NCBI GenBank assembly: GCA_034190875.2 | Contig: CM067354.1 | Coordinates: 37,340,441-37,404,440, forward strand | Direction: 5' to 3' | Origin: Urechis unicinctus | Taxonomy: Eukaryota; Annelida; Polychaeta; Xenopneusta; Urechidae | Length of the DNA stretch: 64,000 nt | In this document: piece by piece, positions 1-64,000 of the stretch | Numbering within the stretch: the first letter of the stretch is position 1 | How the letters are laid out: every line of letters starts with the position of its first letter | Program-made: the position numbers and the translations under genes | Notes under the pieces: generated by a model | Database searches by the model: none | Told to the model about the DNA's origin: nothing | What the model saw: only the letters and a program-made list of their open reading frames with translations

Positions 1-402
1 CAACGCATAGATCTGCCAGGATCCTCTGTTGTCAGACAATTATCCTCTTCCCCAACTTCAGTCCTTTCCTCACCCCACGCTAGTGTTGCCACCGCAGAGA
101 GCAGCAGCATCATGACAGAACGAGTCTTATTGACCCCACAGATTCTCAGCCAAATCATTGCTGGTAACTTTGACATCATGAGACAGCTTTACCCGTCGGC
201 AGTACAGGAATCGAGGGACACACTCAACACCATTGATGATCTCCAGACCCTGTCTACAGCGACACTCCCCCGGCCCGCCCCAACCAGCCATGCCTCCAAC
301 CCCTCCTCCACTGCACCTCTACCTGTCCAGCCAGTGTTTGTCATAGCTCAGTCCCTACCGCAGGATTCAGATCAAACAGACAACCAGCCATTTCTAGGCT
401 AG
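1..402 (+). CDS. C-terminal coding exon of an unrecognised gene (5' end outside window)
   Basis: The frame that holds codon 112-114 (ATG) is open from base 1, so coding probably enters from upstream and ends at the TAG at 400-402. The last 96 codons are Ser/Thr/Pro-rich and low in complexity. A short, more ordered stretch near the start reads TPQILSQIIAGNFDIMRQL, which could be an amphipathic helix. No known domain was recognised. A possible poly(A) signal, ATTAAA, lies at 562-567 and would fit a 3' UTR of about 160 bases. This could also be a chance open frame, but the start-to-edge openness and the plausible 3' end favour a real terminal exon. No function is proposed. Confidence 0.45.
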   Translation, partial: QRIDLPGSSVVRQLSSSPTSVLSSPHASVATAESSSIMTERVLLTPQILSQIIAGNFDIMRQLYPSAVQESRDTLNTIDDLQTLSTATLPRPAPTSHASNPSSTAPLPVQPVFVIAQSLPQDSDQTDNQPFLG

Positions 403-3400
403 CTTGTGATCAATTGATCTCATTTAATTTTGATTCTGGAATGTTGTTTCTCAGGGAATGTTGTGTTGTGGTTATTGAGGAAAATCTATAGTCGTCAGCA
501 AGGCCTGGTGAAAACTATAATTGTTATTTATTAATGTTGTGCAATATATTTATATTGCATTATTAAAAATACAATTAATTGGAAATGTTGCAGACCAACA
601 TGTTAACTAACACGAATTTCTGACTTTTTGGTGAGGGGCTACAGTCATTAGCTCTGGGGAACATTTATACATTCAGTCGATTTCTGCAGTGAGATCAATC
701 TGTTACAATTGATTCCAAATTCCATGCCTTGTACCTTTGATCTCATTCAACGCACTTTTGCTGGAAATGGCAGCCACAAAATTATTATTTCCCCAAGAAC
801 CTGAATGCATCTTAAACCTCGTTAAAATGAATTAAGAAACCAGAGAAATGACAGAGTCATGTTTATTATATGTAAAACTATATGTAGAGTATAGACTAAG
901 CTCGCTAGAAAACCAACTGGACTAGTTGAGTGTTAGACAGTCAACAGATACAAAGCTATGTCCCTGACATGACCCAGTTCTACACTAAGTAATTATCTTC
1001 AACTAAAATGCGAGTTTTCTCGGCAACAAAGCAGCTGCAGGCATGGATTTTCTATAATAGGAAGTATCACTTCACCAAGTTAAATGCTCAACATTTGATT
1101 CTACCCATCTGATAACAGCTGAGTATCAAGCACGATGAGTGGAGCTCAATTTGAGCCTAGTTATCGGTCAACTTTATGGGTAGATCTGACAAAGTGAAAC
1201 AATTAGTGATACACACTCCGGGTGATGTAGACGTGTTAACTGATGATCATAACGGGCTGTGTGATCCAGTGACGATAATGACGTGATGGCTCCAGGAGAC
1301 TGAGCCTCTCTCTATTAACATGAGAAACACTAACTGATGATAAGAAACTCTGATCAACGGAAGCAGGTGACGGAGACACAGTGAGCTGTGAGACAGGCAG
1401 TCAAATTAAAGCAGTGCAACATTAAAACCTTGACATGCACAAGCACAGGTTAAACTAATAACACCCACTAGCAGGCTCTGTGTGATGCAGGCCAGGTGGA
1501 CCACATTCATGGCCTCTTAACCAGTGAAATATGACACGAGATTCAAAATATAGCTATCTTGGCTCAGGAGAGAACAGCTCCACTCAGTCGGAGTATATCT
1601 CAACATAAAGCTAATGTCGGTAAGAAGCTGATGTTGGTGAGAGATTGAAGCATGTACAATGTCAAGACCCGAGATAAATGCTTAAAGTCCAACAACACAG
1701 ATTACATCTACATGACACTGAACTACGCATAAGGCTCCAGTTCAAAAACGTTAAAATAAAAATCCTAACAGCAAAGCTATCCATTAGTACAAAGGAAATA
1801 AACAACAATTTGATACATAGACATAGGATAAGGGAACTATCATGTGTGTGCTGCCACTGTAGATAACATGGTTGGTCTGGGTTGGAGGCTGGGAGATCCT
1901 TGTAGATACCACACAAACACACATTGACCATAATCTTATCACTAACTGCTGTTAAAAAAACCCACAATCTTATTGAATGTTAATGCGTTACAATTCAACG
2001 CTATCTCTCGTGATCTTAACAGGAACTCTCCTGGTCTTAACAAGTTCTCTTGGATCCAAGGCGGAGGTAGATGATTCCTTGTTGGCAGTGTTCTTGTCCG
2101 TGGGGTTGATCTTCACATCACAACACACGACTTTCCTTCTACATCTCCCTGCAAATAAACACCATGATACGTGTGAATCATAACACTTCATCGGCAAATC
2201 ACAAATGTTGACTAGTTGACTCTCCTTAACTATCTTCTGTAAACAGAATAAACATAACAGTTTGTTAATTGTTATCTTTAGGTTGCATCTATAGATTGTC
2301 AAGCGCTGATGGCTACATAACATGCTCTCCTCTGTAAAGTGGTCAAGGGCGACAGGAAAACAAAATACACCATCAATCCTCGAGTCAAGATTCAACAAGC
2401 CGAGAACCAGTGTGAAATCCTCCACCAACGGCCAGTACAAGAACAATACAGGACTCTACTGTCAATAGGCATAAAGCATCATGCAACACTCAAAACTCAG
2501 CCAAGATGTTTTGGTGGTCCAAAAGCATGTGTTTAGGCCACCAAGAATAGCATTTTGGTGGCCCAAAGAAAAGATTGGTCGCCTAAACCCCATAAATGAT
2601 CTAATTATTGGCTGCGTATATACAAGGGCCCAAAATTTGCCACATGGCAATCCCCAAGCAGTTGATAAAATCCACCTGCCTGGGCAATTTTCACCTCCCC
2701 AGATATTTTACAAGGGTCGTAACAAAAACCCTATGTGCAAAGTGCATTTATACATAATATCTGTACCATGACAGATCCAAATGATTCTACCACAAAATTT
2801 CATGAGCCGTATGTATGACTTATGCTTATGCAGACTCAGCCAAATGCCACATGTTGGGATGTGATGAAATCATCACTGTATTGGTTTGATTCAAAACACG
2901 ACCCAAACATTAAGGTGAAGGGCTACAGAGTGACACTATAAAACTCCCAGACTGAACATAACAACGAAGGGTTCTCATAGCATTGCTATACAAGAGGACT
3001 TTTAATGGTATCTGGGCTTTTGAAATTGTATCTATATGTTACAGTTCCAGTAATTCTCTAAATATCCATGCAGAGTTAACATTGATCCAATAAGTGATCA
3101 TCGACATACTGCCTCCCTGAGACGACTAGAAGACTGCAGAAATACTGGGTGATAGGGCCAGTGATAGTGATTAACAGCGATGTGAAATCACGATTGGTAG
3201 CTCTTTATGTGATACAGACTGAGACAAGATAACTGCAGCGGCCTAAAACCAAACCATGTGCAGACAACCGTACTCATTGAGGAAAATCGAAGTGCTGATC
3301 ATGTTAATCCATGCAGGTACAGGGGACATATAACCGCTGCAGAAGTGGGTTACGGAAGCAGATTACTAAAGTAAACACCCCTACGTCAGCATAAACAATT

Positions 3401-3700
3401 AAGTCTGCTATGTGCTGCATCGACTGATGAGTACATTATGACAACAACAGTTAGTCAGCTCACGTAGAGGAACAATGAAGGCCACAAAGTGAAATGGTAA
3501 GCACTGTAAGACACTACAAATAAAACAAAGCATGTTAACCAATAAGGAGCAAGCAGTCAGAAAAATAAGGTCAGGTCAGAGGGTGAGAATGAAGCAGTGA
3601 CAGAGGGCATAGAGGCAGGAGTGTGAAGGCGGCACTGTAGACGCTACATGCTAGAGACGAGCAGGCGGCCATGACAGTGAGCCTACCAGTCGATGGAGGT
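403..3700. other. Non-coding: 3' flanks of two convergent genes
   Basis: No convincing exon was found. The stretch lies between the end of the partial plus-strand gene and the end of the minus-strand lamin, so it should hold both 3' UTRs. Open frames here (for example around 1662-2446) are short, cysteine-rich and overlap on both strands, as expected of chance. A short repeated motif, TTGGTGGCCCAAA and variants, occurs around 2508-2590. Confidence 0.5.
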
Positions 3701-6700
3701 CTACTTCATGAAGGAGAAGAAGCTCCACCCCCAGTTTCCGCTACGGCTGCCGTGGCCACGACCCTCACCCTGAAATCAACACCTCCACTCTCACTGCTCC
3801 AACATCTTCTTAATGACGGCAAAGTAAGACAGTCATTGCTGAACTCATGATTGCTTTGACGGAGAGATTCAACTTGTGGATACAATACAAGAACGCCACA
3901 GATCGCTAGCCACCTGCACACTGCCCCCCACCAGCTGTTAAAGGGGAGTACTCCTCGCGTTGACAGCCAAACCAACGAGTTACACCTCATTCAAATCCCA
4001 AAGACTAACAAACACCACAAATTGAAACTAATTCAATGGCTCTCCAGTCAACTCTTTCCCGTCTGCAAGCAGAGAAGGTGATGGTATCCATTATAGACGT
4101 CGCAACACCCCTCCCCCCCCCCCCCACACATCCCCGGTGCAGAATGACCAGACACCTGCTGATGCAGCAGCTGCTCGCCCACCTGTCCGCCCTCGTCTGT
4201 CTCATCGTACTCCATCGTCGTCCTCAACATGGTCTTCTTCAGGTCCCTCGAGGCCATCTCCTGTAACACACACCATCAGGTCAAGGTCATCTCCTGTAAC
4301 ACACCACATCAGATCAATGTCAACGTGCTCTGGCTACAACCAACTCCATGACAGGGGCTCATAGAGTGCTCTGCATACCAACCATCACCTTAGGGGGCTG
4401 GTCCCTTCATGACACAGAACTATCTACATAACCTGCAGTATAAGTTGTTACTACATCCTGGGGGTAGATACATCTACATTGCCTACAGTAAATCGTTACC
4501 TCACCCTGGGAGGTAGATCTATCTACATTGCCTACAGTAAGTTGTTACCTCGCCCTGAGGGTTGACCAGTACACTTCTCATCTCATCGGCAGTGAACCAC
4601 TTCTGTCCCTTCATGACGAGGTCAGTGGGCGGTGAGTGAGTAGCGTCTGTCTCCGCGCTCCATACCTACACACATACACATGATGTCTTAGGTCACTCAA
4701 CATGTAAACACCTGTAACAACCTCACTCCATCATGGACCCAGCAGACCTTAAGTAGCCTGTGGGGACTTACAGTGACTGTGGCTCCTGGCTTGAGGTGGA
4801 GTGTTCGGTGAAACTTGAAGCTGGTCTCTTGGTCATCGTCACCTCCAGCGATGTGCTTCAGCTGCCAGCCTCCGAGGGCCTGGTCCTGCAATCCATATTC
4901 ATCATTACAACTCGCCCACGTTCCATGCAAATGGAATGCATAGGTGTAAAGTACAGACTGGAATAGGACATCAAGTACGATAACTGGCTGTACCTTATCG
5001 GAGGTGTTAGTAAGTTTGATGTAAGTGCCATCTGTGTCCGTCTCAGCGATCTCCACGGGGCCTTTAGCCGATGAGGACTGTGCAAATCCCACGTTAGAGC
5101 TCATCTGCATGTGGCGTTTGCTGGCCGAATCCTGCTGCTGGGCTAGTCGCCTTTTGCGTGAGCTGCCGGTGAGAATCTGACGGGTGGGTGTACCTGCCCG
5201 GCGAGGGGAAGCCACTTCTGAGGTTTGAGATAGGTTAAGTCTGAAACAAGGGAAGCATAGTGATAGGGTGGTACAGATCGACAGGGTGGTACAAAGTGAC
5301 AGGGTGGTACAGAGTGACAGGGTGGTATAGAGTGACAGGGATGATTTAACCTGATGATTTAACGTCCTTAACCTAATTGAAGATAGTTCCAATAATTGAT
5401 GACACCGTCCCTTTGCACTAACCTATGCTCCTCTCCCTCCAGCAGGGTGCGATAAGATGAAATCTCATTGTCCAGTTTGATCTTGATCTCTAGGAGATCC
5501 CGGTACTCAGACACCTGGTTGTCGAGCTCCTCACGGAGACGAGACTTCTCACTCTCCAGCTCGTCCACTGTCCTCTGGTGGTCAGCTTGCTCACGGGCTA
5601 GCTGTGCCTCCAAGTTACGAATCCGCGCCTCATAAGTGGCAATCTACAACAGGACCAACACAACACAGCTCACATGCTGCAAAGTTGACTTTGTTTAAAG
5701 CAGTTACCTCTTGGTATGAATTGTTATGCTGGTGCTGGTTGGAGGAGTTTCTACCTGAGCATTGAGCTTGGTGACATTGGAGGTGTGTTCGTCCACCTGC
5801 TTCCTCATCTCATTCAGTTCCCTCTTCACTCGACTGGCTGAGTCACTGTTACTCTGAAGCTGGTTGCGCAGGTCAGCAAGCTGCAAAGACAACATCAAAT
5901 GCTGACCTCCTTACCCAAATGCTGACCTCTTCACATAAATGCTGACCTTCTTACCCAAATGCTGACCTCTTCACACACCCAAATGCTGACCTCCTTACCC
6001 AAATGCTGACCTCCTTACCCAAATGCTGACGTCCTCACACAAATGCCTTAAGTTCCTTATAGAAATGCACACCCCCTAGGACAATCTTGTTTTGCCACTG
6101 TTTTTAACGGCCCCTGACCTTACCTGCCTCTCGTAGGTTAGTTCAGTCTCCTCGCGGTTGAGGCGGATGGTTTCATCGTTCTGGTCACGCATCTCTCTCA
6201 GCGACTCAGACAGACGGTCAGTATACTCCTCGTGAAGACGACTGTCCACTTCCTCGATCTCTATTGTGGTGCGAGTCCTCAGCTCCTTCAGCTCCTGGTA
6301 AACACCACATCACAAACAAGCGCTGAAGACACAAGTCGTGCAACACGCCACGTGCATGGCATCAACCACCGCAATGACACCAGGCGATGACACCAGGTGG
6401 CTCTACCTGATCATGAATCTGCTTGTTGAATGCGCCCTCCTCGCGTAGACTCGTCAGACGGTTCTCAGCGTCCACGCGTTTCAGCGTCTCCTCCTCCAGC
6501 TTATCCAAGCACTCCTTCAACCGCCGTTCCAGTGCCTTCTCCTTACGCATTCTCTGCAACCATGGCCAAGTATAACCACTTTATAACCACAAACAACATC
6601 AACCCACCATGAAATGTCCTCTACACATTACCTATGCCATCATGAGAGATCAAGAAGAATGCCACTGACATAAGAGAGGAATAGAGTTGTCTTACATTGA

Positions 6701-9700
6701 ATTCATTCTCCCAGTGTTTACGCTGACTGACAGCGTCGGTGAGTCTGGCCTGTAGTTCGTTGACTTGTGACTCGGCAGTCAGCAGTAGTCTCTCTCTCTC
6801 CTGTAGAGTCTTCTCCAACTCATTCAGTCTGCACACATACACACACACCAACTAATCCTACACATCTTTGTCTGCTGCTCTATATAACAAAAAATGCCCC
6901 TCAACAAAACACATTAACAAGTCAAAACATGTTTTGGCCTTTCAGTTAGTTTCTCTAGTGACCTTGACCCCATTCCTGGTATCCCAGCCACATCCAAGCA
7001 GAATTTACCACCCTAGGCAATTCTCCTAAACTAGTGACTGCTGAAAGACCAGTTACGATGGAATTATTCAAGCATTGCTTACCAATGTATGACACTGTAC
7101 TAAACATTGGTAACAAATTGAATCAGTCAACCAGTAGCATGATCCATTAGACAGCGAGTTCCTAGAGTTCCTCCGGGTGAGGTCATAGGATAAGTGTCGT
7201 GGATCATTTATCTAAAATATGCAGCTGCAGAGAAAACCTTAAAGCCCTATCTCCTTAACACCCTACAACCTTCATACCATGAGAAACACGCTACGCATGC
7301 CCTCATTGGTCAACTAATTAAAGGCTTTAAGCCTCAACCCTAACTACACAGTTGCTACCCGCCAACTTGGACCGTCCCGAGCAAGCCCTCAAACAAGCAG
7401 CATCTCCTGGTATCCCCTCCTACAATAGTCTTCAGGCACACCTTTCGGCAGTTATCAAAAGAACCTTAAACTGAATAAAGAGAAGTTTATATTTCAGCCC
7501 CCTACAACATCGTTGACTTGTTTCTACAACTACACATAGCCAACAAGAGAATATAGCCACAACAGTGTCTAAACTCCTCTCATGTTCAAGTCTGAGGCCA
7601 CATTAGTTACCCTGTGTCACTCTGAATACCCTACAACGACCAGCACTGGCTCTTTCACACATTTCTCTGTAGCAAATACAGCCACCATATCATCACTTCT
7701 CAGAAAGTGGTGCTTTGTTGAGCCCACATGAGACTAAGTTATACAAATGGAAATTTTGCAGGCACAAATACAATGTATAAATGTACTATGAATATGGGGT
7801 TTTTGTTTTGGACTAAGAAAGGTTTAATTCATATGCCAGAACTTGCATGGTGGGACGTTATGATCACAAGAAGTCGCACATTATGATTCTATCTGAGCAG
7901 TAGATATCCACGTGCGGAAGCGTAACAAGGCAGCGTAACGTTGACCATCATGACATGGAGATGTTTTCACCCGTCCTTAACAGGCACATCATGCCAATGC
8001 GCACAGTGGAACGCGTGTCACAGTGAGTGCGACGCCTCAGTTGCCACAGCAACCGGCGTAATATTTTCCAGGCGCGCCCACGACAACATGCCGCTAGTAA
8101 ATAAGAGTAAGGTCCATTAAAACACATTGTTTTGACGGCTTCCTCTCCAGTCAAGCTCACTCCTACACGCCCAATCACCCACCCACCCCTCCCGCTAATG
8201 CATATCATACCGAGGGTTCATTCATTGAAATCTTTAACCAGTTAAAGGTGAGAGGTATTTCCTGCCGCGACCGGCAGCGTTGCCACCAGGACGCATGCTT
8301 CACCCGGCAGGACACGCCCCCTAGCGGCATGTTGTGTTCGGCACACTGCTGGCACCCTAGACATGCAGCATCGCTGAGGCGGAGTGCCTCCACCTCAGGT
8401 GGAAACAACAACACGAGTGAGAGGAGCCTAACACAGCTCAATGCTTGGGTGGTGGCCTTCTTGTTTTTTGTCGTGTGATTCAGATTAGCAGAGTGTCTCG
8501 GCTTAGTCTAGTTATGCTGAGAAACAACCTAAATAGACACACCAACCCCCCTCCCCACAAATCCAGATGGTAGAGTTGCTTGAGGCATTGTTCTTGGACT
8601 AATGGCCCACATGCATGGGGATATATTTGCTGGGGTATGGTACAACCTGATGCAAATGAAACTCATAAGGATGTTGAGCGAGGCGAGTGGTAGTGGCTAG
8701 CGTTCTCGGGTCGCGAAGAAATTCATCCCAACAAACTCGGGTGCACTGAGTAACATTGAGAGTGCAATGCCCGCCCACTGACGCATGCCCTTTCATCAGA
8801 TGTAACTGCAGCTCTCGCAAAGCGGATGTGACGCGGACTCACCGTGAGTCACATCCCCCAGGAGCGTGGGCGGGAGTGGCTCGGTCGGCGACAGCGCCGC
8901 TTCTTCAAGGCGACGTCGCCACCAGCGTCCGACGGCCCCGCAGCGCCCACTGCCGGTGGACCATCCGGATTGAGTTTTCTGCACAATACAAGCTGATTGA
9001 ACGGAGCGATCGAAAAGAACTGTAGGCGCGCGGTTACCGATACCGGAGTTCCAAGCGCCGACCCGTTATCTATGTATATAAACAGCGGCTCGGTGCACGG
9101 AAGTTTAGCACCGGAAACCGAGCACCAGTCGGAAGAACGACGCGCGGCATCACGCATAGCTACATCACGCATCATTTGTCTTGTTACGATCAACCGTCTC
9201 CAGGAAACGTTTGCTGAGCAAAGTGAAGTGCGCTTCACACAACGGGTACCACAGACGAGTTGCACGGAACCGACAGCTGCTGAGCGGTCCGTCACAGCAG
9301 CTGGGCTGATGGGCAACGCTCGTAAAAGCGAGACGCGCGTCCGAGTGTCATGCTGGTAGCCGGTAAACTACGCGCCTATTATCTCCGATAAACAGGACGC
9401 ATGAAATACTGACAGCCCGCGTAACAGGAGAACAGTATCGCGCTTAATATCTCACGAAATATACCGGTAATCTACTAAGATCTTATTGATAAAGGGGGGG
9501 AGAGAGGAGATGTATACAGATCCACCATGCTAGTACTCGAACATGGTACTTGGTAGAATTGGCTTAGACATGGTACACACAGCGCCCTACATGGTAGCAG
9601 CTGCGTGACGGCCGAAGCAAGGGGGGGGGGGGGGGTGTGGCGGGAGGGGGCAGGGGGCAGGGGTAATTAACTATACCACTGAATAAAAAGCCTCTTTACC

Positions 9701-10882
9701 AAAGTCCAACCACCACACACATACCATATGGCAGGCAGGGCAGGTGTGGTCCTATTGTAGTGGAGTGGTAGGGGGGGGGGGGGGAGTGGGGAGGTGCTGA
9801 GTGAGATGGATCCTCACTTACACCCACATCTCATTACACAACAGACCAGGAAAATACTCCATGTTAGCCCTACATGAACCATCCATTATAAAACATCTCC
9901 TACATGGCAGCAGCTCAAATACACCCAGCTCTTAACTACTCAAGTATAGCATGACCTCATCGACTCCTGGTAAGGCAATGTCGAACCCTGACAGAACTAC
10001 CCAACCATGCAATATACGTCAAGGCAGACGTAGGTAAACATCATGTTAGTGGTATTTCCATATGAGGTCATCATTTAGTCCCCAACACACACTGAGACTG
10101 ATGCCTACAAACAATCATCTATAATTTAATGGTGGGTTATGTTTGACATTGACATCAGCAGCTAATTGATGAGCCAACCCCTAATCCTGTCTCTGTTCGT
10201 TCTGAATTCAGTAGTTGTCATTGAAGACATTTAATGTAAAATGACAGGACAATGTGAGATTATTCCAATCATGGATCTATCCAGCTGGTTAATTGGGAGT
10301 GCGTATAAGCAATGACAGAAAACCATTATGTAATTAATATGCTCTCACCACTGGCACCATGTACAACGGAAATAATGAATGAGGCACTCACTTGAGCCTG
10401 AAGTTGGTATTTTCATCTCTTAGTGTTTTGTTTTCTATGTCAGCGCGTGTTTTTGCTTTGGCTGTATCGTCCAGCAATTTACGTGCTTCCCTCAGCTCTA
10501 CGTCATACAAGTTCTACAACACAGGTCACACTGATAAGTCATACAAATCTTATAACTCATACATTTAGTATTATATCACTATACAGTAAAGCTATTAAGA
10601 TACAATATGTTCTTCATTCACCTTGATATTTGTCACTTCTGTTTTAGTGGCCTCTTCTTGTGTGGAGACAATCTTGGTCAGTCGGGAATTTTCTGTTTCT
10701 AATGAACGAACTTTATCAATGTAGGAAGCTAGTCGGTCATTGAGATTAGCAAGATCTTCTTTTTCCTGTACACGAGATATCCAGTTGGGAGACGGAGGCC
10801 GGTTTCTCGAAGGGGAAGCAGCCCGAGCAGGGGTGGATGATTTGGGCGTACCAGATGCACCCTTTTTCATTCTTGCTGACAT
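3701..10882 (-). CDS. Nuclear lamin (type V intermediate filament protein), 12 coding exons
   Basis: Lamins build the filament layer under the inner nuclear membrane. Coding exons, 5' to 3' on the minus strand: 10882-10622, 10513-10392, 6828-6696, 6553-6407, 6294-6124, 5880-5755, 5643-5423, 5240-4994, 4885-4772, 4665-4549, 4260-4156 and 3769-3701. All junctions have GT-AG ends and the phase is kept, giving 610 residues, a usual lamin length. The head is followed by the coil 1A signature ([17 protein letters not shown]). The rod spans about residues 50-394 and ends in [14 protein letters not shown] basic nuclear-localisation cluster (SRKRRL) follows. The Ig-like lamin tail domain (about 450-560) includes the hallmark [10 protein letters not shown]. 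The start codon at 10880-10882 is followed by the Ser/Pro-rich head typical of lamins. The last exon is uncertain: as modelled it ends SFFSFMK with no CaaX box, while another candidate exon at 4005-4062 ends CGVC. Exons 1-10 are firm. Confidence 0.93.
4005..4062 (-). other. Alternative candidate last exon of the lamin, ending in a CaaX-like CGVC
   Basis: An acceptor (CTGCTTGCAG) precedes base 4062. In one phase the exon codes 18 residues ending VSICGVC and stops at 4005-4007. Cys-Gly-Val-Cys at the very end would be an acceptable prenylation box and most animal lamins end in one. Using it needs an exon 11 donor in phase 2, for example just before a GTGTGG at about 4130, so the link is inferred. 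Confidence 0.35.
4255..4318. repeat. Tandem duplication of the lamin exon 11 acceptor
   Basis: A unit of about 33 bases containing CATCTCCTGTAACACAC occurs twice. On the minus strand this gives two consecutive acceptors. Using the upstream one would bring a TGA into frame after five codons, so the downstream acceptor at 4261-4262 was chosen. Confidence 0.7.
4431..4562. repeat. Roughly 60-bp tandem repeat overlapping the lamin exon 10 donor
   Basis: Three diverged units share TCTACATTGCCTACAGTAA and GTTACCTC(A/G)CCCTG. The unit nearest exon 10 includes the end of that exon and its GTAACA donor, so donor-like copies lie inside intron 10. Confidence 0.65.
5258..5341. repeat. 18-bp minisatellite in lamin intron 7
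   Basis: Four to five copies of a unit close to GACAGGGTGGTACAGAGT lie just downstream of the exon 8 acceptor region. The frame through it (TTLSLC repeats) is a by-product of the repeat. Confidence 0.85.
5896..6045. repeat. 20-bp minisatellite in lamin intron 5
   Basis: Seven or eight imperfect copies of AAATGCTGACCTCCTTACCC with small length changes lie between lamin exons 5 and 6. Confidence 0.85.
8200..9400. promoter_or_regulatory. CpG-rich block in lamin intron 2, possible internal promoter
   Basis: This stretch is clearly richer in G+C and CpG than its surroundings (many CGCG, GCGC and CGACG words). It contains TATATAAAC at 9075-9083 followed by a GC-rich start-like region. Long frames open on both strands (for example 8997-9359 plus and 8849-9316 minus), which is common in CpG islands and not evidence of coding. 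It lies within the 3.6-kb intron 2 of the lamin and could be an alternative promoter or enhancer. No transcript is implied by the sequence itself. Confidence 0.35.
9621..9796. repeat. Two long G tracts in lamin intron 2
   Basis: A run of about 17 G followed by further G clusters begins near 9621. A second run of about 14 G lies near 9770. Both fit G-quadruplex composition and are likely polymorphic. Confidence 0.8.
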
Positions 10883-10907
10883 AGTGGAGGTTATGTAATT
10901 GACTTCT
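10883..10907 (-). other. 5' UTR part of lamin coding exon 1
   Basis: Upstream of the start codon, a good acceptor (TGTGTTTCAG) ends at 10908, so the 5' UTR is probably interrupted. A possible donor of a first non-coding exon is GAAG followed by GTAATC at 11494/11493. Its 5' side is CpG-richer and an E-box CACGTG lies near 11558. This is a reasonable but unproved promoter region for the lamin. Confidence 0.4.
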
Positions 10908-12838
10908 CTGAAACACATACCCCTCATTCAAATGTTGCACCAAATACCATGTATACTCATATACAAAGTAAGGCCATTATTCAGTGAATCCTAGGTCCAT
11001 TCATCAATACCAGGCTAGTCACAGGCTCACCTTCCATCAATGAATCATATCAATTAACGGAAACAACCGAAAAGTATTTTGGATGAATCTAGACTACTAC
11101 TACTAGACTAGAAAAATGTTTCTGGCTGGAAATCAACAACATCGAGATTTAAACATTTCCATCACAATAATTATATCATTCCCTGTATTGGTGACTGTGT
11201 AGCAATAATTATTCGATTCTGAACGATAATTTTTTTTTAAACGTGCCTTCAATTGATACAACTTTGTTGTTACTGCGAAAGGGTAACAAAGGCGCTGACC
11301 CCCACGGCCAGGCCGCGGAGAAGTTCGTTTAGCGATCATCAACATATGACGATATGTCTGACCTCGAATTAATGTATGCAGACCGTAACAGATTCACAAA
11401 TGCCCACCGACACCCAGTTAGTATTCTTATCAATCATTTGAACAACTTGATAATCGCGAATTAGGGTTAATAAATTGCACAATTTGTGATTACCTTCAAA
11501 ATCAGCAGTGGTCGATAAGAGATAACGAAGTTTGCCGGCTTCTCGCGTGGGTTGATCACGTGACTCTTAAGCGCATTGACCATAACTAGGTCAGGTAACA
11601 TACGTTATGATGGACAGCTATTGGAGAAATCAAACCGTTACTAGCCCTTAACACTTACCTGTACAAAATATCAGTCGACAGTTAGACATTTACGACTCAA
11701 TTCTTGGCCGTGAATCTTTTTCGAATTAAATCTTATTCTATCAGCCTATGATGTTTACAGAGACCGATGACCGCTGCTTGGTCTATAAATATACCTTATT
11801 GTTTCATAGCCATTGGAAGACAGATTGGTATACATTCTCCTGAGCTTATACACAAGCTGTATAGCTTCGAATATAAATTACAGATAATAATATTGTTCAA
11901 AACAGCTTTGCGTAACACAAACACCGCGGTTTGTCATCAAGATTTTATACCATCTTGCTAAACTACCTCACGTGGCAAAGTCGTTTCAAAGGCATACTGA
12001 GGCGTCCTAGCAATTTTGGCCAAACTGGTTCCTTGTACCAGCAGCACCGTAAAAACGTGATGTTTGTTATAGTGTGGCAAAATCATCGTTTTGACAGGGG
12101 AACAATTATATACTAACGTTATCTCAATAATCAAGTATGGTTACTTCCATGACATTTCTCTGTTTATCTTGACGTCACCGATTTGCACAACCGGAGTTCT
12201 AAGTAGGTTCGAAAGATTATCGACACGTCCGTGTTAAAGATTCGGATTGAGAGAAGGTATCAGCGTAACCACCATTCACTGTGTTAAGCTATCCTTGCGC
12301 CGGCCGCGCTAATAAGTGACGTCACTAAAGCTGTCTTGGTAGCGGCCATGTGCAAAAAACTTAGTTTAATCCGAAAGTGTGTTAATGATTTCAAATTCAA
12401 CAAGTTTGACCGAGTTTGAAAAAGTGTTTCAGTTGACTTTTTACACAAACACTTATAAATGTTCTTTCCGATGATCGTCGTTTTGACACAAATAATTTTT
12501 GCACACGGGCTCTGCCATGACAGTTGTCGTGACGTCTCTAGGGTATATTCAGCGTGTAATATGGTTTAGGTGAAATTAACTTTCAATACTAACCCCAAGA
12601 GTGAAAGTGTTGATGACCTGTCACGCTCACTGATAGCACCGGCTTCATCAACCAGTGACGTCATGAGACTGTCATGGCGGCCTCCATTAACTGAAGATTT
12701 AGAAAAGCTGACTTTATAAACACACTGTGTCAAAACGATGGTTGTACATGACAAAATTTACATTGGTTTATTTTCTATTGTAGTTCTAAGAACCATTGTT
12801 CCCAAACTTGTACAAACATTTCACTTCCTTGTAGCAGT
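10908..12838. other. Lamin upstream region, no coding exon seen
   Basis: No gene was recognised. The stretch holds several TGACGTCA or GACGTCA words (12170, 12317, 12657) typical of CRE-like sites. Two diverged direct repeats share TGACGTCA, then CTGTC, then GCGGCC (around 12317-12350 and 12655-12690). Inverted copies of ATCGTTTTGACA lie near 12083 and 12735. It may be a decayed DNA transposon next to the lamin promoter. Confidence 0.35.
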
Positions 12839-13765
12839 TTGAGCGCCATTGCCCACGTGGACCGAACTCATTGCCCTAACCATTTGCTTATGGACAATTG
12901 TGCATGGGTGAACAGGTCGAATGTGCCCTTGTGTTTTTGTCAGTATACTTCAATAGAATGTTCCAATGGAACATTCTTCGGTCTGAAGATGGCACATCTG
13001 GCATTCAGTGCTTCAGGGCAGTTACCCTCTACAATGCAAGTGAAGAACAACTGCCCAATATGCATATGCTGCAGCAAATCTGGCAAAAAGCATTCTATCA
13101 CAGGCAGCGAGATCCATCTGCATTCCAGATATTCTACAAGCAGGTTGTATCAGAGGCTGAAGAGAAGGCAGAACCTCCAACCTTGCCCAGTTATCGTAAA
13201 GCCCCACGACCGACAGATGATGCCTCTTCTGCGCCAACACATAGGTATAACAGCACAGATGGTTCTAACGGCAGCAATAGAGTCTGTCTGGTGAATTAAG
13301 CAGAATATTTGAACAGAAGGGATTTTATCTGGTGTCCCACATTGAATCCCTCCTCCTTAAACTCCTCCCATGGAAAGTCCAAAAAAATTACAACAGATGT
13401 GCAGGACATGTATTCCATAGATGTTGACATAGAACTTCATAAGGTACAACTAGGTATGGTCCCAGATCTCATCAAGTCCAGTAATCCAGATGGTATGACG
13501 ATCAAGGATGTTTGATTCCGCACCTTTGGGTAAGACCATATCAAGTGAAGTGCACTCTATGCCCTGCTTGTACTTCAGTAATACGTGCTATGGCAGAGAG
13601 AACCTTTTCAGTTCTCTGGAGGGTGAAACGTACTTGAGGTCTACCATGGCCCACGTAAGGCTGAACAATGCAACGATGCTGCACATCTATAAGGAACTAA
13701 CAGACATACTACACTTGAAAGACATTGGTCAAATGTTAACTGGATGTCTATTGTATTTCCTATGA
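12839..13765 (+). pseudogene. Broken C-terminal part of a hAT transposase (ZMYM1/DUF4371 type)
   Basis: Three overlapping plus-strand frames each carry pieces of one family. Around 13160-13210 is PTLPSYRKAPRPTDD, matching the Pro/Arg-rich region before the second half of DUF4371-type hAT transposases. At 13400-13510 is the stretch before the dimerisation domain. At 13590-13730 is the hAT C-terminal dimerisation motif, split by a frameshift: AERTFSVLWRV in one frame and TYLRSTMAHVRL in the next. Several frame changes and the missing N-terminal half show a dead copy. It is unrelated to the lamin apart from location. Confidence 0.7.
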
Positions 13766-14897
13766 TAGGTATCACCTACATTACATTTGTATAATCAGAT
13801 TTAGATTGGTTATGATAAATGTATAGGAGAGTACCTTAGTTTGGATATTTGACCAGTGCACCCTAGATCTATCTAAGAATACACTGTGATCCTTTTGTAT
13901 TGAAACATTACCATGTTTCAAAGTCTACTTCCCTAGATTATTGATAATTAGATGGACAATTAAGTATTACATAACACTTGCCTTTTAAATGTTTTTGTTT
14001 TTAGTGGATTTGCAATTCAGGTATTTCATTTAAGTATTTTCATTGAGCATTTGAGGTCAGGAACTCAGCGATGAAAGTATTGTAAATTTTTTTTTTGGGT
14101 GGGGGGGTGATAAATTTTCAGGCTTGTATTGAATAAGATGTTGCAATTCTTGACTTCCTATCTGCATGTTAACATGTCATTATCTATTAAATTATTATAT
14201 TGAATTATAGAATACATGGTTGGTTGGGTAGTTCTCAAAAATGTATTACTTATGGATGGTTCATTTGGCCTATGGCCAAATTATCTGGAATATGCCCCCC
14301 CCCCCCCCCACCCTTATGATTAAAGTATTCTTTATGCCACCGCACTTTGTATTAATGGAGAACTTAAGCTTTGGAAAGGCTGCAGCTTTTAGTGGTATAA
14401 TCTAGATCCGAATCTGGAGTGGTTTGCGGGATAATCTGAGCGGATGGGAGTTATCAAGTGAATAAAATATCCATGCATGATTATGCACGATAAAAAAAAT
14501 TAAACTTCATTAATCAAAACAGCGGCGCCAAGATTCAAATCTCGCATTATTGAATATAATGAAACCTGGTCCAAGTCTACAAGTCTATTATTCCACTTCA
14601 TGATAACATGACCGATATTGAAAGTGCCCCGAAGCACAACAACGATAAGGTTTTTTCGGCGGAAAACACTACGTTTTATGGCTTTGATTGTGTAGCTGGC
14701 TTGTGTGTCATCTGTGGAGTTAATCACATGACTGTAGTCATTAAATATGAGCTCGTACAAGAACGCCCTGGTACAAGGGCGTGTTGCGCTAGATGAGCTA
14801 GAAGTCCAGCGGAATTTAGTGCCGGCTACCATAAGCGTCGGTTACAGCATTGTCTACCTAAGATTTGACAATGACGCCGAAGAACAGCCTGGGAGGC
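13766..14897. other. No gene seen
   Basis: AT-rich sequence with homopolymers (poly-G near 14098, poly-C near 14297). Open frames at 14500-14832 (minus) and 14608-14796 (plus) overlap each other and show no recognisable motif. Confidence 0.5.
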
Positions 14898-14981
14898 GAT
14901 GTGAGGAACAGGGCCCTCGATGTGAGGAACAGGGCCCTCGATGTGAGCAACAGGGCCCTCGATGTGAGGAACAGGGCCCTC
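14898..14981. repeat. 21-bp tandem repeat, four copies
   Basis: Unit GATGTGAGGAACAGGGCCCTC, one copy with a C for G. Because 21 is a multiple of three, the plus frame reads RCEEQGP four times within an open frame from 14747 to 15040. That frame has no recognisable homology, so coding is not assumed. Confidence 0.9.
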
Positions 14982-15524
14982 GGAAGAGCAGTGATGAGAG
15001 CTCCTTATGGGCACAGTCTATGACAATTACAAGGCTTTAGCTAGAGAAGGCCATTCAATAACCTTCTGCTGTGATTGTTCAAATTTCTTGCTTGTTAGAG
15101 GAGAGCTACTGTAGAGGGACTACCCTAACCTAAGTATCGTAAATTGCAGAACTTCAATTTGAAATGACTGGATGTTGCTCACGCAGACAGACCCTCGCGT
15201 TGTAGCCTTTTGCACCTCAAAGGCCATCCGTTTTGGGGTCAACTGTGATCGTATGGATTGTCATAAAGGGTTGTGAGCGTAATCCTGAGAGAGAGGCTTG
15301 TATCTTTGCCAGCAGGCACCGCACTGTGTAATTAACGTCCGTCTGGCAAAGCTGTATCGGCTGTGCTGTCCCCAGTTACCAGTAGCATATTGCAACAACT
15401 GAACACCTCTGTGTAGATACCGTCGCTGTGAACGACTTGGATGATTGGTGCCTTGGGTCAAATGACGTATACTTTGGACTGGTTCAACCCTGAAGTAAAT
15501 GAGACAATTGCATGCCAGTGAAGA

Positions 15525-15836
15525 ACTGCAGGAAAAGTAAGGAGGCCCCGGGAGCTCAGTCTTCTTCAACAGTCATTTATATCTCTAGATGCCATTATTG
15601 AGCAGCCAGTGGTCGATCCAGCTCAGTCATTTAGGCTTGGGGAGATCACACAGCTGCATAAACTTGTCAAGTATGAGAGGGGTAAACGAGCTGCTCACTG
15701 TGGGGTTAACACACTGGGTGTTATCAATGGCGCCCTTGTGTTAATCAGCGTGGGTGTGGCTGTAACAGGTGGGGTGGTGCTGTCCACCTTTGTTGCAGCA
15801 CCTATAAAGCTGCGAAGTGTGACGCCACATTGTTGA
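15525..15836 (+). CDS. Unassigned frame with a hydrophobic segment
   Basis: An open plus-strand frame is clear of stops from about 15525 to the TGA at 15834-15836, with an ATG at 15609. It codes a charged stretch (QLHKLVKYERGKR) and then a long hydrophobic, Gly/Val-rich segment (VLISVGVAVTGGVVLSTFV) that could be one or two membrane helices. The frame stops soon after that segment and the next open frame (15830-16021) overlaps it by 7 bases. It may be a remnant of a longer membrane protein or an exon. The family was not recognised. Confidence 0.3.
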   Translation, partial: TAGKVRRPRELSLLQQSFISLDAIIEQPVVDPAQSFRLGEITQLHKLVKYERGKRAAHCGVNTLGVINGALVLISVGVAVTGGVVLSTFVAAPIKLRSVTPHC

Positions 15837-16785
15837 TAACGATCCAAACTGGCTCATTAACACCTTTTAATTGTGGCATTCTAGTTATGTGTGGGATGCA
15901 ATATCTCGGTGACGAATCGGAGAAGCCGATATCTTGTATAACAATAACGTTGGCCGTTTTCTCACCTTTTTTTATGGGCACAACGCTGTGTCAGGTGGGG
16001 CACTCCTTTGTAGCCCTATAGCAACAGGGCAGGAGACCACAGCCGGTGCCTGTAACAGCCTCTCAGGGGCTTAGAAGTTTATCAGACACAGGCATTTGAA
16101 TTAAATAAAAAGGTCCTAGTTGACAGTAAACTGACCACGACTACTAGCCATGTCTCTGACTTTACTCAGACTTTAAAGATCTGTCGGGGGATTCCCAGGA
16201 GCTAGCTGTCAGGTTATAGTTACAACTTGATGGTGATGGAAGTTGATGTTATTGAATGCAGGACTCTGTTATGGCATGCGTATTCTCGTCTGTTGGAAAT
16301 TGCAGGCCTAAACAGCCCACAACTCGCTTTTACTACACTGCGATTCAATGCCAATATTATCATTTCCTGCCCCCCACCTCAATTCGTATTCCACCATCGA
16401 GTCACCTTACAAACTTATCATATACCTGTGCCATTTCATACAGAATACTTAATTTCATTGTCATTTTATCATTTCTTAAACATGTACAGTGTGCAAAATG
16501 TTTGTAACATTGCTGCATTTTCAACATATATGTGAGTGTAACTCGTCAGTGCAGAAAGTTTTGACAAAACGGACACTGAAAATATGATTTCCTGTGGCAA
16601 GTATGTGGTTCAATAAGTACAAAATCTCTATGTTATACCCACACAAGATGCCTTTGTTTAATAGTTAAGACATTCAGAATCAAATGACTAAATACATAAA
16701 TAATGGAACAACAGTAGCACTTATTAAATTTAACAACATTGTATTACAAAAAAGCATCAGCAAAAGGGGTATAAAATGGATGCTT
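15837..16785. other. No gene seen; 3' flank of the PGAP4-like gene
   Basis: AT-rich sequence without recognisable coding. The last 100-200 bases probably hold the 3' UTR of the minus-strand gene that ends at 16786. Confidence 0.5.
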
Positions 16786-18000
16786 TCAGGAGCATTCCGA
16801 AACGTAGTTATACTCCTTGGAAAGATCCCTGAGAGTAGATGCTAATCCTATGTGCTGGGCAAGATTAGGTTCCACTCTTGATCCTTTGAGGTGATTTAAG
16901 GAGGCATATTTATCAATGGCAAAGTCTAGTGGAAATGTCTTTGTATTCACAACAGAACTAAGGTAATCAGTCAGATTGGTGACAGTAACAGCTGGGTAGA
17001 GTGAGGCAGGTAGGCAACAGCCAGGTGTAGGCATCATGTGGTATGTGTAGGTCGAAATGTGGCGCCACTTGTGGAAATAAACTCTACCTACAGAGATGGC
17101 GACAAATACACAATAAACAGCTCCCACAATAAAATGCAACATGCGAGTGGCTGAAATAGTCACAGTGACACCAAACATTCGCAACAGGTAGGGGTACACC
17201 AGCACTGACACAGAGCCACCCACCATAGCCACGCCAGCCAGCTCCAGCATGTTGGCTATGCCGTTAGAAAAGCCCTGGTTGCTTTCTACGGAGAAGAGTT
17301 TTATAAACAACCAGGGTACTCTGGCCTGACGTTCTTGCTGATGTTGCAAAATGAACTCGAGTACCTTGAATGCATTGTCCCGAATCAAACCATCGTCTTG
17401 AATGATTAACACATAGGTTGGTTTGTAGGTCAGAGCATGCTGCATACAGAATACGTAGTCATCTTTCTCTTTCTCCAACACCTCTGATTTGACTTCCACC
17501 TGACTAGAGTTGCCATAGCGAGTTACCATGGGGATGAACTGGGACAAGTAGGCGGACTCCATGTGATTTTCTGGCACAGCATCGACATTACAGAGGAACA
17601 TTTTCTTGTTATTGCCCAAGTGTGTGTCTGCTTGGGTCAGGCGGTGGAGCTTGGCGGCTACTTGGGTGAGGTAGCCCAGTTGTCCTGTCTTACAGTGAGA
17701 CACCCTATGCATTCGGTTGATGGTGGTGATACCAATAGCTACATCCACGTCATCACTTGAACGTTCCGTGACTAAAGGGGGCACATTCGTAAAATAATTG
17801 TTGGCTTCCTCAAGACGCCTTTGATTTTCCAACACTGCTTGCTGAACTTCGTATTGGCTCGACCAGCAGTAATACGAGTATGTCCAGTTTCGGCAGACAT
17901 AGGAGAGAGTGAAGAAAGTTAACAGGAATATTGGCATAGCCAGACAAAGACTTGGCTTATTTGTGGTCCATAAAAGGTGAATTGCACCTGAGCACGCCAT
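16786..18000 (-). CDS. PGAP4: PGAP4-like (TMEM246) GPI-anchor GalNAc transferase
   Basis: A single uninterrupted frame of 404 codons, matching the roughly 403 residues of vertebrate PGAP4. PGAP4 is a Golgi enzyme that adds N-acetylgalactosamine to the first mannose of GPI anchors. The protein shows an N-terminal membrane segment (about 20-36). Its glycosyltransferase half contains IIQDDG (residues 199-204), the likely acidic metal/sugar-nucleotide site. Two further membrane helices (about 251-274 and 286-306) interrupt the catalytic domain, an arrangement typical of this family. The C-terminal catalytic part includes PNLAQHIGLASTL. Possible N-glycosylation sites are N164 (NSS) and N342 (NLT). 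The first ATG at 18000 was chosen because it directly precedes the membrane segment. The gene is intronless. The assignment rests on length, topology and motif recall, not on alignment. Confidence 0.72.
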   Translation of the reverse strand: MACSGAIHLLWTTNKPSLCLAMPIFLLTFFTLSYVCRNWTYSYYCWSSQYEVQQAVLENQRRLEEANNYFTNVPPLVTERSSDDVDVAIGITTINRMHRVSHCKTGQLGYLTQVAAKLHRLTQADTHLGNNKKMFLCNVDAVPENHMESAYLSQFIPMVTRYGNSSQVEVKSEVLEKEKDDYVFCMQHALTYKPTYVLIIQDDGLIRDNAFKVLEFILQHQQERQARVPWLFIKLFSVESNQGFSNGIANMLELAGVAMVGGSVSVLVYPYLLRMFGVTVTISATRMLHFIVGAVYCVFVAISVGRVYFHKWRHISTYTYHMMPTPGCCLPASLYPAVTVTNLTDYLSSVVNTKTFPLDFAIDKYASLNHLKGSRVEPNLAQHIGLASTLRDLSKEYNYVSECS

Positions 18001-19161
18001 GGTGAGAGTATCTACTTGGTAAAGGTGCTTGCGTTAGTGAATGCTTGGCGTCTCCTCTGAAACATTCATCATAAACCCTGGTTGAGCTAGCGTACATAAA
18101 TATAAATGAAGTAAACAATTGGACTTGGATAGTTTTTTTACAGGCATAAATGTAAAAAAAAATGGAAGGTATTCACCAAGTGAAGTTCTATTCACAGAAA
18201 GGTTAGATGTTATTTAATGAAATGTTAATTTCCGAGATGAAAGCAAATTCAGATGGTCGTAGTCGCTCTGGAACCTAGATTATATTTGATTAGCACACAT
18301 GCACTCCAGTCGTAAAATGGCACAAGTCTCTGATAGCTAAGGGGTGTGGGCATGCAGGCCTCGTAAGGTCGGTGTATATACCGTCTTTTCGTTTTTGGTT
18401 TTGAAACCAAAAACAAAAACGAACAACAGTAACTAAACCGCGTTTCATTTGCGACAACAAAAAAGTGGACAATACTTAACAGATTCATTTTTTGTCGTGG
18501 TCAAATGGAAAACGAGTGGTGCTGCAATGTTTTTACTGATACAAGCGGCAGGATAGGTTGGTTAGTATCCAGACTGTTTGTCTCATTTTTGTTCGTTTTG
18601 GGTATTTGGTTTTGATTAGCAAAAAACATACAGACAGTATATACACGGACCTCGTACACCCGAGGCATTAATTTTCAACGGTTATAGATGGCCTGTATGG
18701 TTAACAGCACTTAATAGTAATGTAAATGTGCCCTAGAAAACTCGGCTAAGATAACCACCACCGGCCCAGATAACCGCGCTAAGCTCATTAGGCTCGGTTC
18801 AGATTACCACTTCAAGCTCAGATGGTCACTACCGGCTCAGATGGTTACCACTTACCATTTTCTTAGCTTGATGCCAGCAACATACAGACGGCAATGCAGA
18901 GGAGGAGATAGAAAGGTTACCTCTTCACTGAAGATGTCAGCTTTACTGTTAGCATCAGATATCGACCTCGACATGTTATGCTGTCCCGCCATGCCCAAGC
19001 GAACGCTTCCAGCAGCCACAGGCCGTACCACCATTGATCGACGAGTCGCCCCGTATGCACCTCACACACGCCCGGGAAGCGTTCCTTACCATTGTTGTTG
19101 CCGGCCTTTCCCGTAAATAGGACGAATTTTGCGACGAACGTGCTTTAACTTCCTTCATAAC
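18001..19161. other. Non-coding upstream of PGAP4-like gene, with a perfect palindrome
   Basis: No coding exon was seen. At 18391-18414 lies a near-perfect palindrome, GTTTTTGGTTT facing GAAACCAAAAAC. Around 18740-18850 short degenerate repeats of CAGATAACCAC / CTCAGATGGT occur. Confidence 0.5.
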
Positions 19162-19957
19162 TAGCTCTTTCGAACTAAGTACGGGAGTATGCACTCCCTC
19201 TTAGTTCTGGCGTCCAACGATAATTCCCGACATAAGTCAACGGAATTATCAAGAGTTCCGCTGCTTTACCTAGTTTTAGCTAATAAAATCAACTCACCAA
19301 ACATTTATAGGAACAGAAGCTGAATTTCAGCAACAACAGTATCCTGTGAATAAGTATTTTGGCCTAAAACACACCAAACGGTAGTATCTGAGCCCGACTT
19401 GGCAAAATGGCGGCGAGGCTGCGGAAACTAACCAGCGGGAGTATACACCAATTGGAACATAGGCGAGACAGCTCACAAGACGCGGGTTCACAGGGACCAT
19501 TTGTGGCACGAAGCTAAAAGCTAAAATGACCTTGTCTAACATGTAGAAAAGGCCATTAACATTCACTGTCGCACAATTATCACACCGAATCACGAAGAAA
19601 GCAACGAAAACCTGGGGAAAAGGCGACAGGAATTATCAGCTTATTTACATCGGAAGTTTCTGGGGCTGTCTGGGATATCGTCCTCCGCGCTTGTATTTCG
19701 GAAGAAAATATCACCGGTAAACTTGGAAAGTTATCGAAAATATAGTTTTCCGCAGACGATAGGAATATGAAACATTATCTCGAACCGAATTAGATCATAA
19801 CTTTCGACACTGATCGCCCGAAACTCGTCAGAACATGCATATTTCGTGAAAAAAGTGGTGAGTTCTGGGTTGATCGAATGCATCGACCAAAAAATTTAGC
19901 TTAAACTGTTGGACCGACAAGGTGATAAATAGAACCTGACGTTGGTCTTTTGGGCTA
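19162..19957. mobile_element. Non-autonomous hAT-type element, copy 1, with an 8-bp target duplication
   Basis: The 796-bp element starts TAGCTCTTTC and ends CTTTTGGGCTA. It is flanked on both sides by TTCATAAC (19154-19161 and 19958-19965), the 8-bp target duplication expected of hAT transposition. Diverged copies occur at 29239-37291 (interrupted) and 52966-53670. No long frame is shared, so it is a passive element. The minus frame at 19327-19593 is conserved only because the DNA is repeated. Confidence 0.8.
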
Positions 19958-19965
19958 TTCATAAC

Positions 19966-20916
19966 AGGCAAGGCACCCGCCCCTGGTGCTTTGATGCACA
20001 GCGATTTACCGACCGGTCATCTATGTATATACATTAAGTTTATGTATATACAGAAGATAGAAAAATAAACCCAAGAGGGACAACAGTTTCGCCACCAGCT
20101 TACCAAAAATCTCGCCGCAACCATTTTCAGTCATGTTTTGCCAGTTTACGAGCTTGTCGCGCCCCATATCCATGGAAAATATGTGGTTCTACCTGACAAA
20201 ACCATCCGCCCGCATTTGCAATCCTATAGGATACTTAATTCGAGTTCAAATGATCTTTGTTGGCGAAACCGCTGCCGGCCGATCGGCCAATGCAAATCCC
20301 TGTGTTTTGATAATCTGATGCCAGCGCAGTATGAGATATTGAAAGAATTGAACAGCGCGGACGCTTTCAGAGGCGAAGTTTCTTTGCCTACCTGCATCAA
20401 GGATAGTTTATTTCCACCTCAGTCTTTCTGTATGTAAGTCTATCTGTCTGTTTGTTTCTGATTAAAAGTGCACGAATGATTGTCTCAGACCAGTGATTAA
20501 TGAATTATATTTAGGGTAATACCTGTATGTTTTCTATTGCCAGGATGCTTTGCGAAGACTCTCAATCCTTGGGAGGTGTTTCCCAGCTAGTATATACCGC
20601 CTTTTGATGGGAAAATATAGTCGGCCCCCGGCCTGTGCTATCGGAACAAGCGCCTTGTATCGAAGCTGATCGGCGTCTGCGTGTTTCACCACCTCGGCGA
20701 AGGTGACAGCTGCGTGTCCTCGGTATCTGACAGTTCGTACGAGCGAAAAACGCTCGTAAATGTGCGAGTTTTTTTCCACCCCCTACACCACCCAAACAAA
20801 CGCATACATACACGCATACATTTACGAACGCATACACCCACCGCCTCACCCACCGCCTCTCCATCCCTCCCAAAAGGCTCAGTTAGCAGGTTAGATATAC
20901 ACATTACGGTCACTCG
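19966..20916. other. No gene recognised
   Basis: Two overlapping plus frames (20133-20318 and 20138-20437) and antisense frames at 20534-20913 show no known motif. The stretch 20760-20850 contains degenerate CGCATACA repeats. Confidence 0.45.
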
Positions 20917-21359
20917 CAGGGGCGTAGCTTGGATGGAAATAATGTGTAGGCCGAATTCTAGGTGGGGGTTCTGGGAGCGTGCTTTTGACCTTAGAATGTC
21001 AGAGGTGCGTTTTGGCGTATATTTGGTACAAATAAGGATGTTTCATAGACCATATATATCATGACATTTTACTTAGATTTAAGTCTCATGACTGGAATAA
21101 ATTTGACAGCAACTGAACGTTGATTTTATATTGTTAATTAATACACTATTTGCTGGCTATTTTCCACTTGAGGTTTGTTTCCTGCATTAACATAATTATA
21201 TTTTTGAATTAAATATATTCTATGCCGTTATGTTAAACAATATATGCTTAACCCCTCGAGTATTTTGTATACCTTATGAATGTTTTTCATAAAATATCTG
21301 TGATTATTGCAAATAAAAGACAAGAGGAAAAACTAGCGACATCAACTTTCAACATCTGA

Positions 21360-24300
21360 ATGCGTTTCGAGTCAATGTCAAAGTAACATTAATCCAACGT
21401 CAATTTATAAAAAGTCTACTTTTCTGCATTTCTCTGAGGGAAACACGTTAATCACTTTGTCAACATCGAAGTTCATGTCCTTGTGTACAGGGCTTACGAC
21501 GACAGCCTGTCAGACGTCATTGTTGTTCGCAATAGCTTTTTATGCGTTTCATTCCACTAAATGACCTTTCACATGTGGCCGACGTTGGTGGCATGGTCAA
21601 AAGGACCCAGATGATGGTACAAATGCAAGGATGTTCGGCTCTCGTAGAGTCAGGCAACAGAGGTAGATGTTAATCGTAACAAGAGTGAATTGGATATTTT
21701 GCTTGATGATGTGTTTGTATCGCATGATGTGTTTCAATGCACCGGTGCCGTGATAGCAATTACCAAACAGCTATTGATGCACTTTGGTAAATCAATTGTT
21801 GGCTGTTGTACTAAAGCTGGTAAAGAAATTATTCCTTCAAAGAAGCCTTTTTCCAGAAAAATTGCGAGATGGTTAGAGATTGTAAAACCAGAGAAAGAAC
21901 AATCACTTTTCTGGCATTGGATATGGCTCGAGTGTGGCAAAACTAGCAAAGGCACTGTGTATGACATAATGAAGCAGTCACGTCATAAATATCATTATGC
22001 CGTACGCGCAGCCAAAACAAATGATTTCGATATAAAGAAGGCAAATTCTGACTTTTGGTGTGAACTAAAAAAGAATCCAAACTGTAAGAGTGTACCTACT
22101 GTGGTAGATAATGCAAGTGGACCAGTGCCTATTGCAAACCTTTTTCTGGATAAATACTCGGCGTTATTCAATAGTGTTCCCACAAACGACAATAAAATGC
22201 GTGATGTGATGAAAGCGGTTAATGCTGGTATTAGTAATGACAGCACAAGATATCATGTTGTAACATCATCTGTTTTATATGAATGTATAGGAAAGTTGAA
22301 GAGTAACAAAAGCGATGGCAATCGTGAGCTTTTTCCTGACCATTTGATTAACGGGACGCCCAAACTTAATGGTCTGTTATGTAAACTAATCAATGCTATG
22401 ATTTCACATGGCCATACAGCTGATAATTTATTAAATTCAACGATTGTTTCGATACCAAAAGATATGAGATCAGCATTAAGTTGTAGTGATAATTACAGGG
22501 GAATTGCATTATGTAGTGCTATTTGTAAAGTTTTAGATATGATAATACTAAAACCGTATGGTAATGTTTTGTGTACGTCTGATCTTCAATTTGGCTTCAA
22601 AAAGGGACATTCTACAATCCTTTGCACGACTATATATAACGAAACAATAAGTTATTATACGCAAAGAAATAGTGATGTTTTTAGTTGTTTGTTAGATGCT
22701 AGTAAAGCTTTGACAGGGTACATTATGGAAAATTATTTTAATAGCTACTGCAGCGTAAAGTGCCTCCGCTTATAGTTAGGTTTCTTATGGATAGCTATAC
22801 TAGACAGACTATATCTGTTTAATGGAATGCATGCTTATCAAAAGAGTGCTATGTATTAAACGGTGTTAAGCAAGGTGGTGCTATATCACCGATATTATTT
22901 ACTATGTACATTGACGAGCTGATACAAAGGTTAAAAAAGTCTGGACTAGGCTGTCATATAGGCAGCGACTATGTAGGTGCGCTTGGTTATGCTGATGACA
23001 TTACATTAATCAGTCCAAGTCTCATTGCATTGAACAATATGTTGAAAATATGTGAACGATTTGCTGATGAATATAACCAAAGATTGTAGAACAATTCTAT
23101 AATCTTTGATATAACGTGGTTTTTAATCCGTTGAAAACAAAATATGTCAGGGCAGTAAATGAATTTGATAAGGTGATATTGTATGGGCCACAACTATTAA
23201 ACACTTGGGGAACGTCATTGATAACAAGTTGAATGATTATAGTGATTGCACATTAAAATGTTCTATATTTAATGTTGCTTTTAACAAAATGATGGGGAAC
23301 TTTGGTGAGTTGCATAACAGTACATTGTGCAAATTATTCAATTCCTATTGCTGAAGTTTGGACCATTGATTCTGATGGTTATAAAAAAAAAATATGTGTT
23401 CAATGGAATAAGGCTGTTAGGAGAATACTCCTTCCAATCGTTTCGCATACTTGGGTACTAGGGCCATTAAGTGGCCAACTACACATTAGCGTTTCGTTAT
23501 GCATAAAAACGTTGAAAATGATTGCCCAAATGAATCACAGTGACAATGCAGTAGTTCAGTATGTGATGTGACGTTCAATATCACCCAAATTATTAAGAAA
23601 GAGTCGTTAACAGATGAACAGAAGGGATTGGTCTGTACCTTTAATACTTTGTTTTGTGTTAAAAACAATGAAATTATGATTGATGAATTCGACGATCTAA
23701 TGATTTATTTGATGATACAAGATATTTTAGTATCGTAACAGTTTTATTTCTTTTCTGTTGAATGTTGCACTTTAGTTTAAATTGATGTATCACAATTATT
23801 GTTTATGTAGGTACCTTGAGTACGAAATGAACATATAAATAAGTCCTTGCACGTCTGCTGAAGGGTGTCTTGAGTCTTGAAGCTTTAATGTCTGCCATAC
23901 TCAATCTAACTCTCCATCTAGCAATTTCCGACTTGAATGCCTCGTACGTTTGAGGAAGGTCGGGGGCAAAGGCGGTATATATTGTCGGCAGCATATTATC
24001 TCGCAGGTCAGCCAGTTTGGAAGGCAATAAGTGTTGCGCACAGTACCGAACTTCATTACCCAGGATGCGAGTTTCCATTTCCTGAACTAAAAGGTCGAGG
24101 AAAATATAATACAAAGTGACCCTGTAGTAATCGGACACCGTTTCGACATCAGGGTTAGCTCTGTTCTGCTGTCGACCAGCTCTTCTCGGGATTGATGGTC
24201 GAAAGTCAAAATCGGCGCTAACATCTACGGCCTTGTCGTAAAGAGCATCCCAAACATACTGGTCAGCCCTTTCATCGTTGCACAGCTTAATAACTACGCG

Positions 24301-25746
24301 TGTTTTATTCACAGCGTGCACCAAGTCATTGTCCTGCTTTTGTAGGAGATTTATCAGGGGAACGGTGCTACTCAGAATGTGTTCCGCCACAAGCAGCGCG
24401 ATTATAAATTCGAATCGCAATATGGCGGCCAGATATTGCACCGCCTTTTCGTCGCCATCTGCCTGCAACGTCTCCAATGCGTGAACCACTACGGGGAACG
24501 CCTTCTTGAAAGTTTCAAGAACGTGTGCCCATCTGGACCAACGTGTTTCACACAGAGTACGGACCTAAGTGCGCTAGTTCATTTCCTCTTGCGTAGTAAC
24601 ATCGCGTGACAGCTCGTCCTGGACAGCGAACAACCGTTTAGCTGAATAATCAAACAAGAAGCTTATTTCCTGAACAGTCGACATTATGGTTCTGACACAA
24701 GGAATGTTCGAACTATGGACCAAAGACAGATTCAAACAATGCGATTTACAATGCACGTAATTTGCATGTGGTGAACGTTCATGGATAAGAGCTTAAAACC
24801 CCCGAAATTTCCCTGTCATATTTGACGCACCTTCATAGCACTGAGCTCTGATCTTAAGTATATCGAGATTTGCTCCTTGCAAGAACTCCACAATGTTTGG
24901 GCAAAGTGCGACTCCCTTGATCGATTCACACTCGAAGAATCCAAGAAATCCTTCTCGGACTGCGCAACTCCCATCGACGAAACGCACGCAAAAAGATTTT
25001 TTTGTAGATTTGTCTGTTGCTTCATCAACCATGATGGCATAATAGGGGCACGACCGACAGTCTTCCAAGAGTTGTTTCTTTACCTGACTTGCGCAAATGC
25101 CAATTAATTCATTTTGGATTTCTGATGAAGTGTATTTACTGTTATAGTGTGCGTTGTCTAGATGATTTGCTAGGATTTGGTCAATTTGTGCGAGTGTCCT
25201 CAGTAAAGCCATGAAATTGCTGTTATTTTCGGTGTGTCCACGTAATGGTATATTCTGCTTTGCACAAAGCACAATTACTTCAATAATTCAGGACAATATG
25301 TATCGATTTTTGTTTAACGATTCTTTCGCACTGGTGGATACAGTTTTATTCATCGATTCACTTTTTCCGGACAAGATATCCATATAGCCTTCGGCACGAA
25401 CCGACGCATCAAGATGGAATTTTTCAACTGCTTGACGTTTTATTAGCATGGAAATATTCTTCCAATCCCATGTGCCAGCTGCAAAAGTTTTCTCTCGTCC
25501 CTCTATGCCTCTAAACAAACAGCAGTTCACACAACAGACGGCATCCTTTGTCATGGAGTACCTAAACCATGGTGTTTCCATTAACCATTTTTCGCAGCTT
25601 ACTACTTGTTCCAAATGCCCTGGAAAAGAAAAATACAATAATAAATAATGGTATTCAAAATTAAAAATTGTTATAAGACAAAGAATTTTGAAAAAATCTG
25701 GCGGACGGGGAATCGAACCCGTTATGCTCGGGTGCGAGGCGAGCAC
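21360..25746 (-). pseudogene. hAT transposase (ZMYM1/DUF4371 type), split by a LINE
   Basis: Pieces in order on the minus strand: a TTF-type zinc-finger-like region with paired cysteines (CCVNCCLF) at about 25450-25640; DUF4371 with YYAIMVDEATDKSTKK at about 25000-25060; YEGASNMTGKFRG at 24793-24840; the frame 24574-24756; and the frame 23803-24489 with PSIPRRAGRQQNR. The C-terminal dimerisation region then reappears 2 kb further on at about 21360-21620, with ATCERSFSGMKRIKSY and a downstream FDVDKVINVF-like stretch. Stops and frame changes separate the pieces. The gap coincides with the plus-strand LINE, so the LINE jumped into the transposase gene. Confidence 0.75.
21660..23800 (+). pseudogene. 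5'-truncated non-LTR retrotransposon (LINE) reverse transcriptase
   Basis: The frame 21690-22775 matches the reverse transcriptase of jockey/CR1-like LINEs: the region with DNYRGIALCSAICKVLD, then QFGFKKGHST, then CLLDASKAL. It breaks before the next block. NGVKQGGAISPILF appears at about 22860-22910 and the catalytic YADD in GYADDITLISP at about 22987-23020, in another frame. The endonuclease half is absent, as in typical 5'-truncated copies. No poly(A) tail is visible. Clade assignment within the jockey/CR1 group is uncertain. The insertion interrupts the hAT transposase on the opposite strand. Confidence 0.85.
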
Positions 25747-25768
25747 TGATCCCCTACACTATTGTCTC
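25700..25768 (-). other. tRNA-like fossil (tRNA-derived SINE head or tRNA pseudogene)
   Basis: The minus strand carries a good B box (GGTTCGATTCC), an A-box-like TAGTGTAGGGGATCAG and an anticodon-arm-like TGCTCG / CGAGCA hairpin around CTCGCAC. The acceptor stem does not pair (GACAATA against GTCCGCC) and the anticodon stem needs a 9-base loop, so a working tRNA is unlikely. Confidence 0.6.
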
Positions 25769-26664
25769 AGTACAACATTATGCGTATCATATGATATTAA
25801 CGCAATAATTTGAACACGGCCATTTGAAAACAAATGTAGGATTTCAAAAAAATAACTGGTTTACATAGTAAATCTACCTTAACGGTTCCCATGAAACAGT
25901 TACCTGAAGTGACGAATATTTCCATCTGATCCAAGTATCTCAAGTATCAAACTTTTTCTTGCATACTGTCTTGCTTTTTAAATTAGATATCTAAATACAA
26001 ACTTATCGAAATGATGCATTTTGATATAAAAACAAGAGTTATTCGGATGCTGTGTTTGGAAAAGTGACGTCACATTGTTTATAACGTTACGTCACAAGTA
26101 ATTCACGCGAGTCGTCATTCATGTGGGGGGTGGGGGGGGGGGTAAGATGAGATTTTCCAGCACTGGTAAAAACTGCAAATATCCCCATCTGGTATGCAAG
26201 AAAAATCTATCTTAAGACAGGACAAATCCACTTTTAAAATATACATGTGAGTTATTGTACTAAGCACTAATACAACTTAATGAAGGTTTGAAACTAAGAA
26301 AAAGACTGACCCTGATGGAAATGAGAACTGAAGACATGATGGCCAGGTTCCATTAAACTACTTTTGTTTGGTGTCTTCGTCTACAGGGGGTTAAGTAAGA
26401 CATCCGATATCCGGATACTTGGGAATGTTTTTGGTCATGTTGACCTCAATCAAGCTCTTGGTCTGTTTACATTTCAAAGGAAGCTTGCTTGGCGCTTTTT
26501 AAAAGAATGAACTTTACAATACGCGGCCGGCCCGAACTGGTCGTGTGCGGGCTCCAGTCGTTCGCACTCTTCCTTGGGATATAAAGACTATAAACCATTC
26601 AATACGTGTACATTCCGACAAATTAATATCTGTCTGTTCTTGGCAAATCTTGTTTCTGGTGTTC

Positions 26665-26757
26665 CATTACCCCTAACCCCCCCCCCCCCCTAGCCCCTAC
26701 GATTTTTATTGCCCCCCCCCCCCCCCTAGCCCCTACGATTTTTATTGCATTTTTGGC
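26665..26757. repeat. Tandem duplication with C runs
   Basis: CTAGCCCCTACGATTTTTATTG occurs twice, each time preceded by a run of about 14-15 C. It probably arose by slippage inside the hAT right end. Confidence 0.85.
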
Positions 26758-26831
26758 ATTTTTATTTTTTCGACTTCCTGGTGAAATGTGTAGGCCGCGC
26801 CCAACAATGCCTATAGGAAGCTACGCCCCTG

Positions 26832-27583
26832 ACATGAAAACTAAACCAATTCAGGCAAATGAAGTCCACTCACTTTCACTCGTACCATAGTCTATTTTGA
26901 CTGGAGTGGAGGAGTTTTCGTATGTTGTATAAAACAAAGAACCCGCGTGAATATAGTGAACATTACCTTTACAATGGATCACCGTAAATTTAACAATACA
27001 TAGCGTCTCACCTGTGGTCAAACCCTGCGCTAGCCCCGGTCGAACGGTAATATGAATATATATCTTGTGGGGCTAACTCGGTGCATGTTCAAGCGTAATG
27101 AAAAACGATATTCTTGCCTAGTCTTCCACGATTTGGAATATAAATCCGATGACACTTGTTCGACGTCGGATTATTTCATATGCAATTGTAGCGGTTGGTG
27201 ATTTTCGTCCTAGTGGGCTTAACACACTGTGTTATCGAAAAGAGGCCTTCCTCTTTATTTACACACTGATACAGTTTTAACTCTACTCTTTGGTATAGTG
27301 TGTCTGATTCATGATTCCGATGTTTCTTTGCATGTATTATTTTAAATATGGCATGGGAATGTTATATTTAGTATTTGAAGTTCAATTTAGTAGCACGCAA
27401 TGGACGGACTAGTTGGTCAAACACCCGGGGGGGGGGGGGGGGTGGGTCTCTTAAGTGTATAGAGGTAGTATACACGTGCCGCGCAAAGGGGTATGTTTTT
27501 TCGGCCTCTCGACTTGTACGAGGGGTTTTGTTGCGCCTCGTACTAATACGACGGGGTAAGTTTTTCAGCTGCAAACACCCCAA
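26832..27583. other. No gene seen
   Basis: AT-rich flank between the hAT element and a gag fragment. A G run lies at 27427-27443. The frame 27375-27701 overlaps the gag fragment in another frame and is judged chance. Confidence 0.45.
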
Positions 27584-27800
27584 ATGGACTGGGAAAGTGA
27601 CGATTTTGTTGCGTCATGGGAGAAGTTCCTTGGACATGTGCGCTTCGCCTTTAGTGGGCCGCTATCAAAACGGACAGAGGAACAAAAGAGTAGCTACTTG
27701 ATGTTGGTCGTCGGAGGGAAATCTACAAAACCTGGACACTCTCGGAAGATGAAAAGAAACAGCTAGAGACGTACTACAGTAAGTTAGAAGCATATGTTCT
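27584..27800 (+). pseudogene. Gag-like fragment of an LTR retrotransposon
   Basis: The frame from 27584 reads WESDDFVASWEKFLGHVRF and GPLSKRTEEQKSSYLML. After a frame change near 27705 another frame carries YKTWTLSEDEKKQLETYYSK. The pattern (a Trp-rich start, then EEQ...YLM, then IY.TWTL, then YY.KFEAY) is that of the N-terminal gag-like domain of Gypsy-type elements in marine invertebrates. No protease, reverse transcriptase or LTR was seen nearby. Confidence 0.55.
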
Positions 27801-29238
27801 AAGAGTCTTTATGTACCCGGATTCTCCACCAGTTGTTCTAAGAGTCTTTTTGTAGTTTCTTAGAACCGGTTGTTGTGCAAAACTCGAAGACTTGTTTTAT
27901 CTAGATGATTTGGGTTTTTTGCCTCTCGTACATCAGTCTCCGTCTCTCCTGACAAGCTTCTCCTCGTGCCCCCAATGTGTCACCTTTTATCCCCGATCGT
28001 TTTTGGCAGTGAAAAACTGTTATACAGTTAATTCAAGGATAAGAACTTATACTGGATAAGGCATGTGATATAGCAAGAAGGTGAATTGCATTGCTCACGA
28101 GGGCGCCAAGGTAACTCAAACCCAGGTGCATGTCATAAAGCAATATGGACAGAGATGCAAGTACACACAACTGTAGAAAAATTGTGAAATTATTGTGGCA
28201 CAGCACATCCTCGAAGTGAATGTCCTGCTCAAGGCAAAAAGTGTTCTGTGAATTCATGGCGTATGAGGGGAGGGCAACAGAAGGGTTATTCCCTCCTGTT
28301 GCGTGGGTGGAAGATCAGAGACCTCTACCTTGACCAGTATGGACAGAATACTGGCTATAAACAAAGTAGGTTTGAGTAATATACTTAGCTCTTATGTTTT
28401 AATTGTAATTTAAATCAGGAAATATCTCATTCTTCTGCTTGTTATTTTTGCGTGGATCATGCTGTTAAGTCCCAGTATTGCAATTACTTAGTCTAACAAA
28501 ACGTGTCGTATTACATGTACTGAACATTTTTGTTTCTGCGATATCTGCCTATTTGTTTGAGTATTATGTTATGAGCATTGATATGTTAGTAATTATTTTA
28601 CTCACAAACAGAGAACAAAACATGATGCATACATTATTTACAGCTTTACCACTGTCAATTAGATATGACTGAGGTGAAAAAAGAAGAGGCATCGAAATGA
28701 GTTCATGTATTTATTTGGGTGAGTTCTGTTACAGTTTGGATTAACACACATATGAATGTGACTAATAAAAGATATGTACATTTCAACAAAAACAAATTTT
28801 ATTCTTTGACGAAACGAGACACCTGCACTTTTACTATTTCTTGGGTAGATGGCCTTGGCACAGGAGCAATGTTCCCACCGATGTTGCGGGGTCATCAGCA
28901 GAGCGTTGTGGGTGTTGTTGGCGAATGTTGTCGCATTGCCTGTGCCTTAAGATTTCTTCCATCATATCAGGTATATAGGCGTAAGTGTTAGCCACTTTCA
29001 GTCTTGAAATGCCTAAAGTGAGACCTCTCAAATGAACCAATGGCATGTGATTTTTGATAAAATGCACCTTTAACCCCTGCTTATAAATTGGTGGAGAATC
29101 CGCGGTTTGACCACTTTCCAGCTGGTCAACATAACTACAATAACCCCCAGGTCATAGTTTTCTCTCATGCCCCAGCCGATATATTAGATTTTCAGCCCAA
29201 TCCGGTCGAGTGTAGTCAACCAATAGGCGGCAAGATAC
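27801..29238. other. No gene seen
   Basis: AT-rich sequence with only short, overlapping frames. A duplicated CTAAGAGTCTTT(A/T)TGTA occurs near 27796 and 27837. Confidence 0.45.
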
Positions 29239-29804
29239 TAGCTCTTGCGAATCAATAACAGGAGATGCTGCTGCACTTCCTCTCGTTCTCGCATCTTACC
29301 TGATTGAAGGTTGGGAATTCAACAGAATGATCTGTGTTCACGTGTTTTACCTGGTTTTATTTAATAAAATCAACTCACTAAACATTAATCTGAACTTAAG
29401 GCGAGTTTCAACAACTTAAGACTCTTGTGAATGATTATATCGGCCTAAAATCACACCAAGCGGTAATATCTGGGCCCGTTGTTGTTGTTGTTGTTATTGT
29501 TATATCAAGGTAAAGGAGTTCAGCAACTATATTATAGGCCACGTACTGCTTCTGTGTGGTGAGGCGGCGGTAACTGACCGGTGGAAGCTTTCACCAACTT
29601 GTACATAGGCGAGACAGCGAACAAGACGCGGATTGGCAGGGACTATTTATGGCACGAAGCTAAATGCTTAAATAACCTTGTCAAACATGTAGAAAAGGCG
29701 ACAAGCAATCACCGTCGCCCAAATACCACACCGAATCACGAAGAAAACAACGAAAACTTTGGGAAAAGGCGACAGGAACGATCAGCTATAGTTTTTGCCT
29801 ATGA
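29239..29804. mobile_element. Left part of non-autonomous hAT-type element, copy 2
   Basis: Starts TAGCTCTTGCG and follows copies 1 and 3 through the block ending GATCAGCTATAGTTTTTGCC. It then stops at 29804, where the other element begins. It is more diverged than copies 1 and 3 and has a (GTT)n expansion at about 29479-29500. Confidence 0.75.
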
Positions 29805-30008
29805 AGTAGTATATATGTTGGGGGTTCTGGGACAGCAGGGGGCGGTTTTGGGACCGCCCTAGGAGAGGGTTTTGACCCGATCTGCCCTTTGTACAGGTCC
29901 ACAGAATATATCCAGCTGGCTGCATATACAACACCACCGCCAGCCAACAGGGATATCCCAACCACCAGGGGAATCCCCAACGCCACCCAACAGCAGGATA
30001 CAGTCTTG

Positions 30009-30050
30009 TATATAAAAGCGCACCAACCCGACATAGCTACTCGGATTATG
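30009..30050 (+). promoter_or_regulatory. Promoter/start cassette, copy A
   Basis: TATATAAAAGCG is followed by CACCAACCCG and CATAGCTACTCGGATTATG, with the ATG (30048-30050) opening a frame. Copy B (35288-35329) has the same order on the minus strand and copy C lies at 36212-36258. A TATA box about 37 bases before an ATG inside a conserved block suggests a promoter with a very short leader. Confidence 0.6.
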
Positions 30051-30152
30051 GCTACTTTTTTCTCGCCCCTCGGCCCTCCCCCAACGCCCCACACCACGGT
30101 CCCCCAAGGCAAGCCATACAAGGGCCACCCCCAGACGGCCTACTCCATGTAG
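30048..30152 (+). CDS. Short frame driven by cassette A
   Basis: The frame starts at the cassette ATG (MATFFSPLGPPPTP) and stops after 34 codons at 30150-30152. It is proline-rich with no known motif. Its end overlaps the end of the minus-strand frame series of paralogue 1 by 13 bases. It may be a truncated remnant of a longer protein, as the cassette B frame also begins with a Pro-rich stretch. Confidence 0.3.
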   Translation: MATFFSPLGPPPTPHTTVPQGKPYKGHPQTAYSM

Positions 30153-30880
30153 AAAGGGTCCTCCTTCTTGGCAGCCATAGGTGTCTACCAATGTAGGAGC
30201 CACAGGCGTAGTCCTCGGATGTGCGTCGGGGTCTCTGCTAGCATATTCCAGGCAACACCCCCCAATCCCTCCATACACCCAGTTTTTGATCTGGGAAACA
30301 AAAGAGCCAACCTCGTCCTCCACACAGTCGCCAACCACACAATCGCCAACCTCGTCGATTGCATCCTCCACCGCGTCCTCCTCCACATGATCATCCTCCG
30401 CCGCGTCTTCGATGTTTTGGCTCTGTAGTACAACAAGGTCGTTCATTTGTTGCTGCATAGTCGAAATACTGCTGCCAACCGCATCGATCTTGTTTGCAAT
30501 GGCCTGGTAGAAGTCGTACACGCTAGGTCCTCGGGCGGACAACATAGGTTGCTCGAGTGTACTTCCAAAGGGCCCCCCCCCACGTTGGGTTGACATAGGT
30601 TGCTCCGCCCGGGTTGCCACAGCGGTTGACATAGGTTGCTCAGCCAGTCCGCCCCTGGGTCCTCCACCTGGGGTTGCCACAGCGGTTGACATAGGTCCTC
30701 CATCGAAGGGTGGCAACAGCAGTAGGTCCCGCCACATCGGCTGACCAGATCCTAGCCAGCCTTGAAGACCCTATCCCGTACTTTCTTTTCGCAGCAGCAA
30801 AAGAGATTTTTACTTTGTCGGCAATGCTTGTTTGGATAAGTATAACGCAGCCGGCATATATGCCAGAATACATAGGTCCA
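30140..30880 (-). pseudogene. Virus-like element paralogue 1: HTH-like motif, acidic middle, DPFYME end
   Basis: Read in order on the minus strand: an HTH-like segment AAAKRKYGIGSSRLARIW (about 30777-30830); a Gly/Pro-rich linker with repeats of EQPMSTAVAT; GPSVYDFYQAI (about 30500-30530); a long acidic stretch; NWVYGG (about 30270); and DPFYME ending at the TAG 30140-30142. The segments lie in more than one frame. The same order occurs in paralogue 2 next door, which shows a tandem duplication. The function is unknown. The HTH suggests DNA binding and the acidic middle an interaction or scaffold role. Confidence 0.55.
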
Positions 30881-30949
30881 ATAGACCCAGCCCACCCCAT
30901 GACCCACCACCTAGGTAGACCAACCCCGTCACCTACAGGGCTTCTATAG

Positions 30950-31580
30950 CTACTCCATATAGAAAGGGTCGTCCCTAGGGTTTGCCTCGGCTAGTTTTTC
31001 CACTATTGGCGTGGTACGAGGATGTAGGAATCCGCCAGGCAAGTAAGGTCGCATTGCCTCCATACACCCAGTTTTGGATGCAGGCAACAACAGAGCCAAC
31101 CTCCTTTTCCACCGCAGAGCCAACCTCTTCCTCCACCTCTTCTTCTTCCAAGACTTCTTCCTTTTCCACCAAATCGTCTAGTTTGTAGCCAATCGTATCG
31201 ATTTTTCGGCCATGTCGGAAATAGCCTGGTAGAAGTCGTACACACTAGGGACGCCTAGGGCCAAGAGAGGTCTGGTATACATGTTTTCCCCCATAGGCGG
31301 AAAACGGGAAATCTGTTGCACGCCCCGCCTTGCCAGTACGTTATTCCACCTGGGTTCCACTATTGGTTGGAAGACGGGCAATCTGTTGGCCCCAATCGCC
31401 TTCGTTGTCCCCTGGTTTCCACCATTTGTGGAAAACTGTTGGCCACCGTTCCATATTTTGTAGAGTCTTGTAGTTCCTATTTCATACCTTTTTCGGATCT
31501 CGTCTGCAGAAGCGATCCCCTGCAGAGCGCGTATATTTCTTGAATTTGCTGGTCGGATAGCCGTATACCATACCAAACCA
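30950..31580 (-). pseudogene. Virus-like element paralogue 2 of the HTH/DPFYME family
   Basis: It shares its order with paralogue 1: an HTH-like segment ADEIRKRYEIGTTRLYKIW (about 31440-31500), then a linker, then GVPSVYDFYQAI (about 31210-31250), then a Glu-rich stretch (about 31080-31170), then NWVYGG, then DPFYME with the stop at 30950-30952. A candidate start lies near 31580 (MVWYG). At least two frame changes are needed to read it through, so it is decayed. The two paralogues lie head to tail and differ most in the linker. Confidence 0.55.
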
Positions 31581-31619
31581 TACTTTCAATACAAGTACAG
31601 TGTAGTTTGGTCCGGTGGG

Positions 31620-32335
31620 TGCGGGCACTATACCATCTGCTGCCAGCACTATACCAACTTCTCCCAGCACTATACCAACTTCTTCCAGCACTACCCCAGC
31701 CCTTGCCAGCACTATACCAACTCCTGCCACGGTTCTTGGCTACACAAATATATAGAGACATAGTTCTGTTGCCGGTTGGTAGAATCTACTCCACTGGAAG
31801 AAACATACCAAAATTTGATAGAGAGACATTTCTCCAAGTGCTGGAAGAGTACAACAAGAACCCCTGTGCCTTGAAATATATTCCAGAAACCATAGCTCCC
31901 AAAGGGGCCAGAGAGATCGTCGGACATGTCCCAAAAGTGATGGCACCACGACTGGAAATACAGCCCCTGTACGTGGTACAATACGATGTTGTATACGTGC
32001 CATGCTTGCCGAACGGACAAACATTTGCTCCCGGATCCAGGACCTATTGCCAGCACATATAGACATTCGGGGAAGAGGGGTATATGGAGTGGCATCAAAG
32101 TATCCGGCCAAGGTTTCTCCAACTTTCCCGAAATGCTATGTACCGCCAAGCAAATTTGGAAAGGGAGATTCTAGACGAGGACGATCTATATACATTTGCA
32201 AAGCCTTGTGGGAAAGAAGCTACTGTGTTGTCCCCGCAGGGAAATGAAACAGGCAGGAGCTGGGAGAGATCTATGCTGTTGGCTACTGCGGTTCCCCAGT
32301 TTCTATGCACCAGGAGAGGAGTTGTAGCGTACTAG
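31620..32335 (+). pseudogene. Virus-like element plus-strand frame series, possibly protease-like
   Basis: The frame 31607-32062 begins with six copies of an 18-bp repeat (ALYQLLP) and then becomes an ordered protein with VGRIYSTGRNIPKF, FLQVLEEYNK and GHVPKV. The coding signal continues in two other frames to 32335. The GRIY / GRN pattern followed by GHVP loosely recalls capsid-maturation (prohead) proteases of tailed phages. This is a weak resemblance and the catalytic serine was not identified. It converges with the minus-strand series ending at 32303. Confidence 0.35.
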
Positions 32336-32950
32336 GTCGACAACGTCCGCTGCGGCCTTGGTACACCCACCATAGGATTGGCCATCTGTTGCCCTATGGC
32401 GTTGGAAGGACACCAACCGGTCCTTCTTCTTCTGGGGGGTTGTCCTTTCTCCTGCCAGCCTACACAGCATAGGCACCCAGACGTTTTCCAACCCCCAAAC
32501 CTCACGACCTCCTGTACTAGGAAGTGGACATGGACTGGGATTTCTTCTGCTCCCGGGGTTGGCTGGCCGTTCTCATCCAACGGCACAATGAACAGGATTG
32601 GTTTTGGTACGTTGCGGGAGGTGAACATGTTGTAGCGACAGCAGGTGTGCTCCCCCAGTTCTATCGATAGCATCCTTTGCTGCTTCCACAGGGGTGCGGC
32701 CTGGACCTTCAACAGGAACGTCTCGGCAACCACGGTGGTATACCTTTCGAAGTCGGTTTCCATCTGCTGCAGTTCTTTCAGATGGGAGAGGTCTGGGGCC
32801 GACAGCACATGAAGAGGGTGCCAGGATATCTTTCGCCCTTCTTTGTTTTGGAACTCCTGCGCCAATCTCCAGCAGCTGTCCGGGGGTTACCTTTGGTGCG
32901 CCATGCCTCGGTTGGCCTTTGGTGGGCCGGGGGGTGTAAGACATGGGAGG
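32303..32950 (-). pseudogene. Virus-like element minus-strand frame series, unknown protein
   Basis: A well-formed stretch runs from about 32865 to 32500, with PLHVLSAPDLSHLKEL, FLLKVQAAPLWKQQRM and KPILFIVPLDENGQ. It changes frame near 32490 and ends at 32303 after ADVVDLVRYNSSPGA. Its 5' side carries over into another frame near 32870. It looks like a real globular protein with one frameshift at each end. The family was not recognised. Confidence 0.45.
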
Positions 32951-33008
32951 CAACCAGTAGGTTTTTCCTTTGTTTTCCTCCCTCTCCTTTTCTTCGTTTG
33001 CTCTACTC

Positions 33009-35290
33009 TCACTCGAAGTACTGCTCTATGTTGGCAAGAATGTTCTCCAGACCTTTTGTAGCCCACACAAGGGTTGGCTCGGGGCAATCCACCTCGTTGT
33101 CCATGTCGCTCTCCTGGTTTGCCTTTGGTGCGCCTGTGTTGATGGGGAGGACCACTACATAGGAACTATAGATAGACTGTTTGTAGCTGAGGATTGTGAA
33201 CTTTGCCCCGCCAACCACCCTATATGCCAACCACCCTATCCGTAGGACCCTCCAAGGCGTTGTATACGATGGCCTTGGTCTTCTCGGATGCCCCCTTGTA
33301 CACCCTCTGTTCTTGCGCCGCCAGGGAGAAGGCGTCCAACTCCTCCTGGCGCAGTGTGCCCCAGCTGCTTGGCTCGGTCCCACGTGGCTCGCTTCCACTC
33401 TTCGGCACTGTGGGCATCTAGGATTCTTTCCAGCTGTTTGGTTCAGACCCACGTGGAAAGTGTGGAGATCGTTCTATTGGTATCTATTTCCTGCACCGGG
33501 TAGGAGAAGTTTCTGCACCAATGGCGTGGCTCTTCTTTGTCCTCCAGGCCAACAAGACGTACTCCATTGGTGGCAACCACGCGTCTATCTCCGGTCCATT
33601 GGGGTGTAGGGCCGTAGGTTGCTTGCATGCTGCCAGGATGGTTCGTGCGTCCGGTCTTTTGCAATAGCATCGCAGTGGGGCCAGCTCTATGCCAACTCTG
33701 CTGGTGCCAAGAATGTCCACCCAGAATATGGGGCAGTTGCGAAATCCAAAGTCCCCTATGGCCCAGAGGACTGCCCACTCCCAGCTGTCCTTGTTGTCCA
33801 CCTTTGCTTTGGTGGGCCTAACGCGAATCCCGCAATTCTCCCGGTTTCGGTGTGGGCATACCAGGCTACTAAGATCTCCACGTGCTTCCTGTATGACAGA
33901 ACTAGGGTGCGGTTCAGCTCCTTTGCCAGGTTCTCCCACTGCTTCTTTGGCGGCTATACCACAAAGGCGGATGGGGCCATTCCGAGTCCACAAGGGGCTG
34001 GCCCATCCGGTGCACCAAGGGCCGACTCTTCGGGACCACCAAGGTTGTCCATGGGGGCAGGTGCTGGTCCACCACAGGGTCCAACCAGGTCTAGGGCTTT
34101 CTGGACCACAACGTTGTCAACATCGGTAAAGTGGGTGGGGAAGGCGTAGACCGAGACCTCGATGCGTGTACAACCACGTTCTTGGACGTCGGGGTGCTGG
34201 AAGGTCTTTTGTAGGTGGGAGTTGGGACAGTCTACATAGTCTGCCAGGTGCCCGCTCATGGTTTATCGTACCTCCCCAGGTTCGAAGTTAGCGCCGACCT
34301 TGTCGTAGAGCTTGGTACGGACCATGTAGCCATCGTATGTATGGATCCATGTACACACGTGTTTTCATAAGCTTCCTGTGTTGTCTAGGATGCAAGGTTG
34401 GTTGCCGTCCCTGGGGTCGTATGGTCGGCCGGGCTCGTCTTGCATACGGAAGTCGTGGTTGTTGCACAGGTGTTCTACACCGGAGAAGTGTCATGTGTAG
34501 TCTACGAAGTACAGGCCGTAGCCCAACGATCGCAGTCTTCTTTCTAGGGCGTCGTCGATGGGGATTTGGGAAATTTTGGCCACTTAGTATCTACTGGTGT
34601 GTTGGGGTGCAACTCCTCCCAGTTCTTTTTTACTTTGCAGTTGGGGACTCGCTCGATTCGGACAATGGTGCTCCGGGTGGATCACCCGGTTCATCTTTGT
34701 TGTGTGGATGGTGTGTACCAGCTTTGTGTCTACGGACCTGAGAAGTTCTCTCGGCGTGTTATCGATATAGGTGTAGATTCGTTTGGCGCTGCCGTCCTCT
34801 CCGGTGCTGCATTGTAGGCCACCTCCGACCTCCACACACTCTTCCCTGTGCATGTACCCATAGACGTAGATGTCGTCGACGAAAACAGGGAGGCCCTCCA
34901 GTGGTTGCAGGTGGTTGGGTCCAAGGTTGACGGCCAGGTAGTCAACCATTGATATGTCCGGGAGCAGGTTGCTGTCGCAGGCATTTTCCATCAAGAGGTG
35001 GAGTGCAATACTCTTCTCGCTGCGGATTCCCATGCTTTGGAAGGTGGTAGCTATATCCATTGTGTATGTACCGGTAGCCATATCTTCAAATCGTGGCATC
35101 TTTGCCTGTTTCTGGAAAGGGTAGCCTGTGAGCGCCTTTGGTAGCGGACTGTGGGGTGGTGGAGCCGTTGGGGATGGACCTTGTTTGCTGATGGCCCGAG
35201 GGTGGTCTGCCTTTTGGGGACCGTGGGTCGAGAGGAGCCTTTTGGTGCCTCGCTAGGGTCTGTTGGTGGTTTTGCCTGTGGGGTACCCAT
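33009..35290 (-). pseudogene. Long minus-strand coding series of the virus-like element, opened by cassette B
   Basis: The cassette B ATG at 35288-35290 opens a Pro-rich N-terminus (MGTPQAKPPTDP). Coding signal continues through 34584-35099 (GLPVFVDDIYVYGYMHREE) and on. From about 34560 to 33954 one frame stays open except for three stops: TGA 34491-34493, TGA 34365-34367 and TAA 34263-34265. Around them are RTKLYDKV and CTRIEVSVYAF. The pairing of a K-x-Y-D-K and an R-x-E motif faintly recalls rolling-circle replication initiators, but no nicking motif was identified. Further pieces follow at 33484-33993 and 33009-33452. It may be one large gene or two. It is clearly inactive here. Confidence 0.4.
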
Positions 35291-35329
35291 AATCCGAGTA
35301 GCTATGTCGGATTGGTGCGCTATTATAAC
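35288..35329 (-). promoter_or_regulatory. Promoter/start cassette, copy B
   Basis: On the minus strand TTATAATAGCGCACCAA is followed by the same CATAGCTACTCGGATTATG core as in copy A, with the ATG at 35288-35290 starting a Pro-rich frame. It is inverted relative to copy A. Confidence 0.6.
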
Positions 35330-35485
35330 ACACTCTATGTCCATCTCGATCAAGTCAGTACCACTCACAACATGCTAGATGGTGCGCCCACTACGTTGTT
35401 GGCTTAGAGGGTGGCTATTTCGGTGATATTATAACCACAAACATCGCCAATCCTGTTTGTAAGCGTGTTACTAGTGGAACTGTGC

Positions 35486-35992
35486 ATGAGAGAGAACAAA
35501 ATCGTTCAGTTGGGAGACCCAACATCGTCTAACGATGCTGCTAATAAAAAGTATGTCGATGCACAACACAAACGGCAACGCAGGGACCTGAGACAACACG
35601 AAAATTCGCAAACGAAACACCTCTTACTATTTGGGCAGAAGCAAGTGGCGCCCTTCGCATAAGATATAAGTGGTCGTTTGGTGAAGGGGGTCGAGACTCA
35701 CTAGACTTAAGCTGTGGACATAACATGTTATCCATTGGTAAGATAATTCGCATGGGGTTGTCGTCTGGTGGGGGCGCTGATACTGGTGGTATAGTAGTGT
35801 TTCCTGTTATATATAAATGGGACAACTAAATCGGTAGGAATAAGTAAGCCTGCTAACCAACAGGCTGTTGTAATATCTTTAGACCAGCCTTTACAGCTGG
35901 AACAAGGCAACGTTATCAACTTTTATACAGCCACTCCAAACAGAGGGGTGACTTGTACTGTAGTATCACTTCTTATTGAACTTGTTGTATAG
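35486..35992 (+). pseudogene. Fibre-like protein frame of the virus-like element
   Basis: The ATG at 35486 starts a frame with IVQLGDPTSSNDAANKKYVD, the motif repeated in tail and tail-fibre proteins of many phages, where it marks the base of a trimeric shaft. The frame stops at 35662. Coding-like sequence continues in two further frames. The last, to the TAG at 35990-35992, is rich in beta-type residues (AVVISLDQPLQL, GVTCTVVSLLIEL), as expected of a small C-terminal head domain. A frame change lies near 35790. By position and motif it would be a receptor-binding fibre. Breaks make this copy inactive. Confidence 0.5.
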
Positions 35993-36211
35993 ACTTATGT
36001 ATACAACGGCAGTATGAAACATTCATACTGCACCGTTAAATTCGGAGCTGCCTGACGAGAATCCGGGGCACTCTTATCGGCTGAATGAGATCAGTCTCAA
36101 GAAGCAATACCTTGAAAAAGTAATTGAAAAATATGTACAAACAATATAGGCGCAGTAAACTCAGTGGACGCAGTTGACACTCCTTTAGTTGCTGTTGGTA
36201 TGTGTCTTGAC

Positions 36212-36258
36212 GCTTTTATAATCCGAGTAGCTATATCGGGTTGGTGCGCTTTTATAAG
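36212..36258 (-). promoter_or_regulatory. Promoter/start cassette, copy C (no ATG)
   Basis: The same block as copies A and B: TTATAAAAGCGCACCAAC, then CATAGCT-like core with a T, then GGATTATAAAAGCG. The start codon position reads ATA, so a second TATAAAAGCG arises where the ATG should be. Confidence 0.55.
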
Positions 36259-36354
36259 ATATATTTCTAGAAAATCCTTTGGTATCTGGTATCGTTCGTA
36301 GATGCCAACCCCCTGGGAATCTATAATCTCTAGCTCTCTTTCGGATAGATACAA
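36259..36354 (-). pseudogene. Virus-like element HTH-like frame, copy 4 (truncated)
   Basis: The frame starts at 36354 with YLSERELEIIDSQGV and YERYQIPKDFLEIYL, which follows the pattern of the other three HTH-like segments (basic-Tyr-x-Ile, then x3-4, then Leu-x2-Ile). It runs directly into cassette C, so only the HTH part remains. Confidence 0.4.
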
Positions 36355-36366
36355 GTAGGGAAACCT

Positions 36367-36573
36367 CTATTCTAGCAGATCCCAGATCTCCGCTCGTTGT
36401 TCGATATATGGCAGTGCTTGGCGGCCTTTGGTGGAACATTTTCTGGGGCTATTCCACGGATTTTTTGCGTACCTTGCTTGCGAAATGTGGTATTTCTCCT
36501 TTGCTGCACGAACAGACAAGGCTTCAGATCGTATCTCGGTATAGGCTTCTCTTGGTAGGGTTGTTCTTGGCAT
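36367..36573 (-). CDS. Virus-like element HTH-like small protein, copy 3
   Basis: An intact 68-codon frame from the ATG at 36571-36573: LPREAYTEIRSEAL, RAAKEKYHISQARYAK and IEQRAEIWDLLE at the end. The middle part aligns by eye with the HTH-like segments of paralogues 1 and 2. It may be the only unbroken frame of the family here, although the base order after YAK also fits the next frame, so a small frameshift is possible. The likely role is DNA binding. The target is unknown. The cassettes nearby are an obvious guess. Confidence 0.4.
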   Translation of the reverse strand: MPRTTLPREAYTEIRSEALSVRAAKEKYHISQARYAKNPWNSPRKCSTKGRQALPYIEQRAEIWDLLE

Positions 36574-36775
36574 GGTATATACCTATGTACTCGCATTTGT
36601 TCAAAAGGGAGTACATATAGGTTGTTTGGCTCTTTGGTTGGCGAAGGCAAAACCGAGGCTGTTGTTTTTGCAATTTTGGCCGTGTTGCCACCTGGGCTGG
36701 CGCGGAGGCTTTGGAGGATGTGGGTTTGCGCTGGGTTGTTTGCCTTGGTTCGGAGGAGGAGGTTGCCTATCCTGT

Positions 36776-36920
36776 GTACCCGTAAAATTCCTCTAGTTGG
36801 GGTGGTGTACCCGCAAAATTCCTCTAGTTGGGGGGAATATTAGTAGTAAATAGAGAAAAACCATCGTAAGTAGCGAAAAAACCCTTGCAAGTAGAGAAAA
36901 AACCATAAGTAGAGAAAATC
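36776..36920. repeat. Direct repeats near the right end of the virus-like element
   Basis: GTACCCG(T/C)AAAATTCCTC with following TAGTTGGGG occurs twice (36776-36838). Three copies of (A)GTAG(A/C)GAAAAAACC follow to about 36920. Arrays just inside the inverted end could be binding sites. Confidence 0.7.
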
Positions 36921-36969
36921 TGTTGTCTCTATTTGGTCCCCGCGTAGTTCCCCCACTCTCTATACTACT

Positions 36970-37291
36970 CACCGCCATATTTACATCGGAAGTTTCTGGG
37001 GCTGTCGGGGATACCGTCCTCCACGCTTGTATTTGGAAAGAGAATATCACCGGTAAACTTGGAAAGTTATCGCAAATATATTTTTGGCTGGCGATAGGAA
37101 TATGAAACATTATCTTAATCAAAGCTAAATTATCACTTTCGACACTGATTTCCTGGAACTCAACCGAACATGCATATTTTGTGAAAAACAGTGGTGTGCT
37201 ATGTCAGCATGTGTCTGAATCGAAAACAAAATAGGTGGTTGTTCAGTTAGAGCAACAAGGCAATTAAACCTGACGTTGGTCTGTTGGGCTA
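36970..37291. mobile_element. Right part of non-autonomous hAT-type element, copy 2
   Basis: Picks up at CACCGCC and follows copies 1 and 3 (TCGGAAGTTTCTGGGGCTGTC, then TATCACCGGTAAACTTGG) to the end TGTTGGGCTA at 37291. With 29239-29804 it makes one element interrupted by 7165 bp. The outer flanks (CAAGATAC and CTGCAGGA) do not match. Confidence 0.75.
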
Positions 37292-37995
37292 CTGCAGGAC
37301 GTCTTATTGGTCAAAACCAACGCTATTGAAAAAAAATATATATCAATTCTCATCATACACGATACATGTGCAAAATGTATACCTGAATAATTTATTATCA
37401 TTTCTTTGAAGGTTTACCAGTTTACCAACAAGTTGAATAATTTCCCATTTGAGATTTCGTCATATGCGATTGAATCCAGCCAGACAAATTTTGAATAGTT
37501 CACACATAAGCGCCGTGTGTGTTTTCGATGTCAAAGGTGGTCGCTGCGCGTACGCATAGAAATGATTCGTCGCAAGCGAACTAGTGCTTTCTGAATTTTA
37601 TTACTTAATTTTGTCAATGATTCTTATTTGGCAATACCTACCTTACAGAGGGAATATGTATTCAACGCTATTGCCTTCACAATAACATTTCATAATAACC
37701 ATAGCCACCTGGCGAATGAAACTGAAACTGCATAATTCAACGTCACATTTCATAACATGGAGGTTGCAGTGAACGAAAGTTGTGATTCTCAAGGTTTATG
37801 TGGCAATTGCTAGATAATCATGAGACAGTGGACAACCACAATAGTGTCGAAAATGAGATTATTTGTTCCGAATCTCGATCCTCGATTCATGTGAAGTGAC
37901 GACCGCTCGAAATATTACTTTTGTCATCGTGTTGGCTACGATCACTGCAGGACGTACGACCGGGGCTTATAAGCCATGTTCTGGCCACTTTTCAG
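37292..37995. other. No gene seen
   Basis: AT-rich sequence without recognisable coding or repeat structure. Confidence 0.45.
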
Positions 37996-38150
37996 TCAGC
38001 TTCAAGTTGCCTCGCTTATAGAGCTAAGAACCTGCACGAGTCAGCTTCAAGTTGTCTCACTAATAGACTTATGAACCTGCACGAGTCAGTTTCAAGTTAT
38101 CTCGCTTACAGACATTAGAACCTGCTCGAGTCAGCTTCAAATTATCTGAC
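37996..38150. repeat. 45-bp tandem repeat, about 3.4 copies
   Basis: Unit starts TCAGCTTCAAGTTG and ends CCTGCACGAG. The period of exactly 45 keeps a plus frame (37921-38118) open, reading SASSCL..R..NLHE three times. No family is known, so this is listed as a repeat. Confidence 0.85.
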
Positions 38151-38530
38151 TGATGGCTACAAGGTCTCTGACCTGACGATTACACATCGCCTTCTCAAAC
38201 ATGGCCGTTTCAAGCGCCCCTTACATCTCGTCAATATATATCATGGTGTTTACTTAATCGACAAAGCTGTTATATTCACCTCCTCAATCAGCATGTTGGT
38301 GCTGTTGCTACTTCTACAGCTCGTGTAAACCCTTGCCAGACGTCAAGCGGATAGGAGACGGATTGAAGTGCTATTATCAGACGCTGCCAAATCACACATT
38401 CTAGCTGAATGGCTTAGCCAAGTAGCCACCAAAGAATATACTGGGATTTCACTTCTTGTCCACAACATGAGTTCTTGCCTCTCAGTGAATTAACTGCATC
38501 ACTTATGAGCGGAGTACAGAGTAACGGTAA
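38151..38530. other. No gene seen
   Basis: Short spacer between the 45-bp and 40-bp repeats. A frame-disrupted stretch near 38175-38320 could be transposon debris but no motif is readable. Confidence 0.35.
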
Positions 38531-39473
38531 TGATCATCTGCAGGTGAGTGTAAGCTGGGCGGTGAGACATTGATCATCTACAGGTGAGTGTAAGCTGGGC
38601 GGTGAGACATTGATCATCTACAGGTGAGTGTAAGCTGGACGGTGAGACATTGATCAACTACAGGTGAGTGTAAGCTGGACGGTGAGACATTGATCAGCTG
38701 CAGGTCAGTGTAAGCTGGAAGGTGAGACATTGATCAGCTGCAGGTCAGTATAAGCTGGGCGGTGAGACATTGATCAGCTGCACGTCGGTGTAAGCTGGGC
38801 GGTGAGACATTGATCAGCTGGTCGGTGTATGAGGGCGGTGAGAAACTGATCAGCTGCAGTCGTGTAAGCTGGGCGGTGAGACATTGATCAGCTGCACGTC
38901 AGTGTAAGCTGGGCGGTGAGACACTGATCAGCTGCAGGTCAGTGTATGCTGGGCGGTGAGAAACTGATCAGCTGCAGGTGAGTGTAAGCTGGGCGGTGAG
39001 ACATTGATCAGCGGCAGGTCGTTGTAAGCTGGGTGGTGAGACATTGATCAGCTGCAGTTCAGTGTATGCTTGGCGGTGAGACATTGATCAGCTGCAGGTC
39101 AGTGTAAGCTGGACGGTGAGACATTGATCAGCTGCAGGTCAGTGTAAACTGGGCCGTGAGACATTGATCCGCAGCTGGTCAGTGTAAGCTGGACGGTGAG
39201 ACACTGATCAGCTGCTGGTCAGTGTAAGCTGGGCGGTGAGAAACTGATCAGCTGCAGGTCAGTGTAAGCTAGGCAGTGAGACACTGATCAGCTGCAGGTG
39301 AGTGTAAGCTGGACGGTGAGATATTTAGCAGCTGCAGGTGAGTGTAAGCTGGGCGGTGAGACACTGATCAGCTGCAGGTCAGTGTAAGCTGGACGGTGAG
39401 ATATTTAGCAGCTGCAGGTCAGTGTAAGCTGGACGGTGAGACATTGATCAGCTGCAGGTCAGTGTAAGCTAGA
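38531..39473. repeat. 40-bp minisatellite, about 23 copies
   Basis: The unit contains TGATCAGCTGCAGGTCAGTG then TAAGCTGGGCGGTGAGACAT. Early copies have TCATCTACAG and later ones TCAGCTGCAG, so the array has two subfamilies. Copies follow directly with no unique spacers, which excludes a CRISPR-like layout. Confidence 0.95.
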
Positions 39474-39479
39474 CAGAAA

Positions 39480-40085
39480 CAATTATCTAACCACACTACT
39501 CAGTGATCTGACAACAATACTCACCAATCTGACCACACTTCTCATTGATCTGACCACACTAATCTGACCACGCTACTCACTGATCTGACCACGCTACTCA
39601 CTGATCTGATCACGCTACTCACTGATCTGACCACACTAATCTGACCACACTTCTCACTGATCTGACCACACTGATCTGACCACGCTGCTCACTGATCTGA
39701 CCACACTAATCTGACCACGCTACTCACTGATCTGACCACGCTGCTCACTAATCTGACCACACTTCTCACTGATCTGACCACACTGATCTGACCACACTGC
39801 TCACTGATCTGACCACGCTGATCTGACCACGCTGACCACACTGATCTGACCACACTTCTCACTGATCTGACCACACTAATCTGACCACACTTCTCACTGA
39901 TCTGACCACACTAATCTGACCACACTACTCACTGATCTGACCACACTAATCTGACCACGCTTCTCACTGATCTGACCACACTAATCTGACCACGCTACTC
40001 ACTGATATGACCACACTAATCTGACCACGCTACTCACTGATCTGACCACACTAATCTGACCACGCTGCTCACTGATCTGACCTGA
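39480..40085. repeat. 35-bp higher-order minisatellite built on CTGATCTGACCACACT
   Basis: The array alternates CTGATCTGACCACGCTACTCA and CTAATCTGACCACACT-type halves to make a roughly 35-bp unit, about 17 times. It starts right after the 40-bp array and shares only the CTGATC word with it. Confidence 0.95.
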
Positions 40086-40537
40086 TCTGAGCGTTTCACT
40101 TGGGGACAGCTGACTCAGTATATTTGTAAAGAAGGCAAGGTGCAAATGTCCGAGACGTTTATACCTGGTTGTTGTGTTCGCTCAGATTGATAAAGTCTGT
40201 TGTTTTTGTTTCATGTTGAATGCTGTGCACTGTGCGTGGGGCGCCAGTTCGGCATGTTCTCCTGCACATCTAGTCTTCACATGGTGACTGGCTTGGAAGG
40301 CGCCGTTGCGTAAGCTGAGCTTAATGTGACTGATCTGTCGGTGACAGGAAAGTGTGTGATCCATCAAGGACGCAGGGATTAGGGGAATTATAAATCGATC
40401 GTGACGAAACGTGGGTTCAATAACTTGAGGTCGCTGAATGATCACTTTTAGCCCATATTGGGACTCCAACTACTCGACTGAGATATGGCAACATCATGTC
40501 TGCCTGACACAGCACGTGTTCGCTCGTCAAGCTTATT
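40086..40537. other. Upstream flank of the 610-codon frame
   Basis: No coding evidence. As the direct upstream region of an intronless frame it may hold the promoter, but no clear TATA box was seen within 100 bases of the ATG. Confidence 0.35.
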
Positions 40538-42370
40538 GTGGAGTCGATCGCGCTTCAGTTGGAGACAGCACGGGTTTGTATGACACAGAGACAAAACTCT
40601 GATGACGCAATGGCCACCAGTTCACCCCACACCCTGCACCCCGCTCCACCACCCGCCCCGCCCCCACCCCCGCTCTCACTCCTTCACACTCGACCCATTG
40701 GACCCTCCACTATAAGTACCTTGCCACACTGGTCTTGCACGCTGCACCGTGGCGCGGTAACACCGGCACTGGGAAGCTTGTTGGTACCACTAGGGTCAGG
40801 AGTGTCCCACGTCTCACAGAGAGACATATCTCCGAACAACACGGGTCTAATTCAACGACGATTTATTGTCCACCCTGAAAGGATCCAGGACAAATCAAAT
40901 AATCCTAAGCTTAATTCGGCCTCATTCCAAACTCGCCAGCGTGAACAAGGCAGAATTAATGAATACAAGCCAATATTTGTCAACAGCCAAAAAGCAAAGA
41001 GCTTGACTCGTGGACGGACCAACAAGTGTGTGCTACCCCAGCGCCCTTCGTATAACCTGCCACAGCTCACAAGCTTCTCAAAACGCTGGGCAGCCCTCTC
41101 CAAGAGACATTACCAGACCCATGACCCAGTCCGGATACCGCACGATTCCAGACTGGAACTAGAGCGATTATGGTACGGGGTACCACAGAAACTTCCGAGT
41201 TTAGGAGGGCAGTGTAATGTGGATTTCAGATCACCTACCGACATGGCAGTGGCGTCGCAGGGTGAGGCTCTTGCAGCTAACCAGGCTAACTTTCTCCGAA
41301 CCGTCGCTGATCCGATAAGCTCCATTAACACCAATACGCCAGTGAATACCATGCTAAATGCTCCTAGACGTTATGGTACTAAGTCGTATCCTTTTGATGG
41401 CTCGCGGATACAAGGGACTGCCAATGTCCTCACTCTAGCAGATTCGCCGGAGTTGACGTCATCAGTTGGAGAGTATGATCGCCACAGTGATGTCGTGATC
41501 GAGCCGTTTCCGGCAATAGAACTCCAGACGCCGCCCATGGTCATACACGGTCACAAAACACCACCCAATGACGACCTCCAGCACAAAATGCAGCGAACTG
41601 TTGCTCACAGCAAAAGCGTTTTGCCGCCGATAGCAAGGCAGCTCGGCAAGAATGTGGCCATTCCACTGGACAAACCAACAACCAAGAACTCTACTCTTAA
41701 CCAAAAAAGCAAAGGAATGGTAACAGGCAGAGGCAGCAAGATGGCCATTTCTAAGGATAAATCTTGTGACGATTCCAAATCAAAGAGTAGAAATAGACAG
41801 TCTCCGACTAAGGAATCGCGTGCAGGACCAGGCGCTAACTCTCCCGGTTCACGACAGTCCACACCATCCTCATCATCATTCATTTCACCATCACCGCAAC
41901 CAAGTATCACCAAACACAAACAAGCTTTCACTCCCCGCAAAATCAAACCAGCCGCGAAACCCAATTACAAAGCCAACAAAAAGCCAGGCATCAAGAAACC
42001 GTCAAGCTCTGGATTACGAGATTCGGATTTATGCCTAGATTCAGTGAGTGATATAGGTAAAGATAGGAGCAGCGACATCGATGAACAGTCGGCCCTGAAG
42101 CCATCCATCATCAAGTCCGTACTCAATACCGGGCGTCCCCAATCGAAATCAAAACGAGTCAATTTTGGTGCGGAGCTAGAATTTATCCGCATGGTGACAA
42201 AGATTGAGTATCCATGGAATCGCGATTCGTGCTCCTCTGACGATGAAGACGACGAGGGTGATGATGATGATGACGACGACGAGGAGGAGGATGATAATGA
42301 GGAGGGGATAAGTGGTGATGACGATGACAGTGTCGAGGAATCTGACACATCGAGCCTAGACTCGGACTGA
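40538..42370 (+). CDS. Intronless gene for a disordered protein with a PP1-type RVNF motif
   Basis: One frame of 610 codons with no interruption. Composition changes along it: a Pro-rich N-terminus (PAPPPAPPPPPLS, about 28-45), a Ser/Thr/Asn-rich middle, a basic Lys/Ser region (about 380-500) and an Asp/Glu-rich tail (about 560-610). KRVNFGAELEFIRMV (residues 539-553) is the best-ordered piece. RVNF fits the RVxF docking motif of protein phosphatase 1 regulators. No globular domain was seen, so it is probably disordered and perhaps nuclear or cytoskeletal. The upstream ATG was taken; the third ATG (residue 25) is also possible. An exon of a larger gene is not excluded, but the long open frame far exceeds chance and the antisense frames are shadows of its acidic and Ser-rich codons. 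Confidence 0.65.
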   Translation: MESIALQLETARVCMTQRQNSDDAMATSSPHTLHPAPPPAPPPPPLSLLHTRPIGPSTISTLPHWSCTLHRGAVTPALGSLLVPLGSGVSHVSQRDISPNNTGLIQRRFIVHPERIQDKSNNPKLNSASFQTRQREQGRINEYKPIFVNSQKAKSLTRGRTNKCVLPQRPSYNLPQLTSFSKRWAALSKRHYQTHDPVRIPHDSRLELERLWYGVPQKLPSLGGQCNVDFRSPTDMAVASQGEALAANQANFLRTVADPISSINTNTPVNTMLNAPRRYGTKSYPFDGSRIQGTANVLTLADSPELTSSVGEYDRHSDVVIEPFPAIELQTPPMVIHGHKTPPNDDLQHKMQRTVAHSKSVLPPIARQLGKNVAIPLDKPTTKNSTLNQKSKGMVTGRGSKMAISKDKSCDDSKSKSRNRQSPTKESRAGPGANSPGSRQSTPSSSSFISPSPQPSITKHKQAFTPRKIKPAAKPNYKANKKPGIKKPSSSGLRDSDLCLDSVSDIGKDRSSDIDEQSALKPSIIKSVLNTGRPQSKSKRVNFGAELEFIRMVTKIEYPWNRDSCSSDDEDDEGDDDDDDDEEEDDNEEGISGDDDDSVEESDTSSLDSD

Positions 42371-44262
42371 TCACAGCAATTCAACCCTCATTTGGTGAGG
42401 AATCATTTTGGTAGTCTCCCACTGCGCAGCGAGACGTCTGCATCAAGCTGCTGACTGGTGCTTTCATTAAGTGGATGTATAAAGTTGTCACTCCGCTGCC
42501 ACTGTACTCCTTCTGTATAATACCCATATTCGGAGTGATGTCGAAATCACACATGCCGATGACCAATCCTATAACTGCGCCGATCGACCGGAAGCTGAAT
42601 ATGTTTGCCATAACAGGCCGAGGAGACCCTTATGTTATTCACGGGCATAAATAATGGCAGTTTGGCCATTCTCCTTTCCTATACAACGCATCACTAATAC
42701 AAGTGTTGTACAATGGACTCATTGAGTACAAAAGAACGGTTGTTTCAGATAGTTCGTGACTGATTATGTTAAATCTGCAAATGTATGTATGTTTTTAATC
42801 CATGTAGCCATTTGTTTGTAACTACCCACAAAAAGCGATTCTGTGATAACAGGGCAAAAGACAGTATGCTGCTGATCTTTATCCCGCATGCGTCTTGTGG
42901 GTAGATGCCCCCAATGGTCGGTACTGGTCAACCCTGAAACTACATCATTATCTTAACCGTTGATGAACCAATTCATTAGCAGACCTGAGCCCCAATCATA
43001 CTCAATTCTTCTCATGCATTGACTGCGTCACAATGGTTTAGAATGTCGCTACATGTCTTCACATTGGTGGGGATTACAGCGCTTTGAGAATTGAGCGCCA
43101 TGTGGGCGTCCCAGGTTGAACTTTCCTTCTTACCGTGTAAGATCCACAGACCATGTCAATGAACAGATTTTAACTGAATTGAACACCTACAGGTTTGGGT
43201 TTGCCTTCAAACCTTTAAGGTGCTGGGGGCAATAAAACTGTTTAAATAGTGACAGAGTTTTGTCCACGGGGCATTACAATAATCATAGCCTGTAATTGTG
43301 CCTTTGGTTTTGATCTAACACGCGTGTTTGAATTAAACCTTCACAATGAACGCCCCTGGAAGTCATGTTTATGTTACTACAAAACGGTAAATATTCGGTG
43401 CCAATATTTGGCCAATGAGTTTGACTGGCGGAGGGTATGTTTACTTAGGTTTTTCAGAATCGCAGACAATTCAATGATCCACAACAGCGTTGCTGAGGTC
43501 AAATGATCAATACCAGCCGTGCTGAGGTCAAGGTTGCGTGTGGGATTTTTACATAAATATTGAGGGGCGAAATTGTCATACGATCCTAAAGCGCCCTGAC
43601 TACTTAGTAGAAATAGTCCAATGTTTATCCGAATTACCGTTCATCCATTTATTGTAATTACACTATTTAACACTTGGTAGGCTTGAGGACAATGTGTAGC
43701 TAAATATTTTCAAATTGTTGGCATCGATTGCCTATCAAATGGACTCAGTCGGGACTTTTCAGCTGTGACACCGTATGCTATTATGGAATATACGCCATTA
43801 CAAGTTGCTATAGTGAGCTGTGTTGAATTAAAGTGCTCCTCAGACACCTGAATTACATGCTGTTCTACATAGCAAATATTACCAAAGGTTATTCTATCCA
43901 TTACTACCTGTGGATGTTTGTCTGTTCTCAGTGCACTTAAATATGAAGCGATCTAGCAACGTCCAAGGCAGTTCAGTTTCAGGGTGAATGTCAATTGCAC
44001 ATTGCATTTGACCTGGAAGGTCGTTTGAGGTCGCAAAACTAATGAAGGCAAAATTGGCAAAGGGAGTCAATAGCACTGCGTATTGTACAGTTTAGAGGCC
44101 TTACTAGAATAATTCCCGGCCACACACACATTTACCTAAATAATTGGTGTATATGTTATACGAAATAGTTTACACCCATGATAACGAATGTTTGGTTAGC
44201 ACGGCATAGATTAAGTTAGTTTAATTGCTGAGATTTTACCGATATTTTGGAGGGGTTTACGC
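42371..44262. other. No gene seen
   Basis: AT-rich sequence. The only longer frames (42381-42611 minus, 43249-43506 plus) lack any recognisable motif. Confidence 0.45.
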
Positions 44263-44535
44263 ATGAGGAGGATGAGGGTGGGTATGTAAGGCGATGATGA
44301 GGGTGTGTTAGTAAGTGTGGGATGAGGGTGTGTTAGTAAGTTGGTCATGAGAGAGGGTTAGGTGGGATTGAGGGTGGGTAAGTAAGTCGGTTTTGAGGGT
44401 GGGCTAGTAAGGCGGGGGTGTGGGTGGGTTAGTAAGGCGGGGATGAGGGTGGGTTAGTAAGGTGGGTATGAGGGTGGGTTAGTCAGGTGGGGATAAGGGT
44501 GTGTTAGTAAGGAGGGTATGAGGGTGGGTTTTGCA
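44263..44535. repeat. 24-bp minisatellite
   Basis: About eleven imperfect copies of GATGAGGGTGGGTTAGTAAG followed by GNGG. The plus strand is G-rich with GGGTTAG words resembling, but not equal to, telomeric repeats. Confidence 0.9.
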
Positions 44536-47500
44536 CGGCAGAGATAATATTGGGGTTATGGCCCAGACTAAAGAGCCCATACCTTGATTTTCTGGGCAAT
44601 TTGCTGCAAGTCAGGAATATTTGAGAATAGTTATGATGAATAATTTCTTCATGAGTTGCACCACAGATGAGATGAATGCCGGGGTGAAGTGTACCAGAAC
44701 TACACCCCTCATGTTTCAGGGCTTGAAATTAGCACCCGCCCGCCCGCCAATGGCAGGTGAAATAGGCATCAGGCGGGTTAAGCAAGCACAACTAGCCGCC
44801 CGGCTGGCAGGTACATTTTTCTCTGCGCCAACACCTCACGTCCAGTGTAATACAACAGCAGCGGGACTCGCGTATCTTAGCGCCGCTTGAACCATAAATC
44901 CGACAAACATAAGATAAGCAATATTCCTGGCTGTATACTATCAATGAAGACAAGAACATTAATTTTTTATTTTCCTCTCCACACCCAACGTCTCAATTTC
45001 TGCTGTAGCACTTACATATATTGCCGTAAAATCCATTTTTGTCCGTTTGTTCAACAAGTTAAAGAGATTTACCAATGTCACGCCATTTACTACAACAAGT
45101 GTGACTTAATTAAACTTTATTTTCACAAATACATCTAACTGATACTGCAATGTTGCCGCAAATAGAATTGTCCCGTACGTTAATCCCAGAAGATGTCCTG
45201 TACTTACGTTACAAAAACCAAGATATTCAAAGTCTATTGTCTCATACATGTTGAAAACAATGCAAGTGCATGCATGTAACTTGCGACTTTCGGGTCTAAA
45301 CCAAACTCGTTTACTGCAGTCACAGCAAAATACTTATGACATCATCTGGAAATGATGGAATTTGCCCTGTTCTTCTTGTTGGTGTTGGGTGTCTAATAGA
45401 ACACTAGTGATGTCTTTCTCTGTGGTTCGTTACCAACATATGTTATTCTTTCATTATTTACGTTTCAAACACTTTCATAAATAATGAAAATAAGTGTGCC
45501 GTTTGGGTTCATCTAAAATAATTTCAAATATTATGTCGGGTGCATAAGTCTTGTGTCCACAATAAAACATTTTATTTGATAAAAAGTTTTGTGCACATGT
45601 CACGTACGAGACAGACTACAGTAACGTACGGGACAATGCTAAGTTTGGCTTATGAAAATGACCCACTGAGCTGCATGTTCTTACCTTTTGATATTATTAA
45701 ACATACACACAGTGACATATGTCTTACATTTATTTTATTATTGATGTATGCGCAAATTAATGAATTATGGATGGGTACCTTGTAGCTCCTCGAGGTGGTC
45801 TAGATATAATTTGGGATCATTTTATTTTGGTATATGTATTGGTGACCCTTTTAAAAATTTTGTTTATGAATGGGTCTTTCTGGTGAGGTCTGGTATGTAA
45901 ATGGTTCCCTTGTCTCACTTTTGCTTGGTATAGATACGGTCCGGATTTTGATTCCCATGGCGGCACACCCCTACCCTTTTCCAAGGAGATGCACCCAGTG
46001 ATTATGTAGAATCCAATAACCCCCCCCAACAGGGAAAGTATCATGCATATAAGCTTTTTTTTACAGACGCATTTGCAGTAACATTATGTAAATTATCGCA
46101 ATAAGCAAATCATTGTCAAAATCTGCGAAGGCTTCATGCAACAGTGAAAGCGAGTATGCGAGTAAGATAGCGACCATTCTTTTGCTTGCTTGTAAATTTG
46201 TACAATTTGCTTAAAACAGACGCAAACTTTGGAGATAAGGCGCACGTTTTGGATAAAATGTCCCATTGGTTTTATGGGTATATTGCGCAGCTGATTACCA
46301 AAGCCAAACAATCGCCGATTGTGGTTCAACAGCTCCATCTTGCGAAGGCCCAATTCACCTATGCATCGCATAACGAAAGTTATTGTCAGAATGCGAGTGT
46401 TGAATATTATCGAAGTAACAACGTACCATGCCCTGGCTAAGATTTGAGCGAGGCCATATATTAATTGCTCACACCGATGCCGAAGAAGGTTTGCTTGGAT
46501 GTGCCAGTAACTTCGTACAATTTTCTGGATGTAGATGACAGTATCTTGGCTGATGAATAAGAGCCGCTTGATGGGCAAGTATTTCAACAAATAATTTTCA
46601 GAGCCACACATAGCAGATCTTGTTTTCATTTTATTATCTATGGCATGGGCTTCTTTTAGATTTTGGCCACAGTGATGATAAGTGCTTGCAAATCATTTTG
46701 ATTGGGTATTGAAAAAGGCTGATGTCAAAGTTTAACTGATCTATGATCAATGGACGGAACTGAAATCATTGGTAGGTCACTCATAGTGAACATCAGATAT
46801 CAGAAAACTGTTTTGTATTTAACCGACTTTTACTGAATACCAACTAAAACTTTTATTCTGTAATTTGTTCTCAAGGTATATAGCGACAGCTTCAAAGAGG
46901 CTACTGGGTGGAGAGAAGTTAACAGGAAGTTCCTTGGTGACTGCCCTGATGTTCTAGCCCTAGTAGACTTGATGCTGATATTCTTTGCATCAACAGCACT
47001 CTGCAAGTGCAGAATTAGCACCATGAGGAGTGTTAAAAGTAACTGAAGGTCATCCCTTAGTCCAAATACGGTCTGCTTCCATCTACGACTTCTCTCCAGA
47101 TGAAGGCATAGAATTGTGGTACAGCTCAGGACGGAGAGGTTGCCGATGTCAGCAGTGATGATGTAGAGGAAGATTACATGCGTGTGTTGTGAAATTGTGA
47201 CATTGACTTAATTGAAGGCTGTTTTTTTTGTATTTTAGAATGACATGTCATGTAAGTAAATATTGAATTAAATGTTGCATTCATAAAATGTCTTGTACAT
47301 TTGTGTTATTTACCATTATTTATAACTGAAAAAGTAGGGCTGGTAGAATCAGCACCTGCCCAGCAGAGAATCTGGCAGTTAGGTCAACAATATAAACCAA
47401 TGCTGGTTGGATTATCACTTAAGATATGGATTTTTTTTGTGGGTAACTGTTTAACTTTTAACATAAATCCTGCCCCATTTGGGAAACACTTGATGATGGA

Positions 47501-47648
47501 GAGAGTGATTATGCATTTTTTTAATATCTAATTTACATTTCAGTATTGTATACGACATGTTAATGATTGCCATAGACTCTAACAGACACCTAACAACCTT
47601 TCAGCCACCAATACAACACATACAAAATACATGGCTATTGCTATTCAG
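44536..47648. other. No gene seen; downstream flank of PHAX
   Basis: Mostly AT-rich. Near 44735-44815 GC-rich inverted words (GCCCGCCAATGGCAGG and GCCCGGCTGGCAGG) look like part of a dispersed repeat. A 178-codon minus frame (46093-46629) and a plus frame (46186-46440) overlap each other without a recognisable motif. The last few hundred bases probably include the PHAX 3' UTR. Confidence 0.45.
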
Positions 47649-50366
47649 CTAGAAGACGTCAATTTCTACATCAGGTGTATAGTCAAAGAGGTCATCGTCG
47701 TCTGCAACCAACTGTCTGCTCTCACTGTTGACCTCTGGCAGACCGCTGTTTTGATTGTCAGGCATGGGTGAGGTATTTACAGGTTCCTTCACTGAACTTG
47801 ACGTCTCCATCTGGACAAACAACAATATTATCATTTTAAAGGAGCACTGTAATTGATGGTCACCATCTTATTGGCTCAGCCTGATAGCAGTAACCTTGAT
47901 CTGGATTCATACTCATTAAAATAATCATCACTTTGACCAAAATAGCAGATATAATCAACATTTGTATACATGTTGGCCACCATGACTATTTTTGTGACTT
48001 ATTGACGCGTCATCAGAGCCATACTAAGTGTAGTGCATCACAAAAGTTGTCATGACAGCCACCATGGGGGATGATGATTGAGGGAAAGTTGTACTAACTT
48101 ATTAAAATGCTTCAGTGTCCCATGAAAACATCAGGCACACTGATGCAATTGTTGTACAGAGAACAGATAATTCAATCATCCTGCAAGTATACTAATGTAT
48201 CTATCTTTATTCACCTTTTCTGTTGAATCAGATCTTTGTTTCGTGTTCCTGCAAACAAAAGCTCAATATTTATTGATCTACAGAAACATAGATAAATTAT
48301 GGGTAACTATCAAACTTCATCATGATTTATGAGTAACAAAATATACATATAAGACATCATGTCTGAATAAGAATTATTGATGAATGACAAATGAAAGCAT
48401 GGTTAGCAGTAGGGATTCGGGTATCATTAGGGCAGAGTATTGACCTTCTATGGAGTTTCTTCTCTGCCTTCATCTTCTTCCAGTGCTGTTTCTGATGTTC
48501 CCTGAAGATGGCCAGCACTGCCTCGTGGTCGACTACCGTATCCTCTTTAGCCAGCGCCAGGAACACCCCGCCAGCTGTACGCCGACGTCGGCCATCCTGC
48601 ATCACACATCAAATTTGAATAAGCTGCAGATGGGTCTAGTTATTGTAGGAACATAAAACCACACAACATGCTGTCATCGAGGGTCGACAGCACACTGGAA
48701 TGAGACATGTAGACATCTCACCCACCAGGTAAGCCCCACGAAAAAAACAGATGATGGAAGACAAAGATAATTAAGTGGTTACCGTGTCAATAAGCACCAA
48801 AGAACCAATCAGAACAGCCATGGAAAACAATACAGCACATCACTGAGGAGAGACAGTGGGGATGCTCTGGTGAGGGATGCTGCAGAGGTTAGTGGGTTAC
48901 GGAGGATGATAGAGTCACTCACTATGGTCATGAGTCCACCAGCTTGCTCAAGGTCTTCTGTGATGTAGAGAATCTCCAGCATGCGCTCTGTCCCCATTAC
49001 CTCCGCTAGCTCCACTGGTACACACACACATTACATCCATAACATACGGAGCAACAACAACTCATGTAAAGGTTGTTCACACAATTGCCAAATCAGCAAA
49101 TAGAGACTACATAATAATGGCATCAAAGCACTTTTTTTCAAGGCCATTACAACATATCTAATTGGAGCCCGGGAGTAAGCTGTTTGATTTAACATGCCTA
49201 ATCATTTATACAAGGAAAAAGGTCTCTAAATGAGATGTACTGCTGGTAATTGACTGTAGAATACAGTTAAGTGTACAGGAGACAGGCTCTGGGAGAGCCT
49301 CATCAGTTGTTATAGCATTTTGTTCAAGAACTTCTTCTAAGAGACCCACCCACTGGATCAATGATTGATCCAATTGGATCAATGATTGGTGTCAGACCAT
49401 ATGATAATTTGCTGCACTTCAACATAATTTTCATTGAAATCACATTATAAATCACTTAATTAACGATTAACAATGAAACCAAAAATCACTTAATGTGACA
49501 CCATTTACCATAACATCCTGCCACCTGGTGGCAAGCAAGTCATCGCCCGTAGCATACTTACACAGAAGCGGACGCTGATGGTCTGGTTCCTTCAGTACTC
49601 GCAGCAGCTCTTCAACCAACATTTCAGGCGGGTCTTGTGACGTCACTCGAATGTGACTCCTGTCTTTGTGACAGTCATACGACCGAGTTCCTAGTCTGTC
49701 TTTTAGAATCAGTCCCTGTTTCTTTTGCTCCTTGCTGAAGGATCGGCGGCGCTTGGATCGGACATCAGGTCTCCATGTATTGCCACGCCTGCCGTTCCAT
49801 TGTGCACCACCTTCAGACTGATTGGAAACATCCGAGTCATCCCCTGAGCTGACAGAGCAGCGTGACCCAAGCCTTGCCTTGACACTCGTTCGTCTTTTGG
49901 TATGAGAGGCAGCTCCAAAGGACTCAAGTTGCTCAAGGTCATCTGGTTCAGATTCACTTTCAACCGGAGTTTGACGGACAGGACTAGGAAGCGTACGATT
50001 GTCATTGTAAGCCTTTGTGTAGTCGTAGGACTCAACATCTCGATCACAATCCACAAGTTTCTCCTCCACTCCCACAGAACTTACAACAGATGTCAAAGTC
50101 TGCTCTGTCAACACTGAACCCCAGACGTTGTTCTTCCTCCTCGATCCATCAGAATTAGACTTGGAGGCCAAAAGGGGGTTCTGAAATGCGGGGAAACTCT
50201 GACCAGACATCCCTCGGACCCGTTTCATTTTGCAGGGGCTCGATTCATGCTCCTCTTCGCTGCAGCTCTCATCTGAGCTTTGTATACCTGATATCCTGGT
50301 GCCACGGTGAGCTGCTGGATCAACAATCTGCTGTCTCCACTCAGGCACTTGGCGTCCGACAGCTCC
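47649..50366 (-). CDS. PHAX: PHAX, phosphorylated adaptor for snRNA export (5' end not found)
   Basis: PHAX links capped U snRNAs, through the cap-binding complex, to the exporter CRM1/RanGTP and also helps move snoRNAs to Cajal bodies. Exons on the minus strand: 50366-49562, 49014-48923, 48596-48445, 48248-48215 and 47810-47649. All have GT-AG borders and the phase is kept (415 codons including the stop). The first holds the Ser-rich acidic part and NNVWGSVLTEQ, the family's WGxVLxEQ box, then KDRLG. The RNA-binding domain starts near VEELLRVLKEP and continues over the next two exons with LEQAGGLMTI and RRRRTAGGVFLAL. The last exon is acidic and ends DVEIDVF, close to the DLDIF of vertebrate PHAX. 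Exon 1 of this model begins at an acceptor, so the initiator lies upstream. A possible start (MAEVDK) sits at about 51013 but the junction was not resolved. Confidence 0.88.
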
Positions 50367-51359
50367 CTGCAACATGCCAGCAACATGCCTTTAACACAAA
50401 TAGCAAGGCTCCATGGCAATCACAGGTAAATGGTCCAGGTAGAGCAACCAGAAGAAGCCAATGTCATCAGCCAGTTACCATCTACCTCAAACTTAACATA
50501 TTACAACAACAAAATAGATTTATAGTTCCACATAAAAACTGAAGTGTCCAAAAAAGAGCTAGACAACATCGTGCTTATTTCAACTTTAGGTGTTTGTTAA
50601 CGCTACACAGATGTCATCTTGCGTGATCTTATGTGACAACGCGATGCCTATATGCCCTTTTTTTTGGGCCATAACACAGGTGTTGGATCAGTTAATTTTT
50701 TGGCTAATTTTTCACACTGCAAAGGAGGCCAAATCATCCAATTATTCATATATACTTATGTATTAGTGACTTTTTACATAACATCCATTCAGCAAGCAAC
50801 TATAAATTCATCATAAAGTAAGAAAGCTCTCTGTACTTTAATTAAATGAACAGGAAATACAAAACATAATTCATTTGAACGTTCTGGCAGCCAAAACATC
50901 TGACTTGGTTTGTCTATTTCTTCAGTTTAAATTTCCCAATACACAAAGTGTAATTCATCATGTTGTGGAATCTGTTTTCTTCTCAAAACAAACACATTCT
51001 TGTCCACTTCCGCCATGACATCGATACATACATCTACTCGATGAAGGAAATTTGTTGTGAGTGAGGTACATTATAGACTGCAGTAGTGGCCTACGCCATG
51101 CCAAACCAAATCAAATCAATCTTGAGTCGTCAAATAAACACAATGTTATCCTTTCATGTAACTCGATCTTGATCAGCCAATTCTAGGAGGTCACAAGTAA
51201 TCACTAACATTTTGTCATGCATAAAACAAATTGGGAGTGAATTTCTCAGCCACAATTTCATCTGCTCCAGGTCTAGATGATGCCGTATTTCTTATGAGAC
51301 TAACAATGTAGTACTCGATAGACTGTTAGTCAGTTGGGCTATTCAAAAGAGCTAGTTAG
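50367..51359. other. 5' region of PHAX, first exon unresolved
   Basis: The missing start of PHAX should lie here or further upstream. On the minus strand ATGGCGGAAGTGGACAAG at about 51015-50998 has a good Kozak-like context but reads to a stop after 29 codons without an obvious donor. Confidence 0.35.
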
Positions 51360-52953
51360 CAGGTCAGGGATCACCGCAGATTGACGTACGTCCCTTAAAC
51401 AAAGGACGTACCGTGATCAACGTACGCCGTACTACAATCGACGGTCAGACAAGATCAGTTCAGCCATTCACAGGGTGCTTCAGTAACTCTCCCATATTTT
51501 TTCTTACAGCATATTTGATTGGTCAACCGTTATTGTGACCCTGTTCATGACACATTTAGCTATATTTAGAATGCTAGATTTCCCTACCCGCGTCATTTTG
51601 TGAGTCTCCATCAGCTGACTGTATGTCAACGCATGCTATCTTTTCCCCGATTGTCGTGTCTTTGTTTCATCGTATCTTCTTTTAATCAAACAGTAGGGTA
51701 TTAATTCTCTTTTCTCCCGATAAAATATTCATTCCTCAAGTCTTTTTAAGTAATTTTAATTAAATTGTAGGTCCGCAACTTCAGATATTGTGGAAATTAT
51801 AAGTGTGCCCGAGGTGCAAAGGTCGCCGTACGTTAAACGAAGGCGTACTTAAATCGAGGTCTGGTTTAACAAATGAGTCTCAATCCAGTATTTGCTTCTT
51901 TTTAGTTTTTTGTTTACCAAATTCACAAAGGACAATAGTCCTGTGGAATTATGAATAATATTAGCAGCCAGTAGAAATGCTACCAACACTGAAATGCTCT
52001 CTCAAAATGTTTCCATTTGGGTTCCTGTGAATTATCAAAATATATATTATTTTACTTGACTCAACTCACACCTTATTTGACTTTGACTTCATCAACAACA
52101 ATATAAATCATTTGATTCAAGTAATGTAACCATCATGTTTAGAAACGTCGCAAGTTATTTCTGTGTTGGATATGAAAAATCTATAAATGTATAATCCCAC
52201 TTACTTCCGCTTTAAAATGTTTGATTGAAGATTAGGAACTGAACTGAATTCAGTAAATGAAATAAAAGCATGCAGATTAATGACCATTGTCTACAAAATG
52301 TGGGAAAATGCATACATGCTCATCTTAGCATGCATAAGAATTTGCAAAATTCAATGTTTTTGATCCAAATACATGCATGGATTGCATCACTTACCTAGAA
52401 GGGTTTTTGGATGGCACTTTGCAGTTACAAGGAGAGAGGGTGAATATTATGTATAAATAAACAAATATCAACAAAGGATATGTTGTAACCAAGACAAACT
52501 TTCAAAATCCACGTTGTTCATTTATTTGATTCGTACTTGAATCGAGGGACGCAGCGTACGTCGATTGACGTCTGACAGTGTTGACTCGACATTCTCATTT
52601 GTTCAAAGTCTTTGTCAAACAATTCATTTTAATGTAAGTTATTACCAGACACTGTTATTATCAGATAAGATGTTATTTTAGGATTGAATAAATGGCTTCA
52701 AACACGGCGATGAGCTCGGACGCAGCAGTGCACTTGACTGTAATCAGCTGTTGGGGAACCCCTACGATGCTAGGCGGTCCGTTTCTGGGAGCTAAATTTA
52801 GTCAATGATGTCATGAATCCATTTAAACGAACCCGAGATAATAAAAAATGTTAGCATATTGCAACCGTCCGCCGATCGAAGGACGGCGTACGTTGAACGA
52901 GGTACGTCGTTCGTTTAAGGGACGTACGTCAATCTGCAGTGATCCTCAACCTG
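51360..52953. mobile_element. 1.6-kb element with about 90-bp terminal inverted repeats
   Basis: The left end CAGGTCAGGGATCAC continues through GCAGATTGACGTACGTCCC to about 51450. The right end (52860-52953) is its inverted copy, about 80% alike. GTTAG flanks both sides (51355-51359 and 52954-52958), a possible 5-bp target duplication. Related CGTACGTT / CGAAGGCGTAC words recur inside near 51825-51862 and 52535-52575. No transposase is encoded, so it is a non-autonomous element. Confidence 0.8.
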
Positions 52954-52965
52954 GTTAGGCTGCTA

Positions 52966-53670
52966 TAGCTCTTTCAAACTAAGTACGGGAGTGATGCACG
53001 CACTCCCTCTTAGTTCTGGCGTCCAACGCATATTCCCGGCATAAGTCAACGGAATCATCAAGAGTTCCGCTGCTTTACCTAGTTTTAGCTAATAAAATCA
53101 AAATGGCGGAAACTGACCAGCGGGAGGATTCACCAATTGGAACATAGGCGAGACTACTCACAAGACGTGGGTTCACAGGGACTATTTGTGGTACAAAGCT
53201 AAAAGCTAAAATGACCTTGTCTAACATGTAGAACAGGCCACTAACATTCACTTTCACACAAATATCACACCGAATCACGAAGAAAGCAACGAAAACCTGG
53301 TGAAAAGGCGACAGGAATTATCAGCTATAGTTTTTGCCTATGTTCTCACCGCCTTATTTACACCGGAAGTTTCTGAGGCTGTCTGGGATATCGTCCTCCT
53401 CGCTTGTATTTCGGAAGAAAATATCACCGGGAAACTTGGAAAGTTATCGAAAATATAGTTTTCCGCAGACGATAGGAATATGAAACATTATCTCGAACCG
53501 AATTAGATAATAACTTTCGACACTGATCGCCCGAAACTCGTCAGAACATGCATATTTCGTGGAAAAAGTGGTGAGTTCTGGGTTGATCGAATGCATCGAC
53601 AAATATTATTTGGTTGTACTGTTGGACCGACAAGGTGATAAATAGAACCTGACGTTGGTCTTTTGGGCTA
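52966..53670. mobile_element. Non-autonomous hAT-type element, copy 3
   Basis: 705 bp, from TAGCTCTTTC to CTTTTGGGCTA, very similar to copy 1 but with its own deletions. It is the only copy that keeps the site (GCCTATGTTCTCACCGCC) where copy 2 is interrupted by the virus-like element. The flanks GGCTGCTA and GGGCTGTT resemble each other without matching exactly. It begins 12 bases after the end of the 1.6-kb element. Confidence 0.78.
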
Positions 53671-53802
53671 GGGCTGTTACTAGTGTCAAGTCTGGTACCC
53701 TAGAAAAGATTCGAAAAGACGTGATTTAAGTTGTGTCCTCCTGTCATCAGCTAATTTGTAGATGTACATACTAGGGCGATATTAAGTGCATTGAGCAATT
53801 AA

Positions 53803-54069
53803 GTGCATGGCATAGAGCCGCAGACCTTATTAGCCCCTCCATCCTCTTCCCCGGAGTCAGCAATTTCGCCATCTTCTAAATCCTCATCAGAATGGAACAT
53901 AACTGCAGTGTCTTTCTATGTGACAAGGGACTGGGAACCACAGATCTTAACGTTTCATCGCGTCGTTCACAAAGCCGGGGAGCTATTAGAGCGTGGCGGA
54001 TTCCGCGTAAAATACACGGTTTACAGCAACCGGTGTGAAGTTGCAGACGAGAATATCAAGCTATCTTAG
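53803..54069 (+). CDS. Unassigned 88-codon frame
   Basis: Ser/Pro-rich start, then an ordered-looking stretch: VSFYVTRDWEPQILTFHRVV and GGFRVKYTVYSNRCEV. It could be an exon or a transposon remnant. There is no family match and no neighbouring exon was found. Confidence 0.25.
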   Translation: MHGIEPQTLLAPPSSSPESAISPSSKSSSEWNITAVSFYVTRDWEPQILTFHRVVHKAGELLERGGFRVKYTVYSNRCEVADENIKLS

Positions 54070-54740
54070 AAATATAACAATATCTGCAATAAGGTATTTG
54101 CTTATTTTTGATCTCGCTTACACCGTTTTCGATTTGCTTACACCAGCAGAGTGATCTATAATTATCTCAATATAGCAACCTAATAATCGCCTTCTCTAAG
54201 CGAACAGTTTGAAACCAACTGTATGCCAAATTTGGCTAATGAAGTCTTAGAGCAAGAGAATTTGGTTAATATCTACTCTTATCAGCTATGAAGTTGTACC
54301 GGAGATATATAGAGTGATACCTGGTCAGTACATAGCGTTCCTCAGAGATCTTATTTTTAATCAAGTATAACATTTATTCTTTATAAATGCACCATACAAA
54401 TTGGAATCTTGTTAAAATCTTGTTACAAAGCGGCATACTCAGGGTTCGTACATGTGCATCTTGTATCGTGTTCTACACTATTAGCCTTCATGTATATACG
54501 ACTATAACTAATTGATTATTTTGAAATTATACTTGAAGATAGGTATACTCATGAGGATTCTAAAAAGGTATTTTCTCGGTTTGTGACAGAATTCAATGAT
54601 ATGGGATAACAGCCACTTTTCATGTCTTATATTTAAAATACCATAGTGAAATTATACCACAAGAAATGTATAATCTAGAGGATTCTAATTAGCTATGTCA
54701 ATTAGTAAAATAGTTATTGAGGTTTCAAATTTCATGGTAT

Positions 54741-54823
54741 TGTCAGTTTTTGAGCCAGAACTGACAGGATGTGAAGTTGGCATGACCTTGAGTCTATGAC
54801 ATAGACTCAAAGTCATGCCAACT
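54741..54823. other. Two adjacent hairpins, one near perfect
   Basis: AGTTGGCATGACCTTGAGTC and its complement (54775-54823) form a 24-bp stem with one mismatch and almost no loop. Just upstream, TGTCAG and CTGACA (54741-54766) make a second, short stem. Confidence 0.7.
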
Positions 54824-57336
54824 CAACAGCATTACTTACTATAATTGCCGTCCATCACACGCTGTGTACTTGGACGTGATAACTCACGTGCCATGGCTGG
54901 TCAGATCTTAGCTCGTTTAGATATTTCAATCCTAATAACTCTACCCAGAGGCGTAAAACAAGAAAATATTTTTTTGACCCTAAAAAGTCTGACAACAGTT
55001 TCTAAGACCACGCCGGATCGATAATATAAGATATTTTATCAGCCCCTACAGTAAATAGGGCTGCGATATTCGACGTCACATCGCAACCCTATCCTCACCA
55101 GCTTACTGTATATTTCACATGTTTCGTTTGTAGCATTATAGTCACGGAGGTAAGATTCCTGTACTGTTCTGGGTTGAAGTTTGGATCACTCGTCGTGATT
55201 ATTAGTTATTAAAGTGTAGTTTGACAGTGAAGGTCTTCATGCGATGATAAACATTTGCTGATCAAACCACTACCAATCTACTGATTTTCACAATTATGTT
55301 TTGAATCCAACGAGTATGTTGTTTAAAACTATTCATATACAAAATCGAACGTTCTAATGTGCTGAATATCTGTTCTGTCTTACATTCGTCGACAGTGAGC
55401 GATAATAAAGCATATCGCCCGTTCAGTGTTGGTCCGGTCTGACAGCGCCGCACTATTTAATACTTTCGATCTCTCGCATCCGTGCTGTAGAGGCGAAGAG
55501 CCGCCTGCGAAATTTCTAAGGTTCCGATGTCAAAATGGCAGATGAACTGGCTAAGAACTTACAAAAGCCCTCCATGCCAAAATTTTGTGACAAAATGAAA
55601 GATTATATCACAAAATGACACGAGGACTGTTTCTATTACTACAGTTTTGCATAATTGTTCTGTTTGGGTGCTAAAATACGGCACATCACGAAACTTAGTT
55701 CAAAAACTCAACTTGGCCGACTCCCACAATCCAACATAATTTAGTTAATTGGCTGTAATATCGCTCATGTTTTCGATTCGCGCGGTAGCCATGTTGGACA
55801 ACAATTCTTAAAATTGCGTTGGATTTTGTTGATTCTGTTGATTAAGGAGTATGATTGTTGTTGCAATCTAGGAAAGATTGATGATGAGACATTTATGGAT
55901 ATGAAAATGCATATTATTTAAACTGTCCCTTGACTGCATTGCGAGAGGGAGCATATTCGCTTACATCCTTAAAGATTTTGCCATACGGACCCTTGCCCCT
56001 AAGGTGGCATCAGATAATCAAAACACAAGGGGCGAGTGCTTTGCCTAGGTCAGATGATGATGTTATTTTTACTTTTTCAGTGGGCTCTTGGTTATCAATG
56101 CTATTATCATTGAAAAGTGAGCTGAAAATAGGAGCAGTCTAGGATCGCTATGTTTACTGTGGCTGTCATTTTCTGTTTTTTATCTGCTCCTATGATTCAA
56201 ATTGATTTTCATGGAAGGTATGCAGATATACAAAGTAATGGCGTATCAGATCTAAATGGAAAAATGTTAAGTTTTAATCACAGTAATTTGAAAGAAGCAA
56301 AAAAGATACCTTCTTCAGCTGACATGATAATATCTGTACGTTGATCACAGAACAAAATAATTGGTGGCTGTCTGTGAACGAAATGACTCCCATTTTTATA
56401 CTCCAAGTGTTCAGTGCGTCTTCTGATGTCACGGCTTGACCAGGTGCCAGCACACCCTGATAGGTGTCAATGCGAGGCAGCAAAGCGGTCGTACCCCATG
56501 AGGGCTTGACTGCAATGCACATATTTATAACAGCTACTGTGGTATCCTCCTTTCCTCCATGGAAATACCAATATGCTAGGACCTTGTCCCCCCCCCCATT
56601 TAGAATTTGACATTACATCATGAAGTTTTAATTTCATTTGCCAGAATTCCTGTTATGACATCATGTTCTCTCAGAGTAATAAAGATTAAGTGGCAAAATT
56701 ATTGAACATCCACAACAATGGTGAGCCTGCAATCTGCAGAACTTGATGTCTATTCACCGGTCATAGAGTTACATTGTTTTCTCAATGGCAGCATCCACCA
56801 GTTATTACTCCCAGTCCCGCAGTTAATTAGGAACTGTTCTTTTGTTATCATACCATTTACTGCAAACAGTCTGGCTTCAGTGATTTAAAGGGATTGAATA
56901 GACACTTTATGATTTGGGAATAATGGTGCTGAAGCAGCAGTGGTTGTGTGTGGTAAAGTTGAGTTGCAAAGGCGATTATGGCAATGTATGCACTCTGCTT
57001 GTTTACCTATGGAACAATCATCCACCATCGATACATAGCTGGCACACATAACTTGAAATATACCCTCTGGTTATGTTTGTTCATGGGTTAAACAGCTAAA
57101 CAGAGACTCAAAATCCCAATAGAAGTTGCTTGGAAACTAAGTTTGTGAATATGCACCCAATTAGTAAAACTGAATATGGCTGATTAAGCATTGGGTGTGC
57201 ATCTGTTAATAAAGTATCTCTGAGATATATTATAAGTGGGACTGTTGACAGGTAGGATTAATGAATGATTCGATTGTATATGTGACCTGAATTCATCATG
57301 GATTTGTTTTCAGGGATAATCTGGATTGAAAGCACC
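54824..57336. other. Upstream of MRPL24: a split palindrome, otherwise no gene seen
   Basis: At about 55048-55110 TACAGTAA..TAGGG..TGCGAT faces ATCGCAACCCTA..TTACTGTA, an interrupted hairpin. At 55534 a 27-codon frame starts ATGGCAGATGAACTGG after GC-richer sequence and might be a first exon, but no donor is convincing. An acceptor (TTTTCAG) at 57307-57313 precedes the first MRPL24 coding exon, so an upstream non-coding exon is likely in this stretch. Confidence 0.35.
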
Positions 57337-58560
57337 ATGAGACTTACACGTTCATTATGCAGTAACTATTTCAAGCGTTACATTGATAGAACACTGAGTA
57401 AAGAGGGACGGAAACCTCGATGGAATCCAATTGCTGGATGGATTATGCCCAAGCCTCAGAAGTGGGTCTACAATGAACATCGGCCATGGACTGATGGCTT
57501 CAAGCAATTCAATAATGCTGGACCAGGCAAAAGAAAGAAGCCTATACCAGTGCTGCCATTAAAGGAGTGGTCCATCTTCAAAGGGGATGTGGTAAGATAA
57601 TTTGTGGTACAACTTTATGGTGAAATGGTGAACTGTAGATGTATGGTTATTTGGAAGTTGATGCACATGGTCTATTTCCTGCTATCACACAACCAGTGGT
57701 AGCTGTCAGTAGTAGTGTCACAATGTTGTATGCGACATGACTTGGTGATCAGAAAACCTATAACTTTTTAATGACTGTCTAGATTGATTAATGTCAGTAT
57801 TTGCTTAAGCTTCACCATCATTGTATAATCTGCTAAATACTTATAATTATTCTTTGATTTCTAACTACCGTTTTCTGCGAGAGTTTTATCATAGCACTCA
57901 ACACAGTGAATCTATCAGAAGTCATTCCATTGTTGATTGATAGAGACCTGGTCCAGCCCAGCAGGTCACTGGTTTCTCATTGGGTTTTTGTCTCTGTGAC
58001 AGGGGTTTACAAGCTGTTGAAGCATCACAATCTTCCTAATTTATCATCTGCTACCATGACCATGTTGCTAAAAACCAACCCCAGTCTCTGATTTCCTTTC
58101 ATTTTTGAAAGAGGCCCTAGTTGAGGTCACTAATCTGCCATTCCCTGGTTGTTATCATATCTCTGCTATCATGACATATTAATTCCTAAAAAATCGCATT
58201 TGAATGTATCATGTTTATCACTTGATGATTGCCAAAAGCAGAATTATTTTTTTTGCCTAATGCATGCAATTATTTTGATCAAATCCACATGAAACAAACA
58301 TGTCCAATTTCGCAAGGCACTTGGTATGTGTTTCTTTACAAGAAATGCATTGAGCCATTTGTTGGTCATCTCCAAATATACAGAGATCATTAATATAATA
58401 TCATATCATAATAGTAACTGTATTTAATACACACACATACACACTCACACACACAGAGATATATATATATATATATATATTTACATATATATACATATCT
58501 ATATATATATATACATATATATATATACATGATATAAAATATATATACATTATATACATA

Positions 58561-58591
<31 letters not shown>

Positions 58592-61500
58592 TAATTTATT
58601 TATATTTATATATATATATATATATATATAACCAACATCGCGGCACCCGCAACATCTCCCCGTGAAATCTTATGAGTACGAATGGCCAACCATCGCTATT
58701 TGCGCGGTCAAGGTCGATTGAGGACTACTGTACGTTTTCGCCGGGCCCCGTGTCGTGCATTTGTCCTGGGAAGAGTCAGGCGCGTGTGAGGTGGTTCGTT
58801 TGGATGACCGCGTCTGCGAATAAGATGTAAACGTGTTTTATTTAAGCACTCATTGCGATTGATATCAGCTGTAGCGTACTTGTGGAGTAGCTGTGCTATA
58901 TTTGGATCCGCCGGTCTACTGTCAATACACGACGTCCTGCGCCAAGGCTGTCAGTTCGAGAGTACGCGCTGTTTAATTGTTTGACCTAGATACGAGTTCT
59001 TCAAAGTACACGATCATATTCTGTGTCGGATAGCAGTCATCTGGTTGGATGACGTTTGGCCCGCCGCCCCTTTTCTCAATCACTGAGATTCAATGAAGCT
59101 GTGAACAACTTCAGAGTACTTATAACGGATGTATAACGGATGTATGTGTGATCAAGGCTGTGAACAAGTTTATTAACAGACCAACCTGGTAAATGATGGC
59201 ACGCATTGTATGTATGGGCAGAGTGTGCATGCTTCGGTATGGTACTGCATCTCATCCCAGTAACCGCCTCACAACACAATACCCTCACTCTGTGTTGGTA
59301 AGTTGCGTTTACTTATATTACCACAAGCAAAGCAACTGATAGTTTTCTGATAACTTTCTTGTGCTGTATTTTAGACATCAGATTTAATGATTTGGTTTTT
59401 TGTAATCTCACAAAAAGCTAACTTCAATTGGCAGCATGCTTATTTCTACGTCCATCTTGGCTGCTTTCAGGATGCCTGTTTATCTCATATACCACTGGCA
59501 CAGAAGCCTTCTTCCAACTGGAGACATTTTACAACCTCAGTAAGAAATCTTTCTGAAAGTGCCAAATCTCCACCACCTCCTGCAGATGTGCCTAAAGGTA
59601 TTCTCATGGGTATAGGGAATCCTTTGTTAGATATCACTATAGAGGGTGACCAAGCATTTCTAGACAAGTATCATCTAGAGGCCAACAATGCCATTATTGC
59701 TGAACCAAAGCACCTGCCTATCTTCAATGACATGATGCAGAACTATTCACCTGTGTATTGTGCTGGGGGCGCTACCCAGAACGCCATCAGAATCGCGCAG
59801 TGGATTCTAGGCAGAAAGTCAGCCACAACATTTATGGGCTGCATTGGCAAGGATAAAGCAGGGGAAATATTGCAATCCCATGCCAAGAGTGACGGTGTCA
59901 ATGTGAGGTATATGCAGGTTGAGAGGCACCCAACCGGTCGCTGCGGTGCCGTGATAACTCGCGGTGGACAAGACCGCTCCCTCATAGCTCATCTAGGAGC
60001 AGCAGATTTCTTCACACACATGCACCTTGCTCGGCCCGAGTGTTTTAAATATGTGGAGAGGGCAAGTATTATTTTTACATTGGTGGATTTGTGTTCCCAG
60101 TATGTTCTCAGTCTATCTTTGATGTGGCTCATCATGCTTGTGAACATGACAAAACCATGATAATGAATCTCTCGGCTCCATTTCTCTGTAAGTACTATGC
60201 CGATAAGTCTCTCGACATCATACCCCTGCTGGACGTGCTCTTTGGAAATGGCCCAGAAGCCAGAATGTTCGGTAAATTGAGAGGAATTGAAGGCGAAAGT
60301 GTTCAAGAGATTGCATTGGCCACTGCTAATCTTCCCAAGAAAAATGCATCTCGACAGAGGCTTGTCGTCTTTACACAGGGTCGTAAAGATATCGTTATTG
60401 CTCAAGGAAACCACGTGGAAACATTCTCTGTTAAGCCAGTAGATAAATCAATCATCAAAGATACCAATGCTTGCGGTGATGCTTTCGTTGGAGGGTTCCT
60501 TTCGCAGATCATCCAGAATAAATCGATTGAGGATGGGGTGCGTTGTGGCATGTATGCTGCCCAAACCATCATCAAACACTGGGGGTGTAGCTACCCTAAA
60601 TACCATGATTTTGTCTAAATGCATCAAGCTTGTTCCAGATCATTAATTAAGCAGGGGATGGTAATAGGTCAGTTATGCCATCACCCCAATCCTTTAATTA
60701 CCGGTGCTTGGTTATCTTGCATATAGTTTGTCATTATTTTTTAAATTATTTAATTTATATTCATAGATACACTACAGTTCTTCAGAATAAAACTCCCCAT
60801 TGTACTAAGTCTCTGCAGTAAGCACCCAGTGGTAGAAATGGGCCAATACTTGTTACGTTATTATGTGGGATAAACACAGGCTTATTATTTACAACAGTAA
60901 TTTATTTCTTATTTGTTGATGGATCTTGAGCGTAAGGCACCAGGATAGACTGTGTTGCCTCATCTTGAATGCATAGCCAGCCATGTTGACAGGGTAGGGG
61001 GTCTATTGGAATGAGTTAGCATAGCAGTATAGTATGTATTATATGTGTTGTGGGTTTTAACTATATTGCTAATGGGTTCAACGAGTTTCCTTGGTGGAAC
61101 TCACTCTCCTAGCGTTCGCTGCCATCTGATTGGCCCAGTTCAGTATGTCCTGTCACATGACCTTCCGACTAAAAACTGGTATTTATTTTATAAACTGAAC
61201 ACGACATGTAAAATGGAAATTCGCGTATCTATGATAATTGTTAGAGATTGCAAAGCCAGACCTTTTGAATGGCTTGTGACTTTCATAGTCTGATGCTTGC
61301 TTCTAACCCTAAACAGTCAAAACACTCAGGATTGTGGCTGGTTGAGTGATAATGCATGTATAGGAAATTAGAACTGGTCTTGTGTGTGTAGATTTTGTAA
61401 GGTTGACTGGTGCTCCCACTTGTAGGTGGAAGACCTCTCTAGCCAGGTGCTTGTCTCAGATTGGATCTGATTTTGTTTGAATACGTTAAATTTGTTGTCG

Positions 61501-63380
61501 AATTACCAGGTGAACTTACCTGACGACCTGTGCTTATTAAACATCTGCTGCTGTTGGCATGGTCAAATATCGATGAATCCTGGTTACTTTAGTAAATCCA
61601 GCAAGAAAGAGGAACAGACAAGCATGTGATTTAACCATGGTGCTTAGCAATGTTTGTCCGGAACGGTGATTGCATCTCAGTTCAGATGGAAAGTTGTATT
61701 TGCCTGAGGTTGCTCTGTTGAATGCAGGATTGTATTTTATGGACCTGCTAGTGATCATTTGGAATTGAATGGTTGTACCAGCTATTCAAATCAAATTTCA
61801 ATTTGTTGACTTTGAGCTGTTAAATTGAATCTATAATAATACTTTATAAATCCTTTGTAAAACCCTACTTTTGGGTAACCCACGAGTGGAGTGGTTTTGG
61901 TGTTTTTCACAGCGATCCTATGCTTTGTGTGGGATGCTGGTGTTGTGTATTGACAGGTGGTTTTGTACATTGACCCCACAGTGTGCCAAATAGTGGCTCT
62001 TTATTCACACGCACATCTCAGGTGAAGAGTTATCTGCCATAGACACAGGGCCCTTTGAGGAAGTTCAGGAACTACTGGTACAAATGTGCATTTATTTGGA
62101 TTGGTGTTGTTGCTGATTGTTTTACTGTTATTGAAGTATTGAAATTAAAATATAAAATTTTCTTTGTTGTTGTCAGTTTCCTGTCTGGTACTAAATGCTG
62201 CCTAGATGACGAAATAGGCTCGAGAAAGGAGAAAAGACGCCACACTCGGCGCCCCACATTTCTGACTGGGGCTGTTCCGTACACATTAGATGGCAGCACC
62301 CATCGGATGTCCCATAAAACCGTTATATGGATATCAATGATGCTTCCAATGAATTGCTTTATTTTGTACTGATATGATAACTGACTGGCAATGTGTAGAT
62401 GGAAGAAACAGGATCAGCAAGCTGCAGCCCCAGCAGATGTAGGTTATCTTTGGCATTATTGGGATAAACTGGGGTCTGTTTCCAGGTGGAGATCCTCGTT
62501 GGGAAGGACGCGGGGAAGCGAGGGCTGGTCAATTGTGTCATCAAGGAGCGCAACTGGGTTTTTGTTGAGGGTCTCAACTGCGTAAGTAGCTCCAATCAAC
62601 TCGCATCCTTCTCCAAAAAATGATCCCAATTTGTTCATCATATTGATGGCACTGACGACAACCGCCCCTTTTATATATTTGTATTGGTAAATCTGGCCGT
62701 CAGACAGAAGTGATTTCTTGAATAGTTTTTTTATGGAAAAGTGGCTAATAATGTTTTTTCCCATGTAGTGGTGCTTTGGTTTGACATTGTTTGTGTATTG
62801 TCTGTAGGAATACAAAACTGAAGTACGCTATCCTAACTCGCCCCCCATGTGCACCAAAGACGAGAGGCCACTCATGGTGACCACTCAAGTGAAACTGGTC
62901 GACCCATCCGATAAGTAGGTGCCACACATCATACAATATATCTGTTATATCGAAAATGGTGATTTTCGTGAGTTCTCATTGCAATGAGAGATATTGTATT
63001 GGTATTACAGCAAAGGAACGGATATTGACTGGCGTTATACAGAGCAGGGTGAACGAGTGAGGGTGTCGAAAAAAACCGGTCTTATTATCCCACTTCCGTC
63101 AGATGCCAAGGCAGAGGATGACCTTGTCAACCCTGCTTATGTTGGTGCGTTCATTTACTGGTGCACCTTGTCCTATTAGAAGATCACTAATGTTCTTAAA
63201 TCAGACGGACAACAGGAATAAGTTGTATTTTCGTTTTTTACAGAATGCAGCAAGGACACAAAAGAGAAGGAATTAACTAAAGTTACATTTGAACCTAAAT
63301 TGAAAACTTTTGCCGAGGATATAATGGACAGCATGGGTATAAAAGAAGACAGAAAACCAGCCAAAACATACTGGTATTAA
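57337..63380 (+). CDS. MRPL24: Mitochondrial ribosomal protein L24 (uL24m), five coding exons
   Basis: A protein of the large mitochondrial ribosomal subunit that binds rRNA early in assembly. Coding exons: 57337-57591, 62486-62581, 62808-62914, 63011-63144 and 63244-63380, with consensus GT-AG ends and an unbroken phase (242 residues; human is 216). The first exon has a basic N-terminus suited to mitochondrial import and leads to WSIFKGDV. The second is the KOW motif ([19 protein letters not shown]). The third has VKLVDPSD, the fourth [15 protein letters not shown] and TGLIIPLP, and the last ends [15 protein letters not shown], matching the KxxKxYWY end of the family. The start ATG at 57337 follows an acceptor by 23 bases. 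A poly(A) signal AATAAA lies at about 63401. Intron 1 (4.9 kb) contains a complete adenosine kinase-like gene on the same strand. Confidence 0.95.
58436..58630. repeat. AT/CA microsatellite
   Basis: (CA)n leads into a long (TA)n tract with small interruptions. The frame through it (YIYIYI) is not coding. Confidence 0.95.
58631..59192 (+). promoter_or_regulatory. CpG-richer block before the adenosine kinase-like gene
   Basis: Directly after the (TA)n tract the sequence becomes G+C- and CpG-rich (CGCGGCACCCGC, GCCGGGCCCCGTGTCG) until about 58960. The first kinase exon starts at 59193. This suits an independent TATA-less promoter inside MRPL24 intron 1. Confidence 0.4.
59193..60618 (+). CDS. 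Adenosine kinase-like (PfkB family), nearly intronless, one frameshift
   Basis: Adenosine kinase turns adenosine into AMP. A short exon (59193-59297, ending TTG before GTAAGT) joins in phase to an exon at 59471. From there the body runs without introns to the TAA at 60616-60618. Motifs: [55 protein letters not shown]-like [25 protein letters not shown] and [14 protein letters not shown] with the catalytic Asp at 60478-60480. Around 60065-60085 the frame shifts at a T5 run; family spacing fits two T fewer (or one more), so this is a sequencing error or a real lesion. DTNACGD differs from the usual DTNGAGD. The N-terminus is longer than in vertebrate enzymes and rich in Arg/Ser, perhaps a mitochondrial leader. 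The lack of introns suggests retroposition. Confidence 0.8.
60619..62485. other. Rest of MRPL24 intron 1, no further gene seen
   Basis: An AATAAA at 60787 could end the kinase transcript. The remaining sequence has only short unsupported frames (for example 61045-61293 and 62055-62372). Confidence 0.45.
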
Positions 63381-63398
63381 CATGATATTGACAAATGC

Positions 63399-63406
63399 AG
63401 CAATAA
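63399..63406 (+). terminator. Poly(A) signal of MRPL24
   Basis: CAATAAAT about 20 bases after the stop codon, followed by AT-rich sequence. Confidence 0.55.
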
Positions 63407-63763
63407 ATTGAATGAAATTTAATCAAAGCTTTGTTTCTCTGTTGTTTTAATTGAAATTCTACTGAGGTACATTCTACTCCCGAGAGAAATGTAGAAGTCC
63501 AATTGCCAATCAAAATAACATTAACATGGTAGACCACCAAAAGAATGTCAATTGGAGAAAATAAACATCAACAGAACAGCATGATCACCTATGACTTTAT
63601 TAACTATTCCAAGCCACAAATTCAATAGAAATAAAGCAAGTGAATATCATCTGCAACTCTGATGTATCCAACCACATGTAAAATCTGTATCCCAATGATG
63701 TCTTTAAGGGAAAAGGTGAACATTTGTTAACAAGAGCATGTAAGAAGAACCATCCACTCAAAC

Positions 63764-64000
63764 ATGAAATCTTTCAATCATGGTGATGAGGATGCAGAGG
63801 AGTCGGTGATACCTCGAGGAACACGGTGTCAGCTCAGGCAACGCATCATCAGTATAGCTAACTTTTGGCATCGACCAGAGAACCTAGTGTTGTTGTCTGA
63901 CCCAGAGATAACCACCTGTCTGTGTGTACCTCTCCCACAATCACTATGTGACACAGTGGAAGCTGATAACTTAACAAACATAGCACGGACCAACCAACGA
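63764..64000 (+). CDS. Partial frame running off the window, unrecognised
   Basis: From the ATG at 63764-63766 the frame is open for 79 codons to the last base. The protein is mixed and ordered-looking (RQRIISIANFWHRPENLVLL, DPEITTCLCVPLPQSLC). The frame is open back to 63731. It starts 384 bases after MRPL24 ends, so it may be the first exon of the next gene or an internal exon. No family was recognised. Confidence 0.4.
   Translation, partial: MKSFNHGDEDAEESVIPRGTRCQLRQRIISIANFWHRPENLVLLSDPEITTCLCVPLPQSLCDTVEADNLTNIARTNQR

What the first reader, a model, noticed from the sequence alone, without database searches (positions are those of the whole stretch)
29805..36969. A 7.2-kb virus-like element that does not fit the usual Polinton/Maverick gene set
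Seen: inverted ends starting AGTAGTATA, compact two-strand gene packing, a repeated promoter cassette, a family of HTH-like proteins, a phage-type fibre motif and a long minus-strand gene series, all inside an animal genome. Known: Polintons and adintoviruses start with AG, but are 15-20 kb or more and carry a protein-primed polymerase, integrase, protease, ATPase and jelly-roll capsid. None of these except a doubtful protease could be read. Inference: a small endogenous DNA virus or virus-derived transposon of an undescribed or little-known group.
Basis: partly seen in the sequence, partly recalled or inferred. Interest (0 to 1): 0.88.

Follow-up and report, generated by a model that had tools for sequence, protein, structure and literature searches.

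The report
Hairpin-ended virus-like mobile element family
This stretch is a decayed, rearranged copy of a small virus-like mobile element present in many copies in its animal host genome, with relatives whose ends can fold into hairpins and a main gene that matches no known protein family searched.

Summary
The element is real. Its AGTAGTATA ends, ~40-nt promoter-like cassettes and genes recur in the host genome (43 matches, itself included, 40 of 91 candidates scored; 177 matches, 127 of 653 scored). Of seven relatives with both ends seen, five are 4.2-5.1 kb. They have inverted repeats whose outer ~50 nt fold as one hairpin (11 of 13 non-window ends folded) and 5-bp target duplications (5 of 6 assessable copies match at 4-5 of 5 bases). 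The large minus-strand gene 'F' has relatives in sea anemones and in bacterial MAG contigs, probably clam DNA. It is under purifying selection and has no confident match in Pfam, PHROGs, NCBIfam or PDB sequences. No Pfam family was found in six frames of a complete relative. The window copy is composite: F broken, one gene duplicated, a truncated fibre module between two cassettes, no target duplication, no terminal hairpin. Best reading: a small hairpin-ended virus-like element family. A satellite of a Polinton-type helper, or a new transposon superfamily, is not excluded. Structure prediction and the helper-polymerase search never ran.

The parts
29805..30010 (+). left terminal region, starts AGTAGTATATATG; same end type as other copies, but does not fold as one terminal hairpin here
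   Evidence: no match of 60 nt or more in the 10 other copies compared
30011..30051 (+). cassette copy 1: TATA box, 30-odd nt, ATG; faces inward, 207 nt inside the left end; promoter role inferred
   Evidence: region 30011-30327 matched in 8 of 10 other copies compared
30049..30152 (+). short proline-rich open frame starting in the cassette (possible leader or first exon)
   Evidence: the segment recurs near both ends of copy C2a
30142..30900 (-). HTH-like gene A, tandem duplicate of gene B; 30328-30949 not matched in the 10 other copies compared
   Evidence: repeats D2, D3, D20
30950..31585 (-). HTH-like gene B
   Evidence: HTH by eye only (0 Pfam families)
31625..31729 (.). 21-bp tandem repeat, 5 copies
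31750..32335 (+). candidate gene D, one in-frame stop; coding status not shown
   Evidence: pieces conserved in 9 of 13 stretches, but antisense frames are conserved too
32332..32953 (-). gene E, one frame break; about 200 aa; no family match
   Evidence: dN/dS 0.44-0.64 in 4 pairs
33009..35292 (-). gene F, the large core gene, broken into pieces in three frames; relatives in sea anemones and clam-associated contigs
   Evidence: tblastn of P0009 42% over 433 positions, E 1e-110
35287..35327 (-). cassette copy 2; by position the promoter and start codon of gene F (inferred)
35328..36213 (+). fibre module: 5'-truncated, frame-broken fibre gene (tail-fibre motif 35465-35662) and a following open frame; lies between cassettes 2 and 3
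   Evidence: matched over its length in copy C2 (L028), partly in C12, in none of the other 8
36218..36256 (-). cassette copy 3, start codon changed; 714 nt inside the right end
36255..36573 (-). HTH-like gene C
   Evidence: 36504-36799 shared with copy C8a, 1 of 10 copies
36774..36833 (.). 31-bp tandem repeat, 1.9 copies
36846..36918 (.). 21-bp tandem repeat, 3.7 copies
36950..36969 (-). right terminus, AGTAGTATAGAGAG read inward; same end type as copy C8a

Best explanation
The window holds an old, rearranged copy of a small virus-like mobile DNA element family. The working unit is a linear DNA of about 4-5 kb (6.9 kb with a fibre gene). Each end is an inverted repeat whose outermost ~50 nt fold as one hairpin. 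A promoter-like cassette lies inside the ends, facing inward, and by position starts genes, F among them. Shown: shared ends, terminal hairpins (by calculation), 5-bp target duplications, the cassette near the end in about half of the arms, many copies, purifying selection on F, a fibre gene in one F-bearing element. Inferred: F recognises the hairpin ends and drives replication and/or integration; the hairpin ends are copied by self-priming or resolution, as in parvoviruses; the linear DNA then joins a 5-bp staggered cut in the host; the cassette is a promoter; the fibre serves attachment in members that still make particles. The window copy arose by later recombination at the cassettes, plus a gene duplication.
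For: Family and ends. Target duplications: CATTG/CATTG and ACATC/ACATC exact, three others at 4 of 5; C10 fails at 2 of 5 and the window at 1 of 5; the chance of at least 5 of 7 at 4 or more of 5 is about 2e-8 assuming equal base frequencies. Hairpins: 11 of 13 non-window ends pair from base 1-3 to base 49-57, z -1.0 to -7.4 against dinucleotide shuffles. Cassette facing inward 90-480 nt from the tip, well kept in 7 of 17 non-window arms, and at 207 and 714 nt in the window; 6 more arms (C11, C9, C10) keep an 11-13 nt core. F: 22 pairwise comparisons give dN/dS 0.16-0.44, 2 more saturated; 4 + 33 homologs. Fibre and a divergent F in one 6.9-kb element.
Against: No replication enzyme, packaging enzyme or capsid was recognised, so a self-standing virus is not shown. 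F's fold and activity are unknown. Hairpin folding is a calculation on TIR ends; transposon ends can also be palindromic, and 2 of 13 ends and both window ends do not fold this way. The cassette was found well kept in both arms only in C8b and C12 of the 8 relatives with both arms examined; C2a right, C17 left and C2b left show nothing and C2b right 8 nt. No relative in IMG/VR contigs, GTDB genomes, phages or plasmids. The copies look old (TIR arms 81-92% alike where aligned over 140 nt or more), so activity was not seen.
Confidence: 0.45

Rival explanations
1. A satellite (non-autonomous derivative) of a Polinton/adintovirus-type helper: it keeps the terminal sequence that the helper's protein-primed polymerase and retroviral-type integrase act on, and travels in the helper's particles.
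For: Ends begin AG with a short terminal repeat AGTAGT, as in protein-primed genomes (recalled). 5-bp target duplications, close to the 5-6 bp reported for Polinton-like viruses (passages of PMC12220804). A phage-like fibre, a gene kind also reported in Polinton-like viruses (same passages). No own polymerase or integrase found.
Against: Terminal hairpins and end-proximal promoters are not Polinton traits as far as I recall. F is conserved under selection and does not look like a passenger. No helper was seen; but the PF03175 search did not complete.
Confidence: 0.3
2. A cut-and-paste DNA transposon of an undescribed superfamily: F is a transposase that binds the palindromic ends and makes 5-bp staggered cuts; the other genes are regulators and the fibre a captured gene.
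For: 5-bp target duplications, TIRs, many copies, homologs in sea anemones and clam-associated contigs.
Against: No transposase family match for F relatives or for a complete copy. A fibre gene, and the same cassette in front of several genes, are unusual for a transposon.
Confidence: 0.18
3. An endogenous parvovirus/densovirus.
For: Size 4-6 kb, terminal hairpins inside inverted repeats, inward-facing promoter-like cassettes near the ends, which recalls the JcDV map (6,032 nt, 547-nt ITRs, p9 and p93 promoters; passages of PMC5978394).
Against: No parvovirus NS1 or capsid match in a complete relative; no Walker A motif shared between the 6 sequences scanned (one lone hit in C8b, in a frame antisense to F); regular 5-bp target duplications.
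Confidence: 0.03

Closest known systems
Ambisense densoviruses (Parvoviridae)
   Same: 4-6 kb, terminal hairpins within inverted repeats, inward-facing promoter(-like) elements near the ends, genes on both strands
   Different: no NS1/SF3 helicase or capsid match; regular 5-bp target duplications; F and E unrelated to known proteins by sequence
Polintons/Mavericks, adintoviruses, Polinton-like viruses
   Same: ends begin AG, inverted repeats, 5-bp target duplication, phage-like fibre
   Different: 2.6-6.9 kb instead of 14-40 kb (size of Polinton-like viruses from the abstract of PMC12220804); no PolB, integrase, protease, ATPase or capsid match
TIR DNA transposons of animals
   Same: inverted repeats, target duplication, many decayed copies
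   Different: no match to any Pfam transposase model; fibre gene; shared promoter-like cassettes near the ends

Membership tests
Polinton/Maverick/adintovirus | protein-primed family B polymerase | tested here: not met
   0 Pfam families in six frames of complete relative C11; not in the 10 window pieces; no PolB motifs in 6 sequences
Polinton/Maverick/adintovirus | retroviral-type integrase | tested here: not met
   window pieces
Polinton/Maverick/adintovirus | double jelly-roll capsid, packaging ATPase, protease | tested here: inconclusive
   no convincing Pfam match; sequence models can miss distant capsids and no structure could be predicted
Polinton/Maverick/adintovirus | AG termini, inverted repeats, 5-6 bp target duplication | tested here: met
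   (in relatives; the window copy lacks the duplication)
Polinton/Maverick/adintovirus | related helper in the same genome sharing the termini | not tested
   The genome search for PF03175 unanswered 13 times
Parvovirus/densovirus | NS1 with SF3 helicase | tested here: not met
Parvovirus/densovirus | terminal hairpins in inverted repeats | tested here: met
   11 of 13 non-window ends by folding calculation; neither window end
Parvovirus/densovirus | parvovirus capsid protein | tested here: not met
Known TIR transposon superfamilies | recognisable transposase | tested here: not met
   Pfam; Repbase/Dfam not available
HUH-replicon elements (mriyaviruses and others) | conserved HUH motif | tested here: inconclusive
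   an HVH in window gene E is not kept in the E frames of the other copies read by eye; scattered motif hits only; F's fold untested

The most novel reading that the evidence does not exclude
A previously unnamed group of small linear DNA viruses of invertebrates, with hairpin ends, promoters near the termini and a new kind of replication/integration protein (F), that entered animal germ lines repeatedly and left many copies, some shuffled at their shared promoter cassettes.
Probability: 0.35. Interest if true: 0.85.

Novelty: new variant of a known kind. Interest (0 to 1): 0.68.

Why it matters
The core protein F has relatives from sea anemones to clam-associated sequences, is under selection, and has no confident match in Pfam, PHROGs, NCBIfam or PDB sequences. 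It is therefore a candidate for a new replication or transposition enzyme. Terminal hairpins, end-proximal promoter-like cassettes and 5-bp target duplications in one element family bridge parvovirus-like and transposon-like life styles, and the origin becomes testable by structure.

Tried and rejected
Polinton membership: rejected on missing core genes. Parvovirus membership: rejected on missing NS1. HUH nuclease in gene E: the HVH in the window is not kept in other copies. Close relatives in IMG/VR, GTDB, phages, plasmids: none. Gene E alone as query: 35 candidates, none at E <= 0.01. PDB: none; stray hits at E 0.055 and above. Weak Pfam hits set aside: Adeno_E3 at E 0.17 to a window piece, Cornifin at 0.0014 to a proline repeat of P0018, below its cut-off, coiled-coil models at 0.009 and above to a frame in L036. 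Literature: 8 searches (one search returned no paper) showed no description in the titles and abstract openings listed; the other papers were seen as listings only, and passages were read of PMC12220804, PMC10294476, PMC11071296 and PMC5978394. Repbase and Dfam were not available, so 'unpublished' is not claimed. dN/dS for gene D was not obtained (script stopped; one search timed out). One search also timed out.
Full report
What is there. The window 29805-36969 carries inverted ends (16 of 20 bases), three copies of a ~40-nt cassette (TATA box, then an ATG), a tail-fibre motif (PHROG best E 3e-6) and several broken genes. G+C inside is 0.45-0.56. None of the 10 window pieces tested has a convincing Pfam match (best: Adeno_E3 at E 0.17).

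It is a family. A 709-nt piece of the large minus-strand gene has 43 matches in the host genome, itself included (40 of 91 candidates scored; the others 71-91% identical). A relative's protein has 177 matching pieces (127 of 653 candidates scored; the list was cut). I fetched 10-kb stretches around 10 of these copies and three more copies. The block 30950-35285 matches, at least in part, in 10 of the 10 copies compared, 30011-30327 in 8, the fibre module 35327-36213 in 2, 36504-36799 in 1, and 29805-30010 in none over 60 nt.

Ends. Copies end in AGTAGTATA (or one base off) at inverted repeats: C2a 4.75 kb, C17 4.2 kb, C8b 4.6 kb, C12 2.6 kb, C11 5.07 kb, C10 4.5 kb, and a second element C2b of 6.9 kb in an AT microsatellite. 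For C9 only the left end was found exactly. Arms align at 91.5% over 200 nt (C2a), 90% over 146 (C11), 81% over 250 (C12), 79% over 86 (C8b), 87.5% over 64 (C17) and 76% over 42 (C10). Target duplications: C17 and C12 exact, C2a, C8b and C11 4 of 5, C10 2 of 5, window 1 of 5; C2b is uninformative and C9 could not be scored. Of 13 non-window ends folded, 11 pair from base 1-3 to base 49-57; C8b left and C10 left do not, nor do the two window ends. The right ends of C8a, C10 and C2b were not folded.

Cassettes near the ends. In one search the cassette faces inward 90-480 nt from the tip and is well kept in 7 of 17 non-window arms (C2a left, C17 right, C8b both, C12 both, C8a right). In the window it lies 207 nt from the left and 714 nt from the right end. 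The six arms of C11, C9 and C10 keep an 11-13 nt core; C2a right, C17 left and C2b left show nothing, and C2b right only 8 nt. In C2a a second block of the inverted repeat lies beyond the cassette, in the first codons, although the right-hand cassette itself was not found. The layout recalls the densovirus plan of identical terminal repeats with a promoter at each end (JcDV; passages of PMC5978394), but that is a likeness of layout, not membership, and that the cassette is a promoter is inferred.

Genes. F: P0009, a 507-aa metagenome protein, matches the window over 433 positions at 42%, E 1e-110, across broken frames. Searches of 5.8 billion proteins gave 4 and 33 (only the 8000 best candidates scored) relatives, among them Nematostella (P0010), Actinostola (P0018) and several in Candidatus Thiodiazotropha MAGs, which I take as clam DNA in a symbiont bin (inference). 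No Pfam, PHROG, NCBIfam or PDB match deserves trust. dN/dS against pieces of copy C16 is 0.16-0.31 (13 pairs) and 0.20-0.44 (9 pairs), with two further pairs saturated, so F was long kept as a protein. E gives 0.44-0.64 in the 4 pairs computed before the script stopped. Gene D and the HTH-like genes are conserved in several copies, but frames on the other strand are conserved too, so their coding status rests on reading alone.

Fibre. In C2b (L028:2105 to about 8984) a fibre gene, a membrane-protein-like frame, a coiled-coil frame (the last two by eye) and a divergent F lie between one pair of ends. The fibre therefore belongs to this kind of element in at least one case. In the window it is inverted relative to F, lacks its 5' part, and lies between cassettes 2 and 3. 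I read this as recombination at cassettes. The window also has a tandem duplicate of the HTH-like gene, not matched in the 10 other copies.

What is missing. Six-frame Pfam on a nearly complete copy, C11, finds nothing. Motif scans of six sequences (C8b only in part) find no shared Walker A, PolB or HUH signature; single hits were a Walker A in C8b antisense to F and two HExxH in C2b and one in C11. This speaks against ordinary members of Polintons and parvoviruses at sequence level, but not against distant relatives. The fibre-bearing C2b was not scanned in six frames with Pfam, only by pieces. Structure prediction was answered 'busy' 12 times and closed once (calls in Tried and rejected). 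The search for a helper polymerase in the same genome was unanswered 13 times. These two gaps hold my confidence at 0.45.

Age. Arms 81-92% alike where aligned over 140 nt or more, and many stops, say that the copies seen are old. I picked none as active.

Noticed in passing
window 23806-25287 (-): Two long open frames that look like a hAT-type transposase (by eye, from recall; not searched; frames).
   Followed up: no
window 21648-22772 (+): 375-aa open frame that looks like a LINE reverse transcriptase (by eye; frame).
   Followed up: no
window 38531-40082: Long tandem arrays: a 40-bp unit with 23.6 copies, then a 35-bp unit.
   Followed up: no
L042:3746-9999: Copy C16 is tandemly repeated about 4.2-4.4 kb apart with near-identical open frames, so it was probably duplicated recently even if the element is old.
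   Followed up: partly
L024:3051 and L024:8119: Two same-orientation ends with the same 8-nt flank, 5.07 kb apart: probably a tandem duplication that includes an element end.
   Followed up: no
proteins P0002, P0016, P0019, P0035, P0037: Bacterial MAGs (Candidatus Thiodiazotropha) carry pieces of this element family, which suggests host contamination of the bins.
   Followed up: partly
window 10598-10927 (-), 16789-18033 (-), 59375-60615 (+): Exons that look like lamin, a PGAP4/TMEM246-like protein and adenosine kinase (by eye), which fits an animal host.
   Followed up: no
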